31,269 nucleotides of DNA, from positions 1-31,269 of IMG/VR virus record IMGVR_UViG_3300009158_002133. One strand, 5' to 3'. How positions within the stretch are numbered: the first letter of the stretch is position 1; every line of letters begins with the position of its first letter. A program made the position numbers and the translations under genes. Positions 1 through 31,269 of the stretch are shown here, piece after piece. Under the pieces are notes generated by a model. That model did not search any database. It was not told the origin of the DNA and saw only the letters and a program-made list of their open reading frames with translations. The DNA comes from a virus.

Positions 1-228
1 ACGGGTTAGGCAAGGGGGTAGGCTGGGAGGCTCTCAGGGAGGCTCTGACGGGGTGGGCGGGAGAGCGTCAGGGGTGGGCGGCTGGGAGGCTCAGGGAGGC
101 TCAGGGAAGCGTCCGCCGACGACGCTCAGGACGGCTCAGGGGAGGGGGTGGGCGGCAGAGCGGCTCAGGGGGTGCAGGGCGGCTCAGGACGGCTCAGGGG
201 CTGAGCCTGATGGCTGGGAGGCAGGCAC
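1..228. repeat. G-rich non-coding stretch with GGCTCAGG repeats
   Basis: No credible gene lies here: the open frames are low-complexity and have no start context. The plus strand is strongly G-rich and repeats the 8-mer GGCTCAGG at least six times between about 89 and 200, with variants such as GGCTCTCAGG and GACGCTCAGG. Dense G-runs occur at 50-61 (GGGG T GGG C GGG) followed by 71-78, and at 139-152 (GGGG A GGGGG T GGG), so intramolecular quadruplexes are plausible. Transcription of the leftward accessory genes should stop at the terminator just to the right. The stretch may be an origin, a packaging site or a genome-end region, but nothing proves a role. Confidence 0.55.
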
Positions 229-254
229 AAAAAAGGGGAGCCTTGCGGCTCCCC
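229..254 (-). terminator. Intrinsic terminator, cassette copy 1
   Basis: On the minus strand this is an 8-bp stem GGGGAGCC/GGCTCCCC with a 4-nt loop and a following run of six T. It lies 14 nt beyond the stop of the 164-aa gene. It is one of eight near-identical copies, each at the 3' end of one leftward gene. Confidence 0.88.
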
Positions 255-268
255 TGATGGTTGGACTG

Positions 269-763
269 TTACGACGCTCCGTCGCCGTTGAAGCACCCCT
301 TGCGTCCGTCAGGTCGCAGTCCCCGTCCCTGCAATTCTGACAGGTAGGCTTTGGCAAGCCGCTCATTCCTGTCGCCCTTCTTGTGTCCGCCGCAAGAGGT
401 AGTCGCCCTAGCGTTCGCATACCAGTCTTGCAGTGTGTCCTCCGTCGCCGTCATCGTTTTCTCCGTCAGCCAGATTGTGCAATCCAAGTGGTCTAACTGT
501 CCTTTCAGGTGACGGCGATGGTCACGACAGGAGTAGAAGTAATCCTCCCACACTTCCCGATTCGGATTGTCCATCAGGATACCGCCGTCGGTCTTCGTTA
601 GGATTGCTTCCGCAGTCCGTTCCACTTCCTGCTGAGCGAACCAGTTAGCCGTGACTGCGGCGTGAAGATTGCGGAGCATCGTGATTTGATTGAGCGACGG
701 ATTCGCCGTCGGCGATTGAGCGGGGGAGACGCTCACTTTTTTCCCCTTGGGTTTCGGTTCCAC
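269..763 (-). CDS. Accessory protein with V-E-P type N-terminus
   Basis: A 164-aa protein of unrecognised family. The start is GTG at 763, chosen because the first codons (V-E-P, then a V-S-V-S-P segment near residues 10-14) align with the starts of four other genes in this region, also read from GTG. The rest is soluble, rich in charged residues, with a Trp-containing helical middle and a basic, Gly-rich C-terminal quarter. No signal peptide or membrane segment is seen. It is the last gene of the leftward accessory array and has its own terminator 14 nt downstream. There is no Shine-Dalgarno sequence. Terminator-to-start distance upstream is about 63 nt, longer than for its neighbours. Probably a phage early or moron-type gene; function unknown. 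Confidence 0.7.
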   Translation of the reverse strand: MEPKPKGKKVSVSPAQSPTANPSLNQITMLRNLHAAVTANWFAQQEVERTAEAILTKTDGGILMDNPNREVWEDYFYSCRDHRRHLKGQLDHLDCTIWLTEKTMTATEDTLQDWYANARATTSCGGHKKGDRNERLAKAYLSELQGRGLRPDGRKGCFNGDGAS

Positions 764-826
764 GACTCGATTGAATCATCCCAGCGGCGACGACGCAAGA
801 ATACTTGTCAGGATTTTCTAACGACG

Positions 827-853
827 AAAAAGGGGGAGCCTTTCGGCTCCCCC
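827..853 (-). terminator. Intrinsic terminator, cassette copy 2
   Basis: Minus-strand stem of 9 bp (GGGGGAGCC/GGCTCCCCC), loop GAAA, then five T. It begins 7 nt after the stop codon of the 223-aa gene. Confidence 0.88.
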
Positions 854-860
854 AGTTAGG

Positions 861-1532
861 TCATTCGTAATGCGGGACGGTGAGCGTCGCCGACTGGAAG
901 GGGAAGCGTTCCAGCATCGCTTCCCCGTCAGCCTCAGGACGGGCAGAGGAGAATCCCCTAACCTCCCTAGTGTCGCCGTCGCCCCAGTCCACCCTGTCGC
1001 CTTGGAAGGTTAGTCCGAATTTCTCCCGTCCGTATTCCTTCGCCGCTTCCAGAGTCTTAGCCTCAGCATTTTCGGGAGTCGTAAACTCTCCGTAGATGTT
1101 CACGGCGTTGAAGTAACTCACAGGGAAGCAAGCGAGACACAAGCGGCGATGGTAGTAACAACCTCCCTCCGCAGGACTGTATTCGACTAACTCCGTTCGG
1201 TAAAAGTTAACGAAGTTGACCTCGCTGTCCCCCTTGCGAATCCTGAGCGGCATCAGGAATTCGTCGCGGTAACATTCCGCCGTCGCAGTCCAATCCGCCA
1301 GAGCCTGTTCCTCTTCGTCGTGCTGAAACTTCCTCACTTCCTCTTCGTGCTTATCCAGAGCATCCAGAGCATCCTGCAAACTCGCTAGGGTATTATTTTG
1401 CTTCACCCGTTCGGAACGGAACCATTTGAAAAACAATTCCTCCCGTTCGCCTTTCGTTTTTTGCGAAGCCGTCGCAAGCGGCAGGAAGGGGGAGGCTTCC
1501 TGATTGTTATCCCCTGATGTGTTAGGTTCCAC
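861..1532 (-). CDS. Accessory protein, VEPNTSGDN N-terminus
   Basis: A 223-aa protein of unknown family, start GTG at 1532. Its first nine residues VEPNTSGDN match those of the 151-aa and 107-aa genes nearby almost exactly, at the DNA level too, which fixes the start although no Shine-Dalgarno sequence is present. After the shared leader comes a charged, helical segment (about residues 30-85, likely coiled coil, K/E/D-rich), then a globular part with clustered aromatics and Cys (residues about 115-140, including G-C-Y-Y and C-L-A-C). No membrane segment. It has its own terminator downstream and only 38 nt from the upstream gene's terminator to its start, so any private promoter would give an almost leaderless mRNA. 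Function unknown. Confidence 0.72.
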   Translation of the reverse strand: MEPNTSGDNNQEASPFLPLATASQKTKGEREELFFKWFRSERVKQNNTLASLQDALDALDKHEEEVRKFQHDEEEQALADWTATAECYRDEFLMPLRIRKGDSEVNFVNFYRTELVEYSPAEGGCYYHRRLCLACFPVSYFNAVNIYGEFTTPENAEAKTLEAAKEYGREKFGLTFQGDRVDWGDGDTREVRGFSSARPEADGEAMLERFPFQSATLTVPHYE

Positions 1533-1570
1533 GCCGTTAGTGTAAGTGTCAGGCGGATACGGAGCAACGC

Positions 1571-1597
1571 AAAAAAAGGGGAGCCTTTCGGCTCCCC
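1571..1597 (-). terminator. Intrinsic terminator, cassette copy 3
   Basis: Minus-strand stem GGGGAGCC/GGCTCCCC, loop GAAA, seven T. It lies 8 nt past the stop of the 133-aa gene and 38 nt before the GTG of the next gene. Confidence 0.88.
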
Positions 1598-1605
1598 TAG
1601 GTTTG

Positions 1606-2007
1606 CTATTCGTCTCCCCAGTCCGAACCTTCGTCTTCCTCTTCGTCTTCGTCGTCGCAGTCAGTATCGTGCGGACAGATTTCCGTCAGGATACCTAGCA
1701 GGATGTAGTAACCATCCGCACCGTTATCCGCTTCCTCTTTCAGAGCGGCGGCGAAGTCAGGAGCGTCCTTACACTCGCCCGACATTGCTACCGAAGCCAG
1801 ACTGCGAATCCGATTCGCAACGGCGGAGTCCTTTCGTTTCCAGCCGTTCGTCGCCGTAGCGAAGAGGCTGAAAACATTCCCGTCGATGCGAGTCCACTCG
1901 ACTTGCGGGAAGTCGGACGGTTTCACTTTCGTTTCTCCCAGCAGGAATTTAACGCCCTGCTGATGGGCGGAGAGTTTAAGACTCTCAGTCTTTTTTGGTT
2001 GGGTCAT
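1606..2007 (-). CDS. Accessory protein with acidic C-terminal tail
   Basis: A 133-aa protein starting at ATG 2007. It does not share the V-E-P or MCPMPT starts of its neighbours. The N-terminal 100 residues look like one mixed alpha/beta domain; the last 20 residues are nearly all Asp/Glu, a tail often seen in proteins that mimic nucleic acid or bind basic partners. Upstream the spacer (2008-2072) is longer and AT-rich, so a promoter has room here. A terminator copy follows 8 nt after the stop. The acidic tail would suit a host-takeover or anti-defence DNA-mimic role, but that is speculation; no family is recognised. Confidence 0.7.
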   Translation of the reverse strand: MTQPKKTESLKLSAHQQGVKFLLGETKVKPSDFPQVEWTRIDGNVFSLFATATNGWKRKDSAVANRIRSLASVAMSGECKDAPDFAAALKEEADNGADGYYILLGILTEICPHDTDCDDEDEEEDEGSDWGDE

Positions 2008-2072
2008 TTTGTGCCTAGCGGCAAGCAGAGCGTAGTAAGTAAAATTCTATTACGCAAATATAAAACAGGCAC

Positions 2073-2100
2073 AAAAAAGGGGGAGCCTTTCGGCTCCCCC
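2073..2100 (-). terminator. Intrinsic terminator, cassette copy 4
   Basis: Minus-strand 9-bp stem GGGGGAGCC/GGCTCCCCC, loop GAAA, six T, starting 8 nt after the stop of the 87-aa gene. Confidence 0.88.
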
Positions 2101-2108
2101 AGTTAGGG

Positions 2109-2372
2109 TTACTTTTTCTCCCAGCCTTGCTGCGTTGCGATATGCTCCCCCAGCATATCTGGTTCAGTTTCCTTCGGCACGCTATTAGCGGCGAAGGTAT
2201 GCTGACGCTGAACCTTGCGGCGATGGTCAGGGAAATAGTCGCTCAGGCTTTTCAGAGCCTTAGCCTTTCCGAAGGCTCCCTTGGTTTTGGATTTCGCAAC
2301 GGACGGTTGCGGCGTTTGAGCGGCAGAGTCGCTCAGGTTTTCTGCGGGGGGGGTTTCAGGTTCCACGCTCAT
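2109..2372 (-). CDS. Accessory small basic protein, V-E-P leader
   Basis: An 87-aa protein read from ATG 2372; the GTG at 2366 is the alternative and lines up exactly with the V-E-P starts of the sister genes. A longer open frame to 2480 reads through the neighbouring terminator (encoding G-A-A-R-L-P-F-F) and is not credible. The first 30 residues are Pro/Ser/Ala-rich and look disordered; the middle is Lys-rich (residues about 28-42) and could bind nucleic acid. The 5' flank is nearly the same as that of the 223-aa gene (both contain GCTCCGTATCCG then CTTACA), so the two genes seem to share a duplicated upstream segment. Function unknown. Confidence 0.62.
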   Translation of the reverse strand: MSVEPETPPAENLSDSAAQTPQPSVAKSKTKGAFGKAKALKSLSDYFPDHRRKVQRQHTFAANSVPKETEPDMLGEHIATQQGWEKK

Positions 2373-2405
2373 AATGTAAGCGGCGGACGGATACGGAGCA
2401 AACAC

Positions 2406-2431
2406 AAAAAAGGGGAGCCTTGCGGCTCCCC
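2406..2431 (-). terminator. Intrinsic terminator, cassette copy 5
   Basis: Minus-strand stem GGGGAGCC/GGCTCCCC, loop GCAA, six T, 6 nt after the stop of the 151-aa gene. Confidence 0.88.
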
Positions 2432-2437
2432 AGTTTG

Positions 2438-2893
2438 TTAGTCGGCGTCGTCGTATTGTGCTGACTGCATTTCCTCCCAATCCTCACGGTGCTTCTCTAC
2501 GGCGGCGGCGAAGGTAAACCCTTCAACCTTCTCTTCAACCTTCCGCACAAACCCGCAGATGCTAGCGGCTGGGGTGCAGTCGTCGTCGCCCTTGTCTATG
2601 CAAACGCTGTCTCCGTTCGGTAAGTGTCGGGTGTCAGACCAGTGACTAGTTTCCTGACCGAAGGCAGGATGTTCCGCCGTCTTGCCTTTCAGTGCGTCCA
2701 CAAACTCCTTATGCCGTTCCAGAGCCTCCCGCAAATTCGCTTCGGCTTCCTGAACATTAGCGGCAAGCAATTCACGGGTGTTAGTCAGCAGTCCTGCTAC
2801 CAAAACCGTTACTTCATTTACCGAAACAATCTTCGGCAGAGTGAAAGCGGGGGAGACGCTTTCGGAATTATCCCCAGTCGTGTTAGGTTCCAC
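2438..2893 (-). CDS. Accessory protein, VEPNTTGDN N-terminus
   Basis: A 151-aa protein of unknown family. GTG 2893 is chosen because the first residues VEPNTTGDN and the following S-V-S-P and T-L-P segments match the sister genes; the longer frame to 2998 again translates a terminator hairpin and is rejected. After the leader comes a helical, Leu/Ala/Glu-rich region (residues about 25-70, likely coiled coil), a short Cys/Asp-rich segment around residues 95-112, and a charged C-terminal helix ending in D-D-A-D. No membrane segment or signal peptide. It sits between two terminator copies, so it is probably its own transcription unit. Confidence 0.7.
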   Translation of the reverse strand: MEPNTTGDNSESVSPAFTLPKIVSVNEVTVLVAGLLTNTRELLAANVQEAEANLREALERHKEFVDALKGKTAEHPAFGQETSHWSDTRHLPNGDSVCIDKGDDDCTPAASICGFVRKVEEKVEGFTFAAAVEKHREDWEEMQSAQYDDAD

Positions 2894-2932
2894 ATCCACA
2901 AACTGAGAGCCGTAAGTAAAAAACACAAACAC

Positions 2933-2958
2933 AAAAAAGGGGAGCCTTGCGGCTCCCC
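2933..2958 (-). terminator. Intrinsic terminator, cassette copy 6
   Basis: Minus-strand stem GGGGAGCC/GGCTCCCC, loop GCAA, six T, 9 nt after the stop of the 155-aa gene. Confidence 0.88.
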
Positions 2959-2967
2959 TTGCGTTTG

Positions 2968-3435
2968 TTATCCGAATGTAATTTCCCCTAAGAAACAATA
3001 TTGAAAGAAAGCGTCATCGCTTACGCCGTCCGCTTCCGTCGGATGTTCCTGAGTCACTAACATTTCTGCATACATCTTGCGGAGCCAATCAGGTTGCTTT
3101 TCGTCGCTCACAAACTTCACCAGTTTATTGTGAAGCCAAACCGCCGTGACTTCCTGATACTTGCTCAGGTCTTCCTCTCCCTCAAAATCAACGCACTTGA
3201 TTTCAATCATCAGGGAAGCGTAAGGAATACCGTCCTTCTCTCCCGCTTTGTTATAGTCCTTATAGCCTTTGCTCTCAGGGTTTGCAGGGAAACCCCAAGA
3301 TGAGCCTCCCAGTCCGCCTTCGACGGCTCCGCTCACGATATACCAGAGATTTTTTGCGTAATCTTCGGACATCGTTTTGTTAGTTAGGAACGCTTTCATT
3401 TTTTCTGACTTTGTTATGGTGGGCATAGGACACAT
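2968..3435 (-). CDS. Accessory protein with MCPMPT start
   Basis: A 155-aa protein of unknown family. The start could be ATG 3435 (MCPMPT) or ATG 3426 (MPT). The 402-aa gene has the same MCPMPT(I/L)xK beginning, and a third gene at 6631 keeps only the second ATG in the context TCCTATGCC, so the second may be the real one. The frame upstream to 3462 has no support. The protein looks globular, with a Gly-rich segment around residues 37-52 (G-G-L-G-G-S-S-W-G) and an acidic C-terminal third. No membrane segments. A TTGTGT hexamer lies exactly 32 nt before the second ATG. It has its own terminator downstream. Confidence 0.68.
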   Translation of the reverse strand: MCPMPTITKSEKMKAFLTNKTMSEDYAKNLWYIVSGAVEGGLGGSSWGFPANPESKGYKDYNKAGEKDGIPYASLMIEIKCVDFEGEEDLSKYQEVTAVWLHNKLVKFVSDEKQPDWLRKMYAEMLVTQEHPTEADGVSDDAFFQYCFLGEITFG

Positions 3436-3464
3436 AAACAAACCCAAGGCGGCGGGTAACACAA
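3424..3464 (-). promoter_or_regulatory. Candidate start/promoter element (TTGTGT-N32-ATG)
   Basis: Minus strand: TTGTGT at 3464-3459, 32 nt, then TCCTATGCC with the ATG at 3426. Spacing and 3' end match the elements upstream of the 402-aa gene and the 62-aa gene. The same site contains GTAACACAA on the plus strand (3456-3464). No convincing -10 box is visible, so this is a candidate only. Confidence 0.3.
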
Positions 3465-3468
3465 TAAC

Positions 3469-3494
3469 AAAAAAGGGGAGCCTTTCGGCTCCCC
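3469..3494 (-). terminator. Intrinsic terminator, cassette copy 7
   Basis: Minus-strand stem GGGGAGCC/GGCTCCCC, loop GAAA, six T, 7 nt after the stop of the 107-aa gene. Confidence 0.88.
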
Positions 3495-3501
3495 AGTTAG
3501 G

Positions 3502-3825
3502 TCACTTGATTTGGGACAAACTCTCGCCCTTAATCCTCAGGATTGCTTCCCGAAGATGTGCGACGGCGGCGGCTTCGCTCCCGTGACGCTCTGACTGTAT
3601 CGCCGCAACCGCTAGGGTATATTGCTCCTTAGCAAACTCAATCTTCTGGTTCAATTCCTGATGCTGATAGTAATGGTAATTACGATTGCCTCCCATTCGG
3701 GTCAGGTGAGCCAAAAACTTCTTTTCGAGTTTCTGAGTTTTGGATGTATCCGCAAGAGACGCTTGCGGGACGGTGACGCTAGGGGAGGTAGCGTCGGGAA
3801 TTTCCCCTGATGTGTTAGGTTCCAC
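3502..3825 (-). CDS. Accessory protein, VEPNTSGE N-terminus
   Basis: A 107-aa protein of unknown family, GTG start at 3825. The first eight residues VEPNTSGE and the later S-P-S-V-T-V-P segment match the sister genes; its first 22 bases are the same as those of the 223-aa gene. The body (residues 30-107) is helical, rich in Lys, Glu, Ala and Gln, and probably a coiled coil, with an N-R-N-Y-H-Y-Y-Q-H-Q aromatic/His patch near residue 50. No membrane segment. It has its own downstream terminator, and the upstream spacer after the neighbouring terminator is about 39 nt. The longer frame starting at 3864 begins at the terminator's edge and is unlikely. Confidence 0.7.
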   Translation of the reverse strand: MEPNTSGEIPDATSPSVTVPQASLADTSKTQKLEKKFLAHLTRMGGNRNYHYYQHQELNQKIEFAKEQYTLAVAAIQSERHGSEAAAVAHLREAILRIKGESLSQIK

Positions 3826-3864
3826 AAATCCAATGTGCCTACCAGTAACACAAAAGCAAGGCAC

Positions 3865-3891
3865 AAAAAAAGGGGAGCCTTTCGGCTCCCC
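3865..3891 (-). terminator. Intrinsic terminator, cassette copy 8
   Basis: Minus-strand stem GGGGAGCC/GGCTCCCC, loop GAAA, seven T, 6 nt after the stop of the 402-aa gene. On the plus strand four T follow the hairpin, so this copy could act weakly in both directions. Confidence 0.88.
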
Positions 3892-3897
3892 TTTTGC

Positions 3898-5106
3898 TCA
3901 CCAGTCCCGCTTCATTGCTAGGCTAATCACTTCGGACGCTGGGATAATGTGGCATCCAATGGTCAGGTTCCCGTCAGCCGCCGCAGTCCAATTGAAACTT
4001 CCTAGGGCGATAGGCAACCCTTCGACTGGTAGACCCTTTTCCGTATCCTGCACCTTGTCCCCGTATCGCTTCCAGAGAGCCTTGCAGAGCGTCTCAGGCA
4101 ACCTTGCTCCCCTGTTGGTTTCGATATCCCCTTCGTCGGGGTTGAACCTCAGAAGCGTTCCCGTCCTAGTGTCGCTTTGCAAGTCAACCCCCGCCGTTTC
4201 CATCCATTCAGACATCAAATGACCGTATTCAATTTTCTGAACCTTGCAGATATTCTCTTTAATCGTGCCGATAATCATTTGACGCTTATCAAATTGGTTA
4301 TCCCTAGGCAGGAAGTTTTTCCAAGCGTCGGCTTCCGTTACTATCGTTTCCTTAATTTGAGCGTAAGCGATTTTCAAGTCTTCGGAATAAAGGACGGCGA
4401 TACGCTTAACCTTTTTGAAATACTCCGCAATCTCCGCCGCTTGCTTAGCCTTCCTATTGAACAACCTTTCGAGATATCCCTTAATAATCTTTTTGATATC
4501 CTTCACGCCCTGTTTGGGATAACCCTTGCAGAATTTTTTGCGGAAGACTTCGGCTTTCAAATACTCGCAGTAGATTTCCCAAACCTGAACGCATCCGAAT
4601 CGCTTGACCCTAGGATTGCTGAGGTGCTTAACTTGCTCCCTAACAGCCTCCATTTGTGCGGAATAGAAGTCGTTATTGAATCCGACGGAGCGACTGGGAG
4701 CCGTGAACACTAAGGACAATTGCTTGTCTTTAAGACGCTCTGCGAATCGCTCTTCAAACATCAGGAATTGTTCCGCAATCGGGAGAGCGTCAAATTCGCT
4801 ATTCATATCCCAATGAGACATCCTGAACGGAAGCGGGATATAATTTTGAATCTTCCCCTGATGTTTAGAGGTTGTTATCGAATAGCCGTAACTGCTGACG
4901 GCGAAGACTCCCTGACCCTTGATTTCCCGACGCATTGCGATGCGAGTAGAATAAGAGTAGATTGAGGTATCTTCCCCGCAAGCCGCCGTGTGAACGGAGG
5001 CAGGGCAGGACATTTCGGTATTTGCTCCATTGCACCAGAAGTGAATGAGGGCTTTTTGATTAGGTTGGAACCTTTTAATTTTGTTTAGTGTGGGCATAGG
5101 ACACAT
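3898..5106 (-). CDS. Conserved-looking phage protein, 402 aa, MCPMPT start
   Basis: The largest leftward early gene. ATG 5106 is chosen because AGGGGAG lies 3 nt upstream, the only Shine-Dalgarno-like spacing in this region; ATG 5097 is the alternative that matches the TCCTATG context. Residues about 45-85 contain the segment Y-S-Y-S-T-R-I-A-M-R and then Y-S-I-T-T-S-K-H-Q. A similar arrangement is familiar to me from uncharacterised phage proteins in which a short beta-rich N-terminal part precedes a long helical part. Residues about 165-280 are Lys-rich and helical. No signal peptide or membrane segment. Function unknown; a nucleic-acid-binding role is possible from the basic middle. Its terminator is the rightmost of the eight copies. 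Confidence 0.78.
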   Translation of the reverse strand: MCPMPTLNKIKRFQPNQKALIHFWCNGANTEMSCPASVHTAACGEDTSIYSYSTRIAMRREIKGQGVFAVSSYGYSITTSKHQGKIQNYIPLPFRMSHWDMNSEFDALPIAEQFLMFEERFAERLKDKQLSLVFTAPSRSVGFNNDFYSAQMEAVREQVKHLSNPRVKRFGCVQVWEIYCEYLKAEVFRKKFCKGYPKQGVKDIKKIIKGYLERLFNRKAKQAAEIAEYFKKVKRIAVLYSEDLKIAYAQIKETIVTEADAWKNFLPRDNQFDKRQMIIGTIKENICKVQKIEYGHLMSEWMETAGVDLQSDTRTGTLLRFNPDEGDIETNRGARLPETLCKALWKRYGDKVQDTEKGLPVEGLPIALGSFNWTAAADGNLTIGCHIIPASEVISLAMKRDW

Positions 5107-5135
5107 AATCTCCCCTGTTTGTGTTACACTGTCAA
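5095..5135 (-). promoter_or_regulatory. Candidate promoter: TTGACA-N32-TCCTATG
   Basis: Minus strand: perfect TTGACA at 5135-5130, then GTAACACAA (5127-5119), ACAGGGG, and TCCTATGCC with ATG at 5097. The exonuclease promoter region on the opposite strand has the same order (TTGACAG, ACAGGGG, TCCTATG), and the ERF gene has TTGACA followed by GTAACACAA. No good TATAAT box is seen at 17 nt. Confidence 0.45.
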
Positions 5136-5147
5136 GGGTATTGATTA

Positions 5148-5495
5148 TTAATCTTCCTGAAAGTCTCCCTTGGCTTTCCTGACTAATTCGGCTGACAATT
5201 CATTGTCGGCGGAAAGGATATCAATTACCCCTTCCTCTAACAGTTTAACTTCTGCCGCCGTCAGTCCCTGCAACGGCTCTCCCGTTGCGTCGGCTGGGTA
5301 ACAGCCTATTAAGTCATAACTGCTGAGGCTCACGCCGTCAAAATTAGCGACTAAATAGGAGTCATTTCCTTTTGACCCCCAAAACTCATAGCCGCCGATT
5401 CCTTCGTCTTCGATTTCAAAGTCTACTTCACCAGAGCAAAGGTAAAAGCAAGAGCCTAACTTTACCTTCAAATCAGAAAAAGAGTAGGTTCCCAT
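5148..5495 (-). CDS. Hypothetical small acidic protein
   Basis: A 115-aa acidic protein, ATG 5495. The start overlaps the stop of the upstream 95-aa gene (TAATG), which implies translational coupling and decides the start. Beta-rich N-terminal two thirds with several Gly-aromatic motifs (E-F-W-G-S-K-G), and a helical, Leu/Glu-rich C-terminus (residues about 78-110). No family recognised. It is the last gene of the leftward run that begins at 6631; no strong terminator follows, only an AT-rich inverted repeat GATTA-A-TAATC at the stop (5143-5153). Confidence 0.68.
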   Translation of the reverse strand: MGTYSFSDLKVKLGSCFYLCSGEVDFEIEDEGIGGYEFWGSKGNDSYLVANFDGVSLSSYDLIGCYPADATGEPLQGLTAAEVKLLEEGVIDILSADNELSAELVRKAKGDFQED

Positions 5496-5782
5496 TAGGA
5501 AACCTCTCCTTTCTCTGCTTCGACTCGCTCTTTCAAAACTTCCTCTGTCATATGGAAAACATTAACCCTTAGCGAATTTGGGTAAATCTTAACAAACTGA
5601 ATCTGCATAGAATAGATAGCGGAACCTTCTGCCTTCCATTCCTCAGAGCGTATGTTATCAGTTTTAATATGCTCCATAGTGGCAGAAGCCGTATCGAAAT
5701 TGCAGATTTGAATGTGAACGACTGTTTTCTGGAAACAGAAAGCCGTGGTTACGATGTAGTTTTTGATGTTAGTATAGTCCAT
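5495..5782 (-). CDS. Hypothetical small protein
   Basis: A 95-aa protein, ATG 5782, with an AT-rich, Shine-Dalgarno-free leader. It looks beta-rich with alternating hydrophobics (residues 6-30 and 55-75) and a charged C-terminal helix that is Glu/Lys-rich. No motif I recognise. Its last base overlaps the start of the next gene, so the two are coupled. Confidence 0.66.
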   Translation of the reverse strand: MDYTNIKNYIVTTAFCFQKTVVHIQICNFDTASATMEHIKTDNIRSEEWKAEGSAIYSMQIQFVKIYPNSLRVNVFHMTEEVLKERVEAEKGEVS

Positions 5783-5808
5783 TGTTATTATTGGTTGGTT
5801 GTGGGAGA

Positions 5809-6030
5809 TTAGGGACGCTTCTGGTAAATGCAGAAGCCAAGGGATGAGGGTGAGTTAGAGTCTAGAAATACGCACATTTCTGCGTAGTATTGGCGATGGG
5901 TCTTAGCGATTTGCCAAGCGGGTGAATCAGGCTGAGCCTTGTCCATTTTCTTTTGGTGATGCTCTACCATTTTGTATGCTTTATTATACAGAATGTAGAA
6001 GTATTTATTCTCAGGGGTGAGTCCTTTCAT
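5809..6030 (-). CDS. Hypothetical small protein
   Basis: A 73-aa protein, ATG 6030, overlapping the stop of the upstream 72-aa gene as ATGA. It has an aromatic N-terminal helix (Y-F-Y-I-L-Y-N-K-A-Y), a basic middle (H-H-Q-K-K-M-D-K) and a Tyr-rich second helix. Probably an all-helical small phage protein; function unknown. Confidence 0.66.
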   Translation of the reverse strand: MKGLTPENKYFYILYNKAYKMVEHHQKKMDKAQPDSPAWQIAKTHRQYYAEMCVFLDSNSPSSLGFCIYQKRP

Positions 6031-6245
6031 TTGATGTGACCAGCCTCACGGCGGAATTGATTTACTTCGTCAGCGGTATGCAGGGTGTTGTCAGCCCAGA
6101 GCCTCAGCGTTTCTGCGGAGGCACGAAGCCGTTCCGCAGAATCCGCCGCCGTGTCGCCGTCAATGTTGCCTAGGGTGTCAATCAATTGGCTCAGGAGTTT
6201 GTTAGCCTGACGGCGTTGGTGCTTAGAATTGTTAGGAGCGTCCAT
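6027..6245 (-). CDS. Hypothetical small helical protein
   Basis: A 72-aa protein. ATG 6245 is chosen because it follows the upstream stop by one base (TGA-T-ATG); an in-frame ATG at 6272 would overlap the upstream gene by 26 nt. Basic N-terminus (K-H-Q-R-R-Q), then a long amphipathic helix rich in Ala, Asp, Leu and Arg (residues about 15-60). No family recognised. Confidence 0.64.
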   Translation of the reverse strand: MDAPNNSKHQRRQANKLLSQLIDTLGNIDGDTAADSAERLRASAETLRLWADNTLHTADEVNQFRREAGHIK

Positions 6246-6246
6246 A

Positions 6247-6438
6247 TCAGTTGCGGTTATGAGTTTCAACATTGGCTACCCAGCCTTCGATAAACAGGAC
6301 GGCTTCACGCTTCAAGTTGAAGGAGTATTCTGCATCAAGCAGATGCTTGGTTTCGGACTGTTCAAGGTGAACAGATACGACCCACTTTTTGCCACGCTTT
6401 TCGGGTAGCATATCAATTAGGAATATATCTTTTTTCAT
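6247..6438 (-). CDS. Hypothetical small protein
   Basis: A 63-aa protein, start ATG 6438 in the context TCCTATGAAA, 4 nt after the upstream stop. The longer frame to 6594 runs inside the upstream gene and is unlikely. The sequence alternates strand-like segments (K-K-W-V-V-S-V-H-L) with a helix containing F-I-E-G-W-V, and ends H-N-R-N. Function unknown. Confidence 0.64.
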   Translation of the reverse strand: MKKDIFLIDMLPEKRGKKWVVSVHLEQSETKHLLDAEYSFNLKREAVLFIEGWVANVETHNRN

Positions 6439-6442
6439 AGGA

Positions 6443-6631
6443 TTAGATTTGGTTAGGGTTGCGGGGAGTGACAGGGATTTCGTTTCCGTATTCGTCGTAT
6501 TCCCAAGTAGGGTCGTCGGCGTGGGGGTTAGGACGGGGCGTGATAACGCCGTTTGGGTTGATGACATAGATACCCTGACGGAGCAGTTCGACAATCTCCT
6601 CAGGGATGGGTTTGAGCGGTTGGTGTGGCAT
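6443..6631 (-). CDS. Hypothetical Pro-rich small protein
   Basis: A 62-aa protein, ATG 6631 in the context TCCTATGCC, first gene of a leftward run of six. Short helix at residues 11-20 (E-E-I-V-E-L-L-R-Q-G), then an extended Pro/Asn-rich region with D-E-Y-G-N-E-I-P near the C-terminus. A TTGACG hexamer lies exactly 32 nt upstream of the ATG. Function unknown. Confidence 0.64.
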   Translation of the reverse strand: MPHQPLKPIPEEIVELLRQGIYVINPNGVITPRPNPHADDPTWEYDEYGNEIPVTPRNPNQI

Positions 6632-6669
6632 AGGACTTATTGGTGTATTACCATTTGTTCAGCCGTCAA
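6629..6669 (-). promoter_or_regulatory. Candidate promoter: TTGACG-N32-TCCTATG
   Basis: Minus strand: TTGACGG at 6669-6663, 32 nt, then ATG at 6631 in TCCTATGCC. Same spacing as at the 402-aa gene. It would drive the six-gene run ending at 5148. The ATG would be within a few nt of the expected transcript start, giving a leaderless or nearly leaderless mRNA. Confidence 0.4.
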
Positions 6670-6688
6670 GCGTGTATTTTCACTTTTC

Positions 6689-6955
6689 TTACTTTCGTAT
6701 CCCAGACCCCAGCATACGGCTCAAATGGTCATCGTTATTGAGGGCGGCAATGAGGCTCTCTTGCATCGGGTCAAGTATCGCCCTGTCGGTTATCAGTCCG
6801 TTGAAGCCAATTGCGTCTTTGATGTGGACTGCTTCAAACACAGCCTCAGCACCTGTCTCTGCATCTGTCTCAATCGTGTAGTTGGCTTTTCCATACACTA
6901 GGTATGATTTGCCGTCGTGTTTCAGGTTGAAGTTTTTGATGATGTATTCGTGCAT
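6689..6955 (-). CDS. Hypothetical small protein
   Basis: An 88-aa protein, ATG 6955 in the context ACCTATG, 25 nt after the helix-turn-helix gene and probably in one transcript with it. Beta-rich first half (Y-I-I-K-N-F-N-L-K-H then Y-L-V-Y-G-K-A-N-Y), helical and acidic second half. No known family recognised. Confidence 0.66.
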   Translation of the reverse strand: MHEYIIKNFNLKHDGKSYLVYGKANYTIETDAETGAEAVFEAVHIKDAIGFNGLITDRAILDPMQESLIAALNNDDHLSRMLGSGIRK

Positions 6956-6980
6956 AGGTTTCGTTCAATGTTTAAAGGGT

Positions 6981-7439
6981 TCAAATGTCTATTGCATCAG
7001 GAGCCTTCTTGCCAGTCAGCATAGCATTGATGTCTTCGTGGCTTACTCGCAGACGATGCTCCACGATGGTAGTGGGAGCGTCTTGCAGTTGCATTACCTT
7101 GTCCGTCATAATGGCGATAGCCAATGGGAGTTGCCCCGCAGGGATGTTCTCAATCTCTGTCAAGAGCCTTGTGGAACCCTTGCTCACAATCTGGGACAGC
7201 AGGGAGGCTGTCTGCTTCTTCCAAGTGCCGAGTTCAAACTTCCCAGCGTCTTCCTCATCCTTCCTGATGGCAATGATAGCAGGACGGCTGACCCCAGTCT
7301 CTGCGTTGATAGCCCGTGTGCCTGTTCCGTCTTGCAGGAGTTCAATGACCTTCTTCCGCTTCTCAGCAGGGACATTCTTCCCTGTGCAGTTGATAGACGG
7401 GTTGGTGCTTAGACGCTCTTCTTCGGACTCGTATTCCAT
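6981..7439 (-). CDS. Helix-turn-helix DNA-binding protein
   Basis: A 152-aa protein with a clear helix-turn-helix at about residues 24-60: a K-R-K-K-V-I-E-L-L helix, then G-T-G-T-R-A-I-N-A-E-T-G-V-S-R-P-A-I, matching the pattern of resolvase- or Hin-type HTH domains. The second half is helical (I-P-A-G-Q-L-P-L-A-I-A-I-M-T-D-K) and ends in a short tail containing V-E-H-R-L. Similar HTH-plus-helix proteins act as phage regulators or terminase small subunits. Its position, first leftward gene at the divergent control region, favours a transcriptional regulator; a small terminase role cannot be excluded because the large subunit is not in view. Start ATG 7439; no Shine-Dalgarno sequence. Confidence 0.8.
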   Translation of the reverse strand: MEYESEEERLSTNPSINCTGKNVPAEKRKKVIELLQDGTGTRAINAETGVSRPAIIAIRKDEEDAGKFELGTWKKQTASLLSQIVSKGSTRLLTEIENIPAGQLPLAIAIMTDKVMQLQDAPTTIVEHRLRVSHEDINAMLTGKKAPDAIDI

Positions 7440-7625
7440 TCAGCCATTATGTAGTTGACCTGTGTAATGCAAGCATTATTTCCACCTCTCAATGGCAACC
7501 CTCTATGTTTGTTTTCTATGTCTCATCGCATTGTTCGCATCAGTTAATGTGATAGCATTTTTATTGGCTCTTTTAGGTTACGGCAAAGACACCGTTGAGA
7601 AGCAACGCAGTCGGAGGATTCGTTT
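7440..7625. promoter_or_regulatory. Divergent control region
   Basis: This 186-nt gap separates leftward and rightward early genes and holds no gene. It contains TTGACC at 7455-7460 (plus), a perfect 6-bp-arm inverted repeat at 7465-7478, repeated ATGCGA/ATGCGAT words (minus strand) around 7530-7545, and a strong ribosome binding site (GGAGG) just before 7626. Promoters facing both ways are expected here, but no hexamer pair with good spacing is convincing. Confidence 0.5.
7465..7478. promoter_or_regulatory. Inverted repeat, candidate operator
   Basis: TAATGC-AA-GCATTA: two perfect 6-bp arms around a 2-nt centre, 26 nt from the start codon of the HTH gene and between the two divergent transcripts. 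Size and symmetry fit a dimeric repressor site. The assignment to the neighbouring HTH protein is inference. Confidence 0.4.
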
Positions 7626-7997
7626 ATGAGATTGAAGGTAAAGGATATTGCAGACCTAAGACAGAGGTTGATTGTAGCCCAGCAGGGAGAGTGTTTTCTC
7701 TGTCGTGTAAAGTTGGATACCGTGGTGGCTTGCCTTGACCACGACCACGGCTCTGGTCGCATCAGGGCTGTGCTATGTGGGAACTGCAATGGTATCGAAG
7801 GTAAGATATTCAACCTATGCCGCAGGGCGAAGAGGGACAGGGATGAGCCAGCGTTCTTACAGTCTATTCTGTCCTACTGGGATTACTGGCAGAAGAACCC
7901 CCGTAGCGAGTTGCACCCCAGCCATAGGTCAGCCGACGAGAAGAGGCTCAGGAAGAATAAGAAGGCTCGTTTGAAAAGAAGTAAGAAAGGTGGTTGA
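7626..7997 (+). CDS. Endonuclease VII-like (HNH) resolvase
   Basis: A 123-aa protein of the phage recombination endonuclease VII family, which cleaves Holliday junctions and branched DNA during recombination and before packaging. Visible features: zinc-binding C23-x2-C26 and C51-x2-C54, the catalytic segment L-D-H-D-H at 37-41, N55 right after the second Cys pair, and G-R-I-R-A-V-L-C leading into it, in the same order as T4 endonuclease VII. A C-terminal L-H-P-S-H also resembles T4's I-H-P-N-F. The tail is very basic. It is shorter than T4's 157 aa. It is preceded by GGAGG 8 nt before the ATG, the only consensus Shine-Dalgarno in the early region. First gene of the rightward operon. Confidence 0.88.
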   Translation: MRLKVKDIADLRQRLIVAQQGECFLCRVKLDTVVACLDHDHGSGRIRAVLCGNCNGIEGKIFNLCRRAKRDRDEPAFLQSILSYWDYWQKNPRSELHPSHRSADEKRLRKNKKARLKRSKKGG

Positions 7998-8033
7998 CAG
8001 GTTGTGATACAGGGGCAAAGTGAGTCTCCTATG
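7994..8033 (+). promoter_or_regulatory. Candidate promoter: TTGACA-N31-TCCTATG
   Basis: TTGACA at 7994-7999 overlaps the resolvase stop codon. ACAGGGG follows at 8009-8015 and TCCTATG ends at the exonuclease ATG (8031). The order and spacing match the 402-aa gene on the other strand. It could start a second transcript inside the operon. Confidence 0.42.
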
Positions 8034-8837
8034 TCCAACCCTAATAATCCGTTCAGCCCAGCGTCCTTCGCTGGAATGGCTGACGCAGACTACCGCAACG
8101 CTAAGGGACTGTCGAAGTCGATGTTGACTCACTTCGCTAAGTCACCAGCCCACTATATCACCGCTCTCACAGAGAAGGTAGAGCCTACCAAAGCAATGGT
8201 CTTTGGGACTGCCTTCCACGCTGAGATGCTGATGCCTGTCCCGTCAGAGCATTACGCCGTCAAGTTGAAGATGGATGGTCGCACCAAAGAAGGTAAGGCT
8301 TACAATGAGCAGTTTGAAATCCAGAACGCTGGCAAGGCTTGCATTGATGTCGTCGAAGAAGAGAGCATCAAGGGTATGCGTCAGGCTGTCTGGAATCATC
8401 CGCTTGCCCGTCAGTTAATGGAAGACCGTGGACTCAATGAGTTCTCTGTGTTTGCTACCTTCACCGAAGGCAAGACTCCTGTGCTTTTGAAGGGTCGCTT
8501 TGACGCTTTTAATATTGATACTGGCGTTATCATTGACCTGAAAAGTTGTGAAGACGCAAGCCCTGAGGGTTTCCGAAAAGCGATTAGGCTCTACCGATAC
8601 GATTTACAATATGTGCAATACACTTGGCTTGCTAGTCAGTTGTATACTGTGAAGGAATTTTATTTCATTGCGGTGGAAAAATCCCCACCTTACGCCGTTG
8701 GTGTTTATAAAATTGGCGACCAGACTAAGAAGTATGCGAATCTTGAATGGAACAGGCACATTCAGAACTACGCTTTCTGTGAGGATACGCAGACATATCC
8801 TGCTTACTCCGACGAGTGCATTGCACTTGAACTCTGA
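8031..8837 (+). CDS. RecE-like exonuclease (PD-(D/E)XK, DUF3799-type)
   Basis: A 268-aa nuclease of the exodeoxyribonuclease VIII/PDDEXK family. It would resect double-stranded ends to give the single strand used by the ERF annealing protein. Motifs: a Lys/Ser-rich helical start (G-L-S-K-S-M-L), F-G-T-A-F-H-A-E in the N-terminal third, then L-K-G-R-F-D, I-I-D-L-K-S (the D-x-K of the active site) and Y-D-L-Q-Y-V-Q-Y-T-W with the conserved Q-x3-Y. All expected catalytic residues are present. ATG 8031 is preferred over GTG 8004. The next gene starts within its stop codon (TGATG). Confidence 0.87.
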   Translation: MSNPNNPFSPASFAGMADADYRNAKGLSKSMLTHFAKSPAHYITALTEKVEPTKAMVFGTAFHAEMLMPVPSEHYAVKLKMDGRTKEGKAYNEQFEIQNAGKACIDVVEEESIKGMRQAVWNHPLARQLMEDRGLNEFSVFATFTEGKTPVLLKGRFDAFNIDTGVIIDLKSCEDASPEGFRKAIRLYRYDLQYVQYTWLASQLYTVKEFYFIAVEKSPPYAVGVYKIGDQTKKYANLEWNRHIQNYAFCEDTQTYPAYSDECIALEL

Positions 8838-9496
8838 TGAGCGAACCTAAGTTCACGGGAGTCTGGATTCCCGCCCAAATCTTCCAGTCCGACGAACTGT
8901 CCAACACCGCTAAACTACTCTACGGGGTAGTGGCGGGTCTGGACGGGGAGGACGGGTGCTATGCCTCCAACGCCTACCTCCAAGCGTCCCTACGCCAAGG
9001 AGAGAGGGCTATTCAGGTAGTTCTTAAACAGTTGGAGGATGCTGGTCTAATCGTCAGGGAGGAAATCAACGGACGACGCATCATCAGGACTGTCGAAGGC
9101 ATCGCCCTTACGGGGTGCAAAAATCTGCGGGGGGAGGTGAAGAAATCTGCGGGGAGGGGGTGCAAAATTATGCACCCATATAACAAAGTAGATAATAAAG
9201 CAGATAAAAATACAGGGACTGAGGCTATGTGGATTGTTCGTTTACCATTTGGCTCTGAGGCTTTTGTCAACGCTTGGAAGGGCTGGGTAGCCTATCACAA
9301 GGAACGCAAGAAGCCGTTGAAGGACGCAACCGTTCAGGCTCAATGCAAACAGTTCAAGGACTGGGGTGAGGACAAATCTATCTACGCAATTCAGCAGAGC
9401 ATTATGCAGGGCTGGGCTGGAATCTTTGAACCGAAGAAGAACATCGGCGTTTACAAAGCAAAGCCGCTAACCGCAGAAGACCACAATCAATTCTAA
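8837..9496 (+). CDS. Winged-helix phage replication protein
   Basis: A 219-aa protein, start fixed by TGATG overlap with the exonuclease stop. Residues about 20-95 form a helix-turn-helix of the phage replication-initiator kind: L-S-N-T-A-K-L-L-Y-G-V-V, then a recognition helix near Q-G-E-R-A-I-Q and L-E-D-A-G-L-I. A Lys/Gly-rich linker follows (about 95-125). The C-terminal region (about 130-205) ends with A-I-Q-Q-S-I-M-Q-G-W-A-G-I-F-E-P-K, a segment typical of the C-terminal domain of phage replication proteins adjacent to helicase loaders. It probably binds the origin and recruits the loader encoded next. No gene symbol is justified. Confidence 0.8.
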   Translation: MSEPKFTGVWIPAQIFQSDELSNTAKLLYGVVAGLDGEDGCYASNAYLQASLRQGERAIQVVLKQLEDAGLIVREEINGRRIIRTVEGIALTGCKNLRGEVKKSAGRGCKIMHPYNKVDNKADKNTGTEAMWIVRLPFGSEAFVNAWKGWVAYHKERKKPLKDATVQAQCKQFKDWGEDKSIYAIQQSIMQGWAGIFEPKKNIGVYKAKPLTAEDHNQF

Positions 9497-10191
9497 TGTC
9501 TGACCTAGCCTGTCATTGTGGTCGCCGTGGTGCATTGTTCGCTAAGGACGACGGCTCCAATAAACTTGTCCGCTGGCATCATTGCCGTGAGCATATGGAT
9601 TCTGAGCGTGTGTTTTCGTCTGGACTCCAAGAGCCTAAGTTCCCTCCGTCGATGCCTACGGTCTTTGTGGACACAGATGTATCAAGGCTCCACCCTAAGG
9701 TTCAAAGCGTCCTAGACTGGAAGCCAGAGGGTGAAGTGTGCGGTCTGCTGTTCCACGGCACGACTGGGGTTGGCAAGACCCGTGGCATCTGGGAAGTCAT
9801 CCGCCGCCTGTGGGTAGATGAAGCCAAGAAGGACAAGCAACTGGAATACACATTCCTCACGATGCGTAAACTGGAAGGCTTGATTGAAAAGTCCTTTGAT
9901 GAGCGTAATCATAGTAAGATGATTGATACTCTTATCGAGTGCAAAATCCTTATCATTGATGACTTTGGAAAGGAACGACTTACTCAGCGTATGGCATCTG
10001 ACTTGTTCAGCGTAATCGATGAACGAAGTGTGAACAAGCGTTGTACCATTATCAGCACGAATTTCAACGGTGCGTCCTTGCTAGAACGCTTTGACCCTAG
10101 GGACAAGGAGACAGGGGTAGCCCTAATCCGCCGTTTTAAGGATTACTACAAAATCGTCGGTATGGGGCTTGACAACCCTGCCAAAGTTTGA
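9496..10191 (+). CDS. DnaC-like helicase loader ATPase
   Basis: A 231-aa AAA+ ATPase of the DnaC/IstB group, which loads replicative helicase. Walker A G-T-T-G-V-G-K-T is at 88-95, Walker B I-L-I-I-D-D-F-G around 151-158, and a sensor-like I-I-S-T-N-F follows; R-R near the C-terminus (L-I-R-R-F) may be the arginine finger. The first 33 residues carry C-x-C and H-H-C-x2-H, a likely small zinc site resembling the N-terminal zinc segment of some phage loaders. The start overlaps the preceding stop (TAATG), so it is coupled to the replication protein. No helicase gene is in view, so the target is probably the host DnaB-type helicase. Confidence 0.86.
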   Translation: MSDLACHCGRRGALFAKDDGSNKLVRWHHCREHMDSERVFSSGLQEPKFPPSMPTVFVDTDVSRLHPKVQSVLDWKPEGEVCGLLFHGTTGVGKTRGIWEVIRRLWVDEAKKDKQLEYTFLTMRKLEGLIEKSFDERNHSKMIDTLIECKILIIDDFGKERLTQRMASDLFSVIDERSVNKRCTIISTNFNGASLLERFDPRDKETGVALIRRFKDYYKIVGMGLDNPAKV

Positions 10192-10233
10192 ACAATGCGT
10201 ACTGGTTGTTCATTGTTGTCGGTCGCATAGAAA

Positions 10234-10270
10234 GAGGGGGGTGGCGTAAGAAACCATCCCCCTCCTTTTT
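10234..10270 (+). terminator. Intrinsic terminator after helicase loader
   Basis: An 11-bp GC-rich stem (GAGGGGGGTGG at 10234-10244 with CCATCCCCCTC at 10254-10264, one G-U pair), a 9-nt loop, then CTTTTT. It ends the first part of the rightward operon 43 nt after the loader stop. A TTGACA hexamer follows at 10273. Confidence 0.85.
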
Positions 10271-10272
10271 GT

Positions 10273-10278
10273 TTGACA
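10273..10278 (+). promoter_or_regulatory. Possible -35 element before RHH gene
   Basis: A perfect TTGACA directly after the terminator and 35 nt before the ATG at 10314. No matching -10 is apparent. The location, right after a terminator and before the next gene, supports a promoter. Confidence 0.35.
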
Positions 10279-10313
10279 AGTATTACCTTTCCTCTTTTCC
10301 TCCAGTTTCCACT

Positions 10314-10487
10314 ATGAAACCCAATATATCACAACGGCTGGTTAACAACGAATCTATGCTCACGGTACGGCTACCGAAGGCTCTTATGCTCAAAGTGACT
10401 AAGGTTGCAATGAGGCAGAAAGTTACCCGTTCTGACCTAGTACGAAATATTTTAGAACAAGTCGTTTACCGCCTTGACAACAAGTAA
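10314..10487 (+). CDS. Ribbon-helix-helix DNA-binding protein
   Basis: A 57-aa protein fitting the Arc/CopG/MetJ ribbon-helix-helix fold: strand M-L-T-V-R-L-P near residues 15-21, helix A (K-A-L-M-L-K-V-T-K-V-A) and helix B (R-S-D-L-V-R-N-I-L-E-Q). Such proteins bind DNA as dimers through the strand and usually repress transcription. ATG 10314 is chosen; upstream in-frame codons would run through the terminator. It lies alone between a terminator and the ERF gene and could control the second half of the operon. Confidence 0.78.
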   Translation: MKPNISQRLVNNESMLTVRLPKALMLKVTKVAMRQKVTRSDLVRNILEQVVYRLDNK

Positions 10488-10500
10488 CACAACAGTATCA
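10474..10500 (+). promoter_or_regulatory. Candidate ERF promoter (TTGACA + GTAACACAA)
   Basis: TTGACA (10474-10479) overlaps the end of the RHH gene, followed by GTAACACAA at 10484-10492 and the ERF ATG at 10501. The same pair occurs upstream of the leftward 402-aa gene. Confidence 0.35.
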
Positions 10501-11280
10501 ATGTATACCTTCCACGAACTCTTCCACCATATGCACCACGAAAATAACACCATCCCAAACACCGCAGAAAATCAGGTCAAACTTTATGCCTCTCTTGCAA
10601 AGGCAGTCAGTGAGACAAAGGATATCGTAGCGGATTCCACGAACCCATTTCACAAGTCGAAATACGCCAGCCTATCGGCTCACTTGGAAAAAATTAAACC
10701 AATCTTTGCCAAGCACGACCTTGCTGTTGTCCAACTTCCGATTGGCAACTCTGAGTCTGTCGGCATCCGCACCATCGTAATCCACGCCAGCGGTGCGTCT
10801 CTGGAATCTGACGCCTTACTTCCTGCCGACAAGGGTATGAGCGGTCAACAGGCTGGTGCTATTTATTCCTACATCCGCCGCTATGCCTTGGCTGGACTGG
10901 CGGGGGTCGCTACCGATGACTGCGATGCAGAGACTGACCGTGTTGCCCGTCCTGCCCACCAGACCACTGTGACCCTTGGTTCGACCAAGACATCCAAGTT
11001 CATCGCAAACCCATCCGTAGGCAAAGCCAGCGGTACTGCCGTCGCTCCTTTCGGTGATGCCAAGGGTACGGCTCTCTCTGAACTTCCTCGTCAGTCTGAC
11101 GACAGGAGCAAGAAGTGTGCTGACCTGAACTATTGGGCTAATGTCTGGGAACCCCGTCCGTTTGGCGACACGGGTAAGATTTCCCCTAAGGACATTGCTA
11201 CCAAGGCTGAGGCTCAGCGTCTATGGGCTGGTGACAATGAAGTCACTGCTCAAGATTCCACCGACGAAATTCCTTTCTAA
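10501..11280 (+). CDS. ERF-family single-strand annealing protein
   Basis: A 259-aa ERF superfamily recombinase, which anneals complementary single strands after end resection. Residues about 25-140 show the family pattern: helical Y-A-S-L-A-K-A-V, then N-P-F-H-K-S-K-Y-A-S-L-S-A-H-L, a strand with H-A-S-G-A, and G-M-S-G-Q-Q-A-G-A-I-Y-S-Y-I-R-R-Y-A-L, the most conserved part. A Ser/Thr/Gly-rich linker (about 150-200) leads to a short C-terminal domain with W-E-P-R-P-F and E-A-Q-R-L-W. The last residues are D-E-I-P-F, like the SSB C-terminal tip. ATG 10501 is chosen. Works with the RecE-like nuclease upstream. Confidence 0.87.
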   Translation: MYTFHELFHHMHHENNTIPNTAENQVKLYASLAKAVSETKDIVADSTNPFHKSKYASLSAHLEKIKPIFAKHDLAVVQLPIGNSESVGIRTIVIHASGASLESDALLPADKGMSGQQAGAIYSYIRRYALAGLAGVATDDCDAETDRVARPAHQTTVTLGSTKTSKFIANPSVGKASGTAVAPFGDAKGTALSELPRQSDDRSKKCADLNYWANVWEPRPFGDTGKISPKDIATKAEAQRLWAGDNEVTAQDSTDEIPF

Positions 11281-11292
11281 CCCACAAAACAT

Positions 11293-11493
11293 ATGAAAGA
11301 CCTGTTCTACCAATACCCCAACAGCGAATACATCATCCTTCAGGATGGTAATGTCGCACGACTGCTGAAGCCAACGCCAATCAATAATCAGGTTTATTAT
11401 AATTTGATTCTTGACGGCAAGATGAAGCGTGTGAACAAGACGCTATTGATGAAGCCGTTTGAAGACGAAAAGGATGACTCAGTACAGTCCTAA
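11293..11493 (+). CDS. Hypothetical small phage protein
   Basis: A 66-aa protein, ATG 11293, in the ERF transcript (12-nt gap). It has a strand-rich pattern: Y-P-N-S-E-Y-I-I-L-Q-D-G, then V-A-R-L-L-K-P-T and Y-Y-N-L-I-L-D-G-K-M-K-R-V. This resembles the beta segment found at the start of some HNH homing-type endonucleases, but no HNH follows. The C-terminus is acidic. Function unknown. Confidence 0.68.
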   Translation: MKDLFYQYPNSEYIILQDGNVARLLKPTPINNQVYYNLILDGKMKRVNKTLLMKPFEDEKDDSVQS

Positions 11494-11851
11494 AAGTCAC
11501 GGCATCACATACCTACGACACGCCGTTGCTCACCGAAATAAAAAACTGAAGTACATCAGTCTGCCTGTGGAAAAAGCACAAGAAATTATCGCTGAGTCTA
11601 ACGGATTTCAGCCCACCCAGAACCAGTACAACAGCAAAAGCAACTCTGTAAAAGGTGCGGCTGTTGTGCTGGCAATGGATGTGAAAGAACTTATGGAGCG
11701 TCTAAATTGCCCTACTCCTTCTAGGATTCTAAGTGATTTGGCTGAGGCTCGTTGCAAAATTAAAGAATTACAAGAAGCAGGAGACAGTCTTGTTAACAAT
11801 CGACTCACAGATGCTTCAATCAAACATTGGGTTCGCACCAAATCTCTATGA
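11474..11851 (+). CDS. Hypothetical protein
   Basis: A 125-aa basic protein. ATG 11474 overlaps the previous gene by 20 nt and has AAAAGG just upstream; the TTG at 11459 is less likely. Residues 1-35 are basic (H-R-N-K-K-L-K); the C-terminal half has a helical, Leu/Glu-rich segment (D-V-K-E-L-M-E-R-L, then S-D-L-A-E-A-R-C-K-I-K-E-L-Q-E), likely a short coiled coil. No family recognised. Confidence 0.64.
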   Translation: MTQYSPKSHGITYLRHAVAHRNKKLKYISLPVEKAQEIIAESNGFQPTQNQYNSKSNSVKGAAVVLAMDVKELMERLNCPTPSRILSDLAEARCKIKELQEAGDSLVNNRLTDASIKHWVRTKSL

Positions 11852-12039
11852 CTAACATTCGTTTTATGATTAAAGGAGTTCATTCTACAGGCAAAGAACC
11901 TGTAAACACTTTTGAAGGTTGGACAAGATTTTATCATAGGAATCTACAGAAAAAAGCAACGGAACTTAATGAACAAAATGTTAAACGCTGGACTGCATTA
12001 TTTGCAAAACCTTTGAACAAATGGACACCCCTAAGTTAG
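11848..12039 (+). CDS. Hypothetical small protein
   Basis: A 63-aa basic protein, start ATG 11848 overlapping the upstream stop as ATGA. Aromatic and Lys-rich (W-T-R-F-Y-H-R-N-L-Q-K-K), probably helical. Overlaps the next gene by 19 nt. Function unknown. Confidence 0.62.
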   Translation: MTNIRFMIKGVHSTGKEPVNTFEGWTRFYHRNLQKKATELNEQNVKRWTALFAKPLNKWTPLS

Positions 12040-12266
12040 TATTCTACGAACATAGTTTTGAAGACCCAATCAAGACTAGCCTCACAAAAAGCGTACTTAA
12101 CTTAGGCAACGAGTGCCGTGTCTTGGCTGAGGAGAACGCTCGCTTAAAGACAGAGGTCTCTATGCTTGAGGGGCGTGTCCGCTACTGGAAGATTGAAGCA
12201 GAGTGCGACCACGGACGCTGGATGCGGACGCTGGAAGACCTAGAACATCTTCGTAATCTAAAATGA
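12021..12266 (+). CDS. Small coiled-coil protein
   Basis: An 81-aa protein, ATG 12021. Residues about 25-78 form a long charged helix with heptad-like Leu spacing (V-L-A-E-E-N-A-R-L-K-T-E-V-S-M-L). It is directly followed, with ATGA overlap, by another coiled-coil protein; the two could pair. Function unknown. Confidence 0.64.
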   Translation: MDTPKLVFYEHSFEDPIKTSLTKSVLNLGNECRVLAEENARLKTEVSMLEGRVRYWKIEAECDHGRWMRTLEDLEHLRNLK

Positions 12267-12520
12267 GAGAACTACCTTCAAGGCATCCAGACGCTTTACT
12301 AGAGGAAATTGAACGCCTCAAGGCAGAGGTCGAGAGGCTTAAAGAGGGCAACGAGTGCCTTGACCAGATGCACGAAAAGGAAATGGCAAGGTCGGCTTTC
12401 CTGTGCGAACAGGTCGAGCGGCTGACCAAGGCTGTGATGCACTCCCCTGCGGCTCAACTCAAATTCAAGGAACTTGAAGGCAAGACCACCTACGAAGAAA
12501 TCAATCCAGACAACCAATGA
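12263..12520 (+). CDS. Small coiled-coil protein
   Basis: An 85-aa protein, ATG 12263 coupled to the previous gene by ATGA. Residues about 10-62 are a strong coiled coil with regular heptads (L-L-E-E-I-E-R-L-K-A-E-V-E-R-L-K). The shared layout with its neighbour suggests duplication or heterodimer formation. Function unknown. Confidence 0.64.
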   Translation: MRELPSRHPDALLEEIERLKAEVERLKEGNECLDQMHEKEMARSAFLCEQVERLTKAVMHSPAAQLKFKELEGKTTYEEINPDNQ

Positions 12521-12723
12521 TTCACGAATTCCGCAATCCAATCCCAGTCAGCACCGACATCGGTTACGGCTGGCTAATGTATGTTCGGGATGGTGGGACT
12601 TGGTCTAACGATATATTTGCTATTGTCTTTGAGAAGGATGGTGTCATCCGTCATATGCGTACAGACCAGTTTAAGGTTTTGCGTAACGACACATTTGATA
12701 TCACTAATGAGCAAACTAATTAA
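12517..12723 (+). CDS. Conserved small phage protein
   Basis: A 68-aa protein, start ATG 12517 coupled by ATGA. The pattern H-E-F-R-N-P-I-P-V-S-T, then G-Y-G-W-L-M-Y-V-R-D-G-G and N-D-I-F-A-I-V-F, ending I-R-H-M-R-T-D-Q, is familiar from many phage early operons as an uncharacterised beta-rich protein. Its 3' end overlaps the metallophosphoesterase start by 17 nt. Confidence 0.7.
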   Translation: MIHEFRNPIPVSTDIGYGWLMYVRDGGTWSNDIFAIVFEKDGVIRHMRTDQFKVLRNDTFDITNEQTN

Positions 12724-13459
12724 ATTCGTAGCCGTTGGCGATAACCACGGCGATATGATTGACAAGGATGTCGCACAACAATTCTTTAAATTCCTAAAAT
12801 GGTTTGGAAAAGGAAACAATAACCTAGAAGTTATTCACCTAGGAGATAATTTTGATTTCCGTTCTATCCGCAGAGGTGCTGGAGGAAAAGAAGAAAACGA
12901 ATCGCTAGTGGCTGATGTCAAGGCTGGCAAAGAATTTATTAGTCGTGTACAACCTACAGTGTTTTTAAACGGAAACCACGACGACAGGCTAGACCAAATT
13001 ATTAATGGCTCTACAAGCGGTATGTTAGTTGACTACTGCAATGACTTAAAGTCTGACATTAACAATCATCTTAAGAAGAATGGCTGTAAGAAAATTTACG
13101 ATTACCACGCCGAAGAAGGCGTACACAGGTTAGGCAAGATTGCTTTTGTACACGGCTACACTTGCGGCGTTCGTGCAGTAGAAGAACACGCAATTCATTA
13201 TGCAGAGCCTCAGGGTGCTGTTATTATGGGACACTTGCACAGCATCCAGCAAATCAACGCTAGGAAGCACCAAGGAGCCGTTGGGTTCTCAGGTGGATGT
13301 CTATGCCGTAAGGCTGATATGACTTATAGCAAGAACCGCCTAGCCACATCAAAGTGGGGGTCAGGCTGGACTTATGGGTTTGTTCAAGGGTCGGACTGGA
13401 AGGTCTGGCAAGCCCATAGGGTCGGAAAAGAATTTATTTATTCTATCAAAGGACTATGA
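12707..13459 (+). CDS. Calcineurin-like metallophosphoesterase
   Basis: A 250-aa enzyme with all core metal-binding motifs of calcineurin-like phosphoesterases in order: G-D-N-H-G-D (residues about 10-15), H-L-G-D-N-F-D, G-N-H-D-D, F-V-H-G-Y-T and M-G-H-L-H. Such enzymes hydrolyse phosphomonoesters, phosphodiesters or DNA ends; the substrate here is unknown. In phage replication operons they may process DNA ends or nucleotide signals. ATG 12707 is chosen since it begins directly at the S-K-L-I-K-F-V-A-V-G-D strand; upstream codons would lie inside the preceding gene. Coupled downstream by ATGA. Confidence 0.87.
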   Translation: MSKLIKFVAVGDNHGDMIDKDVAQQFFKFLKWFGKGNNNLEVIHLGDNFDFRSIRRGAGGKEENESLVADVKAGKEFISRVQPTVFLNGNHDDRLDQIINGSTSGMLVDYCNDLKSDINNHLKKNGCKKIYDYHAEEGVHRLGKIAFVHGYTCGVRAVEEHAIHYAEPQGAVIMGHLHSIQQINARKHQGAVGFSGGCLCRKADMTYSKNRLATSKWGSGWTYGFVQGSDWKVWQAHRVGKEFIYSIKGL

Positions 13460-13695
13460 ACAAAAAACAAATAGAAAAACTTCAATATCTATTCCAAGGC
13501 AAACCAGAAAAGGTTCCAAAGGGATGGTACACAGTAAGTCAACTTGTAGAAATTACTGGCAAAGGAAAAACTACCATTGGTGCTATGATAGCAAAGCACA
13601 TTAATGGAAAAAGTGGAGAGGTTAAAGTAAGGAATTTTAATGTCAGACAAAAGAAATCTGTACGCAATATTCCACACTATTTCTTTAAACTATGA
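13456..13695 (+). CDS. Small winged-HTH-like protein
   Basis: A 79-aa basic protein, ATG 13456 overlapping the phosphoesterase stop as ATGA. Residues 22-50 look like a helix-turn-helix: G-W-Y-T-V-S-Q-L-V-E-I-T-G-K-G-K-T-T-I, then a beta wing around R-N-F-N-V-R and I-P-H-Y-F-F. Such single-domain DNA-binding proteins often regulate phage late expression. Moderate confidence in the fold; target unknown. Confidence 0.68.
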   Translation: MNKKQIEKLQYLFQGKPEKVPKGWYTVSQLVEITGKGKTTIGAMIAKHINGKSGEVKVRNFNVRQKKSVRNIPHYFFKL

Positions 13696-13883
13696 AAAAC
13701 CATTTAGTTTGTCTGTCTTGTAATACCGTTTTGTTAGCCCCAGCCCGTGAGGGTGAGCGTAGCACTTGCCGCTGTTCAAATAAGGCTTGGATTCAAAAAC
13801 TCAGCCACCCGAACTGTTGGTCATATGGTGGTCTTGACCCTCAGGCGGTACAACGGGTAAAACAGAAAGAGAAGGCTTCTTGA
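13692..13883 (+). CDS. Zn-ribbon-like small protein
   Basis: A 63-aa protein, ATG 13692 coupled by ATGA. C-L-S-C at 7-10 and C-R-C near 26-28 with a later Cys form a plausible zinc ribbon; the C-terminal part has W-S-Y-G-G-L-D-P-Q-A. Last gene of the rightward operon. Its 3' 83 nt overlap the end of the convergent late gene on the other strand. Confidence 0.66.
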   Translation: MKNHLVCLSCNTVLLAPAREGERSTCRCSNKAWIQKLSHPNCWSYGGLDPQAVQRVKQKEKAS

Positions 13884-14532
13884 GCATTGTATAAAGTATG
13901 CTTAAGGTTGTAATGCCTATGGCAGTCCCCACAATCCATATAAACCAAGTAGATTCAAAGACCCAAGCGGATGCCATAGCCAGCATACCCCCAGCCATAA
14001 TAATACCAGCCGACTTCTTGAATGGAGTAAATGCCATTGCCATCACGCCAATCACAAACAGTCCTAGCCCTGCCGTACTGTACTGCCAGAGTACCTTTTG
14101 TTTAAACTCACCGTCAGCCCTAGCGTGAGCCTCCTGTATCTCCAAGTCCTTCTGCTCTACCATAGCGTACAGGGCTGATGTCTCAGCGTCTACCTTAGAT
14201 GCTTCGTCCTTGTCCTTCTGGACAGCCTTGGTGTCATTCTGTTTAATGATACGGGTGAACTCCTCTACCTTGGCAACCGAGGGCTTAGAGATGCCAGACA
14301 GACGGGTTACTTGGGCTTCGACAACTTCTCTGACAGTTCCTTTATCGAGGTTAGGAACGACAGCAGTAAGGGCAGAAGCGGAATCAGAGACAACAGATTC
14401 GACCTTCGTGATGTAGGTGTCTTTCTCTTTGTTCGGCGTTTCAATGGGTAGAGGGGTTGGAGGTTGTGGCTGAGTGGAGCAACCAACTAAGGTTACAAAC
14501 ACAAAGATTATTGTAAGGCTTTGTAAACTCAT
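13801..14532 (-). CDS. Lipoprotein with C-terminal TM segments, u-spanin-like
   Basis: A 243-aa protein. Residues 1-18 are a lipoprotein signal with the lipobox L-V-G-C (Cys18), then a Pro/Thr linker. Residues about 40-145 are a long charged helical periplasmic region. Three hydrophobic segments at about 153-170, 174-192 and 196-216 end in a short cytoplasmic tail. A lipid-anchored N-terminus plus C-terminal membrane anchoring is the layout of unimolecular spanins, which fuse inner and outer membranes at the end of lysis; phage T1 gp11 is smaller and has one TM. Being next to the holin-like gene (ATGA overlap) supports this. It would imply a Gram-negative host. A virion membrane protein is an alternative. 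Confidence 0.6.
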   Translation of the reverse strand: MSLQSLTIIFVFVTLVGCSTQPQPPTPLPIETPNKEKDTYITKVESVVSDSASALTAVVPNLDKGTVREVVEAQVTRLSGISKPSVAKVEEFTRIIKQNDTKAVQKDKDEASKVDAETSALYAMVEQKDLEIQEAHARADGEFKQKVLWQYSTAGLGLFVIGVMAMAFTPFKKSAGIIMAGGMLAMASAWVFESTWFIWIVGTAIGITTLSILYTMLKKPSLSVLPVVPPEGQDHHMTNSSGG

Positions 14533-14834
14533 TTAGTTTTTTGTATAAATTTGTTTCTAATCCAGTTGAACAACTCTGGAGCAATAGAACCAGAAATACT
14601 GCACAAGACGCTTTTGTAGAAAGGGTCTATATGTGCGTTGTACAAAGTGAAATAACAAATGACCCCAACTATAGCCCCAGCAATAACCATCCTTATCCAC
14701 TTAAATGTGTAATACCTTTCATCGGTCAGGATGAGTCTAGCCAGCATCCCAATAGCCCCCAGTACGGCAAACAGCCAACCAGTCTTTTTGAATTCGTCGG
14801 CTATGGCATCCAATGATTGTGGGTCTTGGTTCAT
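14529..14834 (-). CDS. Holin-like membrane protein
   Basis: A 101-aa protein with three predicted membrane segments (about 19-36, 46-65 and 72-92) joined by short loops, a charged N-terminus and a basic C-terminal tail (R-N-K-F-I-Q-K-T-K). The pattern G-W-L-F-A-V-L-G-A-I-G-M-L-A-R and A-P-E-L-F-N-W-I resembles phage holins of the LydA/lambda-type three-TM class, which permeabilise the inner membrane at lysis. It is coupled by ATGA both to the 2424-aa gene before it and to the spanin-like gene after it. No endolysin gene is recognised next to it. Confidence 0.72.
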   Translation of the reverse strand: MNQDPQSLDAIADEFKKTGWLFAVLGAIGMLARLILTDERYYTFKWIRMVIAGAIVGVICYFTLYNAHIDPFYKSVLCSISGSIAPELFNWIRNKFIQKTK

Positions 14835-17800
14835 CGCTTAGGCTCCATTCTTCTGATTCTTTTCTTAGCATCTTCCTCGTCCTTATATACACCAAGCAAA
14901 TGTTTCTGAGGGTCATATACCCTATATGTACCATTGAGTCTCATAATTACATAGTTAAGAGCATTGGTGAGAACTGAACCATTACCATATGTTTCCGTTT
15001 TAAAACTTCTCCAAACCCTGATATCAGCCTGTGTGAAATCACGGGCTGGCATAGGCTTAGGCGGAACAGTTGTAGTAGGTGTAGGTGTTTTCTTAGGCGT
15101 AGGAACAGGTACACGCTTAGGTGTAGGTATAGGGGTTCCGTCTGTATCTATTGTAGTGGTTGTAGTAGTACCATCTGTATCTACAATTGTAGTTGTTGTA
15201 TTTCCATCTGTATCTACCGTTGTAGTTGTTGTATTTCCATCTGTATCTACTGTTGTAGTTGTCTTATCTGGTTCTATTACTGGGTCTACGGTAGTGGTTG
15301 TTTTTTCAGGGTCACCAATCATATTCCATTTCCCTGTATCTGGGTCACGGGTTCCTACTCTTATAGTTTTTCTACTTTCCTTTTGTCTGTCATAAAACTT
15401 TTGGTATTTATTTACATTCTCTCTAACTGCTGTAAGAGAAATTCCCATTGCTTCAGATTCTTCTATTGTTTTTTGATTAATCCTCCAACCAGCAGGGTCT
15501 TTCATTGCTTCATCTGAACCCTCAAATGGAGGCTGGTCTTCTCCTACTCTTTTCCATATTTCAAAATCACTTAGACCTTCAAGTGCATTAGGCTTTCCGT
15601 TTGCTTCAGCCCATCTTGTCATATTTGTACGCCAGTCATTAACAAACGCTTTTTCGTATGGGCTTAAAAATCCTTCAGGACGATTAGGAAGTTCAGACTT
15701 CTTTTTACCTCTTGCGTTTCCAACATCTATTTCAGAAATATCTTTACTTGCATCTCTTCCAGAATCAATTACACGAATCATTTCTTCAAGCACTTGATGG
15801 CTAAATGTACCTTCATATCCAATAAATGTACTTAATGCTTCAGACATTTGATTGTGCAAACTTGCTACATTCTTTTTAAATCCAACATTAACATCAGGCG
15901 TATCAAGTGATGTTAAGAGACTAGGCTTAACAGGCATATGGTTCCATCTTGCTAGGTGAGCAGGGTCATTAAATAGTGTAATCAAAAATTCTTGAGTAGA
16001 GCCAAGCCTATAAACACTTCTTTCTTTCCACGACCTAGGAAGTTCGTGTTCTCTATCTCCTTTAAATCCTTTTATTTCCCAAGGATTTACAACCCTATAA
16101 CCCTTTTTTAACTGTCCTCTGGTAGATTTTAGTTTTCCTGCATCTGTATAAACTTGAGCATTTAATTTATATCCTTTACTTTCCCAAAGAGTTTCAACTG
16201 TTCCTTTTGGATTAAGAATATATGTATTTTCACAAGCATATTTTTGCAACTCAAGCACTCTTGCAAATGCAACAACTTCAGGTGGAAGAATTATTCCATT
16301 CTTAATTTGTTCTTTTGTTTTTGTTAAAAACTTTTCTACATTGTATTTCCAAGCATCTCCTTCCATTGATGTAGGACTATCTGTTTCTATAAGACCTTTA
16401 AGTTCTGGTGCGGCATCACCAGCCTCTCTGCTTATTCTTCCAAAAATACTATGAGCAAGTTCTTCTAATGCAGTTCCTTCAAATGATTGACCATTTAAAG
16501 CCTGAACTCTTCTTGCTCTTTCATTGCCAGAATGGTTTCCAACATTACTTGCAAAATCACTTGCTGCCCAAGTTTTGTCTATTAACTCAGCAAGGTTTAA
16601 AAATAATTGTTGATGAGATTTACGCTCTACTACTCTTGTAATAGGAAATCTATATTTATCTTCTTTTTTAGTTCCATCATCTGCTTCATCTTCATCCATT
16701 TTTTGACGCTCTTCTGTTGCGTCTTTTATTTTTTGTCTTGCTTTTTCTTTTTCTTTAATTGCAGTCTCAATTGTTTCTTTTAATTTAGATATTTCTTTTT
16801 TAAGTTCAGGAGTGGGTGCTCTTGCATATTGATTTTGCAAAAGTTCATACCTTTCACGAAGCGTAGCCTCTCTTTGTGTTCGTGCTTCATACTGTCTTGT
16901 CATTGTAACTATTGTTTCTCCTCCAGTCCAAGAACCAGTATTTAACAATTCAACCTTTGTGTTTAATTGATTCTTGTCAGACAAAGACAATAACATCTGA
17001 GCAAACTTACTATGAATATCAACAGGCATATTTGGTGCTCTGTGTTTGCCTTGTTCTTTTACAAAATTAAGAACATCTCCTACTGTAACTACAGATTTAG
17101 CCTGTTGATGGTAATCTAAATACTGCCAAAGATTGTGATATTGAGGATTTGGTGCATTTGAAAAGTCGTGATGACCAGCAATGTCACCTGTTTTTGCAAC
17201 ATAAGTTACAAGTGATTCAAAATGAGTAGGGTCAAACGGAAGTTCTCTACTAGTATCTATTGCAAATTTTTCGTGATAACCAATAGAGTCATTGTAAATA
17301 GGTTCTTCACGGGGTACTTCATATCTTGATGTGCCTAGTTCACCAGCACCTTCGTTGGGGGATAGGTTAACAGTTCTATTTGTGCGACCTTCACCACGGG
17401 GCAGAGGCTCATACGCCGCACCAGCCTGAGCCTTCTCACGGGTGCTACCAATCATACGCTGTTGCTTATTAACCGTCTCAACAGGAACAATAAAGGAAAC
17501 ATCGAGATTTCCGCCATCCATCTGGTTGATGAAGATTACGCCGTCGTGTCCTTGCTCAATGGCTTCACCAAGAATCTTTTCAGTTCGTTTCATCATTGGT
17601 GTTTGTTGACCATCAACAACCAACGGATTATTAAACCTAATTGCCGATTTTCCAATATTAGGAGAATCAGATTCTGGTCTTCTAAAATCTGAACTTATTT
17701 CATAACCCAATTTCTTTGGGTCGTATCCTTGGTATTCTGGGTTTAAAACAGTTGTATCCGAAGAAGCAAAATAAGCACCACGCCGTTCCCCATTAGACAA

Positions 17801-20800
17801 AGGAAGGTCTTTTACTCTTAGTTCGTGTTTATATTTTTTGTCTTTAAGGAATCCTTGAGATGTATATGTTCCGTGAACGCCTACAACAACAACAGGTTCT
17901 CCAGTTCTAAATTGCTTAGAATACACAGCGTGTTGATAATACTCACGCATAGGAATATTGTCTGCTAAGTATCCAGAAAAATCGTTGTATTCAGGATTGG
18001 CTTTCTTGACCCACTTCTTTGCTTCTTGAATTTTCTTTGCAAAATCTGTAGCCCTAGAACCTGTAAACTCACTATGAAGTTGTTTTTGGGATGCTGGCTT
18101 GGCTAGGTCTTCCTCAAGTCTTTTTGCCTCAATATATTCACTTAGAGGAAGATGTTCTTTAAGTCTTCTATCTGGCAATTCGCTGTACAAACCTTCACGC
18201 TTAGGGTCTGCTTTTTCAAAGTTAGCCTTTGCTTTCTCGTTTAACTCTTTAAGTCTAATTCTTTTAGTCTGTCTATCAAGACCACCAAACATATCCTTAG
18301 ACATTTGTTCAAGCATCATTAAGGCTGTTTCTTGATTTATGTTACCTTCTCTAAATTTATTTATAAAGTCGGTATATCCTTCATCGGCAGTCTGGGCGAC
18401 AAGTTTTCTGTCTCCAACAAACTCTTGCATTTCACGGGTATTAAATAGGTTTCCAATGCGTCTGGCTTCGGCGGCTTCTCTTGCCCCAAGAACAGGAACT
18501 TCCCCTTCTCCTTCGTTGGGGGAGCGGTTGATGACGCTGTTGTCCGTCATATTGTCTTTGAGCGTAACCGAAGAAGGATTCTTAGCGGCATACTTCCGAG
18601 CACCTTCAGCCGCCTTATTAGCATCTTCAAATGTACCTATACGCTTACCTTGTTCATCATAGGCATCAGTCTTTCCATCTTGTTTTTGAATAAGTTTAAA
18701 TCCAGACGGATGCTTAAATATTGTTCCGTTAGGTGTAATTTCACTGTCCATTTCCCTAGGCGACCAGTTACGAACAAGGTCACGGTAGGCATTTTCAAAT
18801 ACAAACGGGACGCTTTGATTGCGAACACGAAGATTAGTCATCCTGTTAAGGCTGAATGAGAAAACGGATGAAAGAGTATTTCTATTTATTTCAGCGTTAG
18901 GAGAATTAATAAATGTGTCAGCCTCACCCTTAGCAAGACCAAGCACTTGGTGCATAGCATTTCTACGCTCAGAGCCTTTGTCATCAGTCCAAAGTTCAGC
19001 AGAAGGCTTTCTATCAGGATGGTCGTGTGCTCTAGAAGCATTTTCAAGATACCTATAGAAGTCTGCCATAAACTCTGTATGGTTTCCATTCCATAGCGAT
19101 TGAATGTGAGGGTCAGACCAAGTGTTATTAGCACGAATTTCAATCACCTTATAATCAAGCATATTGCCTTTGAACTGGAAATCTCCATTCTTACTAATGC
19201 TTATATCAAGTCCATAGACAACTCCAGTTCTAGACTTAAACGGCACTCTGCTACCATACATTCTGCTAGGGTTATTAACATCACCAATACGCTCACCAGA
19301 AGCAGCAATGCCTCCAAAGTCTACTATGTTTCCTCCAGCCTTTCCAGAAGTTATAGATTGGAATAGGCTAATTTTGTTAGCCATAGCCCTAGTCATATGT
19401 CCAGAGTTAACAATGTTATCTAGTATCTCAGGGCTAAGATTACCCCTAATGTTACCTTCTCCATCTATAAAGAATGTACGCTCAGCCTCAGGTATACCCA
19501 TCAGCAACTTGTAAACAGCCTTACCTTTAATTCTGTTTTCTTTTTTAATTTGAGCCTCTGTGTTGTGTTTATAGTTACCAGAAATGTCTCTAGAAAATAC
19601 GCCGTCAAGACCTTCTCCTTCAATAAACCTAACCTGATTTTCTTTATTAAGGTGAGAGATGTCAAATTGACCAGTTTCATTAACTGTCTTTTCAATCCTA
19701 AGCATATCTCTAAAGAACATATCCATAGCAGGATTAACTACACGCTGAGTTTTACCTGTTATTCTTCCAAACATATCACGCTTAGCAGGGGCAAATACCT
19801 CATCAATAGGCACTAGTTTTTCGTTACCATTTTCATCAATAAATGTGCGTCCAAAATCAAACTCAGGTGCTGTCATTCCCATCCTGCTTCTCCAGTAGTT
19901 TCTAAATTGCAAACTTGCGTTCTCTAAAACACCACGAATTCCTGGCAAATCACCACCGTGATATAGCCAGTCAACAGGTTTATCCATCACAAGATGAGAG
20001 AAATAGTAAGCACCAAATTCTTCACTAAGGTGTTCAAGCAAAGGACGACCACCAAGAGAAGGGTCAGATACCATAGCACCACTTTCTTCGTATTCCTTTT
20101 CAGCAAGTTCAAGACGGCTTAGAGCATCTGCCTTTTCTGCTACATCCTTAAACTCAGCATCAATGTATCTTCTGAACATTTGCTTAACTTCCTTAGGGTC
20201 AACTACACCTTTATCAAGTATAGCACCATCATTGCCTCTTGTGCCAATAACTTTTTCTTTAACTGCCTGAGAGTAGTAATCCTTCATCGCACTTGTGCGT
20301 AGGATAGAGTGAAAAAGTTCGTGTCCAAGTGTAGCCCTAGGAGCGGCATCAGCATTAATATAGATTTTAACCATACCATTTGCCTTGTTCTCAACTACAT
20401 AACCATTTTGTTGTTCAAAAGATTTGAGGCTTAGAGGTTGGTCGCCATCTTTAAGGAACTTCTTACCATCATATGTTTCAGGGTCTAAATTGTTTTCGTG
20501 AAGGAAATCAGCATACTGCTTTTCAGAGAATATTTCAAGGTGTGTGTTAGGATGGATTACATCCTTTGAGGCAAGTATAGCATCAAAGTTAAATCCTCTA
20601 GACTTAGCCCAAGCCTGAGCCTTATCCCACATTTGAGCCTGTTCAGGATGGATATCCCTAAGACCTTCAATAACAAGTTTAGCCTGAATAGAAGTTCTTT
20701 GTGCTGTAGTTCTGCCAGTAACATCAGCAAGCAACTTTCCTCCAGTAGCACCTATGCCACCTAGCATAATGCCAGCACCAGCACCACTAGCCGCTCCCTC

Positions 20801-22105
20801 AGAGCCTCCACTCCAATATCCTAGAGCCGCACCAAACTGAGCACCGTGAGCGGCTCCTCCAGCAACATTAGATACATATCCAATAAGAGGGTCAAACCCA
20901 TCAATAATTTTAAGAAGAGCCTTAGAATGTCCAGATAGTTGAATACCATCTTTTACCGCATCATCCATTGCTTGTTTAGCATAAGAAGCAATTCCTCGCT
21001 CACCTTTTTGAATCTGATTTCCAATTACTGACAATGCTTCACCTACACCAGCGGCGGCAGTTCCGTAGACATAAGCACCAGAAGCATCAGTAAGAAGAGG
21101 TATGCTATGACCAAAGTATCCAGAGCCAAGGCTTCCTATTCCACTCATTTTCATACCAGTTCTAAAAGCATCAGAAGATACACCAGTAGCGGCAACAAAT
21201 GCTTTTTCACCTGTTGCTATACCATAATCAAGCGTTGCTCTTGTTGCTTTTCCTACAAATTCAATAGGAGCACCAACTGCATATTTAATTGCTCCACCAA
21301 GAACCATACTCTTTAAAGCGGATGTTCTAGCACCAAGTGTAATTCCTCGCTCAGCCATACCAAGCATTGAAGCAGAAAGACCAAATGCTTTACCAAAAGG
21401 AACAAACATTAAAGGGTCAGCAACTAAAGCAGACGCTTGAACAAAATCATTATTTAAATGGTTTTTATCAAATATTTGTGTTGTTCTTCCAGCCGCTAGG
21501 TCATTAGAGTCTCTTAGAAACTTTCTAGCCTCAAGAAATACTTTATATGACTCAGTGCTGTCTTCTTTTCTGCCATTAAGAAGATTGAAAAACTTAGCCT
21601 GAGGTGATGTAGAGTCAGCAGATTCAGCCGCTATTCCGTAATAGCCTCTGACAAGTTGAGAAGCACCCTCAAGCACACTTGCAGGAATCTTGGAAATATT
21701 TTCAGCCGAAGGGTCTTCTCCAATAGAAGCAAATGGTTTATGTATCAGTGTCTCAAAAATATGACCAGCCGCACCAGATAAAGCGGCAAGATGGTCAGAG
21801 TCTTTCTTTCTGTAATAGTCATTTAACTTAATCCATTCAGACTCAGTAGGGTCTTCTGGAGTTATATTTTGACCTTTTTTACGAGCCTCTTCATAGGCTT
21901 GGTCTTTTTCTGCAAGGTCGTGATGAATGTCTTCACCAGTTTTAGGTGCAGTAATTAAAGCATAAGCCTCATCTCTTTCATCTGCTGGCAAAGAATTAAG
22001 ATAAGAATCTATCTGTTTGTCTCCAGTATATTCTTTTCCGTTAGTAGTCCGTCCATTAACAGACGGAGTTACAATCATATCTGGATTTGCAAAAATATCA
22101 GCCAT
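14831..22105 (-). CDS. Giant polyvalent virion protein (HExxH peptidase, ART-like)
   Basis: A 2424-aa protein, ATG 22105, probably packaged and injected with DNA. Visible modules: Gly/Ala-rich hydrophobic stretch about 330-460 (possible membrane insertion); Zn metallopeptidase with L-G-H-E-L-F-H at 593-599 and a likely third ligand E695/E696 in S-E-E-F-G-A-Y-Y; a region at about 1405-1540 with V-H-G-T (H1411), G-A-Y-F-A, N-P-L-V-V and G-H-D-G-V-I-F, the signature of ADP-ribosyltransferases in polyvalent proteins; a coiled coil about 1749-1809; a degenerate E-E-L-A-H near 1881-1885; and an 11-residue Thr-rich tandem repeat about 2279-2323 before a Pro/Thr linker. Such modules are known from phage and conjugative polyvalent proteins. 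Linker repeats S-P-N-E-G near 1195 and 1582 bracket the ART part. Catalytic activity is inferred. Confidence 0.72.
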   Translation of the reverse strand: MADIFANPDMIVTPSVNGRTTNGKEYTGDKQIDSYLNSLPADERDEAYALITAPKTGEDIHHDLAEKDQAYEEARKKGQNITPEDPTESEWIKLNDYYRKKDSDHLAALSGAAGHIFETLIHKPFASIGEDPSAENISKIPASVLEGASQLVRGYYGIAAESADSTSPQAKFFNLLNGRKEDSTESYKVFLEARKFLRDSNDLAAGRTTQIFDKNHLNNDFVQASALVADPLMFVPFGKAFGLSASMLGMAERGITLGARTSALKSMVLGGAIKYAVGAPIEFVGKATRATLDYGIATGEKAFVAATGVSSDAFRTGMKMSGIGSLGSGYFGHSIPLLTDASGAYVYGTAAAGVGEALSVIGNQIQKGERGIASYAKQAMDDAVKDGIQLSGHSKALLKIIDGFDPLIGYVSNVAGGAAHGAQFGAALGYWSGGSEGAASGAGAGIMLGGIGATGGKLLADVTGRTTAQRTSIQAKLVIEGLRDIHPEQAQMWDKAQAWAKSRGFNFDAILASKDVIHPNTHLEIFSEKQYADFLHENNLDPETYDGKKFLKDGDQPLSLKSFEQQNGYVVENKANGMVKIYINADAAPRATLGHELFHSILRTSAMKDYYSQAVKEKVIGTRGNDGAILDKGVVDPKEVKQMFRRYIDAEFKDVAEKADALSRLELAEKEYEESGAMVSDPSLGGRPLLEHLSEEFGAYYFSHLVMDKPVDWLYHGGDLPGIRGVLENASLQFRNYWRSRMGMTAPEFDFGRTFIDENGNEKLVPIDEVFAPAKRDMFGRITGKTQRVVNPAMDMFFRDMLRIEKTVNETGQFDISHLNKENQVRFIEGEGLDGVFSRDISGNYKHNTEAQIKKENRIKGKAVYKLLMGIPEAERTFFIDGEGNIRGNLSPEILDNIVNSGHMTRAMANKISLFQSITSGKAGGNIVDFGGIAASGERIGDVNNPSRMYGSRVPFKSRTGVVYGLDISISKNGDFQFKGNMLDYKVIEIRANNTWSDPHIQSLWNGNHTEFMADFYRYLENASRAHDHPDRKPSAELWTDDKGSERRNAMHQVLGLAKGEADTFINSPNAEINRNTLSSVFSFSLNRMTNLRVRNQSVPFVFENAYRDLVRNWSPREMDSEITPNGTIFKHPSGFKLIQKQDGKTDAYDEQGKRIGTFEDANKAAEGARKYAAKNPSSVTLKDNMTDNSVINRSPNEGEGEVPVLGAREAAEARRIGNLFNTREMQEFVGDRKLVAQTADEGYTDFINKFREGNINQETALMMLEQMSKDMFGGLDRQTKRIRLKELNEKAKANFEKADPKREGLYSELPDRRLKEHLPLSEYIEAKRLEEDLAKPASQKQLHSEFTGSRATDFAKKIQEAKKWVKKANPEYNDFSGYLADNIPMREYYQHAVYSKQFRTGEPVVVVGVHGTYTSQGFLKDKKYKHELRVKDLPLSNGERRGAYFASSDTTVLNPEYQGYDPKKLGYEISSDFRRPESDSPNIGKSAIRFNNPLVVDGQQTPMMKRTEKILGEAIEQGHDGVIFINQMDGGNLDVSFIVPVETVNKQQRMIGSTREKAQAGAAYEPLPRGEGRTNRTVNLSPNEGAGELGTSRYEVPREEPIYNDSIGYHEKFAIDTSRELPFDPTHFESLVTYVAKTGDIAGHHDFSNAPNPQYHNLWQYLDYHQQAKSVVTVGDVLNFVKEQGKHRAPNMPVDIHSKFAQMLLSLSDKNQLNTKVELLNTGSWTGGETIVTMTRQYEARTQREATLRERYELLQNQYARAPTPELKKEISKLKETIETAIKEKEKARQKIKDATEERQKMDEDEADDGTKKEDKYRFPITRVVERKSHQQLFLNLAELIDKTWAASDFASNVGNHSGNERARRVQALNGQSFEGTALEELAHSIFGRISREAGDAAPELKGLIETDSPTSMEGDAWKYNVEKFLTKTKEQIKNGIILPPEVVAFARVLELQKYACENTYILNPKGTVETLWESKGYKLNAQVYTDAGKLKSTRGQLKKGYRVVNPWEIKGFKGDREHELPRSWKERSVYRLGSTQEFLITLFNDPAHLARWNHMPVKPSLLTSLDTPDVNVGFKKNVASLHNQMSEALSTFIGYEGTFSHQVLEEMIRVIDSGRDASKDISEIDVGNARGKKKSELPNRPEGFLSPYEKAFVNDWRTNMTRWAEANGKPNALEGLSDFEIWKRVGEDQPPFEGSDEAMKDPAGWRINQKTIEESEAMGISLTAVRENVNKYQKFYDRQKESRKTIRVGTRDPDTGKWNMIGDPEKTTTTVDPVIEPDKTTTTVDTDGNTTTTTVDTDGNTTTTIVDTDGTTTTTTIDTDGTPIPTPKRVPVPTPKKTPTPTTTVPPKPMPARDFTQADIRVWRSFKTETYGNGSVLTNALNYVIMRLNGTYRVYDPQKHLLGVYKDEEDAKKRIRRMEPKR
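15138..15270 (-). repeat. 33-bp tandem repeat (DTDGNTTTTTV)
   Basis: About four in-frame copies with 33-nt period (CCATCTGTATCTA starts at 15171, 15204 and 15237, with a variant at 15138). They encode D-T-D-G-N-T-T-T-T-T-V units in the giant protein, followed by a Pro/Thr-rich linker. Confidence 0.85.
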
Positions 22106-22107
22106 TA

Positions 22108-25100
22108 TTATTTATTTTGTTTATCGTATTGAGCGTACTGTTCTCTAACTGCTTTATGTTTCTTTTCGTTAGCATAGTAAATTGCTCTCATATTACGAAG
22201 GTCACTAGCCTTGTCTTTAGGCATTTGAACTTCAAGTCCATAAATTTGAGGGTCTTCAACAAGACTAGTTGAAAGCCTAGATATAAGGTCTTCATACTTT
22301 GACCTAGTTGTTGATTGAAGAGTCCAAAAATCAGTAGGATTAGTAACAAGGTCTTGCAAAAGTTTTTGTTCAAAGTCTGACACGGAACCTACGCCAATGA
22401 GTTCTGTTCTAAGTTGTGCAATAAGCGAGTATGTCATAGCCTTAGCCCTTCCCCACTCAGAAGGCATAAATGAACGGAATGTTACTTCATTAAGTTTTCT
22501 TATTTGGTCTGCAATGGCAACAGCCTTAATTTTCTTATGGTAATCACTTCTGAACTTTGTGGCATCAGTAGGGGTTCCAAAAGAACCAAGACCACCAAGT
22601 TTAATGCCAGTACCTTTTATGAATTCAGTAGGCTCATATGTACCATCTGGCTTAAGTTCTCCAAATTGAACAGCCTTATTTGAAGAAACTTCGTGAGGCT
22701 GAAGTTGCTTACCTCCAAGACCAGCAACTTGTTTCCATTCACCCTTACCATCTGTATAGAAAGCACCATAAGGTGTTTCTTTAACTTGAAGTGTGCTTTC
22801 TGGGAATTGCTTTCTCCACATATCTTCAAACCCAGCAGGAATATGACCAAGTTTTCCCTTAATAAATTCCTTCATTTGAGTTTTCTTTTGCTCATTTGTT
22901 TGAGGAATAACAATTTCCTTACTAGCAATAGGTCTAGAGCCAACATCAATATCTTCTTCTAGGAAGTCATTTGTGTCTGCACTTATTCCATTAGCCTGTG
23001 CAATCTTTGTTGCGGCAAGTTTTGCTTTTGCGTCAATTTTTAAATCTTTTGCAAGTTGAAGCAAGTTATCAACAGTTGCATTAGCCTTTACGGTAGCAAG
23101 TTGACTTAAGTTATTATCGTGTATTTTCTTAAGGTCAGCAATTTTTGTGTCAAGTTCAGTAGAAATTGCTCCCTTTTCATATGCTGAAATTTTAGTAGGT
23201 TTTGTAAAATAATCAGTCCAAGGATTATATCCTCCATCTGTGCCTGTTCTAACTTTTCTTATATTCCCAAGAGTACTAGACAGTTCTTTTCTAATGAATT
23301 GACTGTTAGCATCATCAGGTATGCTAAAATTTGAATCAGGAGCACCAGCAAGTTCAAGTGCAAGAGACTCCCAAAATATAGATTTTCCAGCAGATTGAGT
23401 TACTGCTTTTCCAAGAAGAGCCAAATCCATACCAGCCTCAGCACTTCCAGCAAGTCCAGCCTCAGCAATAGCCCTTGATGTTATTTTTCCTACTTCAGTG
23501 TCAGTAAGTGCTCTGCCTAATCTTTTAGAATGACCATCAAAAGCCTTTGTTGCTATTTCTCTAGCCCTATTAAGCCTTTTTGCAGCATAGTTTGTTTTTT
23601 CAATTTTATTTGCAAACTTAAGTGTTTTAGCCCATCCTCCACCAATCCATATAGATGCCGCTTGAACACCAACAGATATAGCGGCGGCGGCATCAGGGTG
23701 TTCTTTTTGAAGTTGACCAAAATATCCATAGTCAACAGAAGACGCATCTCCTTGCATCACATTTTCTCTTATCCTTTGAAGGTATTCAATGGCTGGTTTT
23801 ACAGACCTATTTTGACTTTCTAGTTCAGCATTAGATTCATCAAGATGCTGTCTAGCCAATTGTATGTCTTCTATCTCTTGAGGAGAATAAGTAGCACGAA
23901 CTCCAGCAGGAAGTGAAGGCGGTTTAGCAGTGCTTCCAACTGGTCTAAGTTTAATTGGTTCAAATGTACCAGTATCAAGACCGCCATCTTCTTCACTTAC
24001 AGGTTCATTTACTTTAGAAGGAATAATTCCACCAATTGTACCGTTGTATGTCAAATTTCCAGTATCAGGGTCTACTGTATAGTTTGCTGGTGTTCCATTT
24101 GTGCCATCAGAAGGCAGACCACCTTCAGCCTCTTCTTGGGAAATTTGTGCTTCAATAGGCTCAATAGATTGTGGGTCACGGTCTAGAGCCTTATTTTGCT
24201 CAACAGATGGAGGAATGATAATTGTTTCACCACCCTTAAAGTCGTGATTTTCATTTATACCATTAGCCTTCATTATTGCTTTCCTTGTAGTTCCTGCTTT
24301 CTGAGCAATAGCCATCAGCGTCATTCCCTTTTTAACTGTATACTTACCGCCTGTGTTTGGAGGGAATGGGTAAACAGTAGATTCACCATCTTTAGCAGGA
24401 GCCGCAGGAGAATTAGCAGAGGCGGCAGGGGTAGAAACTTTAGCAGGGGCAAGAGCCGTAGGAGCCTGAGGGGTTTCAATAACCTTAGGCGGAGCCATAG
24501 GTGAACTAGCGGCAGGGGCTTCAGCAACCTTAGGCGGAGCCATAGGTGCTTCTGTTTTAGGGGCAGAAACTTTAGCAGGAGCGTTTGCTTTTATTTTTCC
24601 TTTAACTACACCTTGTAGCCAGTCAAAATATGCAACTCCACGCTGAGCCTCTGGACTAGATTTATAAATACTTTCAATTTCTCCCCAAGGAATTCCAAGA
24701 ATTTGACTTGCTTTATCAAGCAAATCATTTGCTCCCTGTTCCGTAAGAACTCCATTTTCATCATAAGGTTCAGACTTTCTGTTAGCAACACTTGGAGCAG
24801 GGGTAGCAGATGGAGCAGTAACAACAGGGGCAACTCTAGCCGCAGGAGCGACAGGAGCCGCAGTAACAGGGGCAGGAGTCTCAACAACCTTAGGTGGTGC
24901 AACAAGTGGTTCTGGAGTGTCTTCAGAATCATCAAGAACAATCTGAGGAACTTGAAAACCTTTTCCTCTGCTTGCTTCAGCCCTATTTATTTCAGCAGAA
25001 GTAGTACCTCCGCCAAGTTCATTAATAATTGCGACATTAGCCTTTATTTGTTTTAAGACTTTTTCAAGTCTTGCCTTTCTTTCTGTATCTCCAATTGCAC

Positions 25101-26109
25101 CCCAAGTTGTTCCAATTTTAGCAATAAGTTGCTTCGATTCTGCAATAAGTTTTTCATTCTCATCAGCCAATTTAACAGCCTGAGGATGAAATCCTCCAAT
25201 TCTTACAGGAGCCACAGGGGTAGCCATAGCACCATCAGGAGCACTAGCGGCTCTAGCGGCTGAAGCAGGAGCACTTTCTCCACTACTAATATAAGGATTA
25301 ATAGTATCCCAATTTTGAGTATATTCAGCCATTCCACGAAGACCTTCAAAAGAAGGGTCATTATCAATATCAATGCCTTCAAGCATTTGATTTTGTGACA
25401 GAATATCCAAAGCGTGAGCCTTCTGAGCAGGGTTCATCTTTGGATGATTCTGAATCACAGAAGGAAGACGCTTCTTCCAGTCGGAAAGGAAGACATTCTT
25501 AGGAATTACCTTAACCTTATTGTTATTTATTGCGTCAGCATTTTGCTCAACCCACTTGTCATAATTTGCAGAAACATTAGCAATGTTAGCATTATAAGAA
25601 AGATTAGGACTCCAGCGTGTATCTTCAGGATTTGCACCAAAAGACATAATCCTTGTCTGTTCTCCCTTTGCTGGCTCAAGAAGACCGTCTTCATAAACAC
25701 GACGAAGTTTTGCGTTCTGAACAAGACCCATATAACCAAATGTCTCATTAAGAGCCTTACCTTGAGCACCAACTTCTGCAACAGCGGCAAGTTTAGCGTT
25801 ATGACTTCCTTTTCTTCCCTTGGCTATTGCTTCAAGAATTGGAGTAACTCCTTCAACTAGGTGAGCCGTTTCAGGCTCACTACCAAGCATAGAAGCAAGT
25901 GCTGTATATTTTTGACCAGCGGCATCAAGTTCTGAGTCAGCATATTGAGCCTCCCCCACCATCTTGTAATAGTCGCCAACGCCTTTAGTTAGGGTTTCGG
26001 AAACAGAGTTTATCCCAGCGGCATAGTTCTTGCCAATCTGAGCACCCATTTCGTAAAGCCCCTGAACGGGAGCAATACCGCCTGTATATTTAGAAAATTG
26101 TGATGCCAT
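22108..26109 (-). CDS. LysM-containing internal virion protein
   Basis: A 1333-aa protein, ATG 26109, without a Shine-Dalgarno. The first 300 residues are helical, Ala/Gly-rich. Residues about 395-585 are a Pro/Ala/Val linker with A-P-P-K-V repeats. A LysM domain sits at about 588-635 (Y-T-V-K-K-G-M-T-L-M-A-I-A-Q-K-A-G-T, then N-G-I-N and I-I-I-P-P), which binds peptidoglycan N-acetylglucosamine. A later part contains A-A-A-I-S-V-G-V-Q-A-A-S-I-W-I-G, a short hydrophobic stretch, and the C-terminus has L-R-T-E-L-I-G-V-G-S-V-S-D-F-E-Q-K-L-L, a segment seen in phage internal structural proteins. Probably helps the ejected complex cross the cell wall. No glycosidase motif found. Confidence 0.72.
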   Translation of the reverse strand: MASQFSKYTGGIAPVQGLYEMGAQIGKNYAAGINSVSETLTKGVGDYYKMVGEAQYADSELDAAGQKYTALASMLGSEPETAHLVEGVTPILEAIAKGRKGSHNAKLAAVAEVGAQGKALNETFGYMGLVQNAKLRRVYEDGLLEPAKGEQTRIMSFGANPEDTRWSPNLSYNANIANVSANYDKWVEQNADAINNNKVKVIPKNVFLSDWKKRLPSVIQNHPKMNPAQKAHALDILSQNQMLEGIDIDNDPSFEGLRGMAEYTQNWDTINPYISSGESAPASAARAASAPDGAMATPVAPVRIGGFHPQAVKLADENEKLIAESKQLIAKIGTTWGAIGDTERKARLEKVLKQIKANVAIINELGGGTTSAEINRAEASRGKGFQVPQIVLDDSEDTPEPLVAPPKVVETPAPVTAAPVAPAARVAPVVTAPSATPAPSVANRKSEPYDENGVLTEQGANDLLDKASQILGIPWGEIESIYKSSPEAQRGVAYFDWLQGVVKGKIKANAPAKVSAPKTEAPMAPPKVAEAPAASSPMAPPKVIETPQAPTALAPAKVSTPAASANSPAAPAKDGESTVYPFPPNTGGKYTVKKGMTLMAIAQKAGTTRKAIMKANGINENHDFKGGETIIIPPSVEQNKALDRDPQSIEPIEAQISQEEAEGGLPSDGTNGTPANYTVDPDTGNLTYNGTIGGIIPSKVNEPVSEEDGGLDTGTFEPIKLRPVGSTAKPPSLPAGVRATYSPQEIEDIQLARQHLDESNAELESQNRSVKPAIEYLQRIRENVMQGDASSVDYGYFGQLQKEHPDAAAAISVGVQAASIWIGGGWAKTLKFANKIEKTNYAAKRLNRAREIATKAFDGHSKRLGRALTDTEVGKITSRAIAEAGLAGSAEAGMDLALLGKAVTQSAGKSIFWESLALELAGAPDSNFSIPDDANSQFIRKELSSTLGNIRKVRTGTDGGYNPWTDYFTKPTKISAYEKGAISTELDTKIADLKKIHDNNLSQLATVKANATVDNLLQLAKDLKIDAKAKLAATKIAQANGISADTNDFLEEDIDVGSRPIASKEIVIPQTNEQKKTQMKEFIKGKLGHIPAGFEDMWRKQFPESTLQVKETPYGAFYTDGKGEWKQVAGLGGKQLQPHEVSSNKAVQFGELKPDGTYEPTEFIKGTGIKLGGLGSFGTPTDATKFRSDYHKKIKAVAIADQIRKLNEVTFRSFMPSEWGRAKAMTYSLIAQLRTELIGVGSVSDFEQKLLQDLVTNPTDFWTLQSTTRSKYEDLISRLSTSLVEDPQIYGLEVQMPKDKASDLRNMRAIYYANEKKHKAVREQYAQYDKQNK

Positions 26110-26112
26110 AAA

Positions 26113-27006
26113 TTATGCTCTAGCCTTTCCTGTAAACGGGTCAAATGTGCCAGTTCCACTAAAGAATCCAGTTCCAGTCTTAGCCATACCAGAAACTCCA
26201 GCAGTAAGAAGATTAGCGGCTCCACCGACCAAAGCACCAGTAAGAGCAGACTTATTGGCGGCAGTAGACATACGGGCTTGAAGTTCGTTAGACTGGTTAG
26301 CCGTAATTAGGTTAGCATTATATTGAGACTCAGGCTGGAATATCTGAGCACCAAGACCCTGCGACATTCCATAAGCAGAGCCATAAAGATTAGCGGGAGA
26401 ATAAGCCTGAGACTGACCTAGGAACTGTTGCCCATAGGTAGCCATAGCGTTCTGGAAATTGCCTTGACCAAAACCATATACATTTCCAGCAAATTGTCTG
26501 GCGTTGTTTTGACGGTCAGTGCCATAGGCATAGTTGTTAAGAACCTCAGCCTGTATGCCTTGATTGCCAGACAGTCCTCTAGCCGTCATAGCCTCCCTAG
26601 CCGCTTGCTGGGATTGCTTTTGCATTTCAGGCGTAAGGCTTCTGCCAGCGGCTAGGTCGCCCTGAGCCTGACCTAAAAGAGTGTCGTAAAGACTAGCCGT
26701 ACCACTGCCTAGACCCTGTCTGTAAGCCGCTAGAGACTGTTCTCCCATCTTGCCATACACAGGAGCCATAGCATCAGAAAACTGGCTACTGAGAGCCGCC
26801 GCTTGAGGAATTACTTTGCCGTAGGAAGCCAGTTGATACTGCATCTGCTTATCCATCATATCCTGTTGCAACTTCTGGTACAGGGGTTGATAGTAAGCCT
26901 CTTGTTGAAGGAGTCTTGGTTGGATTGCTTCCTGTCCAGCCATAGAATCAAGCATTTCCTGCTTGTAATCTCTTGGCTTAGGTGCTTCTACTTTTGTGCT
27001 TCCCAT
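26113..27006 (-). CDS. Internal virion / DNA-ejection protein
   Basis: A 297-aa protein rich in Ala, Gln, Gly, Tyr and Met, with no Trp and few charges. The N-terminus is helical and charged; the middle has Q-Q-A-A-R-E-A-M-T-A-R-G-L-S-G-N-Q-G and repeated A-x-x-Y-G-Q; a glycine-rich hydrophobic segment near the C-terminus (about 252-280) could insert in a membrane. This composition is typical of the small internal or ejection proteins of podoviruses that lie next to two larger ones, as here. No domain name is justified. Confidence 0.65.
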   Translation of the reverse strand: MGSTKVEAPKPRDYKQEMLDSMAGQEAIQPRLLQQEAYYQPLYQKLQQDMMDKQMQYQLASYGKVIPQAAALSSQFSDAMAPVYGKMGEQSLAAYRQGLGSGTASLYDTLLGQAQGDLAAGRSLTPEMQKQSQQAAREAMTARGLSGNQGIQAEVLNNYAYGTDRQNNARQFAGNVYGFGQGNFQNAMATYGQQFLGQSQAYSPANLYGSAYGMSQGLGAQIFQPESQYNANLITANQSNELQARMSTAANKSALTGALVGGAANLLTAGVSGMAKTGTGFFSGTGTFDPFTGKARA

Positions 27007-27010
27007 TGTA

Positions 27011-27427
27011 TTAATTGTTTAAAAGGTTGATGTATTTGTTGGTTATTTTCCGTGGACTTCCAAACCTTAAAGCCCACTTATTTTGGGCTTCCCAATTTGG
27101 ATATCTTGTCTTGAGTTGGCTTACAAGGTCTTTTTTTGCTTTATCAGTAATAGATATGAAATCCATTATACACAAGTCATCGTGTTCAGTTTCTTCAGTA
27201 TTGCTGAAATCGTAAAGTTTATCCCCATCTCCACAAAATGATGTACATAATGGATACATTATTGCAACACCTGTAAACTTATTGTCTTCAAAAGATACAA
27301 ACAAGAAGTTAAACTTGTCAGCCCATTGTAAATATAATTGCAATTCATCCCCGCTCCATCCAAAAGACTCACCCCTGCCCTTAAATCGGTTTTGTTCTAT
27401 AAAACTAATTAAGTCAGCAAGATTCAT
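27011..27427 (-). CDS. GNAT-like small protein in structural operon
   Basis: A 138-aa protein between two virion genes; its ATG 27427 overlaps the preceding stop (TTAATG). Strand-like segments F-N-F-L-F-V-S-F and K-F-T-G-V-A-I-M-Y-P-L, then a Cys/Asp loop, then L-C-I-M-D-F-I-S-I and a helix, and R-Y-P-N-W-E-A-Q-N-K-W-A-L-R-F-G with R-K-I-T, resemble a compact GNAT acyltransferase fold seen in some phage internal core proteins. The acetyl-CoA loop is not clearly present, so activity is doubtful. Confidence 0.5.
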   Translation of the reverse strand: MNLADLISFIEQNRFKGRGESFGWSGDELQLYLQWADKFNFLFVSFEDNKFTGVAIMYPLCTSFCGDGDKLYDFSNTEETEHDDLCIMDFISITDKAKKDLVSQLKTRYPNWEAQNKWALRFGSPRKITNKYINLLNN

Positions 27428-28578
27428 TAAGGTTTGTTGTATTTTGTAATTCTTACAAGTCTTGTAATTGTGCTATCTGTCATAGCACCGCCATAACCAA
27501 CATTTAGAATTCCTCCAGCAGTTACAGCAGTAGCCGTATAATTGAACTCAAGTCTAATAGAGTCTGCCGTAAATGTTGTCCCAACAGGAATGACAACATT
27601 AAGTTTTGCCTGACCATTAACATAGTTAATAAAGCCTTGAAGGTAATGCGTTTGCATTGCTAGCACAGAACTATTGCTGGCTTGTATAAATCTAAATCTT
27701 GCAGAAAACGAAGAGTAGTAAACATATGGAAAATCAGCATCAATAACCCACATTTCTTTATCTGTCTTAGTAAGGCTAGAAAGAGTAAGAACTGTTCTCC
27801 ATTGATTGCAAGTAGAAGAAAGATTTCCAGAAGTTGTTGCATCACATTGAACAAAAGGAACAGATGTTTCCGCAATAGAAGCAAGAGCCATAACTGGAAC
27901 TCCACTAAATTGCATAGCAATAGTTACATTGCTTGTCTTGGCTGTACTAAGATTAAACTCAGCAGATGTTGTGCTCTTTATAGTAGGAGACTCTATAGCA
28001 CCAGTTACAAACTGAGTTCCATTTACAACTTCGTTTCCAGCAATAATGGAGGATGCTTTTCGTGTATAATTACACGCTGTGGCTGTTGAAGTTATTGTAG
28101 CCGCAGTCAAAAGAGGCATCACATACTGAAATGTCAAAGATGTTACAGCAGTAATTCTAAATGTTCCATTATATCCAGCACCAGCGGCTGAAATAAGGAC
28201 AACATTATTTACTAGAAGACCGTGAGCAACTAATGTTGTTACTGTAACAGTAAGTCCATCTGAACTTACATATGTGCTACCAGTAACAATAACCCCATCA
28301 TTAGGAGTAATTGTTATATCTTTATTAGCCGTAGATGTAAGTGTATCAGAAACAAGAGGTATACCAGAACCAAAAAAGTCTCCTACGGTAGCCTTCTTGA
28401 GAACCCCAGCATCGCTGACAATGGTGGTGTCTGTTGCCTCAAGAGTGTTTGCAGTAATGGCAGTTTGGTCAGTAATAGCACCCACAAGAAGGGTGGCAGA
28501 GTCAACGAGTTGGTTGAGTCGTGTAGCAGTAAGTTGTTGCGTGTCGGCAAATGTATCGCCTTTAGATAGTTGAGCCAT
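27427..28578 (-). CDS. Virion structural protein (tail/fibre-like)
   Basis: A 383-aa, Thr/Ser/Val-rich protein. The first 75 residues (G-D-T-F-A-D-T-Q-Q-L-T-A-T-R-L-N-Q-L-V) look like the attachment part of tail or appendage proteins. Residues about 108-172 form a beta domain with V-T-V-T, H-G-L-L-V, Y-N-G-T-F and F-Q-Y-V-M that also occurs in the upstream 773-aa protein. The C-terminal 180 residues are beta-rich and could bind a receptor or stabilise a fibre. It starts 1 nt after the upstream stop. Composition supports a virion protein; exact position in the particle is unknown. Confidence 0.66.
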   Translation of the reverse strand: MAQLSKGDTFADTQQLTATRLNQLVDSATLLVGAITDQTAITANTLEATDTTIVSDAGVLKKATVGDFFGSGIPLVSDTLTSTANKDITITPNDGVIVTGSTYVSSDGLTVTVTTLVAHGLLVNNVVLISAAGAGYNGTFRITAVTSLTFQYVMPLLTAATITSTATACNYTRKASSIIAGNEVVNGTQFVTGAIESPTIKSTTSAEFNLSTAKTSNVTIAMQFSGVPVMALASIAETSVPFVQCDATTSGNLSSTCNQWRTVLTLSSLTKTDKEMWVIDADFPYVYYSSFSARFRFIQASNSSVLAMQTHYLQGFINYVNGQAKLNVVIPVGTTFTADSIRLEFNYTATAVTAGGILNVGYGGAMTDSTITRLVRITKYNKP

Positions 28579-28579
28579 A

Positions 28580-30901
28580 TTAGTCTTTGTTTGAGTTGGT
28601 CTTTTTTTGTTGCGTTGCGTATATGTACGCTGAGCGAATAGATGGTCGCTTTGAGTAAGAAACGAATCTTATTAAAGCATCTGAACCAGTTTTTCTGATA
28701 GGGTTAGACCTTGTGTAGTCTTCATAAGAAGAAGAGCCAAAAGAGTCAACCTTAACAACTACATCAGGATTTGATACATCTACATAGGTTTCTATCTTTT
28801 CGCCACCAGATGTAAGTAGACTTGCTTCGTATGAACTAAAGCGTTTATCGCCTATGTTCTTAAAGGAGTACTTTCGTGTCTCAAGAACGGCAAGAATGTC
28901 GTTTTTAGAGAAAGAAAGGGAGTCTAGGACTATTACATTAGCGTTAGGGATTCCAGCACTATTAAAAGAAGAAACCAATATAAGATTTCCATATTTTCCA
29001 TTTGCTATGTTTACAGCCGTATCAACTCCAATAATAGGGGTAGGTAAAATTGGGCTTCCAGTAGAGTCGCCAAACTCATCGTAATCTAGTTCTTCTGTAA
29101 GGAAAATTCCTTGATAGTTATCAATCAAGAACATACGACGCTGGTTGTCTTTTTTAACAACAATAAACTCTTTAAGTGAAACGGACTCAGCCTTTTTAAA
29201 TGTGCAATTATAACCAAGTGTATAGTTCCAAGTAGGAGACGCAGGACTTCCAGAATACGGAAGTGTTATAAAAGAACTTCTTGGAATTTTTATTATAAAA
29301 TATGTATCAGAAAATCCAAGTCCTGCTGGCTGGTCATAAATAACCTTATATGTGCCACTAGGAGGATATCCATTTCCAGTATTAACTGTTCCATTCCAAG
29401 TAGGTTCTCCAAAGGTTACATTTACATAATCTCCAACAGCAAGTCCGTGTCTAATTGCATAACTACTTTTAGTTATCATAACAGGAATATATTCACCAGA
29501 ATACATAGGGCTATTTAAACCACTTGTCCAAAGTTGCCAACTATCAGCCACAACAGGATTTTTAGTAGTTACAAGTGTAGGATATGTATCAACCGATTCC
29601 CATTGTTTTAAGATGAAGTTAAAGACCAATACAGTATTGTTGACAGTACTATCGTCAAGCGGAACGGCAAGGTAGTAACGATTATTCCAATAGGTAGCAA
29701 CAGCGTTGCTTGCGTAATTACGATTGATTCGCTGGATAACATTATCAATTGGAGCCGATATAGGGTCAGACATCGTGAGCAACTTCATAGACTCAGCAGA
29801 GGCTGGTTGAGGTTGCAGGAAGTACACACCGTTATCAGAAAGGAAGAACACGCCGCCACCAGCCTGAACTACACTCTTCTTAGCAAGACAACCGATGTCT
29901 GTAGCCAGAGTCTTTATGTATGAATTTGAACTTAGCGGAGCACTATTTACATATCTGTCATTGCCAACTGAAATGTAGTATATGCTGTTACGCATAAACA
30001 CAAGAAACTCATTGAGCGTCCAAGGGGCAACGCCTACAAGGTGGTCATTGCTTCCGTTATTAATTGAAAAAGCATCTGATATATCCCAATGTTCGTAGTC
30101 AAGATAATTGCTAACAGAAACCGTGTCGTAGTTTCTTAGTGTTTCTGTTTCAGCGTGATATGCACCAATAGCAACAAGCCTGTTGCCATAGTACATCAAT
30201 GTTGAACACTTAGGAAATTCGTGTCCAGCACCAGCACCAGCAGGAAGTGCGGTTATTGTACTGCCTAAATCCCACATTAAAGGACGCTTATCAAATCCTC
30301 TGCTAATAAAAATCTTGTCAACCGCACTGCAAACATCACAACCTTCTGGTGTGGTAATTAGTTCTGAGGCATTATAAGAACAAGATGCTCCAGTTATTAC
30401 ACCTGTAGAAGCAATTCGCTCCATTATATATGTAAATGTATTTGTTGTTTTGGATGTTATAACAAACAATCCAGAATATGCAGTAGTGCTACATTCTACA
30501 TATACGCTTGCACCAACTAAAAGTCCGTGTGTTGCTTTTGTTACGGTTACAGTTTGACTGTCAGTAGAAGTGAGAGTTGCTCCAGTTATTCTGTTAGGAA
30601 AGTAAATCTTAGCAGAAAGAGTCTCTGTCTGAGGGTTGTATGTGTACAGACCATTTGCAACAACTAGAACAATCATTTCCTGTCCACTAGGAAGGATGTA
30701 AGTTCCTGTAGAATAGATTGTTTGACCAACAATGTCTCCAATAGTCTTTCGCTCTAGACCCTTTCTGGTCTGAGCAACACCACGGTCTAGTCTAAAATTC
30801 TGAGACTTGCTAAGGATACCTTCGGGCAAAGAACTAGGATTATCACGGCTGTTAAGCCCGACAAACGCTATATCTCCATCCCTTTGGTATTCATTAGGCA
30901 T
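28580..30901 (-). CDS. Large beta-rich virion structural protein
   Basis: A 773-aa protein, ATG 30901, overlapping the upstream stop as TAATG. The first 50 residues follow a pattern common in phage structural proteins: G-L-N-S-R-D-N-P-S-S-L-P-E-G, N-F-R-L-D-R-G-V-A-Q-T-R-K-G-L. Residues about 108-178 carry the H-G-L-L-V beta domain shared with the next gene; a weaker third copy lies around residues 485-565 (R-H-G-L-A-V-G-D-Y-V). Residues 180-470 show repeated strand pairs with aromatic-Gly turns, suggesting a beta-propeller. Probably part of the tail tube, neck or tail tip. No transmembrane segment. Confidence 0.68.
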   Translation of the reverse strand: MPNEYQRDGDIAFVGLNSRDNPSSLPEGILSKSQNFRLDRGVAQTRKGLERKTIGDIVGQTIYSTGTYILPSGQEMIVLVVANGLYTYNPQTETLSAKIYFPNRITGATLTSTDSQTVTVTKATHGLLVGASVYVECSTTAYSGLFVITSKTTNTFTYIMERIASTGVITGASCSYNASELITTPEGCDVCSAVDKIFISRGFDKRPLMWDLGSTITALPAGAGAGHEFPKCSTLMYYGNRLVAIGAYHAETETLRNYDTVSVSNYLDYEHWDISDAFSINNGSNDHLVGVAPWTLNEFLVFMRNSIYYISVGNDRYVNSAPLSSNSYIKTLATDIGCLAKKSVVQAGGGVFFLSDNGVYFLQPQPASAESMKLLTMSDPISAPIDNVIQRINRNYASNAVATYWNNRYYLAVPLDDSTVNNTVLVFNFILKQWESVDTYPTLVTTKNPVVADSWQLWTSGLNSPMYSGEYIPVMITKSSYAIRHGLAVGDYVNVTFGEPTWNGTVNTGNGYPPSGTYKVIYDQPAGLGFSDTYFIIKIPRSSFITLPYSGSPASPTWNYTLGYNCTFKKAESVSLKEFIVVKKDNQRRMFLIDNYQGIFLTEELDYDEFGDSTGSPILPTPIIGVDTAVNIANGKYGNLILVSSFNSAGIPNANVIVLDSLSFSKNDILAVLETRKYSFKNIGDKRFSSYEASLLTSGGEKIETYVDVSNPDVVVKVDSFGSSSYEDYTRSNPIRKTGSDALIRFVSYSKRPSIRSAYIYATQQKKTNSNKD

Positions 30902-31008
30902 TACTGAGAAATGATAGAGAAGTAGACAGCCTTAATCTTTTCAGACCAGCGAGTGCCGACATAAACGCCACCAAGGAAGGTGACTGTAGAAAGGATAATA
31001 GTAATCAT
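30901..31008 (-). CDS. 35-aa single-TM protein
   Basis: A 35-aa open frame from ATG 31008 to the TAA at 30901-30903. Residues about 2-20 are hydrophobic (I-T-I-I-L-S-T-V-T-F-L-G-G-V-Y-V-G) followed by a basic/amphipathic tail, a single-membrane-span layout. The start overlaps the preceding stop as ATGA and the end overlaps the next start as TAATG, so the chain of coupling supports it being real. Role unknown. Confidence 0.6.
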   Translation of the reverse strand: MITIILSTVTFLGGVYVGTRWSEKIKAVYFSIISQ

Positions 31009-31193
31009 ACAGGGAGAGAGATTTTGCGAGCCTTGAGTTCAGCCTTCAGTTCAGCCTGTGTAGGCTTGGTGATGACTTCAAGCAGGGTGTGAGCCTTGCC
31101 GCCAGACTTGAACTCCGTGATGCCTAGGCACTCAGAGTCCTTAACGAAGGCAGACCAGCCCTTTTCAATAGTGATGTCTTTGCGAGTATTCAT
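31005..31193 (-). CDS. Small virion-operon protein
   Basis: A 62-aa protein, ATG 31193, a few nt after the stop of the partial structural gene. Strand-like first half (I-T-I-E-K-G-W-S-A-F-V) and a Lys/Leu-rich C-terminal helix (Q-A-E-L-K-A-E-L-K-A-R-K). It is coupled by ATGA to the TM protein. Function unknown. Confidence 0.64.
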   Translation of the reverse strand: MNTRKDITIEKGWSAFVKDSECLGITEFKSGGKAHTLLEVITKPTQAELKAELKARKISLPV

Positions 31194-31196
31194 AAA

Positions 31197-31269
31197 TTAA
31201 GGGTATGATGCGATGTACCAGCCATTGTTGCCGTCCCAGAAATAACCAAGCCCAACGCCCGAAACACCA
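31197..31269 (-). CDS. C-terminal end of a structural protein (partial)
   Basis: Only the last 23 codons are inside the window, stop TAA at 31199-31197, truncated by the right edge. The tail is Gly/aromatic-rich (Y-F-W-D-G-N-N-G-W-Y-I-A-S-Y-P), a composition typical of beta-rich virion proteins. Its in-frame stop sits 4 nt before the next ATG, consistent with the packed late operon. Confidence 0.5.
   Translation of the reverse strand, partial: GVSGVGLGYFWDGNNGWYIASYP

Follow-up and report, generated by a model that had tools for sequence, protein, structure and literature searches.

A predicted, covarying pseudoknot follows the start codons in an array of putatively leaderless phage genes

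Five genes in a 31,269-nt stretch of viral DNA, the whole of which is referred to below as the window, open with the same letters, GTGGAACC, and encode similar N-terminal residues on otherwise different proteins. Is it the peptide that is conserved, or the nucleic acid that encodes it? A first-pass annotation had offered both possibilities: a peptide signal (localisation, packaging or protease), or a start-site element that doubles as recombination homology.

Results

The repeated gene start

A search of the whole window located GTGGAACC on the minus strand at positions 763, 1532, 2366, 2893 and 3825, with a sixth copy on the opposite strand, away from the array. Six copies compare with 0.7 expected, and this number was reached in 0 of 100 shuffles; the five annotated starts, all on the minus strand, are thus present above shuffle expectation. 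The likeness VEPN(T)(S/T)G(D/E) described for three proteins is seen in the products of genes 1532, 2893 and 3825, the downstream S-P segment of the leader peptides is there as well, and a blastp comparison among the five proteins detected zero similarity past residue ~25, in agreement with their description as unrelated beyond that point. The extent had been drawn too short: the start is indeed shared, but the shared part does not end around residue 22, the leader reaching approximately nt 75. The span 269-3825 does hold the five leader genes, and it also contains two genes without leader (1606-2007 and 2968-3435). While the repeated start was correctly spotted, RNA structure, promoters and terminators were overlooked. 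For one gene, GTG 2366 is preferred over 2372, since 2366 agrees with the -10 element, with the distance to the terminator and with the register of the hairpin.

Organization of the array

Each of the five leader genes is a unit of its own, with a predicted promoter, an ORF and a near-identical intrinsic terminator. All lie on the minus strand: gene 3825 (3502..3825; 107 aa counted from GTG, with no family match exceeding a curated cut-off), gene 2893 (2438..2893; 151 aa, missing from the relative L004/G001), gene 2366 (2109..2366; 85 aa), gene 1532 (861..1532; 223 aa, with homologues in G001, G002, G004 and G006 that share the C-terminus PHYE) and gene 763 (269..763; 164 aa). Two further minus-strand members are gene 2007 (1606..2007; 133 aa, ATG start), which has only a weak variant hairpin, GAGAG-TCTTAAA-CTCTC, and gene 3435 (2968..3435; beginning MCPMPT), which has no element. 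The terminator, GGGGAGCC-GAAA/GCAA-GGCTCCCC-T(n), occurs in eight minus-strand copies, one behind each of eight genes: at 235..254 (gene 763), 833..852 (gene 1532), 1578..1597 (gene 2007), 2080..2099 (gene 2366), 2412..2431 (gene 2893), 2939..2958 (gene 3435), 3475..3494 (gene 3825) and, upstream of the first leader unit, 3872..3891 (the 402-aa gene 5106). The GC content of the array block is 53%, versus 44% for the window.

Searches of Pfam and PHROGs assigned a function to none of the five leader proteins. The neighbouring 402-aa protein matches a PHROG whose function is unknown, and it alone received a PADLOC match, a single weak one to BrxB. For a structure model of the gene 2007 product (pLDDT 78), no relative was found in PDB.

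A σ70-like promoter is predicted before each of the five starts, on the same strand, its -10 element ending 6 nt ahead of the start codon. The predicted -35 and -10 elements are TTGCTT and CACATT for gene 3825 (3832..3862), TTGTGT and CAGTTT for gene 2893 (2900..2930) and, each time separated by 17 nt, TTGCTC and TACATT for gene 2366 (2373..2403), TTGCTC and TACACT for gene 1532 (1539..1569), and TTGCGT and TTCAAT for gene 763 (770..800). These calls rest on an aligned, position-specific pattern rather than on a generic σ70 scan, which, run with a strict consensus, did not report the array promoters. Among 24 elements collected from the window and its relatives, TTG around -35 and a pyrimidine at -1 are present in all 24, +1 being G or A, while A at -11 together with T at -7 is found in 19, compared to 2 of 21 other window genes. 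No Shine-Dalgarno site was found before the leader-gene starts, and most other window genes are likewise without one. By the position of the -10 element, the mRNAs of the leader genes are predicted to be leaderless, with the GTG start at or adjoining +1. The annotated start-site element does, then, sit at gene starts.

Pairing within the leader

Nucleotides 19-51 of each message are predicted to form a pseudoknot, in which a 7-nt stem region (S2) encloses a 7-8-nt loop that pairs with an upstream GGGGA-type strand (S1); a second hairpin, S3, follows at approximately nt 53-76. The element of gene 3825 (3750..3825, minus strand as are all five; GTG 3825-3823) has its S1 5' strand GGGGA at 3807-3803, pairing with TCCCC in the S2 loop, S2 hairpin GACGCTA-CCTCCCC-TAGCGTC at 3795-3775 and S3 hairpin CCGCAAG-CGTCT-CTTGCGG at 3768-3750, and is the top match of covariance model R1. 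In gene 2893 (2821..2893; GTG 2893), S1 GGGGA (2875-2871) is followed by S2 GAAAGCG-TCTCCCC-CGCTTTC (2863-2843) and S3 CCGAA-GATTGT-TTCGG (2836-2821). Gene 2366 (2295..2366; GTG 2366) carries a covarying S1, GCAGA (2345-2341; loop partner UCUGC), with S2 TGAGCG-ACTCTGC-CGCTCA within 2336-2316 and S3 CGCAAC-CGTCC-GTTGCG at 2311-2295. The remaining two return to GGGGA: gene 1532 (1461..1532; GTG 1532) with S1 at 1514-1510, S2 CAGGAAG-CCTCCCC-CTTCCTG at 1502-1482 and S3 TTGCGA-CGGCT-TCGCAA at 1477-1461, and gene 763 (695..763; GTG 763) with S1 at 746-742, S2 TGAGCG-TCTCCCC-CGCTCA within 736-716 and S3 CGACGG-CGAAT-CCGTCG at 711-695.

Across the 24 elements, which represent four phage lineages and whose relatedness by descent and duplication means that counts are not independent events, 278 of 288 predicted pseudoknot-stem cells are paired, while the stem sequences differ. 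S2 contributes 160/168 and S1 118/120, the latter biased among copies found through the GGGGA/CUCCCC pattern that was used for part of the collection; the others were located by position after a terminator. One element, G001_763, keeps 3/5 S1 pairs. When the identical peptides were recoded with synonymous codons, only 185 cells were paired on average (maximum 216), indicating that codon choice in the leader tracks base pairing. Permutation of the S2 3' arms did not reach the observed pairing value in any of 20,000 trials. In a register alignment of 17 sequences, 99.5% of cells are paired, versus 51-59% after sliding, 10 of 12 pairs have changed on both sides, and covariation is 0.70 compared to 0.205 (sd 0.028) in shuffles, 0/500 of which were as high. 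Alignment A8 holds its register by deletion of one unpaired loop base from rows with an 8-nt loop. The S1 versions covary as GGGGA/UCCCC, GCAGA/UCUGC, GGGAG/CUCCC, GGAAG/CUUCC, GAGGG/CCCUC and GGGGG/CCCCC. S3 has at least 5 bp in 22/24 elements (2000 synonymous recodings: mean 2.8, maximum 9). Compensatory changes therefore exceed both chance and coding constraint, as expected of a structured cis-regulatory RNA.

Unpaired positions are shared too: GUGGAAC occupies nt 1-7 in most elements, the 5' side of the loop is C/U-rich, and spacing is fixed. From nt 5 to S1 the A+C content is 88.5%; gene bodies have 50%, and the encoded peptide would lead one to expect 75.8%. Minimum free energy folding, a model outside which pseudoknots lie, gave z-scores of -0.9 to -3.4 relative to shuffles, modest for some copies. 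Pairing of the start codon with nt 11-18, suggested by several copies, did not exceed shuffles and was dropped (14 copies versus 12.4 expected; 622/2000 shuffles as high). No Rfam 15 family matched the element at or above its gathering threshold.

The encoded peptide

The synonymous and replacement changes between the window and L004 were compared for four orthologue pairs. Per 100 leader codons, 6 changes are synonymous only and 10 replace an amino acid; the bodies of the same genes show the reverse, with 88 synonymous and 32 replacement changes per 479 codons. Amino acids are thus not conserved above synonymous sites, as a targeting signal would have them, and the peptide idea fails by the refuting condition given in the first-pass annotation, namely leader substitutions that ignore the reading frame. 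Homologous bodies also occur with and without the leader: genes 2007 and 3435 lack it in the window, while their homologues in G004 and G006 both have it in full. The N-terminus of the gene 2007 product is short and divergent from the leader peptides, and its residues 1-8 are predicted to be disordered in the model. Genes of G002 begin with other leader peptides and have a hairpin at a similar place. What is conserved at the gene starts thus appears to be a nucleotide structure and not a peptide.

Related phages

In related uncultured phages, matching one-gene-one-message arrays have the fold, in differing letters, ahead of most of their genes. Strong terminators number 7-8 per array genome and are grouped in a single block, and the other relatives scanned have no array; covariance model matches with E<0.01 fall in arrays only, and a pattern scan returned only contigs already known. 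Relatives of the 1532 and 2007 proteins were not found in isolated phages, a search of these phages with the block DNA gave only ~40-bp stretches, and a tail protein search of 84,980 genomes found no relative.

In the nearest relative, L004, the promoter belonging to one unit runs directly into the body of a different one, the joint falling exactly at GTGGAACC, so that the annotated recombination homology was right in outline. The G001 array lacks gene 2893 and has an extra 76-aa unit. Between contigs G004 and G005 (99.96% identical), 8/9 differences fall in the leader region of one unit, near the contig end.

Discussion

The fold, its conservation at the nucleotide level, the fixed distance from promoter to start and the insulated units are supported by sequence comparison. 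We take the leader to be a cis-acting RNA structure that opens leaderless mRNAs of one gene each, with a probability of roughly 0.6, and it probably controls how ribosomes start on the array messages. More tentatively, at a little under even odds, it may represent a new structured-RNA class that takes the place of the 5' untranslated leader. On this reading, a pseudoknot within the coding sequence, directly after a 5'-terminal start codon, would be a portable start module for leaderless messages, with which phages could put together arrays of one-gene units from any promoter and any body.

A unit would read promoter, GTG at or near +1, A/C-rich nt 5-18, pseudoknot, second hairpin, body and terminator. 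A 70S ribosome would load on the 5'-terminal GUG, with the A/C-rich stretch keeping the loading site open and the pseudoknot, just past the initiating ribosome, steadying or gating the first step; these two would be the working parts of the leader, and a common level of output would thereby be set for all units. With the start codon in place on a ribosome, mRNA enters at about +15 to +18, which is where the pseudoknot begins. Terminators would insulate the units from each other, since a leaderless start needs a 5' end to work, while short homology at the start element would let units swap bodies and promoters. According to extracts of a review of leaderless translation (PMC9031893), leaderless messages of E. 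coli are translated better with CA repeats after the start codon, and GUG performs poorly as their start. The review also reports inhibition of leaderless translation by structures around the start codon; the leader element could therefore inhibit rather than help.

It is unlikely, if conceivable, that the fold is instead a binding site through which a phage or host protein or a small molecule switches the entire gene set together at the level of translation, an arrangement that would resemble a T4 RegA-style translational regulon with the pseudoknot as the site. A single fold shared by many different genes in an array has the look of a regulon, and the elements share unpaired positions and fixed spacing; however, no candidate binder has been identified, and the conserved unpaired letters fit a start codon, an A/C-rich ribosome stretch and S1 pairing as well. 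There is an outside chance that the structure chiefly shields the message from 5'-end-dependent RNases, with initiation not directly affected. A leaderless mRNA cannot have a protective hairpin in a 5' UTR, and the fold is the earliest structure possible after the start codon, but shielding explains neither why nt 5-18 are A/C-rich, under selection that goes beyond the peptide, nor why a pseudoknot is kept in place of a simple hairpin.

We consider it improbable that the leader acts on RNA polymerase as a HK022 put-like antitermination signal for reading through downstream terminators. Its size, hairpin number and position after a promoter are those of putL (PMC9378689), and every array gene has a terminator behind it. 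Yet read-through would bury the next leaderless starts in mid-message and gain nothing, because internal leaderless starts have no Shine-Dalgarno site, and the put structure paper mentions no pseudoknot (PMC9378689). A very small likelihood attaches to the inverted repeats acting as DNA, as a recombination or protein-binding site that shuffles gene cassettes, their coding being incidental. Room for this is left by the scarcity of G-U among stem cells (2/288, low for RNA), and the exact L004/window joint and the clustered G004/G005 differences agree with it. Short homology alone explains the joint, however, and those differences adjoin a contig end; moreover, the stems have no common sequence for a protein to read, the element has a fixed place relative to the start codon and lies on one strand only, and the upstream pseudoknot partner has no known role in double-stranded DNA. 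A signal peptide on different proteins, for which the similarity of the encoded VEPNTSGDN...SP in several genes would speak, is next to impossible given the excess of replacements over silent changes in leaders but not bodies, the dependence of codon choice on pairing, the homologous bodies without the peptide, and the G002 leaders.

What helps ribosomes to recognize leaderless messages is poorly known, according to the same review extracts (PMC9031893), and how ribosomes choose and regulate such messages is an open question on which the array bears. Two dozen sequence variants of a predicted leaderless-start family with a defined fold are ready-made test constructs. The array also illustrates that what looks like a conserved 'peptide' can be the imprint of an underlying RNA structure, and in what way accessory-gene cassettes with uniform expression could be built by phages.

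No equivalent of the leader element was found in the literature searched. In the extracts of the leaderless-translation review (PMC9031893), leaderless bacterial mRNAs resemble the array messages in a start at the 5' end (predicted here), an A/C-rich stretch after it and no Shine-Dalgarno site; the array differs in using GUG with structure directly downstream, and no covarying pseudoknot after a start codon was found in those extracts. The SAS/ESAS of cluster K mycobacteriophages (PMC3203893) is likewise a repeated element at the starts of many unrelated genes, half of them having inverted repeats; its function is unknown, with a role in translation suspected. SAS has a fixed sequence of 13 bp and occupies the translation initiation site, ahead of the start codon, with ESAS immediately upstream of SAS, whereas the array element falls within the coding sequence and is defined by its structure; SAS itself (GGGATAGGAGCCC) gave three window matches with three mismatches, below chance and none in the array. 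HK022 put RNA (PMC9378689) is similar in its ~70 nt and two stem-loops right after a promoter ('early' being established for put only), and acts on RNA polymerase from two sites per genome. The array element, likened to put by size, hairpins and position, differs in its pseudoknot and in its one copy per gene, within leaderless ORFs. The pseudoknot of T4 gene 32, in the 5' leader of a single autoregulated gene, controls translation; it, too, stands in the 5'-terminal part of a phage mRNA, while those of the array are in coding sequence and on many genes. Finally, the units resemble phage morons in having their own promoter (here predicted) and terminator, in being present or absent between relatives (gene 2893, the 76-aa unit) and in a base composition that departs from the surroundings. 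Morons are usually single insertions, whereas the array consists of tandem units with one common RNA element.

Array of single-gene units and its relatives

The window spans all 31,269 bases of an IMG/VR record and represents the genome of a tailed phage, or a fragment of one. It has genes for exonuclease VIII, a replication protein O-like protein, a DnaC-like protein and an Erf-type annealing protein, as well as structural genes. The leader-gene array is on the minus strand, close to the left end of the window. As the first-pass annotation had noticed, five genes, at 763, 1532, 2366, 2893 and 3825, have the common start GTGGAACC, and their bodies show no relation to one another. Eight nearly identical intrinsic terminators separate the array genes, and a gene starts, in most cases, ca. 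44 nt past the preceding T-tract. Because the terminators occupy the intergenic gaps, each array gene is isolated between two of them. None of the five leader proteins could be assigned to a family, and no defence-system match was found among them. The modelled fold of gene 2007, the sole one modelled, is without PDB relatives; the family of this gene (window positions 1606-2007, and homologues) has a strongly acidic C-terminal tail (DEDEEEDEGSDWGDE and similar).

Several other features of the record were observed. In the region of the GTGGAACC genes there is a second family defined by a common start: genes 3435 and 5106 (minus strand) both begin with ATGTGTCCTATGCCCAC (MCPMPT), lack a hairpin and have bodies that are unrelated to each other; a related start, ATGTCTTATGCCC, is present in G002, another array contig. 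An inverted repeat, GTGCCT...AGGCAC (minus strand, positions 2007-2077 and 3830-3870), flanks the terminator-to-start interval of genes 2007 and 3825, with a similar arrangement in the related contig G001; the copy at gene 3825 (3830-3870) contains TTGTGTTAC. The contig end (positions 1-230) has GC-rich, G-skewed repeats (CTCAGG/GGCTCAGGACGG), and the same kind is found at the end of G001. Positions 14831-22105, almost a quarter of the record, are taken up by one gene; its giant product (2424 aa) matches no PHROG and is probably associated with the virion.

When 2.9 million viral contigs were searched by pattern and by protein, six more with the layout of the window were found (G001 to G006). 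G001 (L004) is a close relative of the window, while G003 and G006, and likewise G004 and G005, are near-identical; with the window and G001 taken as one, four lineages carry the array. Each contig has one strong-terminator array, in most cases of seven or eight terminators, which are similar inside one phage and different from phage to phage. No such array was present in the available sequence of ten further relatives, eight found via the tail protein and two via the 2007 protein. In L095 and L096, a gene 2007 homologue lies in an apparently conventional operon that has neither a leader nor an array of terminators, which makes these loci a useful outgroup.

Conserved fold of the leader

A first hairpin, with a loop of 7-8 nt, occupies nt 31-51 of the leader, and nearly every copy has it at the same spacing from the start (it is 3 nt nearer in the 763 copy). 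Its stem words differ (CAGGAAG/CTTCCTG, GAAAGCG/CGCTTTC, GACGCTA/TAGCGTC, TGAGCG/CGCTCA, GATTCTG/CAGAATC, GATTCGA/TCGAATC, GACGAAG/CTTCGTC and others). The last five loop bases pair with five bases 5' of the hairpin, nt 19-23, forming a predicted pseudoknot. This pairing covaries: GCAGA (nt 22-26) with UCUGC in gene 2366 and GGGGA with UCCCC in the others, with GAGGG/CCCUC, GGGAG/CUCCC and GGAAG/CUUCC added by G004 and G006. A second hairpin of at least five pairs begins 5-7 nt past the first in 22 of the 24 copies.

All pair counts refer to hand-registered sequences; the copies are related by descent, and part of them were found by a pattern containing GGGGA and CUCCCC. Pairing fell from 99.5% to 51-59% when the 3' partners were slid by one to three columns. 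The observed covariation was reached by no shuffle, and exchange of 3' arms among elements reached the observed stem pairing of the first hairpin in none of 20,000 trials. When codons were redrawn with the peptide fixed, on average 185 of the 288 pseudoknot cells were paired (maximum 216) versus 278 observed; the second hairpin formed in a mean of 2.8 copies of 24 (maximum 9) versus 22. Significant matches to a covariance model (E below 0.01) were confined to arrays, and only one of 743 ORF starts outside arrays passed the strict pseudoknot test. The earlier suggestion that the shared peptide is itself a signal did not hold up: per 100 leader codons, 6 changes between the window and G001 were silent and 10 were replacements, in contrast to 88 and 32, respectively, per 479 codons of the gene bodies. 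We conclude from these comparisons that the conserved feature of the leader is its nucleotide structure.

Predicted promoters and modular units

Alignment of the 24 leader genes at the start codon revealed, in every gene, TTG near -35 and a pyrimidine at -1; position +1 is a purine, and A stands at -11 in 19 genes and T at -7 in 23. The latter two occur jointly in 19/24 leader genes versus 2/21 other window genes. Since the -10 hexamer ends six bases before the start codon, transcripts of the leader genes are predicted to begin on the start codon itself, i.e., to be leaderless. An extra 76-aa unit in the G001 array (L073, 34792-35123), without the pseudoknot element, has a promoter nearly that of the next unit and a predicted 29-nt A/C-rich leader followed by ATG. 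The G002 units (L063-L064; minus-strand starts 30004, 30493 and 31153) begin with ATGAC, 9 nt past the end of the -10 element (a 2-3 nt leader), and have divergent hairpins and weaker loop-to-upstream pairings (ACTG/CAGT, GGTG/CACC, GCG/CGC).

Leaders and bodies are found in different combinations. In the window, G001 and G002, homologues of gene 2007 start with ATG and any hairpins they have are divergent, whereas those in G004 and G006 have the complete leader; for gene 3435 homologues, the leader is absent from the former three and present in the latter two. Gene 2893 is absent from G001, where the 2366 homologue has a body 90.7% identical to window gene 2366 and an upstream region 93.5% identical to that of window gene 2893, the joint falling at GTGGAACC. 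Across 21,170 aligned positions, nine differences separate G004 from G005; eight of them, at a site near a contig end, fall within the leader and the early part of the body of a single unit. Six of these eight affect stem positions, where pairing is in every case kept or improved.

Possible role in translation start

Judging by ribosome footprints, the edge of a ribosome positioned on the start codon would fall next to nt 19, which is the first nucleotide of the pseudoknot. A and C make up 88.5% of nt 5-18, more than the encoded peptide requires. According to PMC9031893, leaderless translation in E. coli is enhanced by CA repeats after the start, GUG is a weak start, and structure around the start codon is reportedly inhibitory. 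Because the A/C-rich strip exceeds the peptide's demand and the pseudoknot adjoins the expected ribosome edge, we favour a role of the element in translation start, whether by helping or by restraining it: the strip would be an open loading site, and the downstream structure may hold or gate the ribosome. If leaderless starts require a free 5' end, the one-gene layout makes sense: each gene would need a separate promoter, and terminators would block upstream transcripts from entering the next gene.

The main rival to a translation-start role is that the leader is the binding site of a common regulator, followed by protection of the mRNA and, third, by a put-like action on RNA polymerase. A DNA-level site ranks last, kept alive by the rarity of G-U pairs, which fill 2 of the 288 pseudoknot cells.

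Comparison with known systems

No Rfam family matches the leader element, and no precedent for a coding-sequence pseudoknot combined with leaderless starts was found in open-licence full texts, though it may be described elsewhere. The nearest precedents come from cluster K mycobacteriophages, with their start-associated sequences (PMC3203893), from HK022, with its put RNA (PMC9378689), from morons and, more generally, from leaderless translation.

What the first reader, a model, noticed from the sequence alone, without database searches (positions are those of the whole stretch)
14831..22105. A 2424-aa polyvalent protein combining HExxH peptidase and ART-like modules
L-G-H-E-L-F-H (593-599) with a candidate third ligand about 97 residues on, and a region about 1405-1540 with V-H-G-T, G-A-Y-F-A, N-P-L-V-V and G-H-D-G-V-I, match the metallopeptidase and ADP-ribosyltransferase domains known from polyvalent proteins of phages and plasmids. 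In the structural operon this suggests an injected multi-effector protein. The long segments between remain unassigned and could hold further effectors.
Basis: partly seen in the sequence, partly recalled or inferred. Interest (0 to 1): 0.74.

Follow-up and report, generated by a model that had tools for sequence, protein, structure and literature searches.

The report
Giant phage protein with swappable modules
An uncultured short-tailed phage encodes a 2424-residue protein, probably injected into the host, that joins a protease-like (zincin) domain to an ADP-ribosyltransferase module bracketed by two copies of a short peptide tag, and comparison with relatives suggests that such module-plus-tag units are swapped between phages and that the tags may be the cutting sites.

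Summary
The ORF (14831-22105, minus strand, 2424 aa) and its motifs are real, and both domain calls hold. HELFH (595-599) is invariant in 34 relatives, followed 96-97 residues on by an invariant EEFGAYY helix; a predicted structure of this region matches zincin-like domains. Residues about 1395-1560 fold as an ART: the best viral match is named 'PolyVal ADP-Ribosyltransferase', and the best PDB matches are PARP/tankyrase. H, Y and D are invariant in 17 relatives. The window protein itself scores on neither Pfam ART-PolyVal nor any Pfam peptidase. The giant sits where T7 gp16 sits (tail protein, gp14/gp15-like genes, giant, holin), so ejection with the DNA is the best reading, but untested. New here: about 60 distinct relatives, all in uncultured viral contigs, share the N-terminal chassis with interchangeable modules (ART types, GNAT). 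A short tag (window: SPNEGxGE at 1196 and 1583) marks module borders; its flavour is shared within each protein (S, K, Q or M before P-x-E-G) and it is enriched about 4.5-fold only in proteins with an intact HExxH. I propose that the tags are processing sites of the cis zincin: plausible, unproven. Overall a new variant of the known polyvalent-protein theme.

The parts
14831..22105 (-). 2424-aa giant polyvalent protein gene
   Evidence: full-length homologues
20726..21463 (-). aa 215-460: Gly-rich hydrophobic N-terminal region with many GxxxG, possible membrane or channel segment
   Evidence: conserved Gly columns, hydropathy and GxxxG count; function inferred
19796..20668 (-). aa 480-770: zincin-like metallopeptidase domain
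20309..20323 (-). aa 595-599 HELFH zinc-binding/catalytic motif
   Evidence: invariant in 34 relatives; EExFH in one distant clade
20003..20023 (-). aa 695-701 EEFGAYY helix, candidate third zinc ligand Glu
   Evidence: invariant; helix in model
18746..19798 (-). aa 770-1120: conserved chassis domain of unknown fold
   Evidence: found in 49 giants, confident model, no clear fold match
18578..18736 (-). aa 1124-1176: small domain, first 'bookend' copy
   Evidence: C-terminal-domain HMM finds it in 22 relatives, E down to 5e-11
18497..18532 (-). aa 1192-1203 inter-module tag INRSPNEGEGEV
   Evidence: only strong 12-mer repeat in the protein, paired with 1579-1590
18086..18493 (-). aa 1205-1340 mostly helical N-terminal part of the ART unit
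   Evidence: shared with ART-slot relatives; helical in model
17426..17923 (-). aa 1395-1560 ADP-ribosyltransferase domain (H1411, Y1445/Y1458, D1535)
   Evidence: profile link
17336..17371 (-). aa 1579-1590 inter-module tag VNLSPNEGAGEL, at the edge of a segment of about 70 residues predicted disordered
15416..17158 (-). aa 1650-2230 subfamily-specific, mainly helical unit, function unassigned
   Evidence: homologous in only nine giants; partly confident model
15056..15328 (-). aa 2260-2350 Thr/Pro-rich repeat linker (TTTTVDTDGN repeats)
   Evidence: sequence
14834..15043 (-). aa 2355-2424 conserved C-terminal domain, second 'bookend' copy
22108..26109 (-). 1333-aa LysM protein, T7 gp15-like position
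   Evidence: Pfam LysM E 1.2e-7
26113..27006 (-). 297-aa protein, T7 gp14-like position
   Evidence: gene order only
28580..30901 (-). tail tube/head-closure protein (gp12-like)
14529..14834 (-). holin-like protein directly downstream
   Evidence: phrog_6384 E 1.7e-4
13801..14532 (-). 243-aa putative lipoprotein, possible spanin by position
   Evidence: sequence; no informative family hit

Best explanation
This is the large ejection protein of a podovirus-like phage, built as a polyvalent protein: a conserved N-terminal chassis (Gly-rich, possibly membrane-active segment, zincin-like metallopeptidase, conserved domain, small bookend domain) followed by exchangeable effector modules and a C-terminal bookend domain. 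In the window the effector module is an ADP-ribosyltransferase bracketed by two SPNEGxGE tags. Proposed mechanism: the protein is packaged in the head and ejected with the DNA as the gp16-like ejectosome component; the zincin then cuts in cis at or beside the tags and frees the ART unit, which ADP-ribosylates a host protein early in infection. Shown by computation: domain anatomy, module swapping, tag repetition and within-protein coherence. Inferred: ejection, cleavage at the tags, ART substrate.
For: Zincin: invariant HExxH and EEFGAYY, model, fold match (including the HExxH domain of phage N4 vRNAP at Z 3.6). ART. Delivery: T7-like gene order. Modules: in close relatives the same position holds window-type ART, ART-PolyVal, ART-PolyVal plus window-type ART, or a GNAT-like domain, each followed by a tag. 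Tags: only strong 12-mer repeat in the protein; P-x-E-G 101 observed against 22.6 shuffled in HExxH giants but 1 against 3.1 in the EExFH clade; not enriched in the chassis, 5 against 8.4, and preceding residue shared within proteins in 80 of 125 pairs against 23 permuted; absent from neighbouring genes of the operon in the relatives checked. Precedent: MPTases proposed to process polyvalent proteins (PMC5512222).
Against: No virion proteomics or biochemistry exists for this family. The N4 vRNAP, which has an HExxH domain of this kind, is packaged unprocessed according to PMC5512222. Some HExxH giants lack recognisable tags (L058, L070, L182). Tags share codons somewhat more than expected (298 of 568 against 250), so part of their similarity may come from recombination at DNA level. 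The EExFH clade is one evolutionary event. In most relatives the GAYFA tyrosine is Phe. Window ART and zincin score on no Pfam model.
Confidence: 0.55

Rival explanations
1. The anatomy is as described, but the tags are only flexible linkers or recombination joints that allow modules to be shuffled; the protein works uncut, as N4 vRNAP appears to, and the zincin is structural or acts on host proteins.
For: Tags lie in or beside predicted disordered segments; modest excess of shared codons, and in the window the two SPNEG cores share 14 nt (TCCCCCAACGAAGG); module exchange occurs at tags; N4 vRNAP packaged unprocessed (PMC5512222).
Against: Most identical tag residues show near-random codon choice, so selection is mainly on the peptide; a joint need not share one flavour within each protein nor track an intact HExxH.
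Confidence: 0.3
2. A separate phage or host protease, such as a prohead protease with xE-type specificity, cleaves the tags in trans during head maturation.
For: P-x-E-G resembles Glu-specific prohead protease sites (own knowledge); disordered location.
Against: No tags of matching flavour in neighbouring operon genes of the relatives examined; tags absent from EExFH giants. Capsid genes were mostly outside the fetched stretches.
Confidence: 0.1
3. The giant is only a structural internal protein; the zincin and ART folds are inactive remnants.
For: A clade has EExFH in place of HExxH; PARP-type Tyr is Phe in many relatives.
Against: HExxH plus EEF invariant in 34 relatives and H, Y, D invariant in 17; effector modules are exchanged for other enzymes.
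Confidence: 0.05

Closest known systems
Polyvalent proteins of phages and conjugative elements (Iyer et al. 2017, PMC5512222)
   Same: Very large multidomain phage protein combining zincin and ART (GNAT in relatives) with predicted delivery alongside DNA; zincin predicted to process the polypeptide
   Different: Members form a separate family with its own chassis, not found in the cultured-phage collection or in bacterial genomes searched; module borders carry a repeated, protein-specific tag that I did not find described in that paper (terms searched)
ART-PolyVal (Pfam PF18760)
   Same: ART fold; H, Y, D catalytic pattern; best viral structural match carries this name
   Different: Window domain gives no hit to the Pfam model; a homologue in the same slot scores 16.3 bits against a cut-off of 31.2
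N4-type virion RNA polymerase, gp50 (PMC12633501)
   Same: Giant ejected protein at the third ejection-protein position, HExxH subdomain (residues 2124-2238 aligned at Z 3.6), likely membrane-active N-terminus
   Different: No RNA polymerase family match in the window protein; zincin is N-terminal to the effector rather than C-terminal
T7 gp16 internal virion protein
   Same: Same position in gene order (gp12, gp14, gp15, gp16, holin)
   Different: No family match by sequence; gp16 is about half the size and carries a transglycosylase (own knowledge)
Phormidium phage Pf-WMP3 ORF26/ORF27
   Same: Same operon position: peptidase-bearing internal protein followed by a ParB-like nuclease protein
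   Different: No detectable homology to the giant; 1495 aa, no HExxH, no P-x-E-G tags

Membership tests
Polyvalent proteins | Domains of disparate biochemical activity in one polypeptide | tested here: met
   zincin-like and ART
Polyvalent proteins | Encoded by a phage or mobile element in a structural or transfer gene context | tested here: met
   Viral record; between ejection-type genes and holin
Polyvalent proteins | Delivered into the host with the DNA | not testable with these tools
   Inferred from gene order only
Zincin-like metallopeptidase (MPTase) | HExxH helix followed by a helix with a Glu ligand | tested here: met
   H595, E596, H599 and E695, E696 invariant; helices 592-604 and 689-708
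Zincin-like metallopeptidase (MPTase) | Zincin fold | tested here: met
   VIA Z up to 7.4 over 174 residues, well above next rows; but Foldseek alone E > 0.1
Zincin-like metallopeptidase (MPTase) | Match to a curated peptidase profile | tested here: inconclusive
   No Pfam peptidase match for the window protein; one of 16 relatives matches DUF5700 weakly, E 0.025
Zincin-like metallopeptidase (MPTase) | Proteolytic activity | not testable with these tools
   Needs assay
ART-PolyVal PF18760 | Score above Pfam gathering threshold | tested here: not met
   No hit for the window segment
ART-PolyVal PF18760 | ART fold | tested here: met
ART-PolyVal PF18760 | His strand 1, Tyr strand 2, Asp strand 5 | tested here: inconclusive
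   H1411 in a strand, D1535 starting a strand, both invariant; Y1445 sits in strand 2 but is Phe in many relatives, invariant Y1458 lies outside that strand
T7 gp16-type ejection protein | Third large ejection gene after tail, gp14-like and gp15-like genes | tested here: met
   Gene order
T7 gp16-type ejection protein | Present in the virion and ejected | not testable with these tools
   Uncultured phage
N4-type virion RNA polymerase | Single-chain RNA polymerase domain | tested here: inconclusive
   No polymerase family match; 770-1120 and 1650-2230 have no assigned fold

The most novel reading that the evidence does not exclude
Polyvalent phage proteins use a cassette grammar: each effector ends in a short self-processing tag whose sequence is matched to the zincin of the same polypeptide, so that modules can be swapped between phages while tags are re-tuned to the local protease. 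The SPNEGxGE, KPAEGD, QPAEGE and MPAEGE tags here and the DIRFS/DIRYS tags of unrelated ART-PolyVal proteins would be flavours of one system.
Probability: 0.35. Interest if true: 0.85.

Novelty: new variant of a known kind. Interest (0 to 1): 0.64.

Why it matters
That zincins process polyvalent phage proteins has been proposed since 2017, but I found no cleavage sites named in the papers searched. The repeated, protein-specific tag gives exact candidate sites (1196 and 1583 here, up to six per protein in relatives) and a genetic correlate (tags enriched only with an intact HExxH), so the proposal becomes directly testable. The tags also delimit modules, which helps to cut these giants into units for expression and structure work, and shows how phages may exchange injected effectors.

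Tried and rejected
Pfam, PHROGs and PDB sequence searches with the whole protein found nothing useful, and PADLOC found nothing in 16 relatives. No homologue in cultured phages or in bacterial/archaeal genomes (short-pattern scans, so weak negatives); hence no host assigned. Foldseek alone did not show the zincin; it appeared in the second alignment. Direct profile comparison of window-type ART with canonical ART-PolyVal was weak (23.7%) and stronger through intermediate sequences (84%). Phage C75C1 (2769-aa protein) and Pf-WMP3 ORF26/27 were checked as possible cultured relatives and rejected. The pure DNA-recombination explanation for tags was tested by codon comparison: partial support only. 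The GNAT module of L044 is assigned by homology to relatives; Pfam does not hit it directly. Parts 770-1120 and 1650-2230 were not assigned a fold; the searches do not exclude one.

Full report
The window is a 31,269-base virus record. The ORF at 14831-22105 is real, on the minus strand, 2424 aa. A chance HExxH is expected 0.08 times in such a protein.

Whole-protein searches of Pfam, PHROGs, PDB sequences and cultured phages gave nothing. IMG/VR gave full-length homologues at 61-66% identity and, by profile, 69 and 67 further loci, most of them overlapping; after removal of near-duplicates 67 giants remain, some of them truncated, mostly 2.2-3.8 thousand residues long. None was found in bacterial or archaeal genomes.

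Zincin. H595, E596, H599, E695, E696 and Y701 are invariant in 34 relatives. An AlphaFold2 model of 480-1185 (34 sequences, mean pLDDT 80) has strands at 522-526, 568-572 and 579-584, the HELFH helix 592-604 and the EEFGAYY helix 689-708. Foldseek gave no significant match, but structural realignment of its candidates put ten zincin-like domains on top (Certhrax N-terminal region Z 7.4 over 174 residues, lethal factor N-terminal region 6.5), then nothing above 3.9; collagenase and MMP-11 peptidase domains and the HExxH domain of N4 vRNAP (residues 2124-2238, Z 3.6) appear lower. These Z values are below 8, so the fold call rests on the combination with the invariant motif. A distant clade has EExFH in place of HExxH.

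ART. A model of 1195-2240 (21 sequences, mean pLDDT 68) matches PARP/tankyrase catalytic domains (Foldseek probability 0.9-1.0 for most of the top rows; Z 6.0-6.8) and, among viral models, a 'PolyVal ADP-Ribosyltransferase' (E 5.8e-4). H1411 lies in strand 1 and D1535 begins a later strand; both are invariant, as is Y1458, whereas Y1445 of GAYFA is Phe in many relatives. Iyer et al. describe H, Y, D for this ART family. Pfam ART-PolyVal does not reach its cut-off on the window domain or its homologues in the same slot, but does on other modules in relatives (62, 60.5 and 36.6 bits); profile comparison connects the two through intermediates.

Context. Order on the minus strand: tail tube/head-closure protein, 383-aa, 138-aa and 297-aa proteins, 1333-aa LysM protein, giant, holin-like, lipoprotein-like. 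This parallels T7 gp12, gp14, gp15, gp16, holin, and is kept in relatives. The cyanophage Pf-WMP3 has the same order with a peptidase protein and a ParB-nuclease protein. In T7 and N4 the protein at this position is ejected into the host (PMC12633501). Ejection here is inferred.

Modules and tags. Homology along the protein drops sharply: 480-770 is found in 70 giants, 770-1130 in 49, 1600-2240 in only 8-9. Close relatives differ by whole modules: window, L040, L041 and L045 have chassis, tag, window-type ART, tag; L167 and L168 have chassis, ART-PolyVal, tag, window-type ART, tag; L047 has chassis, ART-PolyVal, degenerate tag; L044 has chassis, GNAT-like domain, tag. In an unbiased self-comparison the only strong 12-mer repeat in the window protein is INRSPNEGEGEV (1192) / VNLSPNEGAGEL (1579), the first in, and the second at the edge of, segments predicted disordered. 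P-x-E-G is enriched in the variable part of HExxH giants (101 against 22.6 shuffled, maximum 38) and not in EExFH giants (1 against 3.1), nor in the first 1000 residues (5 against 8.4). The residue before P-x-E-G agrees within proteins in 80 of 125 pairs against 23 by permutation, maximum 46. The operon neighbours examined lack tags of the same flavour. Codons of identical tag residues agree in 298 of 568 cases against 250 expected, so selection at protein level dominates with some DNA-level sharing. Twenty-four unrelated ART-PolyVal phage proteins show an analogous tag, DIR[FY]-x after the ART: 28 against 5.3 shuffled, again coherent within proteins, 10 of 16 pairs against 1.9.

Bookends. The C-terminal 70 residues are homologous to 1124-1176: an HMM of the C-terminus finds the internal copy in 22 relatives, E down to 5e-11. 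The variable region therefore lies between two copies of one small domain.

Interpretation. Shown computationally: zincin-like and ART folds, their conservation, module exchange, tags, bookends, gene order. Inferred: ejection, cleavage at tags by the cis zincin, ADP-ribosylation of a host protein. Iyer et al. proposed processing of polyvalent proteins by such peptidases; they also note that N4 vRNAP is packaged unprocessed. I searched for a description of such tags and found none, within a library that lacks most subscription papers. The tag-as-cleavage-site idea is the main new, testable point; its chief weaknesses are the lack of any biochemistry and the single origin of the EExFH clade.

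Noticed in passing
window 221-3899: hairpins at about 231-254, 829-852, 1574-1597, 2076-2099, 2408-2431, 2935-2958, 3471-3494, 3868-3891: Eight near-identical hairpins GGGGAGCC-TTKC-GGCTCCCC preceded by A runs on the + strand (terminator-like for the minus-strand small genes) separate small genes, several of which share a 'VEPNTSGD'-like leader peptide. No Rfam match.
   Followed up: partly
L086-L099 and L103 (giants of 3.5-3.7 thousand aa): A clade of related giants has EExFH instead of HExxH while keeping the other zincin residues, and lacks the tags.
   Followed up: partly
L116, L118, L122, L126, L142, L160 (unrelated ART-PolyVal proteins): Repeated DIRFS/DIRYS/DIRYQ/DIRFA/DINFS tags after ART modules, consistent within each protein.
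   Followed up: partly
L072 2124-2559, L055 1953-2259, L064 1952-2249 (residue numbers): Two or three tandem GNAT-like modules in one giant, separated by tags.
   Followed up: no
window 8004-13459: Plus-strand genes: DUF3799/PDDEXK nuclease, IstB/DnaC-like ATPase, ERF annealing protein, calcineurin-like phosphoesterase.
   Followed up: no
L055-L073, about 170 residues before HExxH: A group of relatives carries an insertion of about 170 residues inside the zincin region, before the HExxH motif.
   Followed up: no
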